DNA of 35,281 nt from Verrucomicrobiota bacterium (lineage in GTDB: Bacteria; Verrucomicrobiota; Verrucomicrobiia; Opitutales; Opitutaceae), in contig JAUWBD010000028.1 in assembly GCA_030605125.1 (NCBI GenBank), positions 1 through 35,281 of the forward strand. Reading direction: 5' to 3'. Positions 1 through 35,281 of this stretch are shown in pieces. Below the pieces are notes generated by a model, which was not told where the DNA came from, did not search any database, and was given only the letters and a program-made list of their open reading frames with translations. Positions within the stretch are counted from its first letter, which is position 1. Each line of letters starts with the position of its first letter. The translations under genes and the position numbers were made by a program.

Positions 1-1
1 C

Positions 2-3000
2 ATCTTGGAGGCGTGGGATCCGATAAAGCAGCAGCGACTCACCCTGCATGGCACAATGGTCAACAAGCGGCACGAGATCATCAATTACGCGGGGCTAACT
101 CGAAATGGCGTTTGGTTGTCTGCATCTGACTTGCTTGGCGATGGATGGGCTGCGCCGTCCCTTTGGGACATCAATAACCACGGCGTCATCCTCGCTTACG
201 CTCGCCGAACTGTTGACGCGGGTGGGCAATCGATTCCCTTCCCGCTACAGGTTTTCGAGCCGGTGCTGCTCGTGCCGGCAGGTTTCGTCGTGCCTACCGG
301 CCGTCCCGCTCCCGACCGCCAGCCGCTCGGTGCGTTTACCGATACCACGGCCGGCCCTCGCGTGACCTTGGATGAAATCACGCTCTCCAATATTTCCGTC
401 TCCGGAGGCGTCGCCTCAGTCACCGTTTCCGGCGAGATCATCGACGCCATGATGGGCACCATCCCGCCCGGCCAAGGTGGCGACATCTCGGAGGTTCTCG
501 TTTACATCAACGGCGAGGAGACTCACCAACGCGGCACCGTCACACGAGCCGATCAAAGCGCCACCTTCTGGGCGCCCTACGTGGAAAAAGGCGTCATCGC
601 TCCGTTCACCGTCAGCTTCCCCGCGCAGGACGTGGCCAGCATCGAGATTGTCACGGCACCCAACGCCCTGGGGCTCAGCGGACGCGCCAGTTTCGAAGTG
701 GTGTTCGAAGAAACCACGCCCGCGCCCGGCGTGCTGGCCGGTGTCAGCTACTCGGCCGATTTGGTGTTTCCCGCCAACCTCTCGCCCACCGCCGTGGATA
801 CGATCCTGCTTACCGAGCCGGATGCGCTCACCGGTGAGAGCCTGCAGGAAACCGGCCCGGCCACGGGCATTTTTGAGAACGCGCTCAAGACCGCATCCTT
901 CACGCTTCATCAGGCCAATCTCGACCACAGCGGGGTGCTGGTGGCGCCGATCAAGGGGCGCCTGAGCGGCTTGGCCGACCTGCCCGTCGGCGCCGCGATC
1001 GGCCAAGGTCCGGACGAAGGCGAGGAAACCGCGCCCGGCTCGCTGCGCTATCGCTTCACGGTCTCCCGCGAAGCCCAGCCCCTGCCTCGCAACCCGAGCT
1101 GGCAGCTGCACGCGGTCGCCATGCGTCCGCCCGAGCCGGGCTCTCCCGCCCGCCCCATCGGCTTCGCCGCCGGTCCGATGGAGACGCTGAAACTCGGCTT
1201 CCTCGACCAAGACTTCACCATGGAAAAAATCCCCGGTCACGCCGACCAAGGCAGCGCTTTCGCCGTCACCGCCACCGGCAAGCCGCTCTTGGGATTCGTG
1301 GCCTTGCGCGAAGAAGATCCCGAGGCCGAAACGCCGTCGCTGGTGCGGGAATTTGTCTATTACGACCACACCGCGCAGGCCCTCGTGCGCCACGAATTGG
1401 TCTATGAGGCCGGCCACGCCGCGTGGGCGCTCAAGTTCGATCCGAGCGGAAACCCGACGATCCTCCCGCAAAAAACCTTGGCCAAGACCCTTCGCATGGT
1501 GGATGCGGCGGGAGCGGAGCGGCCGGGTTTCCTGCCCGTGGAGTATGACCATATCCAAGCCTTCTTGGACGGAGACGCCGGCGTCGCCATCGCCGACGAT
1601 GCGACCTTCCATTTGGAACTCACCGGCCACGTGCCCGGCGAGGTGGTGCGCGTCTTCAGCACGGAGGCCACCGACGATCATTTCGATTTGGTGATTCCCG
1701 GCGCCGATCCCCTGCTGGTGCCGCACGAGCAGAAAAATACCGTGCTCGAAGTAGTTTCCAGCGGCGTTTATCGCACCGCCGAGAAAGTCGTCGTTTACTC
1801 GACTCCAGGCGACCCAAGCCTGCGCCTAAGCACCGCAGATTGGGTGGATTTGAAGGCGCTGGGCTATGTGGCTATTCACAATCAGGACATCATCATCAAG
1901 AGCGGGGATGATCTGGTTCGCTGGTTGGCACAAAATCCGAGCGTATCGCTGCACCCTACGGCCAAGGATGTGCTTGGTGTGACCAGCCAAGCCGGGTCCA
2001 AAAATATGGCCTTATACCGGTTTGATGGGTTCCAAGATCACCACGTGTTCAACAAGTGGCATGATAACGCGCCCAAAGCAGCTCGATGGAATAAGATTTT
2101 CGGCGACGGTTGGAAGAAAATCTTCGGAGACGATTTCGATGTCGATGAGTTTACGGTGCCCGTTCACACGCGCACCCACTCCAAACTAAGTCATACGATC
2201 ACCAAGCGTTGGGAAGACTTCTTGGATGACTACTTTGACGACGCTGGGAATCTACGCCCTGGAGTGAACGTCGCCAATCTGCGGGCGCGCACCATGGATA
2301 AAATGTATGCCATCTGCGACGAATTTCATATCGATACCTCCAAGATGCGAATTTATCCCGGGGTTCTAAAATCGAAGATTCCAAAGCCCACGCTCGTCTC
2401 GCGACTCGTTCAAAGTCAGGGCCAACTTGGCAGCAGCCTAAACAAGCTCACCCAAGTAAAGGAGACCGCCTACCGATTAGCCTCGCCTGCCGTGAAGCGT
2501 AGCATTGCACGGCGCGCGGCCGCCGAGATCAAGGCGGTGGCATCTCGCGTTGGTCGCAGCAAGGCGGTTAAATTGCTCCCCGTTGCATCCCTCGCGCTCA
2601 CCGCCAAGACCGCCGCCAGCATGGTGATTGACTACTCGCAACTTGGCTGGGAGGAGACTCTCGCGCAGGCCGTTAATGAAGAACTGGCGCTCGACGACAT
2701 CGAGTTGGCTCGGGAGTTTGTCCGCGCAAAGATCAGCGGCAGCTACATCGCCGGCGGCACGCCACGCATGAGCATTCCCCTGAACAGCAGCCAGAGCTTA
2801 CCTCTTTTTGCGCGCTTCTACAGGGTTCAGTTCAACGGTGGCCGCGTCGCCTCTGTTTGGGCCTACAGCGTCGTGGAGATAAAAGTTTTCCCGGACGGCA
2901 AACGCACGGTCGCGGTGATGCGAGAGGACTCGCCTGACGACATCGAGTATCTCGACAATCCCAAATGGTGGGTGGAGGATTACTGGCCTGCTGTCGGCGA

Positions 3001-3058
3001 TGATGCTGCCTTGTTCGATGCCGCCTTACGCAATGCGATGTGGAAGGCCGATAACTGA
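2..3058 (+). CDS. Large surface protein with C-terminal HHVF-type nuclease toxin domain (5' partial)
   Basis: The reading frame is open to the left edge, so the protein is longer than the roughly 1018 residues seen here; the TTG at position 5 is probably internal. The N-terminal part carries a DINNHGVI motif followed by long beta-rich stretches with no recognised enzyme signature. From about residue 670 (numbered from position 5) the character changes. D678-H679-H680-V-F is followed by a Trp/Phe-rich segment and by H721, H725 and H730, ending in W-x-DFLDDYFD. This order (HHxF, then an IDxxTV-like strand, then HxxxH and W..F) resembles the AHH/HNH-related toxin tips of the SitA5/DUF2380 type, inferred to be a metal-dependent nuclease. 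The two genes that follow in the same direction fit immunity genes. GC content falls in the last 1.3 kb, as is usual for swapped toxin tips. The toxin assignment is moderate; the domain structure of the N-terminal part is unknown. Confidence 0.6.
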   Translation: MLEAWDPIKQQRLTLHGTMVNKRHEIINYAGLTRNGVWLSASDLLGDGWAAPSLWDINNHGVILAYARRTVDAGGQSIPFPLQVFEPVLLVPAGFVVPTGRPAPDRQPLGAFTDTTAGPRVTLDEITLSNISVSGGVASVTVSGEIIDAMMGTIPPGQGGDISEVLVYINGEETHQRGTVTRADQSATFWAPYVEKGVIAPFTVSFPAQDVASIEIVTAPNALGLSGRASFEVVFEETTPAPGVLAGVSYSADLVFPANLSPTAVDTILLTEPDALTGESLQETGPATGIFENALKTASFTLHQANLDHSGVLVAPIKGRLSGLADLPVGAAIGQGPDEGEETAPGSLRYRFTVSREAQPLPRNPSWQLHAVAMRPPEPGSPARPIGFAAGPMETLKLGFLDQDFTMEKIPGHADQGSAFAVTATGKPLLGFVALREEDPEAETPSLVREFVYYDHTAQALVRHELVYEAGHAAWALKFDPSGNPTILPQKTLAKTLRMVDAAGAERPGFLPVEYDHIQAFLDGDAGVAIADDATFHLELTGHVPGEVVRVFSTEATDDHFDLVIPGADPLLVPHEQKNTVLEVVSSGVYRTAEKVVVYSTPGDPSLRLSTADWVDLKALGYVAIHNQDIIIKSGDDLVRWLAQNPSVSLHPTAKDVLGVTSQAGSKNMALYRFDGFQDHHVFNKWHDNAPKAARWNKIFGDGWKKIFGDDFDVDEFTVPVHTRTHSKLSHTITKRWEDFLDDYFDDAGNLRPGVNVANLRARTMDKMYAICDEFHIDTSKMRIYPGVLKSKIPKPTLVSRLVQSQGQLGSSLNKLTQVKETAYRLASPAVKRSIARRAAAEIKAVASRVGRSKAVKLLPVASLALTAKTAASMVIDYSQLGWEETLAQAVNEELALDDIELAREFVRAKISGSYIAGGTPRMSIPLNSSQSLPLFARFYRVQFNGGRVASVWAYSVVEIKVFPDGKRTVAVMREDSPDDIEYLDNPKWWVEDYWPAVGDDAALFDAALRNAMWKADN

Positions 3059-3068
3059 TGATTCTCAC

Positions 3069-3629
3069 ATGAACGTTTCCCTGAAAATCGAAGAACTTAA
3101 GCGGCTGTGGGCCTTTAACTCCAGCGCGGCAGAGGCGCAGCTCCGTCAACTACTCACCGAGGCCCCTGATGATGCCGCGTTAGCGGCTGAGGCGCTCATT
3201 GAGTTAAAGAATCTTCACCACCCCCGGGGCTCGATTTTGGATCGAGCCTACGACATGGGTCTTGATGCTTTGCCGCCCGAACATCGTGTCATGCATTTGG
3301 CCGACATGTTTGGTTATCATGCGGAAATCGATTCGGACCATGGGCTCATAGAAGACTACGGAAATAGGCTTCCTGAAATGGCGAGTGCGTTGGAGATAGT
3401 CGGAGCGGCTCGCTCCGCTCAGATTGTTCATGACGTTATACGTCTGACGACTCCAGAAATGAGATCACCGCAGAGGGAGGTGCGGAAGAAAGCCTATAGC
3501 GAGATGTCGGAGACTAATCCTCGTGCGATTTCGGATGTGCTCGATAGAGTCGACGAACGGGTTGAGCATGTCTGGCTCAAGGTATTGGCCTACATTTTAC
3601 AACACGAGCAGGCATTTCAGATCAAGTAG
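3069..3629 (+). CDS. DMP19/DUF4375-like protein, probable immunity protein
   Basis: A 186-residue cytoplasmic protein without a signal peptide or membrane segment. The ATG at 3069 is 10 bases after the stop of the toxin-like gene; starts further upstream would overlap that gene deeply and are less likely. The N-terminal half is made of acidic amphipathic helices (for example SSAAEAQLRQLLTEAPDD). The central segment, with a Tyr-His / Asp-Tyr-Gly-Asn-Arg pattern leading into an ALEIVGAARSAQIV helix, resembles the DMP19 (DUF4375) fold. That fold is known from a DNA-mimic protein and is common next to polymorphic toxins. Position directly behind the toxin tip suggests it neutralises that nuclease. 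The family match is by eye and the role is inferred from context. Confidence 0.55.
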   Translation: MNVSLKIEELKRLWAFNSSAAEAQLRQLLTEAPDDAALAAEALIELKNLHHPRGSILDRAYDMGLDALPPEHRVMHLADMFGYHAEIDSDHGLIEDYGNRLPEMASALEIVGAARSAQIVHDVIRLTTPEMRSPQREVRKKAYSEMSETNPRAISDVLDRVDERVEHVWLKVLAYILQHEQAFQIK

Positions 3630-3662
3630 ACAAGATGGTGGAAAACGAGGAAGCGGTGGGCC

Positions 3663-5036
3663 ATGGACATCTCCCTAGACCTAGACCCCGGCGAATTCGT
3701 CCACGACGCCCACGACACATCACGCCGGCTGGAGCGCATTCTAAAGTCGTATCCAGCCACAAAAACCAAGCCGGCGAAGACTCGTCGGCTGATTGTGAAT
3801 GCACCGGGAATACACCGCGGGTATCCACTCCAAGAGAATCTGCGCTCGGTCGCGGACTTATTGATCCATGCACTCGATTTAATCGTTCGAGAGGTGAATC
3901 AGCACCCAGAAGACTTTCCGCGAAACCGCTTCCCGCATGGGTGCACGGATTGGAAGCTAACTCGTCTGTATAGCGTGGAGAGCGGGGACTGGCATCTGGA
4001 GGCGGATTGGAAAGCCGGTGTGTTAGCCCGAACGCCTTCTGTCGTTCAGCCTGAGCGATCAATCGAAATTCGGCGAGTCCCGCCCTTTGCAAAGGACCTC
4101 CAAGGCTCCGCCGTTTTTCCAGACTTGCCCTACCTCATATTGGACGTGGAGCCGTCCTCGGAATGTAGCTATCTGGTCATAGACGCCCGGAAAGACGAAG
4201 TAGCTCAGGCGGATGGTTCAGCGTCACCCTCCGCCGCCCCCTCCGTGCGGCATCTGCGCTACCCGGCTCCTTCACTTCCCCGGCTAGAGTGGAGCAGAGA
4301 CATCGGGATTTGCCGCACGCCCGTGACGCACTCATTGCAGATGCTCGCTCTCCGCTCGGTGGCAAAAACCGAGGAGTGGCTGCGCCCAGCTTGGGTCGAG
4401 GCGGTCTTTACGCTTCGCGGGGCATACGTCGCGGCGAGTGATTTGCGTGCCTCGTTGGTATCCGGGCCATCCGGCCCCGCCCCTTTGCCCAGAGGCGCCT
4501 CTTGGCCCGCGTGTCCGCGCTGCGGCAAGCCCGCGCTTTTTTCGCAGAGCTTGGATTTCCGGGACTTGAGCTACGCGAACCTGCTGCCCGGCAGCACGGC
4601 GGTGATCTTTGTCTGCAACGACTGCCGTGAGTCGGGGGAGTGGAGCCACTGCTCGGCGGTGGTCTGGCTCGACAATGCGGTCGAGGTGGTCCTCCAAGAT
4701 CGGGGTGCCCCGCAGCCCTTGAGGCAGTGCGTCCAGTATTACGGGCCCGACAGCAAGGACCGAAGCGACATCGAGCCGGCGCTGCTCGATGAGATTGAAC
4801 GACTGGCGGAATCGGCACCCACCCCTTTCCTGTGGTTGCCATCCAGCTATGGGACAAAAGCAGGCGGCTCGCCCCACTACCTGCAGCAGGAGCAGGTCTT
4901 CTTCGACAAAACCGGCACCCGAATGGAATACATCGCCCAGATCGGGACCCCGGACCACATTCACTTCGATGGTTTCGGCTACCTCTCGCATTCTACCATC
5001 ACCGGCGAAACCTACATCGAATTCCAAGATACCTGA
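3663..5036 (+). CDS. Zinc-ribbon protein with YwqG/DUF1963-like tail, possible second immunity gene
   Basis: A 457-residue soluble protein. A GAGGAAG ribosome-binding site at 3647-3653 supports the ATG at 3663, which is 33 bases after the previous stop, so the two genes are probably cotranscribed. The N-terminal half is not recognised. C284-P-R-C287 and C318-N-D-C321 form a four-cysteine zinc ribbon. The C-terminal part, with a GTKAGGSPHYLQQEQ segment followed by a Gln-Ile-Gly strand and an FDGFGYLSH segment, has the spacing seen in DUF1963 (YwqG-like) proteins. These occur often as immunity-like or defence-associated proteins. Codon use and GC are like the toxin tip and lower than in the sugar cluster to the right. 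A direct role in toxin neutralisation is an inference from location only. Confidence 0.45.
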   Translation: MDISLDLDPGEFVHDAHDTSRRLERILKSYPATKTKPAKTRRLIVNAPGIHRGYPLQENLRSVADLLIHALDLIVREVNQHPEDFPRNRFPHGCTDWKLTRLYSVESGDWHLEADWKAGVLARTPSVVQPERSIEIRRVPPFAKDLQGSAVFPDLPYLILDVEPSSECSYLVIDARKDEVAQADGSASPSAAPSVRHLRYPAPSLPRLEWSRDIGICRTPVTHSLQMLALRSVAKTEEWLRPAWVEAVFTLRGAYVAASDLRASLVSGPSGPAPLPRGASWPACPRCGKPALFSQSLDFRDLSYANLLPGSTAVIFVCNDCRESGEWSHCSAVVWLDNAVEVVLQDRGAPQPLRQCVQYYGPDSKDRSDIEPALLDEIERLAESAPTPFLWLPSSYGTKAGGSPHYLQQEQVFFDKTGTRMEYIAQIGTPDHIHFDGFGYLSHSTITGETYIEFQDT

Positions 5037-5236
5037 TCAGGCTCCGCGCCGCCGCCGCAAACGCGATCTCGATCGCCGGCAGTAAGGTCGTGGCCGAGCC
5101 AAAGGATGCCGGGGCAAAGGGGCCGGGGCGTTGTTTGTTGATTTCCCTAGGGCGGCGGAGAGCGCGGCGGCGAAGTGGGGGAGGGCCGAAGGAGGCGCAT
5201 GGAAGTGGACAAAGAAGGGCCACGGAGACTGAAACG

Positions 5237-5261
5237 GCCCGCCCGAAAAATCGAGGCGGGC
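5237..5261 (+). terminator. Hairpin after the immunity genes
   Basis: Arms GCCCGCC (5237-5243) and GGCGGGC (5255-5261), with an extra CGA/TCG pairing inside the loop around AAAA. It is the first strong hairpin after the stop at 5036. There is no T-run after it, so termination would be weak or factor-assisted. Confidence 0.3.
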
Positions 5262-5276
5262 TGGGATACCGACCAA

Positions 5277-5296
5277 GCGCGTTGAGGACAACGCGC
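5277..5296. promoter_or_regulatory. Perfect palindrome upstream of LacI gene, possible operator
   Basis: Eight-base arms GCGCGTTG and CAACGCGC around AGGA, about 90 bases before the LacI start at 5387. Even-spaced palindromes of this size are typical of LacI-family operators, and autoregulation would fit. A simple hairpin remains possible. Confidence 0.3.
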
Positions 5297-5386
5297 GCCA
5301 CCTCCCGATATCATCCCGGCGTCGTCGGCGTTTTACGTTGTTGCGGGCGGGGGAGGGGGCTTGGGTTTGCCGCGCCGTATTCCACC

Positions 5387-6421
5387 ATGCGCTCGGTAAA
5401 GACGCTCAAGGACATCGCCGCGCTGGCCGGGTGCAGCGTGATGAGCGTATCGCTCGCCCTGCGCGGCAGCCCCCGCGTCGCGGAGGCGAGGCGGCGTGAA
5501 ATCGTGCGCATCGCCGAGCGGCATGGCTACCGGCCGAATCCGCTCGTCTCGGCCTGGGTGGCGGAGCGGGGCCGGCGCCGGAAACAGGCGGGCGTGACGC
5601 TCGGCCTGCTGACGAAGTTCGACGATCCGCTGCGCGGCGGCCCGCGGCGGCCGCGCTACTACTCGCTGTTGCTCGCGGGCATGGCGGAGCGGGCCGAGGA
5701 GCTGGGATTCCGGCTCGAAGAATTTGCCGTGCGCGCGGCGGGCGCGCCGGGCGAGGAGCGTTTCACGCGGATCCTGCGGGCGCGCGGCATCCGCGGGCTC
5801 GTGCTTTTCCCCGGAGGCGGAATCGACCCGGAATTTCCGGCGCTGGATTGGGCCCACTTCGCGGTGGTGGCGGCCGGCTTGAGCACGACGCGCCTGCCGG
5901 TGCACCGCATCGCGTCGGACTACGCGTTCGGCATGGAGCGTTGCCTCGAAGAGCTGGAGCGACGCGGCTACCGGCGCCCGGGCCTGGCGATGACGGCGAG
6001 CCTCGATCCCCAGGTGCGTTACGCGTTTTCGGGCGCCTTCCTTTCGTGGCAGCAGCGGCAGGCGCCGGATCGGCGCGTGGGCCTGGTGCCGGGGGGCGAC
6101 GCGGAGCCGCGGGAGGAGGCGTTTTTCGCGTGGTTGCGAGCGGAGCGGCCCGACTGCGTGCTCACGCTCAACGCCCCGGTCGAAGCGTGGCTAAAGGGGC
6201 GTGGCTGGCGCATGCCCGAGGACCTCGGCTTGGTGCGTCTTTCGCTGCGCGGCCGGCGTGGCGTGGCCGGCATGGATCAGCGCACCACGGAGGTCGGCCG
6301 CGCGACCGTGGAGGTGTTGGCCAAGCTGCTCTATCTGAACCAGAGCGGGCTGCCGGAGACCCCGGCCGTGACCCTCATCCCCGGCACGTGGCGAGAAGGC
6401 GCGACCCTGCGGGCCCTCTGA
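5387..6421 (+). CDS. LacI-family transcriptional regulator
   Basis: A 344-residue protein, the usual length for LacI regulators. The ATG at 5387 puts the helix-turn-helix at residues 5-24 (LKDIAALAGCSVMSVSLALR) directly behind the start; the frame is open further upstream, but that part has no protein-like character. After the DNA-binding domain comes a GYRPNPLVSAW hinge segment and a periplasmic-binding-protein-like effector domain up to about residue 340. The hinge lacks the canonical Leu that inserts into the operator centre. The gene converges with the glycosidase at 6623-8044 and resembles the LacI protein encoded at 8121 in sequence and layout. The ligand is probably a sugar released from plant or algal polysaccharide; the exact target is unknown. 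Confidence 0.9.
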   Translation: MRSVKTLKDIAALAGCSVMSVSLALRGSPRVAEARRREIVRIAERHGYRPNPLVSAWVAERGRRRKQAGVTLGLLTKFDDPLRGGPRRPRYYSLLLAGMAERAEELGFRLEEFAVRAAGAPGEERFTRILRARGIRGLVLFPGGGIDPEFPALDWAHFAVVAAGLSTTRLPVHRIASDYAFGMERCLEELERRGYRRPGLAMTASLDPQVRYAFSGAFLSWQQRQAPDRRVGLVPGGDAEPREEAFFAWLRAERPDCVLTLNAPVEAWLKGRGWRMPEDLGLVRLSLRGRRGVAGMDQRTTEVGRATVEVLAKLLYLNQSGLPETPAVTLIPGTWREGATLRAL

Positions 6422-6427
6422 ACCTAA

Positions 6428-6466
6428 AAACCGATTCAATCTGTGCTCTCTGTGTGATCTGTGGTT
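6428..6466. repeat. CTGTGTGATCTGTGGTTA-type dispersed repeat
   Basis: A run of CTGTG units (CTGTGCTCTCTGTGTGATCTGTGGTTA-like, about 6441-6467) directly after the LacI stop. Sequences of this kind, reading AACCACAGATCACACAGAG on the other strand, occur as dispersed intergenic repeats in many verrucomicrobial and planctomycete genomes. It is non-coding. Boundaries are approximate. Confidence 0.4.
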
Positions 6467-6516
6467 ACTCCTGCTGCCGTTTCTCGACTTAGATTGGTGC
6501 TCCGTCGGCCTGATAT

Positions 6517-6596
6517 TTGACCGCGGATTTCGCGGATTCCGCGGATAAATTGATCCCTGGCATATCCGCGCCCATCTGTGCAATCCGCGGTCAAAA
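6517..6596. repeat. 80-base palindromic element with 14-base terminal inverted repeats
   Basis: TTTGACCGCGGATT at 6517-6530 is matched perfectly in inverted orientation by AATCCGCGGTCAAA at 6583-6596. The interior holds further GCGGAT units. It lies between the convergent LacI (stop 6421) and glycosidase (stop 6623) genes. The form fits a REP- or MITE-like mobile palindrome that may also act as a bidirectional terminator. Confidence 0.6.
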
Positions 6597-6622
6597 TCCG
6601 AGGTGTCGGATGGAGTGGGTTA

Positions 6623-8044
6623 TCATTCGGAAAGCGGTTTGATCTGCGGGTCGCGATCAAGCGGGGCGAGCGGGAGGCTGGAGCGCTCGGCGACGGCGAG
6701 CGGCGAGTCGGCGGCGGGGAGGTGGGCCCACCAGGCGGCGGGGGCGGGCGCGAAGACCTCGGGGCGCTCGAAGACGAGGCCGCTGAGGAAGTCCACCAGC
6801 ACGGGCTCGCGGAGCGGGAGCGGCTCGAGCGCGACGGGCGTGAGGGCCGGGGCGAGCAGCTCGGGGGGAGCCTCCGTGCGCCACCAGACGAGCAGGCCGG
6901 GAGCGGCGTCCTGCTCGCGTTTCCAAGCGTGGGCGGCGAGGGGCACGGCGGAGCGGGCCGGGTGGGCCGGGAGGCGGCGGAGCGGGTAGGCGCCGTCGAT
7001 GACGGAGAAAAGGTGTTGGGCCGCGAAGTAGGCGGCCTTGCGAAAGGCGACCGTAAGGTCGGGGCGGATACAGAGCAGGCCCTTGGGGTTGCGGCCTTCG
7101 AACAGCGCGCCGGACCTGGCGGTGTAATACATGTCGGAGAGCTGGAAGAGGCTCATCGCGTAGCCGGCGGCGTGGTGGGCGAGGCAGCGGCGGGTGTTCC
7201 ACGCGGCGTGCTTGCGCTCGTTCCAGGGGATGTCCTTGAGCGCGCCGACGACCACCTTCTCCGAGGGCGCGCCGGTCTCTCCCTGGTGGACGGGCAGCGC
7301 GGGGAAGCCGTGGCGGGCGAGGGAGGCGACGAGCTTGTCGCCGAGGTCCACGCCTTGTTCGGGGATGTGCGGGTAGCCGTGGAAGGTGACCTCGTCGAGC
7401 AGGTCGCGGCGGCCGGCGGCGGCGAGGCGGGCGAGGAAGGCGTCGCCGTAGGCCTCCTGGTGGCAGAGCGCGAGGCCGATGATCTTGGCGGCGGGATCGG
7501 CGGCGCGCACCTGCCCGGCGAGCAGGATGAAATAGTCCGTGTAAGCCTCGGGCGTGATGGCGCCGAAAAGGTCCGGCTCGTTCCACAGCTCGTAGTGGGT
7601 CACGCGGCCGCGGTAGCGCTCGACGAGGGCGCGGGCCCAGCGGGCGTTGGCGGCAAGCGCCTCGGGCGAGGCGGGAATGCCTTGGGCGAGGCCGATGCCG
7701 CCGCCGCCGGGGTAGCCGGGGTGGCCGTAGGAAATCTGGAGCCAGGGCCGGACTCCCTGGGCGAGGCAGCCGTCCACGATGGCGTCGAGCCAGGCCCAGT
7801 CGTAGGCGCCGCCGGGCACGGGTTCGCATTTCGCCCAGCCGGCCTGGAGGCGGGCGCGCTTGGCGCCGAGAGCGCCAAGGTGCGGGCCGGTGTGGGCGAA
7901 GTCGGCGTAGTCGCGGTCGAGGGTCTCGCAACCGATGCCCCAGGGGGAGGAGGCGATCTCGCGGGCGTGGCGCGGCCGGAGGCGGGCGACGGGGCGGTAG
8001 CCGAGCGTGATGAGCGGAGCGACGAGATCCGAGTCGGGTTTCAT
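6623..8044 (-). CDS. Clan-A glycoside hydrolase (GH39-like), cytoplasmic
   Basis: A 473-residue protein with a (beta/alpha)8-barrel pattern. WNEPD places the acid/base at E156, and GETGAPS in a later strand gives a likely nucleophile at E256; an intervening FHGYPH motif is typical of clan-A retaining enzymes. This suggests a beta-xylosidase or related beta-glycosidase of the GH39 type, but the exact family cannot be fixed by eye. The ATG at 8044 was chosen because the 39 residues before it in the same frame would run into the divergent LacI gene and look non-coding. There is no signal peptide, so it should act on imported oligosaccharides. The start is 76 bases from the divergent LacI start, suggesting regulation by that protein. 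Confidence 0.75.
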   Translation of the reverse strand: MKPDSDLVAPLITLGYRPVARLRPRHAREIASSPWGIGCETLDRDYADFAHTGPHLGALGAKRARLQAGWAKCEPVPGGAYDWAWLDAIVDGCLAQGVRPWLQISYGHPGYPGGGGIGLAQGIPASPEALAANARWARALVERYRGRVTHYELWNEPDLFGAITPEAYTDYFILLAGQVRAADPAAKIIGLALCHQEAYGDAFLARLAAAGRRDLLDEVTFHGYPHIPEQGVDLGDKLVASLARHGFPALPVHQGETGAPSEKVVVGALKDIPWNERKHAAWNTRRCLAHHAAGYAMSLFQLSDMYYTARSGALFEGRNPKGLLCIRPDLTVAFRKAAYFAAQHLFSVIDGAYPLRRLPAHPARSAVPLAAHAWKREQDAAPGLLVWWRTEAPPELLAPALTPVALEPLPLREPVLVDFLSGLVFERPEVFAPAPAAWWAHLPAADSPLAVAERSSLPLAPLDRDPQIKPLSE

Positions 8045-8106
8045 GGCGGAGGGGCGGGCGAGGATAGGGTTTGCGCGGGCGGGGCGGAGGGACAAGGTGG
8101 ACGAAA

Positions 8107-8120
8107 ATTTACCCGTAAAT
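8107..8120. promoter_or_regulatory. Palindrome between divergent glycosidase and LacI genes, candidate operator
   Basis: ATTTAC-CC-GTAAAT is a 14-base palindrome in an AT-rich pocket within very GC-rich DNA. It abuts the ATG of the LacI gene at 8121 and lies 63 bases upstream of the divergent glycosidase start. Bound repressor could control both genes. It differs from the AAGTGA operator found further right. Confidence 0.45.
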
Positions 8121-9131
8121 ATGGAGCCGACCCTGCAGACGATCGCCGACGCCTGCGGCACGAACCGGATGACGGTCTCGCTGGCCTTGCGGGGGCGGGG
8201 CGGCGTGGCGGAGAAGACTCGCGCACGGGTGCTCGCCGAGGCGGAGCGGCAGGGCTACCGCCCGAATCCACTCGTATCGGCCTTCATGGCGCGGCTGCGG
8301 GCGGGGCGGACTCCGCGCTATCAGGCGACCCTGGCGCTGGTGCATGCGGCCCCGCAGGCGGATTGGCGCAAGATGTTCACGGTCTGTCGCGGGTTCGACG
8401 CGGGCTTGCGGGGGCGTTGCCGCCAGCTCGGCTACGGCTTGGAAACGGTGTGGTTGAACTCCCCGAAATGGGCGGGCGGAGGAGCGGAGCGGGCGTTGCG
8501 CGCGCGCGGGATCGACGGGGTGGTGGTCGCGCCGATGCCGGGCGGGCGCACGGAGCTGGACTTCGACTTCACCGGTTTCGCGGCGGCGACGATCGGCGAG
8601 TCGATGCACCGGCCCTCGCTCCACTGCGCGGCGCCGCACTTTTTCCGCACGATCGAACTGGCGTTTGAGCGGCTCCGTGCGGCCGGGCGCCGGAGGCCGG
8701 GCCTGGTGTTGAACCCGCAGCTCGACGAGCGTTCGCGTCACCAATGGCTGGGGGCCTTTTTGGGGTGCCAGGCGGCCGCGGGCGGCCGGGCGGGGCGGGT
8801 GCGCCCGTTGCTGGAGGACGGCGCGAGCGAGCTGGTGGAGTGGGTGCGCAGGGAACGGGTGGACGGCGTGATCGGGGCGAACCCGCAGCAGATCGACTGG
8901 CTGCGGGCGGCGGGCGTGGCGGTGCCCGAGGCGGTGGCCTACGTGTGCTTCACGCATTCGCCGGACGCGGCGGGCGTGGCGCGGGTGGTCAACAACCCGG
9001 CGGCAATCGCGGCGGCGGCGGTGGACATGGTGGTGGCCCAGTTGCACCGCAACGAGCGCGGGGTGCCGCAGGAGCCGCGGGTGTTGCTGATCGCACCGCG
9101 CTGGGCGCCGGGGGCGAGTTGCCCGGGCTGA
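8121..9131 (+). CDS. LacI-family transcriptional regulator
   Basis: A 336-residue protein starting with a helix-turn-helix at residues 4-24 (TLQTIADACGTNRMTVSLAL) and a GYRPNPLVSAF hinge, then a two-lobed sugar-binding-type domain. The ATG at 8121 leaves only three residues before the helix-turn-helix, as usual in the family; upstream in-frame codons are not protein-like. It is divergent to the clan-A glycosidase and convergent with the GH10 gene. Sequence and hinge resemble the LacI protein encoded at 5387, so the two are probably paralogues. It most likely controls the glycosidase and itself through the palindrome at 8107-8120. Confidence 0.9.
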   Translation: MEPTLQTIADACGTNRMTVSLALRGRGGVAEKTRARVLAEAERQGYRPNPLVSAFMARLRAGRTPRYQATLALVHAAPQADWRKMFTVCRGFDAGLRGRCRQLGYGLETVWLNSPKWAGGGAERALRARGIDGVVVAPMPGGRTELDFDFTGFAAATIGESMHRPSLHCAAPHFFRTIELAFERLRAAGRRRPGLVLNPQLDERSRHQWLGAFLGCQAAAGGRAGRVRPLLEDGASELVEWVRRERVDGVIGANPQQIDWLRAAGVAVPEAVAYVCFTHSPDAAGVARVVNNPAAIAAAAVDMVVAQLHRNERGVPQEPRVLLIAPRWAPGASCPG

Positions 9132-9158
9132 GCCGGAGCGCCCCGGGAGGGCTCCGGC
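9132..9158. terminator. Hairpin between convergent LacI and GH10 genes
   Basis: GCCGGAGC (9132-9139) pairs with GCTCCGGC (9151-9158) around an 11-base loop, in the 34-base gap between two convergent stops. It lacks a T-run on either side, but its position suits a shared terminator. Confidence 0.45.
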
Positions 9159-9165
9159 GTCCGAG

Positions 9166-11207
9166 TCAGGGAAGGGTGAGGGTGAGCACGTCGCCGTCGG
9201 CGCCCAGCTTGCCGGTGTGGGTGGTGGCGGGGCGGCCGGAGCGGGTGACGGTGACGGTGTAGTCGCCTTTGAAACCGCGGAGGGCGAAGGTGCCGGCGGC
9301 GTCGGTGCGGCCGCTGGCTTCGGTGTGCCACTCGCGTTGGATGAGATCGCGGTAGGCGCGGGCGGAGGGTTTCTCGCTAAAATCGCGGCGCCAGAGCGCG
9401 GCCTGCGGTTTCCAGTGCGCGCGTTCCCAGAAGCCCCACATGTAGATGCCCGAGATGGAGGGGTGGCTGAAGAGCGCGGTGTAGAAGTCGCGGATGTAGT
9501 CGGCCTGCAGGCGGTCGTCGGGCGTCGCGAAATCGAACTCGGTGATGAGAATGGGCAGGTTGAAGGCCGCGAAGCGGTCGAGGGTGGCGAGGGTCTGGTC
9601 GATGCCGCCGGGGGTGTTGGTGAAGTGGGCTTGTTCGCCGATGGCGTCGATGGGCGCGCCGGCGTCGAGGACCTTGCGGAGGAGCTCGAACCAGGCGGTC
9701 ACCTTGCCCTGGGAGCGGGCGTTGCCGCCGCTGAGCATGGAGTAGTCGTTGAAGACGAGGCGGGTCTGGGGCGCGGCTTCGCGGGCGGCGCGGAACCAGT
9801 CGGCGATGACGAGGTCGCCGCCGAGGACGTTTTGGAGGACCTTGTTGTCGTTGGCCTCGTTGACGACGTCCCAGTCGCGGATGCGGCCTTCGAAGTCGTT
9901 GATGTCTTCGCGGAGGCGGCGGGCCACACGGGCGCGAACGTGGTCGAGATCGCCGGTGCGGACGGCGTCGAGGACGTCTTGCGGGAGGTAGAGCCAGGTG
10001 GCGTGCACGCCGGGCCAGAGCAGGGTGTGGCCGCGGACGGGGATGCGGCGTGGCTCGAGCCAGTCGAGCGAGGCGCGGATGTTTTCGCCGCGGCGCGGGT
10101 CGCCGTTGGTCCACTTGAGGTCGTTTTCGAAGACGACGGCGTTGAAGTTTTGCTCGACGATCTGGCGGTAGCGGTCGGCGTCGGAACCGGCGCGGGCGAG
10201 CCAGGCGGCTTGCACGGCGGTGCCGAAGGGGAAGGCGTGGCGGGCGAGGCGGACGGAGACCTGGGCGTCGGGCACGGGGCGTCCGGCGGAGTCGCGCACC
10301 TGAGGGTCCAGTCGGCCTTGCGGAGGCGCTCGATGCGCTCGGCGGCGGGAGCGCGCCAGGCGGCGTCGGGCTCGCGGCCTTGATAGGTGATGCGGAAGGC
10401 GGGGAGGGCGGAGACGGGGACGGATTTGCCGAAGTTGAGGACTTCGAAGCGCGCGACTTCGAGGACCTGGCCGGAGTGGCCGTAGGCGAGGGCGAACTGG
10501 AGGTTGTCGGCGGCGAGGTCCTGGTCGGAGACGAGGGGGAACTCGAAGACGGTCCACTCGGTGGGCACGGGCGCGGTGGGCCAGCGGACCCAGCGGGTGG
10601 TGCTGCGGTTTTTGGCGATGGCCTGGAGCGTGCCTTCGTTGGTTTCGGGTTGGGGGCGGGTGGCGCGGGCGAGGAAGCGGATGAGGAAGACGTCGTCCTT
10701 GGCGAGGGCGCCGCGGGAGGGCCACTCGAGCTGGGCGTCGTGGGATTGACGGAGCGGGACGGGGGACTCGAGGCGGAGGACGGGCCCCTGGGGCGTGGAG
10801 AGCAGCTCGGCCTCGGCGGAGGCGTCGGCGCCGTGGCGCTCGCGGTAGGAGCGCAGATCCGCGGGGGCGAGGAGGACGGTGGCGGCGGCCTGGGCGGCGG
10901 GCGGAAGCGAAGTGAAGCTTGGCCAGGTGTCGGTGACCGGAGGCGACGGCGGAGGAGGAGGCGGAGGCTCGGGGGTGGGCGGCGGGGGCGTGACCGGGGG
11001 TTGGGTGGACGGGGGTGGTGTATCCGGAGTTTGGGGACGTTCGGGCGCGGGCGTGGCGGGAGCTTGGGCGATGATGCGCTGGGCGCGGGCGCGGTTGGCG
11101 GGCCAGAGCTGCGGCGGCGTGGAGGAGGCGAGCGCAAGGAGCGGGTAGAGGGCGGCCGCGCCAAGGAGGGCGAGGACGGACCAGTGGCGGAAGGGGAGGG
11201 GGCGCAT
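9166..11207 (-). pseudogene. Secreted endo-1,4-beta-xylanase, GH10, split by a one-base frameshift
   Basis: Two frames together give one GH10 protein. The N-terminal frame, from ATG 11207, holds a signal peptide (WSVLALLGAAALYPLLALA), a Pro-rich linker of about 30 residues, and a beta-sandwich-like carbohydrate-binding region (about residues 70-290). It leaves frame at RKADWTL, near 10302. The other frame continues with QVRDSAGRPVPDAQVSVRL and the GH10 barrel. The acid/base Glu of WDVVNEAND is encoded at 9856-9858 and the nucleophile Glu of LITEFDF at 9538-9540, so the catalytic part is intact. A short beta-domain ends the protein. Inserting one base near 10302 would restore a single 681-residue product. 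It is the second gene after GH1 (61-base gap) and probably shares its promoter. Sequencing error, recent mutation or recoding cannot be told apart here. Confidence 0.85.
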
Positions 11208-11241
11208 GGGGGATGGGCGGATCGGGCTGAGAGGCAACGAA

Positions 11242-11261
11242 CGGGCACGGGGGCGTGCCCG
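11242..11261. repeat. GGGCACG/CGTGCCC palindromic repeat (REP-like), copy 1
   Basis: Arms CGGGCACG and CGTGCCCG around GGGG, six bases past the GH1 stop and 35 bases before the GH10 start. Same family as the copies at 12885-12906 and 25685-25754, each directly behind the stop of a minus-strand gene. Confidence 0.6.
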
Positions 11262-11267
11262 CTCCGT

Positions 11268-12644
11268 TCAGAGGAGGCGGTTTTCGCGCATGACTTGGGA
11301 ATACCAGCGGGCGCTGAGCTTGGGGGTGCGCTTTTGGGTGGCGTAGTCGGTGTGCACGAGGCCGAAGCGGACCCGATAACCATCGGCCCACTCGAAGTTG
11401 TCCATGAAGGACCAGCAGAAATAGCCCTTGAGAGGGGCGCCGTCGGTGATGGCGCGCCGGGCCTCGTGGAGGTAGCAACGCAGATATTCGCGACGGTGGA
11501 GGTCGAGGACCTCGCCGTTGGCGTCGGGCTCCTCGGAGGCGCCGTATCCATTTTCCGTTACATAGAGGGCGCGGTTGCCGTAAACCTCGGAGCAGAAGCG
11601 GAGCGTCCAGTAGAGGACGGGCGAGGTGGACTTGATCCAGCCGTTGTGCGGCGGCGTCTGCGGGTAGCCGTCGGGGAAGGGGAGGCGTTCGTAGGCGGGC
11701 TGGCCGCGGCGGGGCGCGGCGGCGGGGGCGCGGACGATGGTGCCGGTGTAGATGTTGAGGCCGAGGAAGTCGGTGGGCTCGGCGATGAGGGCGAGATCGC
11801 CGCGGGCGGTGACGGGGCGGTCCTTGCCCCAGGCGCGGAGCACGGAGGGCAGGTAGCGGCCGTGGGCCATGGCGCCGAGGATGTGGTCGTTGCGCTCGGT
11901 GAAGGCGGCGCGGGCGGCGGCGATGTCGGCGGGAGTCTCGGTGAGCGGGGCGAAGAGCTCGGGGTTGTCGGAGAGGCCGACGCGGGAGCCGCGGGCGCCG
12001 TGTTCGCGGACGGCGCGCACGCCGAGGCCGTGGGCGACGAGGGCGTGGTGGACGGTCTGATTGACGACCTGCTGGGAAACGGCGAGCGCGGGCGGGCGGT
12101 CGAAGGGGTGGGAGTAGGCGTAGGTGGTGAAGCAGCGGAGCTCGTTGAGCGTGATCCAGTTTTTCACGCGGCGGCCGAAGGCGCGGACGATGGTCTCGGC
12201 GTAGCGGCCGAAGGCCTCGGCGGTGGCGCGGGCGCGCCAGCCTCCCTGTTGCTCGAGGGCGTAGGGGGTGTCCCAGTGAAACATCGTCACCCAGGGCGTG
12301 ATGCCGTTTTCCTCCATCGAGTCGAAGAGGCGGTGGTAGAAATCGAGGCCACGCTGGTTGACGGGGCCGGTGCCGTCGGGGTGGATGCGGGGCCAGGCGA
12401 GGGAGAGGCGGTAGTTTTTGACGCCGAGCTCGCGCATGAGGCGGAAGTCGTCGGCGAAGCGATGGTAGTGGTCGCAGGCGACGTCGAGGTTGTCGCCACC
12501 GTGCACGCGGCCGGGCTGGCGCGCAAACTCATCCCAGCTGGATCGACCCTTTCCGTCGGCGAAGGCGGCGCCTTCGATCTGCGGGGCGGCGGTGGCGACG
12601 CCCCACACGAAATTTTTTGGGAAGGGGAGGGGATGGATTTTCAT
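11268..12644 (-). CDS. GH1 beta-glycosidase (beta-glucosidase type), cytoplasmic
   Basis: A 458-residue protein of normal GH1 length. The N-terminal family signature FVWGVATAAPQIEG is at residues 12-25. The acid/base is E168 in TLNEL and the nucleophile is E364 in YVTENGYG. DNFEWADGYRVRFGL near the C terminus is the usual aglycone-site block. The acid/base motif has Leu where most members have Pro (TLNEP). The ATG at 12644 is preferred over a TTG two codons earlier. No signal peptide is present, so it should hydrolyse imported beta-linked oligosaccharides (cello-, xylo- or galacto-type). An AAGTGA-type operator lies 73-90 bases upstream, and the GH10 xylanase follows in the same direction, forming a two-gene operon. 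Confidence 0.92.
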   Translation of the reverse strand: MKIHPLPFPKNFVWGVATAAPQIEGAAFADGKGRSSWDEFARQPGRVHGGDNLDVACDHYHRFADDFRLMRELGVKNYRLSLAWPRIHPDGTGPVNQRGLDFYHRLFDSMEENGITPWVTMFHWDTPYALEQQGGWRARATAEAFGRYAETIVRAFGRRVKNWITLNELRCFTTYAYSHPFDRPPALAVSQQVVNQTVHHALVAHGLGVRAVREHGARGSRVGLSDNPELFAPLTETPADIAAARAAFTERNDHILGAMAHGRYLPSVLRAWGKDRPVTARGDLALIAEPTDFLGLNIYTGTIVRAPAAAPRRGQPAYERLPFPDGYPQTPPHNGWIKSTSPVLYWTLRFCSEVYGNRALYVTENGYGASEEPDANGEVLDLHRREYLRCYLHEARRAITDGAPLKGYFCWSFMDNFEWADGYRVRFGLVHTDYATQKRTPKLSARWYSQVMRENRLL

Positions 12645-12716
12645 GCGCAAAAGGCGCGGGACGGACCGCGCCGCGAGGAGCAGGATGCGCGGGCGGGGAG
12701 GAACTTGGCAAAGAAA

Positions 12717-12734
12717 AAGTGATCTACTTCACTA
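12717..12734 (-). promoter_or_regulatory. 18-bp AAGTGA operator upstream of GH1-GH10
   Basis: AAGTGATCTACTTCACTA on the plus strand. It is 73 bases upstream of the GH1 ATG and behind the terminator of the preceding operon, so it sits where the GH1-GH10 promoter must be. On the transcribed side it is followed by a T-run and TTGCC, as at three other copies. Confidence 0.7.
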
Positions 12735-12820
12735 AATGAGGCGGGTTGGCGGGCGTGGGCGGAGGGACGGGCGGGCGTGGGGGCGCGGAGTGGGGGGCGG
12801 GGGCGGCGGCAGGTGATTAG

Positions 12821-12849
12821 AAAAATGCCCCGGCCGGTGAGGCCGGGGC
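12821..12849 (-). terminator. Rho-independent terminator of the pseudopilin/GH11 operon
   Basis: Read on the minus strand: GCCCCGGCC, loop TCACC, GGCCGGGGC, then A and TTTTT. A nine-base GC stem with a T-run, 62 bases after the GH11 stop. Confidence 0.85.
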
Positions 12850-12884
12850 GGTGGGCGGGTGCGTGTGCGGCGCGCGTTACCTTG

Positions 12885-12906
12885 GCGGGCACGAGGGCGT
12901 GCCCGC
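12885..12906. repeat. GGGCACG/CGTGCCC palindromic repeat (REP-like), copy 2
   Basis: Arms GCGGGCACG and CGTGCCCGC around AGGG, five bases past the GH11 stop at 12912. It lies between the stop codon and the true terminator at 12821-12849. Confidence 0.65.
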
Positions 12907-12911
12907 TCCTT

Positions 12912-13706
12912 TCAAGGCAGTTCGATGGTGAAGGGCGAGTAGGTGACGGCGCCGTGGGTGGAGGCGCCGTGCCACTGGTTCTCGGCGAAGAAGCCGATCC
13001 AGCCGAGCTTCTCGCCCATCTTGCCGTGCCAGGGCACGCGCACTCGCCATTCGTTGATGTGGCGGACGTAGGAGATGGTGCCGGACGTGCGCGGCTGCTG
13101 GCGGATGCTCCACCACTGGGTGGGCTTGGCCTCGGTGGTGCCGGGGCGGTAGTAGAGGTCATACCAAGCCCCGTCGATCTGCTCGACGCCGACCTTCACC
13201 GCGTCGATCCCGAAGCTGTTGGCGCGGTTGCCGCCATACCAGTTCTCGATGATGTAGAACTCGACGTGCGGGAAGTCGGGGTCGTGGTGGGAGCGGCCCC
13301 AGATCCAGCCATAGAGGCCGGTGAAGACGCCGCCGCGGTTGCCGCGGTTTTCCAAGACCATCGAGTAGGTGGCCTTGGCGGCGGGGTTCATTTCGGCGAG
13401 CGGCTTGTTGAGCTTTTCGCGACCCATGCGGTGCACGAAGCCGTAGTTCCACACGTTCCACTCGATCTTGAAGCCGAGGGTCGGCGAGGTGCTGAGGACG
13501 GTGGTGCAGGCCCAGGAGGCGGGGGTGAGGTTGGCCGAGGTCCAGTTGCGGACATACATGCCGGTGTTGCCGATGAGCCAGGAGTCGGGGCTGCCTTTCT
13601 GGCAATAGGTCTGGGCTTGGGCGGTCGGGGCGCCAGCGAAGACGAGGCCGAGGAAGGCGGCGGCGGTGGATGCGAGGACGCGAAGCGTCGAGGCGGAGCG
13701 GGTCAT
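12912..13706 (-). CDS. Secreted GH11-type endo-1,4-beta-xylanase
   Basis: A 264-residue protein. Signal peptide at residues 1-31 (LASTAAAFLGLVFAGAPTAQA). The mature part shows the GH11 beta-jelly-roll landmarks in order: a YGWIWG strand, VEFYIIENWYG with the nucleophile at E149, PTQWWSIRQQPRTSGTIS (residues 195-212, the conserved WSVRQ..RTSGT thumb block), HINEW, and a late FFAENQW strand whose E242 should be the acid/base. The late motif departs from the usual ATEGYQSSG, so substrate preference may differ. The ATG at 13706 is the last start before the signal peptide. It is the third gene of an operon behind a secreted protein and a pseudopilin, and is followed by a REP element and a strong terminator. 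Confidence 0.82.
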   Translation of the reverse strand: MTRSASTLRVLASTAAAFLGLVFAGAPTAQAQTYCQKGSPDSWLIGNTGMYVRNWTSANLTPASWACTTVLSTSPTLGFKIEWNVWNYGFVHRMGREKLNKPLAEMNPAAKATYSMVLENRGNRGGVFTGLYGWIWGRSHHDPDFPHVEFYIIENWYGGNRANSFGIDAVKVGVEQIDGAWYDLYYRPGTTEAKPTQWWSIRQQPRTSGTISYVRHINEWRVRVPWHGKMGEKLGWIGFFAENQWHGASTHGAVTYSPFTIELP

Positions 13707-13865
13707 TATTTGGGGGTTTGGGTTGGGGTTGACGCGATGCCACGCGCAGGGGAAACGCGTGGCGCCGCGGAAAGCGGGTAACGGGCAAAGAACGGAGGCG
13801 GGCGCAGGGCCGGGGACCGGCACGGGCGTGACGGTGCGCGAGCGGAAGGCGCGGGCCGGGGTGGG

Positions 13866-13909
13866 CGAGCCGCCAAGGCGGCTCGTCGAAAGCGGAGCCG
13901 AGGCTCCGC
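13866..13909. repeat. Double-hairpin intergenic repeat
   Basis: Two adjacent palindromes: CGAGCCGCC (13866-13874) with GGCGGCTCG (13877-13885), then GCGGAGCC (13892-13899) with GGCTCCGC (13902-13909). It lies in the 224-base gap between the pseudopilin stop and the GH11 start. The two-hairpin layout looks like a dispersed element. In the mRNA it could protect or separate the GH11 message. The rest of the gap shows nothing clear. Confidence 0.55.
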
Positions 13910-13930
13910 ACTCCAAAACGCAGCGGCGGC

Positions 13931-14701
13931 TCAGAGGCCGGCGGCCATCTGGAAGCGGGCGTCCACGTTGGCGCCGGTGTAGCGGGCGTCGAGTTCGGCG
14001 GCGGTGAAGCCGCGAACAGAGCCGTCGGCGAAGGCGACGTTGCTGCGATTTTTCCCGCCGTGCCAGAACTGCACGTCGGTGGACGTCGGGGCGGGGGCAA
14101 TGGAGTTGAAGAATCCGCCGCGCTGAACGACCGGCAGCGCAGTCTTGAACGTGTTGCTGCCGACGCGAGACTCGAGGAGGAACACGCCGAGGGTGGGATT
14201 GCGAAGCGTGCTCATCGAGCGGGGCAGACGCTGGTTGATGTCATTGTTCCACTGGTTGAGGCCGCCGGCGGCCGCGCCCATCGCGTAGGTGTTGGCGATC
14301 GGCGTGCTGTTGCCCGAAACCTCGTCGTAGTTGTTGGACGGGCAGGTCATCACCTCGTGGCGCTGATTGTTGCCGCCACCGGTGCGGGTGGCGAGGTAGG
14401 TCCGGAAGATTGGATGCTCGGACCAGGCGGTGTTGGAGGCGGTGGTCCAGGGGGCGGGGCTGGTCGAGTCGGCGTTGGCCGGTGGGAGTTGTCCGCGGTT
14501 GTCCTCGGCGCAGATGCGGAGGGCCATGGCGGTCTGGCGCATGTTGGAGACGCACTGGCTGGCGCGGGCGCTTTCGCGGACCTTGCCCACGGTGGGGATG
14601 ATGATCGCGGCAAGGATGCCGATGATCGCGATGACGGTGAGCAGCTCGATCAACGTGAAGCCGCGGGACGAGGCGAGGTGGAGGGAAGAGCGGGATTTCA
14701 T
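13931..14701 (-). CDS. Type II secretion-like pseudopilin with H-X9-DG C-terminal motif
   Basis: A 256-residue protein. The prepilin signal [26 protein letters not shown] predicts cleavage after G14, with the conserved Glu five residues into the mature protein and one hydrophobic helix. The C-terminal block [19 protein letters not shown] is the H-X9-DG motif of the large planctomycete-verrucomicrobial pseudopilin family (DUF1559-like). Such proteins are inserted in the inner membrane and processed by prepilin peptidase; most have no assigned function. The ATG at 14701 directly precedes the basic leader. It sits between a secreted protein (32-base gap) and the GH11 xylanase, so it is cotranscribed with a polysaccharide-degrading enzyme. 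A role in assembling or exporting that enzyme is an inference. Confidence 0.9.
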
Positions 14702-14733
14702 GGCGGGTGCGGGTCGGGGTTGGGGCGGGAAAG

Positions 14734-15477
14734 TCAGGGGAGTTCGATGGTGACGTTGTCGATGCGGAGCACGGAATCGGGCTTCCAGGAGGAGGCGTCG
14801 GCGATGGCCCACTTCAGGCGCAGGCGAAACTCGGGCGAATCGGTGGAGCGCACGTAATCGATAAACTTTTGCATGGTCGGCATCGCGCGCTCGTTGAGGA
14901 CGTAGCGGTTGGTGCGGAAGTCGCCTTCGCCGCGGAGCCGGCCGAGGACGAGGCGGTTGAGGTAGGGGGCGTTGTTGGCCCAAAACTGCTGGTTGTCGGG
15001 CCCGTTGGGGGCGAACTCGATATAGACGTCCACCATGCGGCCGACGGGCGCGGAGAGATCGAAGCTGACGAAGGCGCCGACCAAATCGCGCATCTGCAGG
15101 GCGGCGGGCGTGACCGAGCTAAGGGTATCCACGGCGCAAGTGACGATGGCGTATTTCTCGGCGGGCTCGACCACGTTCAACTGCACTCCTCCACCTCCGT
15201 GTTTCCCGAGCCCCGGGCCTTGGGAGAGCATGAGGCGGCCGCCGCCGCTGGAGGCCGAGAACACGCCGCCGCCGAGGCGCGGGGAGTTCTGGCCAGCGGC
15301 GAGCGTGAGGCTGGCGGGCGGCGCTGCCTCGAGGTTCTCGTTGAACACGCGCACCGACTGCGCGAGCGCGCCGGAGCCGAGGAGCAGGCCGGCGGCGCTG
15401 GCAAAAAGCGCGCGGCGGCCGAACGAAAGCCCGGGGACGGACGGGCGTTGGACGGGGGTAATCATCTCAAGTGACAT
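14734..15477 (-). CDS. Secreted protein of unknown function, first gene of the GH11 operon
   Basis: Up to 247 residues. The N terminus [23 protein letters not shown] is a signal peptide with a twin-arginine pair. The mature part is beta-rich, begins FNENLEA and ends [14 protein letters not shown], the form of a jelly-roll carbohydrate-binding domain (compare the ETF/DNV pattern in other secreted proteins of this group). Two starts are possible: ATG 15477, inside the operator at 15469-15486, or ATG 15465, just downstream of it. The second is attractive because the operator would then be untranslated. It is the promoter-proximal gene of the secreted protein-pseudopilin-GH11 operon. A carbohydrate-binding or structural role is likely but not shown. 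Confidence 0.7.
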
Positions 15478-15486
15478 AGGAAACTA
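15469..15486 (-). promoter_or_regulatory. 18-bp AAGTGA operator at the start of the pseudopilin/GH11 operon
   Basis: AAGTGACATAGGAAACTA on the plus strand, identical over all 18 bases to the copy at 21489-21506. It overlaps the ATG at 15477 and lies three bases before the alternative ATG at 15465. Confidence 0.65.
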
Positions 15487-15617
15487 ATTTGGGTGAAACG
15501 CAAGCCGTAACTTTGAGAGGTTCCAGTTTACGATTGGGCTGGAGGGAGTTGTGGACAATAAAACGCGAGGCGGGACGGATGCTCGCGGAGCTGGCGTGGG
15601 GGGGCTGGGAACGAAAA

Positions 15618-17627
15618 TCAGTCGAGCGGATCGATGCGGCCCATGGGCGCGGCGGCGGAGGAGCCGGAGGCCTTGGCGCGAGCGCGGGAGTCGGGGTTGG
15701 AGAGCTCGCCGCCGACGCGATCGTAGCCGATCCAGGCGAAGAAGGCGTCGCGGGCCTCGCGCTCGGCGGCGCTGAGCACGCGGGAGGGAAGGCGCGAGGC
15801 GAGGGCGTCGAAGGGGCGGCCGGAGACGAGGCGGTAGTCGCCGTTTTCGGGATCGCGGAGGGCGCGCGGGGCGTGGGCGAGATCGCGCTCGGTGACGTCG
15901 GCGGCGGAGCGCCAGGCGGCGAGGTTTTGCGGAGCCTCCTTGCCGTCGCGTCCGGGGATCAGGAAGCGCTCGGCGCCGTCGGCCCCGGGGAAGGCGTAGA
16001 TGTTGCCCTCGCCGATCCAGCGGAAGGGGGCAGAGCGGTCCTCGGGCTTGCGGCGGTCGGAGAAGCGGAGGAGGCGGGGCTGGGCGTCGCCGAGGGCGAG
16101 GACCGTGCGCTCGAGCTGGAGGATGCTGCCCTCGAAGGGGTCCTTGCGGGCGTGGGCGTCGCGCCGGCCGCTGATGCGGGCGTCGGCGAGGATGGCGGGT
16201 TCGGCGTTGCCCCAGGCGCGGCCGGCGTAGTTGTTGTAGAATACGGAGTCCTGGATCAGCGCGTTCTTGACGTGCCAAAGGCGGAGGGTGGTGCCGCCGT
16301 TCATCGAGCCGCCGACGGCGAGCACGCGGCGGGCGCGGAAGGGGCCGACGCCGAGCTCATAGACGAGGCCGCCGGGGGCGTTGTCTATGAGCACGAGGTC
16401 CTCGTTCCAGACGTCGCGGCAGGCGATGTCGTAGTGGAAGCCGGTGGAGACGTTGGCGATGGATTCGTGACCGCGCACCCAGTGGCGCTTCACGTAGTGG
16501 AGCTTCACGCCGCCGGAGAACCAGGCGATCTCGCCGCCGCGCCAGACGCGCCAGCCGTTGAAGCTGGTCTGGTTGCGCTCCCAGAGCATCTCGGAGGCGC
16601 CCCAGCCGGTGATGCCGAGGCCGCCGTTGTAGTTGAAGCGATTGTCGCGGAGGGTCCAGCCGGCGCCGCCGAGGGAGAGGGCGGTGGAGTTGTTCCAGAG
16701 GAAGTCGCAGCGCTCGATGAGGACGTCGCGCGGGCCGAACTCGCCGACGTTGCCGAAGTTGACGGGGCGGGGGCCGGTGAGGGAGTTGGCGGCGCGGGTG
16801 AAGACGAGGTTGCGCAGGACGAGATTTCCGCGGGAGCCGAAGTTGATGAGGTTGCGGCGCACGGAGACCTCGAGGCCTTCGGCGGGGATTTTTTCGCCGG
16901 GGGCGAGGCGGACGTAGAGGCGGCCGTCGTCCTGGTGCTCGGTGACGCCGAACTCGCCGGCGAGGAGAGTGGCGCGGGGATCGAGCGTGCGCTGGTAGGT
17001 CCAGGAAGGCTTGGCGGCGCGCTCGAGGGTGGAGAGGGACTGGCCGATGCCTTTGACCTGATACTCGTCGAGGATGATCTGGCGGAGCGGGCGGTCGCCG
17101 AGGAAGACCATCTCGCTGCGGTGGCCGATGAGGCGGGGCGGGCCCCAGTCGGGCGAGGCGTTGCCGAAGCGGTGGGGCCAGGCGGTGACGAAGAGACCGT
17201 CGCCGAGGTCTTGCCAGGCGGAGGCGGGGAAGAGGTCGGCGCCGGTGATGACCACGCGGCCGTGGGCCTCGCCCTCGACGACGAGGAGGGTGTCGCGCGC
17301 GGTGCCCTCGGCGAGGCCGAGGTCGGTGGCGGTCTCGCGGTAGAGGCCGGCCTTGAGGAGGAGGCGGGTGGGTGTGCCCTCGGCGAGGTGCTCGCGGGCG
17401 CGGGCGAAGCCCTCGGCGAGGGTGCGGGCGACGCCGGAATCGGCGGGCGCGGAGGGATCCACGATCACCTCCGCGCGGACCGCGGACTCGTCGATCCGGG
17501 CGCCGGTGATGTCGGGCTCGCCCCAGGTGATGGGCGCGGGCGGCGGCTCGGCGGAGCGCAGCGCGGACGGGGCGAAGGCGAGTAGTGCCAGCGTGGATAC
17601 GAAGGAGGGGAGCAGGTGCAGACGCAT
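15618..17627 (-). CDS. Secreted right-handed beta-helix protein, putative glycoside hydrolase (GH141-like)
   Basis: A 669-residue protein with signal peptide LLPSFVSTLALLAFAPSALRSA. An N-terminal region (about 50-130) of the LAEGFARAREHLAEGTPTRLLLKAGLYRET type, with VVEGEAHGRVVITGAD, is the entry of a parallel beta-helix. The helix continues with repeating short strands (LVLRNLVF, VLIERCDFLWNNST, TLRDNRFNYNGGLGI, MLWERNQTSFNG) to about residue 480. This architecture matches GH141-type enzymes, known as alpha-L-fucosidase or xylanase, but pectate-lyase-like relatives cannot be excluded. The last 60 residues are charged and may be disordered. The most symmetric operator copy lies 108-125 bases upstream of its ATG, and the LacI gene lies beyond that. 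It should act in the periplasm or outside the cell. Confidence 0.72.
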   Translation of the reverse strand: MRLHLLPSFVSTLALLAFAPSALRSAEPPPAPITWGEPDITGARIDESAVRAEVIVDPSAPADSGVARTLAEGFARAREHLAEGTPTRLLLKAGLYRETATDLGLAEGTARDTLLVVEGEAHGRVVITGADLFPASAWQDLGDGLFVTAWPHRFGNASPDWGPPRLIGHRSEMVFLGDRPLRQIILDEYQVKGIGQSLSTLERAAKPSWTYQRTLDPRATLLAGEFGVTEHQDDGRLYVRLAPGEKIPAEGLEVSVRRNLINFGSRGNLVLRNLVFTRAANSLTGPRPVNFGNVGEFGPRDVLIERCDFLWNNSTALSLGGAGWTLRDNRFNYNGGLGITGWGASEMLWERNQTSFNGWRVWRGGEIAWFSGGVKLHYVKRHWVRGHESIANVSTGFHYDIACRDVWNEDLVLIDNAPGGLVYELGVGPFRARRVLAVGGSMNGGTTLRLWHVKNALIQDSVFYNNYAGRAWGNAEPAILADARISGRRDAHARKDPFEGSILQLERTVLALGDAQPRLLRFSDRRKPEDRSAPFRWIGEGNIYAFPGADGAERFLIPGRDGKEAPQNLAAWRSAADVTERDLAHAPRALRDPENGDYRLVSGRPFDALASRLPSRVLSAAEREARDAFFAWIGYDRVGGELSNPDSRARAKASGSSAAAPMGRIDPLD

Positions 17628-17734
17628 GGGGAGGGAAGGGGGGGCGGGGCGCGGTCGCGGGGGTGGGGCGATCTGGGCGCGGCGGGGGCGGGCGAGATAA
17701 GGGGTAGGGAGGGAGAAGAGCGGGGCAATAACAA

Positions 17735-17752
17735 AAGTGAACTATGTCACTT
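17735..17752 (-). promoter_or_regulatory. 18-bp AAGTGA operator, most symmetric copy
   Basis: AAGTGAACTATGTCACTT: six-base arms AAGTGA and TCACTT pair perfectly, with TA at the centre. It lies 108 bases before the beta-helix gene and 112 bases past the LacI stop. GGCAA six bases to its left is shared with other copies. Confidence 0.75.
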
Positions 17753-17821
17753 GTAGGCGGTGAGGCTGGGGTTGTTGCTCGCGATGATCGTGGGGGGGGC
17801 GTGCTTATCGAACGCGGGCGC

Positions 17822-17841
17822 GGACGCCGGGGACGGCGTCC
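17822..17841 (-). repeat. GGACGCC/GGCGTCC hairpin behind the LacI gene
   Basis: Seven-base arms around GGGGAC, 23 bases past the LacI stop at 17864. Possibly a REP-type element and a terminator of the LacI message; no T-run follows. Confidence 0.45.
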
Positions 17842-17863
17842 CTCCAAGCCAAGGGATGCGCGG

Positions 17864-18898
17864 TCAGCGCGGGGCGAGGGCGCAGGAGGCGCGGGGGATG
17901 AGCTTGGTCTCGAGGCGGAAGGTGCCGCGGAGCAGCTTCGGGGTCTTGCGCTTGGCCTCGGCGGCGCGGATGAGGGCCTCGCCGGCGAGCCGACCCATCT
18001 CGTGAAAGGGCTGCTCGATGGTGGTAAGCGAGGGATCGCCAAATTGGGAGAGGAAGTAGTTGGAGTAGCCGATGACCGATAGATCCTGCGGCACGCGGAG
18101 GCCGAGGGCGCGGGCCTGGCGGACGAGGGCCATCGCGAAGGCGTCGGAGGAGCAGACAACGCCGGTGGGGCGCTCGGGCAGGGCGAGGAGCTGGCGCGCG
18201 GCGTCGTCGCTCTCGGCGGCGCTGGTCCACTCGGCGTGGACGATGCCGGCCGAGGCGAGGGTGGGTTTGCGGGCCTTGAGTTCGGAGAGGAAGGCCTTTT
18301 CGCGCCAGATCGAGGCGTTGTGCGTGGCGGGGCCGTTGAAGAGGGCGAGCTTTTGGTGGCCGAGGGAGCGGAGGTGCTCGACGGCGAGGCGGATGCCCTG
18401 CTCGTCGTCGGACATGTAGTTGAGGCACCAGTCCTCGGAGCGAGCGTTGTCGAGAATGGCGACGGGGAGCTGGCGGCCGTCGATCTGCTCGCGAAGGACG
18501 GGGAGGGTGGAGACGTCGGGGTTGAGCAGGATCATGCCCGAGACGCGCCACTTGAGGCAGCCGGCGACGGCCTCGGGGGTGATGCGCTTGTAGGGCACGT
18601 GGACCATCTTGACGAGGTAGCCGGCGGCGTGGGCGGCCTCGAGGACGCCGGAGAGGATGCGGAACTTGATCTCGAAGTCGTAATCGTCGGTGAGGATCGC
18701 GAGCATGCGGGAACGGCCGGCGATCATGGAGCGGGCGAGCTCGTTGACGTGGTAGCCGAGGGAGGCGGCGGCCTCGAGGACGCGCTGGCGCGTCTCTTCG
18801 CCGATGGAGCCGTCGTCGCGCTGGTTGTTGTTCAGCACGTAGGAGACGGTGGTGCGGGACACGCCGGCCTTGCGGGCGATCTCGATCATCGAAGGCAT
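17864..18898 (-). CDS. LacI-family regulator, best candidate for the AAGTGA operator
   Basis: A 344-residue protein from ATG 18898; an upstream ATG at 18949 would add 17 residues without a domain. The helix-turn-helix is at residues 4-24 (MIEIARKAGVSRTTVSYVLNN), followed by the hinge YHVNELARSM, in which Met replaces the usual Leu, and a sugar-binding-type effector domain with motifs ILTDDYD, GMILLNPDV, LPVAILDN, DDEQGIRLAVEHLRSLGH and VVCSSDAFAMALV. It is the most classical LacI protein of the three here. It lies between the GPH symporter and the beta-helix gene, next to the best-conserved operator copy. Together these point to control of the xylan genes, lifted by an oligosaccharide; this is an inference. 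Which ligand it binds cannot be read from the sequence. Confidence 0.92.
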   Translation of the reverse strand: MPSMIEIARKAGVSRTTVSYVLNNNQRDDGSIGEETRQRVLEAAASLGYHVNELARSMIAGRSRMLAILTDDYDFEIKFRILSGVLEAAHAAGYLVKMVHVPYKRITPEAVAGCLKWRVSGMILLNPDVSTLPVLREQIDGRQLPVAILDNARSEDWCLNYMSDDEQGIRLAVEHLRSLGHQKLALFNGPATHNASIWREKAFLSELKARKPTLASAGIVHAEWTSAAESDDAARQLLALPERPTGVVCSSDAFAMALVRQARALGLRVPQDLSVIGYSNYFLSQFGDPSLTTIEQPFHEMGRLAGEALIRAAEAKRKTPKLLRGTFRLETKLIPRASCALAPR

Positions 18899-18963
18899 GA
18901 CGGAACGATTCCGCGCGGGCGGGGCTTGGCAATGGAGCATTTCGGTCATGGTTGGAGGAAGAA

Positions 18964-18994
18964 TTTTAACGCAGAGACACAGAGACGCGGAGGA
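18964..18994. repeat. TTAACGCAGAGACACAGAGACGC-type dispersed repeat
   Basis: TTTTAACGCAGAGACACAGA followed by GACGCGGAGGAG, made of CAGAGA/CGCAGAG units, in the gap between the symporter and LacI genes. Repeats of this composition are scattered through related genomes. Edges are approximate. Confidence 0.4.
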
Positions 18995-19045
18995 GAAGGC
19001 AGGGGCTCGGCGAGGGGGAAGGGAGCAAGCGCGAGTGCCTTGGGC

Positions 19046-20554
19046 TCAGAGTTTGCCGCGGCGGGATTCGAGTTCGGCGCGGATGGCCATCATGCGCGCG
19101 GGGGTGAGGGGGAAGCGCCAGAGGAGGAAGAGCGAGAGGCCGAGCAGGCTGGCGGGGAGCAGGGTGTAGCAAACGCGCATGGCGAGGAGGGCGGAGGCGG
19201 CCTGCGCCTCGCCTTTGGCGACCTCGAAGCCGCACCAGACGGCGAGCGGGCCGCCGAGGGCGAGGCCGACGGAGAGGGCGGCCTTGACGAACCAGGAGTA
19301 GGCGGAGGCGAAGGCGCCCTCGCGGCGCTCGCGCGTGCGCAGCTCGTCGTCGTCCACGATGTCGGCGTTGAGCGGGGGGATGAGTTGCCAGATCGCGGTG
19401 GCGGCGAGGCCGAGGAAGGCGCTGTTGACGACGGAGACCCAGGGGTAGGTGGGATTGTAGGTCCACCACTTGGTGCCCATCGCGAGCATGACGGTGGCGA
19501 CGGCGCCGAAGAGGACGCGGATCTTGCCGAAGTGCCGCGAGAGGGCCTGGCAGGTCGGGATCGCGATGAAGCCGACGATCATCATCAACGTGGCCTCGGT
19601 GCCGACGAGCTTGGCGGCGAGCACCTGGTCGCCCTGCGCGACGTGGTAGAGGCGGACGTAGAAGCCGAGGCCGATGGAGACGTTGGTGCCGCCGACGAAG
19701 AGGATGGTGAAACCGGCGAGGATGAGGAAGGGGCGGCTGGTGAAGGTCCAGCGAAGGCTGTCGCGCAGGCGGATCTTCGCCTGGCGCGAGGCGGCCTTGT
19801 AGAAACGCTCCTTGACCACGAAGCCCGGCAGCGAACCGACGAGGATGACGAGCAGGCCCATCAAGGATGCGAGCGCGATGGCGCCGCGCAGCGTGTCGGG
19901 TTTGCCCGTTTCGGGATCGCGGAAGAAGGGGAGCTGGGTGAGGAACCACGCCCAACCGACGACGAAGCCGGCGCATTTTTGGAAGAACGCGCGGTAGGAG
20001 CTGACGCTCGTGCGCTCGTGGTAGTCGGGCGTGAGTTCGAGCAGCAGGCTCTGGTAGGGCATCGCCCAGATGGTGAAGAAGAGGTAGAGGATGAGGCCGC
20101 TGCCGAGGAGCCAAGCGAACTTGGCCTGATCGCCCCAGGTCGCGGGGGCCATCCACATCATGGGAAACCAGAGGCCGGCGAGGAGGGCGCCGGCGACGAG
20201 GTAGGGGCGGCGGCGGCCCCAGCGCGTGCGGGTGTTGTCGGAGATCCAGCCCATGAGCGGGTCGAGGATCGCGTCCCAGAGGCGGAAGAGAAAGGTGGCG
20301 AGGCTGACGAAGTGCGGGGAGAGCCCGAGCCCGACGACATAGACGGGCATCATGAGCTGGTTGGGCAGCGAGGACGTCCAGGTGTCCACCGCGCCGGCCG
20401 CGCCGTAGGCGAGCTTGCTGCGCACGGGGACCTTGTCCTCGGGCGCGGTGGGCGGCGGGATCGCGCCGGCGGTGCCGGCGGGCGATGCGAGCGCGGCGCT
20501 CGGCGAGGCGCTCGCGGCGGGAGATGACGACGGAGATGGGGCGGGGGAGGACAC
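19046..20554 (-). CDS. GPH-family sugar:cation symporter (MelB-like)
   Basis: A 502-residue inner membrane protein with about twelve hydrophobic segments after a 40-residue Pro/Ala/Ser-rich cytoplasmic tail. The segment RLWDAILDPLMGWISDNTRT then RWGRRRPYL (residues 91-119) matches MelB, with D94 and D98 at the positions of the cation-binding aspartates. This supports sodium- or proton-coupled uptake of glycosides. The start is uncertain: the GTG at 20554 gives an N terminus like that of the second symporter (MSxPAP); the next ATG is inside a membrane segment. The start is only about 12 bases past the T-run of the upstream terminator, so expression may depend on readthrough or on a promoter inside it. 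The LacI gene follows after 147 bases. It probably imports xylo-oligosaccharides. Confidence 0.88.
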   Translation of the reverse strand: MSSPAPSPSSSPAASASPSAALASPAGTAGAIPPPTAPEDKVPVRSKLAYGAAGAVDTWTSSLPNQLMMPVYVVGLGLSPHFVSLATFLFRLWDAILDPLMGWISDNTRTRWGRRRPYLVAGALLAGLWFPMMWMAPATWGDQAKFAWLLGSGLILYLFFTIWAMPYQSLLLELTPDYHERTSVSSYRAFFQKCAGFVVGWAWFLTQLPFFRDPETGKPDTLRGAIALASLMGLLVILVGSLPGFVVKERFYKAASRQAKIRLRDSLRWTFTSRPFLILAGFTILFVGGTNVSIGLGFYVRLYHVAQGDQVLAAKLVGTEATLMMIVGFIAIPTCQALSRHFGKIRVLFGAVATVMLAMGTKWWTYNPTYPWVSVVNSAFLGLAATAIWQLIPPLNADIVDDDELRTRERREGAFASAYSWFVKAALSVGLALGGPLAVWCGFEVAKGEAQAASALLAMRVCYTLLPASLLGLSLFLLWRFPLTPARMMAIRAELESRRGKL

Positions 20555-20566
20555 GGTCGGCGGCCG

Positions 20567-20597
20567 AAAAAAAGGCCGCACCCTCTCGAGTGCGGCC
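20567..20597 (-). terminator. Rho-independent terminator of the PEP-CTERM gene
   Basis: On the minus strand: GGCCGCAC, eight-base loop, GTGCGGCC, then seven T. It lies 29 bases past the stop at 20627 and ends just before the symporter start. Confidence 0.9.
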
Positions 20598-20626
20598 GAC
20601 AGGGGATGTGAGGTGGCGGGAGCGGA

Positions 20627-21430
20627 TCAGCGGCGACGGCGGCGCGTCGCGGCGAGGCCGAGACCGGTCAGCCCGGCGAGGGCGGCGAAGGCGGAGGGCT
20701 CGGGGATGGCGGTCGCTTGGAGTTCGAACGTGTCGAAGCGGGTGATGACCGCGGAGCCGAGGGTGACATAGATGCCAAAGGCCTCGACCGTGCCGGTGGT
20801 GGGGAGGGTGGTGGTGCCGGAAACCGAGAACGGGGAGCCAATCGTGGCGGTCAACGTGTGCCAACTGGCGGTGGCGAGATTGAAGGTCGTCTTGGTGGCG
20901 GTGGTGTCGAAGTCGGCGGCGGTGCCGGCGGTCGTGAAGTTGTTCGACGCCTGCGTGACATACCAGACGCCGTCGATCTTGATTGCGACGTTTTGCGAGT
21001 TGGGCGCAGCGGAGCCTGTATTGCGGTTCGAATACCAGGAGGCCGAGTTCAGCTCATACTGCGAGAGATTGAACGAGTATTCGTTGGTGTAGAGCAGCGT
21101 GTTGGTCGTGTTCTGGTTGAAGACGAAGCCGTAGATCATGCTCTCGGAGACGCCCGCGTTGACGTTGTCTAGGTTCTGGGGAGCGCCATCGACGTTGGTC
21201 TTGGTCGCGTTGCCGGTGACGGTGCCGTTGGCGCCGGCCGAGAAATCGGCGACATTGCCCGCCGCCGTGGCGGAGCCGAGGCGAGCCCAGCCGTAATTCG
21301 CAATATCGACTCCGAAGTTGGCGTTGTTGCCGAAGGTCTCGCGGTAGATGGTGGTTTGCGCGGACGCGACGCTGGCGAAGGACGAAACGGCGAGGGCGCC
21401 GGCGAGGAGGGTGAGGTTTGGGGTCTTCAT
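20627..21430 (-). CDS. PEP-CTERM sorted secreted protein
   Basis: A 267-residue protein. Signal peptide MKTPNLTLLAGALAVSSFASVASA. The mature part is Asn/Thr/Ser-rich and beta-rich, beginning TTIYRETFGNN, as in secreted jelly-roll proteins. The C terminus IPEPSAFAALAGLTGLGLAA followed by TRRRRRR is a complete PEP-CTERM signal: PEP motif, hydrophobic segment and Arg cluster. In this system an exosortase processes the protein during export to the surface or extracellular matrix; no exosortase is in the window. It is divergent from the giant beta-helix gene, with operator copies near both starts, and has its own strong terminator. A role in binding substrate or in the matrix around the enzymes is an inference. 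Confidence 0.9.
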   Translation of the reverse strand: MKTPNLTLLAGALAVSSFASVASAQTTIYRETFGNNANFGVDIANYGWARLGSATAAGNVADFSAGANGTVTGNATKTNVDGAPQNLDNVNAGVSESMIYGFVFNQNTTNTLLYTNEYSFNLSQYELNSASWYSNRNTGSAAPNSQNVAIKIDGVWYVTQASNNFTTAGTAADFDTTATKTTFNLATASWHTLTATIGSPFSVSGTTTLPTTGTVEAFGIYVTLGSAVITRFDTFELQATAIPEPSAFAALAGLTGLGLAATRRRRR

Positions 21431-21488
21431 GGTGTTGTTGAACGACGGACCGCAGCTAAAGGCCGGGCGGCAGACGCGGTCAATTTAA

Positions 21489-21506
21489 AAGTGACATAGG
21501 AAACTA
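21489..21506 (-). promoter_or_regulatory. 18-bp AAGTGA operator between divergent secreted-protein genes
   Basis: AAGTGACATAGGAAACTA, 58 bases upstream of the PEP-CTERM ATG and 70 bases upstream of the divergent beta-helix ATG. On the minus strand it is followed by TTTAAATTGACC, which could supply the -10 region. Confidence 0.7.
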
Positions 21507-21576
21507 AAATCTCCACGTGTCTTGCCGATGCGACCGAAGAGGACGCGCTGCTTATAGGTAAATCCACCCCTGAAAA

Positions 21577-24500
21577 ATGATAACCTACTTCACTACCCCG
21601 CGAAAAATCTGGTTCCTAGTGCTGTGTCTGGCCGCCTGCCTGTTCCTGCCCGCGGTGCACGCCGCCAACACCGTGCTGCTGGACGACCAGTTCACCGACG
21701 ACGACCGTAACAACCAAAGCCTTCCGGCGAGCGCGCGCTGGTTTTATGTCGGCGAGGCCGAGGCCGCGCGGCGGCTCGCCATCCCCGGCGGCGGCAGCCC
21801 GGAGCTACGGATGGAGGCCGACGGCGACTACGCGCAGATCTTCGGCTACTTCACCGCGAGCGGGTCGCCGCGCACGCTGGCGGTGGGAGACAGCCTGAAG
21901 CTCACCCTGCGTCTGCGCTTGAGCCGGCTCTACAACCAGTCGGCCGGCATTCGCTTCGGATTGTTCAACGCGAACGGCGTGCGGGCGACCGCCGACAGCT
22001 CGGACAACGTCTATGGCAACACCTACGTCGGCTATCGCGGCTACTTCGTCGGCTTCAATCCCGGCGCCTCCTCCACCTTCGAGATTCGCCGCCGCTTCGA
22101 GAGCACCGGGCATTCGCCGCTGCTCTCGGGTGGAAGCACGGTCGCGGCGAGCGCGAGCGGCGTGAACGTCGGCCTCGCCGCCAACACTCTTTTCATCGCC
22201 GAGCTCACGTTCACCCGCACCGCGGCCGACACGATGACCATCGTGACGCGCGTGAACGGCGTTGAACTCTCCGCCACCGACACCGCCATCGTGGCCACCG
22301 CCTTTGACACCATCGGCCTGATCCACGGCAACGGCATGCCGGTGGGCGAAGATATCCGCATCGAATCGGCGCTGATCGACTACACGCCGTCGGGCGGCGC
22401 GGCTCAGCAGATCGTCAACGAGAGCTTCATCGACCGCGAGCGGGTGACGCTCTCTCCGCCGGCCTCCCTCGCCTGGTTCTACCGCGGCACGACCACGACG
22501 GCGCGTCTGCCGGGCCGACTCACCATCCTCGAGCCGGGCTACGCCGCCCCCGCGGGCAATAAGGACGTGATCCTGCAATCCGAGGCGCAGCCGAGCGCCG
22601 CCCTGGCCTACTTCACCACGGCGGGTTCGCCGGTTTCGCTCGCCGTCGGCGAGGCGATGGTGCTGCGCGCGTCGCTGCGTTTCGACGGCGCGCGTCGCGC
22701 GCCGATCCGGCTGGCCTTGCTCAATTCCGGCGGCAGCCGCCCGTCCGCCGATCAAGAGATCGCGACCGGCGTGCCGGCCGCGGGACTTTTTTCCGGATAC
22801 CGTGGGCATGGGTTGGTGTTCGATCCCTCCGGCTCCGGCACGCTCCGCGCCGAGGCGCGCACCGGCAACGCCACGCTGCCGGCGGCCGACGCGGCCTTCG
22901 CCTCCCTCGGCCAGACGACCGGAACGGCGCCGCTGCATGGCGGCAGCGCCTGGACCACGGTGAGCCTGCGCGTCGTGCGCGTATCGACCGGTTCGATACG
23001 GATCGAGGGCGTCGGTGCCGACGCCAACGTGATCGCGGTGGACGCCGCGGCGGCGACGACGAGCTTTGACACCGTGCTCATCTCGACCGCGGGCGCGGCC
23101 GGCGCGTCCGTCGTGCTGCGCATCGACGACGTGCTCGTGGCACGGAGCACGCCGGATGGCAACGCGTCCGGCCCCGGCACGATCTTGAGCGAAAACTTCA
23201 ACACCGGCTCCCCCTGGCCGGCGCGCGCGGCGGTGGCGGGCGGCGCGGCGGCGGGGCGGGTGCAGGCGCTGCTCGGCGAATTTGGAACCTTTGACACGCT
23301 TGGCACCCTGGTGCCGGGCGCCGCGCTGCGTCTGGCGGTGGACGCTCCTTCCGGCGCGGCGTGGAGCGCGGCGCTCGACTCGGGGCCGCTGACGGTGAGC
23401 AATTCGCTCGCCGACCTCGCGCGCATCACCCTCGCCTTTGATCTGCGCGTCAGCCGGCCGCGGCCGGTGCGGGTCAAGCTGACCTCGCTCGTCGATGGCG
23501 CCGCGCTCGAGCGCGTGGTGTATCCGGCGGCGGCGGATTTTCACCAACGCTTCGCCTTCGAGCTTTCAGACATGGTCGCGGCGGGCGGTGTTTTCCATCC
23601 GGTGAATTCGCTGAGCGGCCAGGTGCGGCTCGCTTTCGAGATCGTGGGCGGGCCCGACGAGGTGCTCGGCTGGCCGGGCGGGGAGCACACGCTCGACGTG
23701 GACAACGTCCACCTCGCGCGGCCGCGCTTCTACGTGAGCCCGAGCGGTGTCGATACGGCCTCGGGTGGCGGCGAGAGCAACCCCTTCGCGTCGATTCAAT
23801 ACGCCGCCGACCGCACCAATCCCGGCGACATCGTGCTGATCCGGCAGGGCGCGGGCGCGGCTCCGCACTACATCGTGTCGAGCGATCCGAACAGCGTCGG
23901 CGTGACCTTGGGGCGCGCCGGGGTGCCATCGGGCTGGGTGACGTTCAAGAACTACCCCGGCGAGCGACCGGTGATCCGCAACGGCGGCTGGGGCATCTTC
24001 CGCGTCGGGCGCGGCACGGGGCCGAGCAACCGCAATCGCCAAAACGAGGCGGCCTATCTCGAGCTGCGCGGGCTGGAGCTGCGCGGCGTGGCCTCGATCA
24101 TTCCCGAGGAGCAACGCGGCACCTTCTCGGGCCCGTCCAATACGAACGGCATCGCGGTCGAGGGACGCCACTCGGCGATCCGGCCGCACCACCTGCGCTT
24201 CGCCGACCTCACGGTCACGGACGCGGGCGGCGCCGGCATCATCACGACGCAGGCCGACTACGTCGCGGTGGAGGGCTGCTGGTTGGAGGACAACAGCACG
24301 ACAAACATCTACGGCATGTCCGGCCTCTCGATCTATGGCGGCTGGGACTACGCGGGCCCGCCCAACACCTACCGCAAGCTCGTTGCCGGCGTGCGCGCGA
24401 CCAACAACCGCAGCGTGTATCCGTGGGCGGATGTCGGCCGGCTCTCCGACGGCAACGGCATCATCATCGACTGCAACCTGAACACGCAGTTCAACTCCGT

Positions 24501-25674
24501 GATCGGGCCCTACCCGGGGCGCACGCTCGTGCAAAACAACCTCGCGTGGCGCAACGGCGGCTCGGGCCTGCACGCCTTCCTTTGCCGGCGCGTGGATTTC
24601 GTGAACAACACCGCGTTCGCGAATAGCCGCACTTTCGCGACCGGCTATGGGGAGATGTTTTCCAACGCGAGCGACGACATCCGCTTCCTCAACAACATCA
24701 TGGTCGCGACCGACGGGCGTCCGCTGAGCTTCGTGTGGAACACCGAGTCGCGCCCGGCCACGCTCGGCACCGCCTTCTACCACACGCTCTACCGCGGCGG
24801 CACCTTGCCGGCGGGCAACGGCACGCTCGGGCCGACCAGCACGGGCAACGCGGCCCCGAGCGGGACCTTCTTCGTCAACGCGAACGGTGGCGATCTGCGC
24901 ATCCGGGTCGGCAGCCCCGCGATCGATTTCGGACTCACGACGCTCTACGCCCCCGCGGCCGACGCGGCGGGGCGGCCACGCGGTGCGGACGGCGTGATCG
25001 ATGCCGGCGCGCTGGAGCGCCAGCCGGTGATCCTGCGCCGCCCGCCGTCCTCGCTGGTGCTCGCGCCGGGGCAGACGGCCACGTTGAGCGTCGAGGCGAT
25101 GGGCGACGCGCTGACCTATCAGTGGACCAAGGACAACGCGCCGATCGCGGGCGCCACCGCGGCGAGCTACGCACTGCCGCCGGCCGGAGCGGGCACGCCC
25201 GGCGTGTATCGCGTGGTGGTGACGAGCGAGATCGATTCGTTCACGAGCGCGGGCACGACGGTGACGGTGCAGGCGGCGGACACGCCGCACGAGGCCTGGC
25301 GGCGCGGCTTCTTCGGCACGCCCGAGCCGACGGGCGCGGCGGCGGACGACGCCGACCCCGACGGCGACGGGTTGGTCAACCTGCTCGAATACGCGCTCGG
25401 ACGGCATCCGCAGCTCGGCGACGCGGCGGGCGCCTTCGCGCTCGAGGCGGCGTCGGGAGGATCAGGAGGCGGATGGGAGTTTGTGTTCGTCCGCGCCGCC
25501 GAGGATCTCGATTACTTCGTGGAGCGTTCGAGTGATTTGGTGAGCTGGACGGTGATCGCGACGAATCCGGGCGTGGTGACGCAGGCTCAGTCCGTGCGGG
25601 TGCCGGTGCCGGCGCCGAATGTCGGCGCGGGCGAGACGCGGGTCTTCGTGAGGCTGCGCGTGGCGCCGCGGTGA
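21577..25674 (+). CDS. Giant secreted multidomain beta-helix protein (pectate-lyase-like fold)
   Basis: A 1365-residue protein with signal peptide RKIWFLVLCLAACLFLPAVHAA. Two similar beta-sandwich modules (about 31-270 and 278-520) start with LLDDQFTDDDR and VNESFIDRER and share a WFY-G strand and a YFTxxGSPxxLAVG strand, so they arose by duplication. A third, more diverged module follows to about 715. The beta-helix starts at RFYVSPSGVDTASGG, with NPFASIQYAADRTNPGDIVLI, and runs to about residue 1145 with VEGCWLEDNST and VNNTAFANSR type rungs. An Ig-like domain (about 1150-1232) and a tail with DADPDGDGLVNLLEYALG and VERSSDLVSW end the protein. It probably binds and cleaves polysaccharide at the surface; no catalytic residues can be assigned. 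An operator copy overlaps the ATG; no other plausible start precedes the signal peptide. Confidence 0.8.
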   Translation: MITYFTTPRKIWFLVLCLAACLFLPAVHAANTVLLDDQFTDDDRNNQSLPASARWFYVGEAEAARRLAIPGGGSPELRMEADGDYAQIFGYFTASGSPRTLAVGDSLKLTLRLRLSRLYNQSAGIRFGLFNANGVRATADSSDNVYGNTYVGYRGYFVGFNPGASSTFEIRRRFESTGHSPLLSGGSTVAASASGVNVGLAANTLFIAELTFTRTAADTMTIVTRVNGVELSATDTAIVATAFDTIGLIHGNGMPVGEDIRIESALIDYTPSGGAAQQIVNESFIDRERVTLSPPASLAWFYRGTTTTARLPGRLTILEPGYAAPAGNKDVILQSEAQPSAALAYFTTAGSPVSLAVGEAMVLRASLRFDGARRAPIRLALLNSGGSRPSADQEIATGVPAAGLFSGYRGHGLVFDPSGSGTLRAEARTGNATLPAADAAFASLGQTTGTAPLHGGSAWTTVSLRVVRVSTGSIRIEGVGADANVIAVDAAAATTSFDTVLISTAGAAGASVVLRIDDVLVARSTPDGNASGPGTILSENFNTGSPWPARAAVAGGAAAGRVQALLGEFGTFDTLGTLVPGAALRLAVDAPSGAAWSAALDSGPLTVSNSLADLARITLAFDLRVSRPRPVRVKLTSLVDGAALERVVYPAAADFHQRFAFELSDMVAAGGVFHPVNSLSGQVRLAFEIVGGPDEVLGWPGGEHTLDVDNVHLARPRFYVSPSGVDTASGGGESNPFASIQYAADRTNPGDIVLIRQGAGAAPHYIVSSDPNSVGVTLGRAGVPSGWVTFKNYPGERPVIRNGGWGIFRVGRGTGPSNRNRQNEAAYLELRGLELRGVASIIPEEQRGTFSGPSNTNGIAVEGRHSAIRPHHLRFADLTVTDAGGAGIITTQADYVAVEGCWLEDNSTTNIYGMSGLSIYGGWDYAGPPNTYRKLVAGVRATNNRSVYPWADVGRLSDGNGIIIDCNLNTQFNSVIGPYPGRTLVQNNLAWRNGGSGLHAFLCRRVDFVNNTAFANSRTFATGYGEMFSNASDDIRFLNNIMVATDGRPLSFVWNTESRPATLGTAFYHTLYRGGTLPAGNGTLGPTSTGNAAPSGTFFVNANGGDLRIRVGSPAIDFGLTTLYAPAADAAGRPRGADGVIDAGALERQPVILRRPPSSLVLAPGQTATLSVEAMGDALTYQWTKDNAPIAGATAASYALPPAGAGTPGVYRVVVTSEIDSFTSAGTTVTVQAADTPHEAWRRGFFGTPEPTGAAADDADPDGDGLVNLLEYALGRHPQLGDAAGAFALEAASGGSGGGWEFVFVRAAEDLDYFVERSSDLVSWTVIATNPGVVTQAQSVRVPVPAPNVGAGETRVFVRLRVAPR
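21578..21595 (+). promoter_or_regulatory. Diverged AAGTGA operator overlapping the beta-helix start codon
   Basis: TGATAACCTACTTCACTA: the last 11 bases are identical to the copy before GH1 (12717-12734), while the left half has decayed. It begins one base after the first base of the ATG. Weaker than the other copies. Confidence 0.45.
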
Positions 25675-25684
25675 GGCTTGATGG

Positions 25685-25754
25685 AGCGGGCACGCCCTCG
25701 TGCCCGCTTTGGATTGCCGTGCGAGAGGTGACAAAGGGGCACGAGGGCGTGCCC
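25685..25754. repeat. Pair of inverted GGGCACG palindromes (BIME-like) between convergent genes
   Basis: First palindrome: AGCGGGCACG (25685-25694), CCCT, CGTGCCCGCT (25699-25708). Second: GGGCACG (25737-25743), AGGG, CGTGCCC (25748-25754), in the opposite orientation, joined by 28 bases. It fills most of the gap between the beta-helix stop (25674) and the flavin-reductase stop (25762), and could act as a terminator in both directions. Confidence 0.7.
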
Positions 25755-25761
25755 TCTCCTT

Positions 25762-26298
25762 TCAGGCCAGACCGCGGAACTGGCTGCGGCCGAGATAGAC
25801 CGCGGGCGAGGTGTGCTCGGGGCGGAGCACGCCGTGTTCGTCGTGCGCCTCGGGATCGTGGTGCGTGGCGACGACCTCGCCCACGAAAAGATCGTGGTCG
25901 CCGAAGGTGCGGACCTCGCGGGTGCGGCACTCGAAGGCGAAGTAGGCGGCGGCGAGCACGGGCGCGGCGATCGTCTCGCCGGGCGACCAGGCGAGGTCGC
26001 TGGCGGCGAATTTGTCGGTGTCGCGCCCGCTGGTGGTGCCGAGCCGCTGGATCGTCGCGGAGTGTGCCTGCCCGAGGAAGTTGACCACAAATCCCTCCGC
26101 TTCGCGCAGGAGGGAGTGGGTGTGGCGTCCCGGCCCGACGGATACGCCGTAGAGGGGCGGGGCGTAGGAGAGGGCGGTGTGCCAGCCGGCGCTCATCACG
26201 TTGCGGCGCCCGCCGACGGCGACGGTGACGACGGCGATGGTGCCGGGGTAGTAGCCGAAGAATCGGCCGGGAGGGACGGCTTGGCGGAGCAAGGGCAT
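25762..26298 (-). CDS. Flavin reductase-like (FMN-binding split barrel) protein
   Basis: A 178-residue cytoplasmic protein. The order YYPGTIAVVTV, RNVMSAGWHTALSYAPPLYGVSV, THSLLREAEGFVVNFLG, ECRTREVRTFGDHDLFVGEVVA is that of the flavin_Reduct split-barrel family, which binds FMN and either reduces flavin with NAD(P)H or serves a partner oxygenase. The ATG at 26298 starts close to the first strand. It is the last gene of the minus-strand group with the esterase, symporter and GH31 (50 bases after the esterase stop), followed by a pair of REP palindromes. No oxygenase partner is visible, and a link to sugar metabolism is unclear. Confidence 0.85.
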   Translation of the reverse strand: MPLLRQAVPPGRFFGYYPGTIAVVTVAVGGRRNVMSAGWHTALSYAPPLYGVSVGPGRHTHSLLREAEGFVVNFLGQAHSATIQRLGTTSGRDTDKFAASDLAWSPGETIAAPVLAAAYFAFECRTREVRTFGDHDLFVGEVVATHHDPEAHDEHGVLRPEHTSPAVYLGRSQFRGLA

Positions 26299-26348
26299 CG
26301 AGGGGAGGCTGGTCGCGGTTTTCGGCAAACGGAAGCCTCGCGGTTGCC

Positions 26349-27467
26349 CTACGGTTGCGCCGGCAACCAGCGTTCGATCCAGCGGTAGGCGTGCTCGCGG
26401 GCATCGGGCACGGTGTCGTGGCCGTCGCCGTGGATGAGCATCGAGACTTTCTTCGGCTCGCCGAGGAGGCGCCAGACGAGCCAGGCGTTGCGGATGGCGA
26501 GGTAGGACGCGGTGGTGTCGGGGTTGTAGGGATCCTCGAAAGGCTCCATGAAAAGCAGGGCGCGCGGGGCGCAGAGCGCGATGAGATCGGTGATCTCGTA
26601 GGGGGTGCGGCCGGTGCGGCGGATGATCTCGTCGGCTTGGGCGCGCGCGCCTTTCTCCCAGCCGACGAGGCGGTAGATGTTGGTCACCTGCGGGCTGACG
26701 CCGGTGGACGGCACGCCGACCACCACACGAGTGTCGGCCGCCATGAGGCGGAGGGTGTTGCCGCCGCCGAGGGAGTTGCCGATGGCGCCGTAGCCGGCCT
26801 CGTGGCGAATGCCGGGCAGGCGGTCGAGCAGATCGAGCGCGCGTTGCAGACCCCAGACGCGGCGGTCGCTTTGCGACCACTCCGGGTGGCGCGCCTCGAA
26901 GGCCTGGAGGTAGGCGTTGCGCCCGGCGCCGGGGGTGTCGGCGCCGTAGCCGAAGAGATCGGGCGCGAGGACGACGTAGCCGCGGCGGGCGAGCTCGACG
27001 GCGTAGGCGCGGTTGGGCGAGCGCTCGGGATTTTGCACGGCGAGTTTGCCGGCGTCGGTGGTGCCGTGGATGGCGACGACGGCGGAGCGCGGATGGGCGG
27101 GGTCGAAGCCCGGAGGCAGCAGCAAGTCGGCCTCGGACCAGGCGTCGTCGAGCACCTGGATGCGGTAGCGAATGCGGGCGAGCCCGTGGACCTCGTCGCG
27201 CATTACCTCCTCGAAGCGGAGGTCCGCGGGCGAGGGGGCGGGCGGGCGTTCGCCGAGGTAGCGTTGCACGCGCGTCTGGATGCGGGAGCGCAGCTCGGGC
27301 CATTCCTCGGGGCGCGTGTCGCGCAGGATGACCGGCGGGATGTCGGCGAAGGGGTGGTCGTTTTTTTGCGCGGACATTGGAGGAGCGGTGATGGCGGCGA
27401 CGGTGGCGAGGAGGGTGACGGCGCGGAGCGGGCGGAGGAGGCGGCGGAGCGGGGAGGGCGTGGGCAT
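26349..27467 (-). CDS. Secreted alpha/beta hydrolase, acetyl-xylan-esterase-like
   Basis: A 372-residue protein with a basic leader and hydrophobic segment (RRLLRPLRAVTLLATVAAITAPPMSA), consistent with export. The hydrolase core shows VVAIHG (oxyanion loop around H134-G135), a nucleophile elbow GAIGNSLGG with S232, an acidic residue in LLFMEPFEDPYNP, and HGDGHDT with H350 as the catalytic His. The layout is like dienelactone-hydrolase / CE7-like and related xylan esterases, which remove acetyl or uronoyl groups from hemicellulose. The ATG at 27467 is directly before the leader. It follows the second GPH symporter by 50 bases and precedes the flavin-reductase gene, probably in one transcript. 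The precise esterase family cannot be fixed by eye. Confidence 0.75.
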   Translation of the reverse strand: MPTPSPLRRLLRPLRAVTLLATVAAITAPPMSAQKNDHPFADIPPVILRDTRPEEWPELRSRIQTRVQRYLGERPPAPSPADLRFEEVMRDEVHGLARIRYRIQVLDDAWSEADLLLPPGFDPAHPRSAVVAIHGTTDAGKLAVQNPERSPNRAYAVELARRGYVVLAPDLFGYGADTPGAGRNAYLQAFEARHPEWSQSDRRVWGLQRALDLLDRLPGIRHEAGYGAIGNSLGGGNTLRLMAADTRVVVGVPSTGVSPQVTNIYRLVGWEKGARAQADEIIRRTGRTPYEITDLIALCAPRALLFMEPFEDPYNPDTTASYLAIRNAWLVWRLLGEPKKVSMLIHGDGHDTVPDAREHAYRWIERWLPAQP

Positions 27468-27517
27468 GGGCGGAGAGGCGGGGTGGGTGCGCGGTTTAGG
27501 GCTTAGGATTTTGGGTG

Positions 27518-29008
27518 TCAGGAGGCGGACTCGCCGCGGCGCTTCAACTCCTCGTGGATCTCGTCGATGCGTGCGGTGGTGAGCGGATAGCGGCAAAGGG
27601 TGAAGATCGCGAGGCCGAGGAAGATCGCGGGCAGGAAGGCCACGAGCATGCGCATGAGGAAGAGCACCTCCTCGGGCTGCTGGTCGCCGAGTTTGGCGTT
27701 GAAGCCGGCCCAGACGACCAGCGGGCCGGAGAGCGCGGTGGCGACGCTTTGGGACGCTTTGAGGCACCAGGAGAAGGTCGAGGCGAAGGAGCCTTCGCGG
27801 CGGTGGCCGGTCTTGAGTTGGTCGAGATCGGCGGCATCGCCGGTCATCGAGGGGATCAACATCCACATGCCCGAGATGGCCGGGGCGAGCAGCGCCATCG
27901 GGGCGATGCTGAGGTAGGGATAGGCCGGCGTGTAGAAGATCAGCGTGCTCAGGCTCGAGCAGAGCACGACCGACATGAGCGTGATCATCGAGGCGCGTTT
28001 GCCTTTCTTCGCGGCGAGCCACTGGAAGACCCGGATCCCGATCATACCCGAGACAAACCAGACGATGCTGACCAGGCCGCTGATCTTGGATGCGAGTTTT
28101 TGGTCACCGTCGCAGACGTAGTAGAGCTTGGTGAAGAAATCCAAGCCGCCCTTGAGCCCGGTGCCCATGACCATGAGGAAGCTGAAGAGGATGAGGAGGA
28201 CGAAGGGCTTGTTGCGGAAGGTGAGGTGAAAGTTTTCGCGCAGGGTCAGCTGGCCGGTCTTGGCCTTCGCTCCGGGCTGGGAGCGCACGCGCTCCTTGGT
28301 GAAGAGCGGCAGCAGGCAGAGGCAAAGGGCGAGCAGCCCGAACGCCGACACGACCCAGCGGGCGCCGTTGAGCGTGTCGGGTTTGCCATCGGCGTCATGA
28401 AAGACCGGCAACTGGGTGAGATACCAGATCCAGCCCATGCCGAGACCGCCGATGGCGCCGATGTAGCTGCGCCACGCGGCGACGTTGGTGCGCTCGCGGC
28501 TGTTGGGCGTCACCTCGAGCAGCATGCACTGGTAGGGGATGTTCCAGATCGTGGTGCAGGTGGCGATGACGAGGCTGGTGAAGATCATCCAGGCGATGAT
28601 CCACGGTTCGGACCATCCGCGGCTGAGAAAGAAGGGCAGGGGGAGGGCGCAGGAGGAAAGCAGGCCGCCGATGAGGATGTAGGGCTTGCGCCGTCCCCAG
28701 CGGGAGCGGGTGCGGTCGGAGATCCAGCCCATCATCGCGTCGGTGACGGCGTCCCAGGCGCGATCGAGCAAGGCGCGCAGGCCGAGCAGCGCCGGCGAGA
28801 TGCCGAGGGTGACCACGAAGACCGGATTCCAGAGCTGGTTGTCCGCGCTGTTCTGGATGCTTCCGCCGATGCCGCCCGCGCCGTAGGCGAGCTTCTCCTT
28901 CCACGGCACGCGCTCGTTGGGGGGGATGGGGAGGGCGGCGGAGGCCGGGGCGGCGGGCGCGGTGGCGGGGCGCTCGGGAGCGGGTGTGGGGGCGGGGGCG
29001 AAGGACAT
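27518..29008 (-). CDS. GPH-family sugar:cation symporter (MelB-like), second copy
   Basis: A 496-residue inner membrane protein. A Pro/Ala-rich tail of about 33 residues is followed by VPWKEKLAYGAGGIGG and twelve hydrophobic segments. LLDRAWDAVTDAMMGWISD then RTRSRWGRRKPYIL (residues 80-113) matches MelB, with D86 and D90 at the cation-site positions. The protein is similar to the symporter encoded at 19046-20554 along its whole length, so the two are paralogues, perhaps with different oligosaccharide preferences. The ATG at 29008 is the natural start. The gene lies between a GC hairpin behind GH31 and the esterase gene. Transport of xyloside or alpha-xyloside units released by the neighbouring enzymes is an inference. 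Confidence 0.9.
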   Translation of the reverse strand: MSFAPAPTPAPERPATAPAAPASAALPIPPNERVPWKEKLAYGAGGIGGSIQNSADNQLWNPVFVVTLGISPALLGLRALLDRAWDAVTDAMMGWISDRTRSRWGRRKPYILIGGLLSSCALPLPFFLSRGWSEPWIIAWMIFTSLVIATCTTIWNIPYQCMLLEVTPNSRERTNVAAWRSYIGAIGGLGMGWIWYLTQLPVFHDADGKPDTLNGARWVVSAFGLLALCLCLLPLFTKERVRSQPGAKAKTGQLTLRENFHLTFRNKPFVLLILFSFLMVMGTGLKGGLDFFTKLYYVCDGDQKLASKISGLVSIVWFVSGMIGIRVFQWLAAKKGKRASMITLMSVVLCSSLSTLIFYTPAYPYLSIAPMALLAPAISGMWMLIPSMTGDAADLDQLKTGHRREGSFASTFSWCLKASQSVATALSGPLVVWAGFNAKLGDQQPEEVLFLMRMLVAFLPAIFLGLAIFTLCRYPLTTARIDEIHEELKRRGESAS

Positions 29009-29098
29009 GAACTCGGTTTTTGGGGGCGGCGTTTGGGCGCACGGAGAAACATCGCGGAGGCGATGGCGCGGCTTCATGCCGGGGGGGCGGAAGCGAAG

Positions 29099-29123
29099 CC
29101 GGCGCGGGGGAGTCCCGCGCCGG
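29099..29123 (-). terminator. Perfect 10-bp hairpin between GH31 and the symporter
   Basis: CCGGCGCGGG (29099-29108) and CCCGCGCCGG (29114-29123) around a five-base loop, 13 bases past the GH31 stop. No T-run, so partial termination or message processing is as likely as full termination. Confidence 0.5.
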
Positions 29124-29136
29124 GGACGGGGGCGGC

Positions 29137-30690
29137 TCAGTCGCCCAAGCGCTGGAAGCGCGGCAGGCGTTCGAGCGGGGCGGCCACCTCGATGACGCAT
29201 CCGCCTTCGTGCACCACGCCTTCGTCGTCGCGCCAGCGGCCCGGGGGGAGCGGCACGCGGCGGCTGGTGGCGCCCTTCGTCTGCACGGGCGCCACGAGGA
29301 TGTCGGAGCCGAGCATGAAGCAGTCGTTGACGGTCTCGAGCCCGGCGGAGGGGAACTCCCAGGCGAGGGGGCGGATGATGGGCACGCCGGTGGCGGCGGC
29401 CTCGCGGGCGAGGCGGAGGATGAGGTCGGCGTGCTCCTCGTGGAGGCGGGCGGCGGCGACGCAGGCGGCGGCGTGGCGCGGGGAGAGGACGCGCCAGGGG
29501 GCGGCGCTGAACTGCATCATCGGCATGAGCGCGGCGCACTGGGCGGCGCGCACGAAGAGCTCGTGGTCGAGCTTGTCGGCGTTGGCGGTGAAATTGAGGT
29601 ATTCGCCGCCGCCGATGAGGTCGGCGCAGCCGAAGGGCAGGCCGACGAGGCCCTGGGCGAGGACGTTGGGGACGAGGGTGGCGAGACCGTTGGCGCCCCA
29701 GCCGTGGACCTTGTCGCGAAGGCGCTGCGCGAGAGGCTGGCCGCCCATCTTCCAGCAGGCCCGGTATTCGTTTAGCGGATACTCCAGGCCAAGGCGGGCC
29801 CAGGCCTCGGCGTAGTCGGCGGGGTGCTTGGCGGGACCGGCGTAGAGATCGCCGGGGCGGAGGACGGAGGGGTCGCCGCCGTCAAACTTGAAGCCGTCCA
29901 CGCCGTAGTCGCGGATCATGCGGGCGCACTCGGCGCGCATCCAGGCGAGGCCGGGGCCGCCGGTGACGTCGAGGACGGCGCTGTAGCCGTCCCACCATTC
30001 GCGGATGGCGAGGGTGCCGTCGGCGGAGCGGACGAGAGCGCCTTCGGCGCGGAGTTTGCGGAAGACGACGCTGTCGGGCGTGATGAAGGGAACGAGCCAG
30101 AGGAGGACCTGGAAGCCGAGGGACTGGAGTTCGCGAACCATGCCGACGGGATCGGGGAAGCGGCCGGGGTGAAAGGTCCAGTCGCCGTAGTTCTGCTGCC
30201 AGCCGCAGTCGATGATGAGGGCGCCGGGGCCGTAGCCGGCGGCGACGGCGGCGCGGGCGTAGGCGAGGATGCCGGCCTGGTTTTGGTCGTAGATGAACTC
30301 GATCCAGGTGGTGAACTGCGGGCGGGTGAAGAGGCGCTCGTCGGGGATGCGGCCGGAGGGAGGGAAGTGGGCCTTGGCGGCGGCGAGCGCGGCGGAGGCG
30401 AGGGTAGGCAGGGCGCCGGAGCCGCGGCTGATCTCGGCGGGGCCCTCGAAGCGGGCGGAGTCGGGGCCGAAGCGGGCGGAGAACGGCTCGTTGCTCCAGA
30501 CGTAGCGTCCGAGCGAGGAGATGAAGCAGGGCGTGATCTGGTTGCCCCCCGGAGTGCCACCGAGGAGCGGATCGGCGAGGTCGATGACGGTCTCGGGGCG
30601 TCCGGGACCGAAGGGCATGGAAACGCCAAAATCGACGGCGCCTCCCCACCAGTATTCATTCTTTAGATACGGGAGTTCCAGGTTGGGCAT
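29137..30690 (-). CDS. GH31-family alpha-glycosidase, short cytoplasmic form
   Basis: A 517-residue protein. The barrel is recognisable from TTWIEFIYDQNQAGILAYA, ALIIDCGWQQNYGDW, LGFQVLLWLVPFI and YGVDGFKFDGGD, with D270 as the nucleophile. FGCADLIGGGEY carries D357, the likely acid/base, and the following PMMQFSAAPW block is typical of GH31. It is shorter than classical GH31 enzymes (700-900 residues) because most of the N-terminal beta-sandwich is missing. Known activities include alpha-glucosidase, alpha-xylosidase and sulfoquinovosidase; alpha-xylosidase would fit this locus. There is no signal peptide. The ATG at 30690 follows an operator copy by 92 bases, so it is part of the same regulon as the xylanases. 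Confidence 0.88.
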   Translation of the reverse strand: MPNLELPYLKNEYWWGGAVDFGVSMPFGPGRPETVIDLADPLLGGTPGGNQITPCFISSLGRYVWSNEPFSARFGPDSARFEGPAEISRGSGALPTLASAALAAAKAHFPPSGRIPDERLFTRPQFTTWIEFIYDQNQAGILAYARAAVAAGYGPGALIIDCGWQQNYGDWTFHPGRFPDPVGMVRELQSLGFQVLLWLVPFITPDSVVFRKLRAEGALVRSADGTLAIREWWDGYSAVLDVTGGPGLAWMRAECARMIRDYGVDGFKFDGGDPSVLRPGDLYAGPAKHPADYAEAWARLGLEYPLNEYRACWKMGGQPLAQRLRDKVHGWGANGLATLVPNVLAQGLVGLPFGCADLIGGGEYLNFTANADKLDHELFVRAAQCAALMPMMQFSAAPWRVLSPRHAAACVAAARLHEEHADLILRLAREAAATGVPIIRPLAWEFPSAGLETVNDCFMLGSDILVAPVQTKGATSRRVPLPPGRWRDDEGVVHEGGCVIEVAAPLERLPRFQRLGD

Positions 30691-30740
30691 GGGTGAAAGG
30701 CGGGGGGCGGGATTGGGGGCGGGGCGCGATCCGGGAGGGC

Positions 30741-30759
30741 GGCGGGATTCCAGCCCGCC
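30741..30759. repeat. GGCGGG-CCCGCC hairpin in the GH31 leader
   Basis: GGCGGG (30741-30746) and CCCGCC (30754-30759) around ATTCCAG, between the operator and the GH31 start. It would form in the 5' untranslated leader. Possibly a dispersed palindrome. Confidence 0.35.
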
Positions 30760-30782
30760 GGCGGGGGAGCGGGCAACATTAA

Positions 30783-30800
30783 AAGTGAACTATGTAACTA
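30783..30800 (-). promoter_or_regulatory. 18-bp AAGTGA operator upstream of GH31
   Basis: AAGTGAACTATGTAACTA; its first 13 bases are identical to those of the copy at 17735-17752. GGCAA lies six bases to the left, as in the copy at 17735. It is 92 bases upstream of the GH31 ATG and 35 bases past the HlyD stop. Confidence 0.7.
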
Positions 30801-30835
30801 AAGGGGGCGACGCGGCGCGGCGTGGCCGCGGCGGC

Positions 30836-31966
30836 TCAGCGGTCGAGGAACCAGCGCCGGTAGAAGGGGCGCTCGGCGAGCACGATCTCGGCGGTCACGC
30901 GCGCGCCCGGCGGGAGCGGGTAGGGGGCGGAGAGTTTGCCGGCGTCGAGGAGGTAGTCGCCGGCGCCGGTGGCCTGGTCGTCGTCGAGCTCGCGGTCAGG
31001 GGCGATGGAGACGAGCACGGCGGTGGCGTAGGGGGCGAGGCGGTCGGGGTTGCTGCGCGGGCGGAAGCGCACGAGCTGGCCGGGGCGCAGCTCGGAGATG
31101 CGGTCCTCGCCGGCGCGCAGGCGGAGCACGGAGGGTCCGGGCTCGGCGATCTTGAAGAGGGCGCGGCCGGGGTGGACGGCGAGGCCGGGGTAGAGCGAGG
31201 CGGTGGCGGTGACCACGCCCGCGCGGGGGGCGCGCACGGCGAGGCGCTCCCGCTCCTCCTCGAGGCCTTGGCGCCGGGTCTCGAGCACGCGCACCCGGGC
31301 GGCGGCGAAGTCGCGCGAGGCCTCGGCCTCGGCGAGCGCGGAGCGGCCGTAGTCGCCCGCGGCGAGCTCGGCGGCGCGCTGGTGGCGCGCGAGGAGGGCC
31401 TCGCTGGCGAGCACCTGCATGCGAAGATGGAGCACATCCACCGAGGAGGCGGAGCCGAGGGAGGCGAGTTTCTCGGTGGTGGCGAGGTGGCTTTGCTGGA
31501 GGGCGAGGAGCTCGCGTTGTTTCTCGGCCTCGCGGGCGCTGAAGATGAACTCGCCGGCGATCGGCACGGCGGCGGTGCGGCGCGCGGCGGCCGTGGCGCG
31601 GGCCAGCTCGGCGCGGGCGGTCTCGAGCTCGGCGTCGAGCAGGCGCAGGTCGCGGACGAGATGCCAGTCGTCGAGCGTGGCCAGGAGCCGGCCCTCGGCG
31701 ACCGTGTCGCCCTCGGCCACGGCGACGTGGGCGAGCAGGCCTTCGGTGGCGGGCGAGGCGTAAACGAAGCCGGCGGGCCGGATCTCGCCGGCGACGGGCA
31801 CGGTCTCGGCCATGGGGCCGAGGGCGACGGCGAGCGCGGCGGCCAGGGAGAGCAGGGCCGTGGCGAAAAGCGTGCGGCGCATCCAGGGCGCGGCGTGCGC
31901 GCGGGGCAGGCGGGCGGCGGGCACGAGGTAGTCGGCGGGGGCGAGCGGGTGGGCGGTGCGTGACAT
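30836..31966 (-). CDS. HlyD-family membrane fusion protein
   Basis: A 376-residue protein: a 30-residue cytoplasmic tail, one membrane segment (about 30-52, RRTLFATALLSLAAALAVAL), a lipoyl-like half (VPVAGEIRPAGFVYASPATEGLLAHVAVAEGDTVAEGRLLATL), a long coiled coil (about 105-235, rich in Glu/Ala/Leu), the second lipoyl half (LAVRAPRAGVVTATASLYPGLAVHPG) and a beta-barrel. This is the standard periplasmic adaptor of type I export. It starts 36 bases after the ABC exporter stop, so the pair is an operon. An outer-membrane TolC partner is not in the window. Confidence 0.9.
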   Translation of the reverse strand: MSRTAHPLAPADYLVPAARLPRAHAAPWMRRTLFATALLSLAAALAVALGPMAETVPVAGEIRPAGFVYASPATEGLLAHVAVAEGDTVAEGRLLATLDDWHLVRDLRLLDAELETARAELARATAAARRTAAVPIAGEFIFSAREAEKQRELLALQQSHLATTEKLASLGSASSVDVLHLRMQVLASEALLARHQRAAELAAGDYGRSALAEAEASRDFAAARVRVLETRRQGLEEERERLAVRAPRAGVVTATASLYPGLAVHPGRALFKIAEPGPSVLRLRAGEDRISELRPGQLVRFRPRSNPDRLAPYATAVLVSIAPDRELDDDQATGAGDYLLDAGKLSAPYPLPPGARVTAEIVLAERPFYRRWFLDR

Positions 31967-32002
31967 GGCGGCGTGGAGGTCGCGGCGGCGCGGGCGCGGT
32001 TT

Positions 32003-33856
<1,854 letters not shown>

Positions 33857-33931
33857 AGACGGCCCCAGTTTACCACGCCGGAGGCCCCGGGCGGTATGGA
33901 CAATGGGGCCGACACTATGTAGAAAAGCCGC

Positions 33932-34879
33932 ATGTTGACTATCCGATCAACCGGTGGCCCGGAACGGCACGGGGCGCGGCGTTTCTTCGTGGACGTGTCG
34001 GTGTCGCGGCGGATCGCGGTGACGCCCCAGAATTGGAGGCTGCGGATCCGCAGCCCTTTCTGGCGGCTCTATGGGGTGGACGGGGAGGGCGCGGAGCTGC
34101 GCTGGGCGGCAGGCGGTTTGCGTTTGAGGCCGGAGCGGCTCTACCTGGTGCCAGCCTGGCTGGATTTTGAGACCGAAACCAGTCGGCCGCTCAGTCACGA
34201 TTATATGCACTTTTATCTGAACGGGCCGCCCGTGGCCTGGGTGAAGGAGTGCTTCGACGGTCCGCTGCCCGTGGCGCGGCGTCCGGCGGTGGATGCGCTG
34301 GCGACGGTGTGGCGGGATGCGTTGGCCGAGGCGTCGGCCGAATCGTGGCTGGCCCGGCAAGGCTGGGGATCGGCGCTGGCGCAGGCGGCGATCGCGGCGG
34401 CGATCGAGGATTTGCCGCGGGCGCGGCGGGCGAGCCTGCAGGGCTGGTTGCAGTCCGACGCGGCGGTGGAGGCGGCCACGGAGCGAATCTTGCGCAATCT
34501 GGCGCGGCCGCCGGGCAATGAAGAGCTGGCGGCGCTGTGCGGGATGGGGGTCGATCAACTGGCTCGCCGCTTCAAATCGGCCACGGGCCTCACGCCGACG
34601 CAGTATCGGTTGGAGAGCGCGGTGGAGGAGGCGGCGCGGCGGCTGGCGGAGACGGAGGAGAAACTGGAGGAGATCGCGGAGGCGACGGGGTTCACGGATC
34701 GTTTCTACCTGTCGCGGGTGTTCAAGGCGCGGCTGGGGTTTACTCCGGCGGCCTATCGGCTCGCCCATCGCCGCGAGGGCGGCGTCGAGCGGACCTGGTC
34801 GGGGAAGCGACGAGAGAGCCCGAGCGGCGCCCGTGCCTTTACCGAACGCGGCGGGGATGGCGGCGCAGGAAAAGTTTGA
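33932..34879 (+). CDS. AraC-family transcriptional regulator
   Basis: A 315-residue protein. The N-terminal half (about 1-110) has a cupin-like strand pattern (LRLRPERLYLVPAWLDFETE) for ligand sensing. The C-terminal half has two helix-turn-helix units: ELAALCGMGVDQLARRFKSA and LEEIAEATGFTDRFYLSRVF, then FKARLGFTPAAYR, the AraC signature. The final 35 residues are not part of the domain and look disordered. The gene is divergent from the ABC exporter, which it may control. A partial match to the operator (ACTATGTA at 33914-33921) lies before its start but is too short to count as a site. Confidence 0.9.
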   Translation: MLTIRSTGGPERHGARRFFVDVSVSRRIAVTPQNWRLRIRSPFWRLYGVDGEGAELRWAAGGLRLRPERLYLVPAWLDFETETSRPLSHDYMHFYLNGPPVAWVKECFDGPLPVARRPAVDALATVWRDALAEASAESWLARQGWGSALAQAAIAAAIEDLPRARRASLQGWLQSDAAVEAATERILRNLARPPGNEELAALCGMGVDQLARRFKSATGLTPTQYRLESAVEEAARRLAETEEKLEEIAEATGFTDRFYLSRVFKARLGFTPAAYRLAHRREGGVERTWSGKRRESPSGARAFTERGGDGGAGKV

Positions 34880-34941
34880 CGGATAAGCGCGGGGTAATCT
34901 GCATCCGGCTCTTGCGTCGTCTGGCGTGGCCTGAGAGTGAC

Positions 34942-35016
34942 GCTCCTGTAGCACAATGGATAGTGCATCGGTCTCCGAAGCCGGTGATGTGGGTTCGATT
35001 CCCGCCGGGAGCACCA
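34942..35016 (+). tRNA. tRNA-Arg (anticodon CCG)
   Basis: A full cloverleaf: acceptor stem GCTCCTG with CGGGAGC, D-stem GCAC/GTGC, anticodon loop CTCCGAA with anticodon CCG, T-arm GTGGG-TTCGATT-CCCGC, and an encoded CCA end. It reads CGG arginine codons, which are frequent in this GC-rich genome. Its 3' end is only three bases from the stop of the convergent epimerase gene. Confidence 0.97.
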
Positions 35017-35019
35017 GGC

Positions 35020-35280
35020 CTAGGATCCCGCTGTAAAGGCCGACCAACAAGTCGGCTGCCAGCCGAGGTCCCGGGTGATGGCGGAGATGTCCACGAAGCT
35101 CCGCAGCGGTTCTTCGGGGCGGCGCCGGGGAGTGTCGGCGAAATAGGTGCGGGCGAGCGTCTCGACGTCGGGCCAGTCGGGCGGGATCGGCCCGCTGGGC
35201 AGATAGACGCGGTGGCCAGGCAAGCGCTCGGTCTCAACGCAGGCGCGCAGGAGCCGCGCGGCGTCGTCGATCCAGACCCA
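35020..35280 (-). CDS. NAD-dependent epimerase/dehydratase, C-terminal part (5' partial)
   Basis: The last 86 residues of a gene entering from the right edge. WVWIDDAARLLRACVETERLPGHRVYLP and then RSFVDISAITRDLGWQPT are the typical C-terminal pieces of extended short-chain dehydrogenases that act on nucleotide sugars. The Rossmann domain and catalytic YxxxK lie outside the window. The stop (TAG, 35020-35022) abuts the tRNA gene on the other strand. Confidence 0.8.
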   Translation of the reverse strand, partial: WVWIDDAARLLRACVETERLPGHRVYLPSGPIPPDWPDVETLARTYFADTPRRRPEEPLRSFVDISAITRDLGWQPTCWSAFTAGS

Positions 35281-35281
35281 G

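Follow-up and report, generated by a model that had tools for sequence, protein, structure and literature searches.

Gene unit and local operator in the window

The window, the whole stretch of 35,281 nucleotides analysed here, belongs to a 4.88-Mb assembly (271 contigs, 95.7% complete) from an Opitutaceae bacterium of the Verrucomicrobiota. It contains a real, well-bounded regulon with a pseudopilin gene inside, and the following features were located in the window.

9166–11237, minus strand: GH10 xylanase (PF00331, 152.7 bits), start uncertain
11268–12650, minus strand: GH1 glycosidase (PF00232, 453.3 bits)
12718–12733, no strand: operator before the GH1 gene, AGTGAAGTAGATCACT
12827–12849, minus strand: intrinsic terminator after the GH11 gene; stem of 9 G-C pairs, loop of 5, then ATTTTTC
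12912–13706, minus strand: divergent GH11 xylanase (PF00457, 45.6 bits); signal peptide by eye
13840–13935, minus strand: predicted hairpin in the pseudopilin–GH11 gap (MFE −48.3 kcal/mol, z −2.47)
13931–14701, minus strand: predicted pseudopilin of 256 aa with GFTLIE motif and H-X11-DG (PF07963, TIGR02532, alignment, model helix)
14734–15477, minus strand: secreted protein outside the families searched; start at 15477 or, by our own gene calls, 15465
15470–15485, no strand: operator before the secreted protein–pseudopilin–GH11 unit, AGTGACATAGGAAACT; imperfect palindrome
15618–17627, minus strand: beta-helix protein (PF13229, 26.8 bits); signal peptide by eye
17736–17751, no strand: operator before the beta-helix gene, AGTGACATAGTTCACT
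17864–18949, minus strand: LacI-family regulator (PF00356, 54.4 bits)
19046–20581, minus strand: GPH/MFS_2 sugar symporter (PF13347, 221 bits)
20627–21430, minus strand: PEP-CTERM-type secreted protein, C-terminus with IPEPSAFAALAGL and RRRRR; no Pfam match
21490–21505, no strand: operator before the PEP-CTERM gene and a divergent beta-helix gene, identical to the 15470 site
26352–27467, minus strand: glucuronoyl-esterase-like hydrolase (PF22244, 26.9 bits, just below the cut-off of 27)
29140–30690, minus strand: GH31 enzyme (PF01055, 81.2 bits; 8j53, E 3.2e-142)
30784–30799, no strand: operator before the GH31 gene, AGTTACATAGTTCACT

The first-pass annotation had placed a pseudopilin between a secreted protein and a GH11 xylanase, and this arrangement was confirmed. 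The prepilin motif matched PF07963 at 29.3 bits (cut-off, 21.2), the GH11 domain scored above its cut-off of 27 with profile positions 21–151 of 178 covered, and a signal peptide was recognised by eye in the protein at 15477–14734. The latter matched neither Pfam nor NCBIfam families at E ≤ 0.001, and its best result against PDB sequences was one match at E 0.57. In 150 genomes of the family it matched itself and one sequence containing stops (E 5.7e-4); its AlphaFold2 model, made without an alignment, was unusable (pLDDT 35.5). The GH11 is the sole one in its own genome, and its gene starts at 13706 according to gene calling; the open frame merely extends up to 13916. One Glu aligns with the 3wp4 Glu that is Ala in 3wp5 and is taken as the putative nucleophile; the alignment does not reach the acid/base region, for which a Glu close to the C-terminus was picked out by eye as a candidate.

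The upstream gaps had been described as short. This holds for the 32 bp between the secreted protein and pseudopilin genes, but not for the 224 bp between the pseudopilin and GH11 genes (both calculated from the sequence), where the predicted hairpin lies; the folded stretch takes in the final bases of the pseudopilin gene. Among the fetched loci, the 19-mer core of this hairpin also occurs at two further places in the same genome. The single terminator described after the unit was found at 12849–12827, and has the longest stem of three terminator-like sites, as compared with 2.6 sites expected in shuffles.

A 16-bp operator close to AGTGACATAGTTCACT (up to 3 mismatches) occurs at five places in the assembly, all of them in the window, and the reversed pattern, used as a control, gave 3 matches genome-wide. 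When both strands of the window were scanned, 11 matches were obtained where 1.6 were expected, a number reached in 0 of 100 shuffles; this statistic is inflated, because the pattern had been drawn by eye from window sites, those at 12718 and 17736. Ten of these matches lie at the five places, and one is a weak site at 21579. Since the half-match at 15470 had already been noticed, only the sites at 21490 and 30784 are new finds. The assembly-wide confinement of the operator is the stronger result. Three sites are near-perfect and two are imperfect palindromes; the strict palindrome AGTGA-N6-TCACT with up to 2 mismatches gave 8 matches against 4.7 expected, with the 15470 and 21490 sites in the weak class, where they do not exceed chance. 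The 15470 operator overlaps the first possible start codon, and the other four lie about 60–110 bp ahead of a start. The generic LacI site TGNAANCGNTTNCA was rejected as the operator, with no window match at 9 or 10 of its 10 fixed bases; at 8 of 10 it had eight window matches, none before the pseudopilin unit. An operator had thus been rightly placed before the unit, but it has four further copies in a larger regulon. A palindrome-like operator common to several units, by which a LacI regulon can be recognised, is present here at five sites. The window encodes three LacI proteins, of which the central one (17864–18949), judging from its position, most likely reads the operator.

Because GH10, GH11 and GH1 enzymes are encoded together, the cluster is read as one for xylan or mixed hemicellulose. 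The substrate range is kept broad, since the closest solved relative of the GH31 enzyme is a GH31 alpha-galactosidase (8j53). The regulon stretch also encodes two GPH/MFS_2 symporters in total and a flavin reductase. For the beta-helix protein at 15618–17627, a search of PDB sequences gave no match at E ≤ 0.01, and the idea of a GH120-type beta-xylosidase found no support. The proposed co-regulation of the pseudopilin with the xylanase held at the level of sequence, because the genes share one strand, one terminator and an operator that is confined to the window and common to five units. Co-regulation of the pseudopilin within a probable hemicellulose cluster is therefore well supported at that level.

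In the SusCD loci of Bacteroidota, enzymes, transporter and regulator are co-regulated. The window resembles such loci in its co-regulated enzymes, transporter and regulator, and perhaps in a surface accessory protein, but differs in that no SusC/SusD-type family was found by Pfam in 27 window sequences, and LacI and GPH symporters are encoded instead.

The pseudopilin and its head

The N-terminal part of the pseudopilin has the assembly helix of prepilins. It also matched TIGR02532 (32.3 bits; cut-off, 16.3), Glu5 is present, and a long helix (residues 17–67) was predicted in the model, in which the head is weakly predicted (mean pLDDT 70.3). By prepilin motif, Glu5 and long helix it is similar to the major pseudopilin GspG/PulG of the type II secretion system (T2SS). 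However, it scored 36.9 bits against TIGR01710, far below the equivalog cut-off of 88.85 and over residues 13–68 only, and its gene does not adjoin T2SS genes. T2SSE-family ATPases gave 12 matches in the same genome and A24 prepilin peptidases one (PF01478, 62 bits), and therefore the machinery for processing and filament assembly is available.

The protein had been called an H-X9-DG pseudopilin. It is a pseudopilin by PF07963, but the spacing in its C-terminal motif is H-X11-DG, two residues more than the H-X9-DG of five aligned relatives in the same column. The H-X9-DG prepilin-type proteins of Verrucomicrobia and Planctomycetes (TIGR04294; PF07596/DUF1559) are similar in having the H..DG motif in that alignment column. 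The window protein differs from this class by the two extra residues and by the lack of a match to PF07596, and no H-X9-DG-named model was among its NCBIfam matches. Counted with a simple pattern, the H-to-DG spacing in 51 other pilins of the same genome was 9 in 17, 10 in 4, 11 in 4 and another value in 5, with no such motif in 21; among 70 pilins from related loci it was 9 in 21, and 39 had none.

Named relatives of the pseudopilin were found in Opitutaceae and Opitutia MAGs, Geminisphaera colitermitum TAV2, Verrucomicrobia bacterium IMCC26134 and MAGs titled Akkermansia muciniphila. In an alignment of 67 pilins, 66 of the 70 related-locus pilins being entered, the mean pairwise identity was 80% over residues 13–56, a value inflated because the loci had partly been found via N-terminal peptides, and 19% over residues 70–205. 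The occurrence of Glu5 in 67 of 67 was discarded as evidence, since the relatives had been picked by a motif that requires it. The head of the window protein differs strongly from the heads of related pilins. The nearest relative (43%) is the second member of a tandem pair and matches PF07596/DUF1559. Downstream of it lies a protein that matches heparinase II/III weakly (21.4 bits; cut-off, 24), followed by another protein with an N-terminus similar by eye.

Strong variation of the head, with a helix that stays similar, would also suit a surface filament subunit that binds polysaccharide through its head, for adhesion, and takes no part in export. Glu5 is typical of subunits of the filament body, and its presence here, together with the carbohydrate-active families that adjoin pilins, speaks for such a subunit. 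Against it, neither a carbohydrate-binding family nor such a fold was found in the head by Pfam, PDB sequence or Foldseek searches, and the head model is weak. Foldseek of the whole model against the PDB gave nothing at E ≤ 0.001, the best match being the pilin 1ay2 (E 0.35). We regard adhesion without export as rather unlikely.

Pilin genes, LacI genes and enzyme genes in the family

The recurrence of the pilin–glycoside hydrolase pairing, which the first-pass annotation had proposed to check, failed for GH11. GH11 was found in 3 of 387 genomes of the phylum, and no pilin motif was found around the other two loci, over 17 kb each. Their GH11s are far more typical (228.6 and 152.6 bits, against 40 for that of the window), and these loci need not be the same kind of operon as the window unit. 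A single-sequence search of 150 family genomes with the window GH11 matched only itself. The pseudopilin head had no relative at E ≤ 1e-15 in the 149 other family genomes among the best 20 candidates per genome, which in the 7.4-Mb genome G005 were the best 20 of 163. A conserved GH11–pilin module was therefore rejected, and a pairing specific to xylanase or xylan is not supported; elsewhere, pilins adjoin many different enzymes.

The pilin family is expanded, with 79 PF07963 matches in the genome under study (77 over cut-off) and at least 150 in G005, of the same family. The expansion is patchy, with 12, 13 and 16 matches in three further genomes of the family. LacI gave 71 matches in the genome under study, 69 over cut-off. 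When pilins closer than 2.5 kb were grouped, 68 groups were obtained, of which 18 had a LacI gene at a distance of up to 3 kb, against 5.7 expected (Poisson 3e-5), and 50 had none. Distance cut-offs were tried as a series that included 3 kb; within 5 kb the number was 24 against 9.3 expected (Poisson 4e-5), and within 500 bp it was 4, all divergent. In G005, the 130 pilins and 103 LacI genes listed for its contig C1 were used, out of 150 or more in each case and without a single pilin located on C2. Of these 130 pilins, 34 lay within 3 kb of a LacI gene against 10.6 expected, the largest number in 2000 circular shifts being 22; 11 lay within 500 bp, all divergent. In this lineage, pilin genes thus lie close to LacI genes at a frequency above chance, although this linkage may arise simply because both kinds of gene are common in carbohydrate clusters. 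Cluster-local operators were not found above shuffles at other pilin loci: 8 of 51 share a 16-mer with up to 2 mismatches, against about 7 expected.

Six groups of 2–5 adjoining pilin genes in the genome under study may be core clusters. These groups and the T2SS/type IV pilus-type ATPases of the genome would fit an ordinary core pilus or T2SS gene that happens to stand in the window. This explanation is highly improbable: apart from the pilin, the window proteins scanned included no T2SS or type IV pilus protein, and the operator common to the xylan genes was found in the window only.

Neighbouring genes were counted for 57 pilins of the genome under study (58 in the stretches used, one gene not being called), leaving out 21 of the 79 matches, the window's own included, and the stretches L198 and L199. 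The next gene was on the same strand downstream in 44 of 53 and upstream in 37 of 55 cases. Of the 108 immediate neighbours, 8 matched LacI, as compared with at most about 1 among the 88 control genes (p 0.04). The neighbours included GH42 (3), GH38 (2), GH5 (2), GH4, GH16, an alginate lyase, a sulfatase, two CBM9 and five beta-helix proteins. The control stretches were hand-picked from large contigs, and their 88 genes matched 145 families. The 25 families listed first included neither a GH family nor LacI, but two pectate-lyase-like, two CBM9 and two beta-helix matches, and single CAZyme matches may be hidden among the rest. By our own heuristic, signal peptides were present in 62 of 105 pilin-flanking genes and in 26 of the 88 controls (p 5e-5). 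The trend in related loci had the same direction and was weaker (flanking, 71 of 140; distal, 61 of 182; p 0.002). There, LacI accounted for 6 and heparinase II/III for 12 of 147 pilin neighbours, and both were absent from the 25 families listed for 75 distal genes (of 215 such genes), among which LacI-type sugar-binding domains (2), sulfatases (3) and fucosidases (2) were found. A separate group of 14 pilins adjoins a class IV aminotransferase and looks like an inherited housekeeping pair.

The coupling of the pilin head to the neighbouring genes is weak. Within one genome, homologous neighbours were common to 4 of 14 pilin pairs with similar heads (E ≤ 1e-10), 20 of 152 with weak similarity and 110 of 1245 with none (similar against none, p 0.03). 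Between genomes, the numbers were 167 of 286 for similar, 48 of 365 for weakly similar and 398 of 5557 for dissimilar heads; these numbers can be accounted for by whole loci being inherited from a common ancestor. This weak coupling, the patchy expansion and the failure of the GH11 pairing to recur are what would be seen if the pilin were a passenger, a member of a duplicated, fast-diverging family that spread into carbohydrate clusters and is co-transcribed there without a needed role. On the other hand, the linkage of pilins to LacI and to signal-peptide genes is non-random, and in another Opitutales species a pseudopilin lies in a cluster raised on alginate and a further pseudopilin is raised as well (PMC13274419). 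That the pilin is a passenger is thus improbable, to about the same degree as adhesion.

A possible role in exporting or presenting secreted proteins

The report just mentioned concerns Verruconatronum alginivorum. Its alginate cluster 000046–60 rises as a unit on alginate and includes the pulG-like pseudopilin 000050, of which that genome has 67 homologues. Another pseudopilin, encoded away from the clusters, is likewise raised, and the authors suggest export of alginases by the T2SS (PMC13274419). The proteome had one replicate per treatment, and the precedent rests on the cluster-level rise, not on the significance of 000050 itself. The similarity to the window, drawn from the clusters as described there, lies in the order Opitutales and in a pseudopilin within a polysaccharide cluster, which is substrate-induced in V. 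alginivorum; the difference is that the substrate is alginate there and would be xylan here. This is one published precedent for a pseudopilin in a polysaccharide cluster, and in its light the earlier statement that these pseudopilins are mostly without function may be too pessimistic. Large numbers of such genes are given in other reports, with 79 PulG-type genes in Fimbriimonas (PMC4072686) and 74 DUF1559 proteins in Rhodopirellula (PMC2754498). A linkage of LacI and pseudopilin genes was not found in the open literature, which was mostly queried without the term LacI and included few subscription journals; as far as these searches go, the linkage and the strictly local operator are new.

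According to the first-pass annotation, the pseudopilin might have a substrate-specific part in displaying or exporting enzymes or in binding the polysaccharide. Our preferred reading is that it is a cluster-specific pseudopilus subunit acting for the secreted proteins with which it is produced, and we consider the chances for and against this to be evenly balanced. In this reading, a dedicated regulon for hemicellulose would span about 20 kb, with the secreted protein–pseudopilin–GH11 unit as one of its arms; it would be controlled through a single local operator, whose most likely reader is the LacI protein encoded within the regulon. Once a sugar signal lifts the repression, the pseudopilin would be produced alongside the cluster's secreted proteins. 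Cleavage by the only prepilin peptidase identified in the genome would follow, and then incorporation into a T2SS/type-IV-like pseudopilus. We infer that the head of the pseudopilin may help to export, hold or present the secreted partners.

More broadly, many sugar regulons in Opitutaceae might carry their own pseudopilin, with a common assembly helix and a cluster-specific head, and so re-tool one secretion pseudopilus; this extension is tentative and its odds are low. If true, this would give the family a pilin-based equivalent of the SusD-like accessory proteins found in Bacteroidota. Some Opitutaceae genomes encode tens to hundreds of unexplained pseudopilins. The regulon described here, with its own operator and a pilin, offers a directly testable case, and the LacI–pilin linkage a general hypothesis for the purpose of these pseudopilins in the family.

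Operator copies and extent of the regulon

The 4.88-Mb assembly was searched for the 16-bp operator, and five copies were found, at positions 12718, 15470, 17736, 21490 and 30784 of the window. All five sit on this one contig of the assembly, and the predicted regulon is strictly local. Genes for an HlyD-type adaptor and an ABC exporter are located immediately beyond it (30836-33856). Elsewhere in the window, the product of the gene at 6626-8095, which adjoins another LacI gene, is weakly similar to beta-xylosidases (4ekj, E 2.4e-6).

The predicted hairpin between the pilin and xylanase genes

The gap between the pilin and GH11 genes contains a predicted hairpin, and its 19-mer core is present at two further sites of the genome among the loci compared.

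Window 13840-13935: intergenic hairpin
L165:5634-5652: further copy of the 19-mer core
L199:3335-3353 (the same place as L030:689-707): further copy of the 19-mer core

This hairpin is perhaps a small interspersed repeat.

Pilins in related genomes

A single 7.4-Mb genome of the same family (G005, contig C1) carries at least 150 pilin matches and at least 150 LacI matches, some of which form divergent pairs. Pilin loci resembling those of Opitutia were also observed in MAG records titled Akkermansia muciniphila (L040, L045, L066, L087 and others), and these titles may be wrong. Among the related loci L038-L117, 14 of 75 upstream neighbours of pilins were a class IV aminotransferase, and the downstream neighbours, tallied separately, included DHH, CBS and DRTGG domains. 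The pilin adjoining the class IV aminotransferase is possibly a housekeeping pilin of these lineages.
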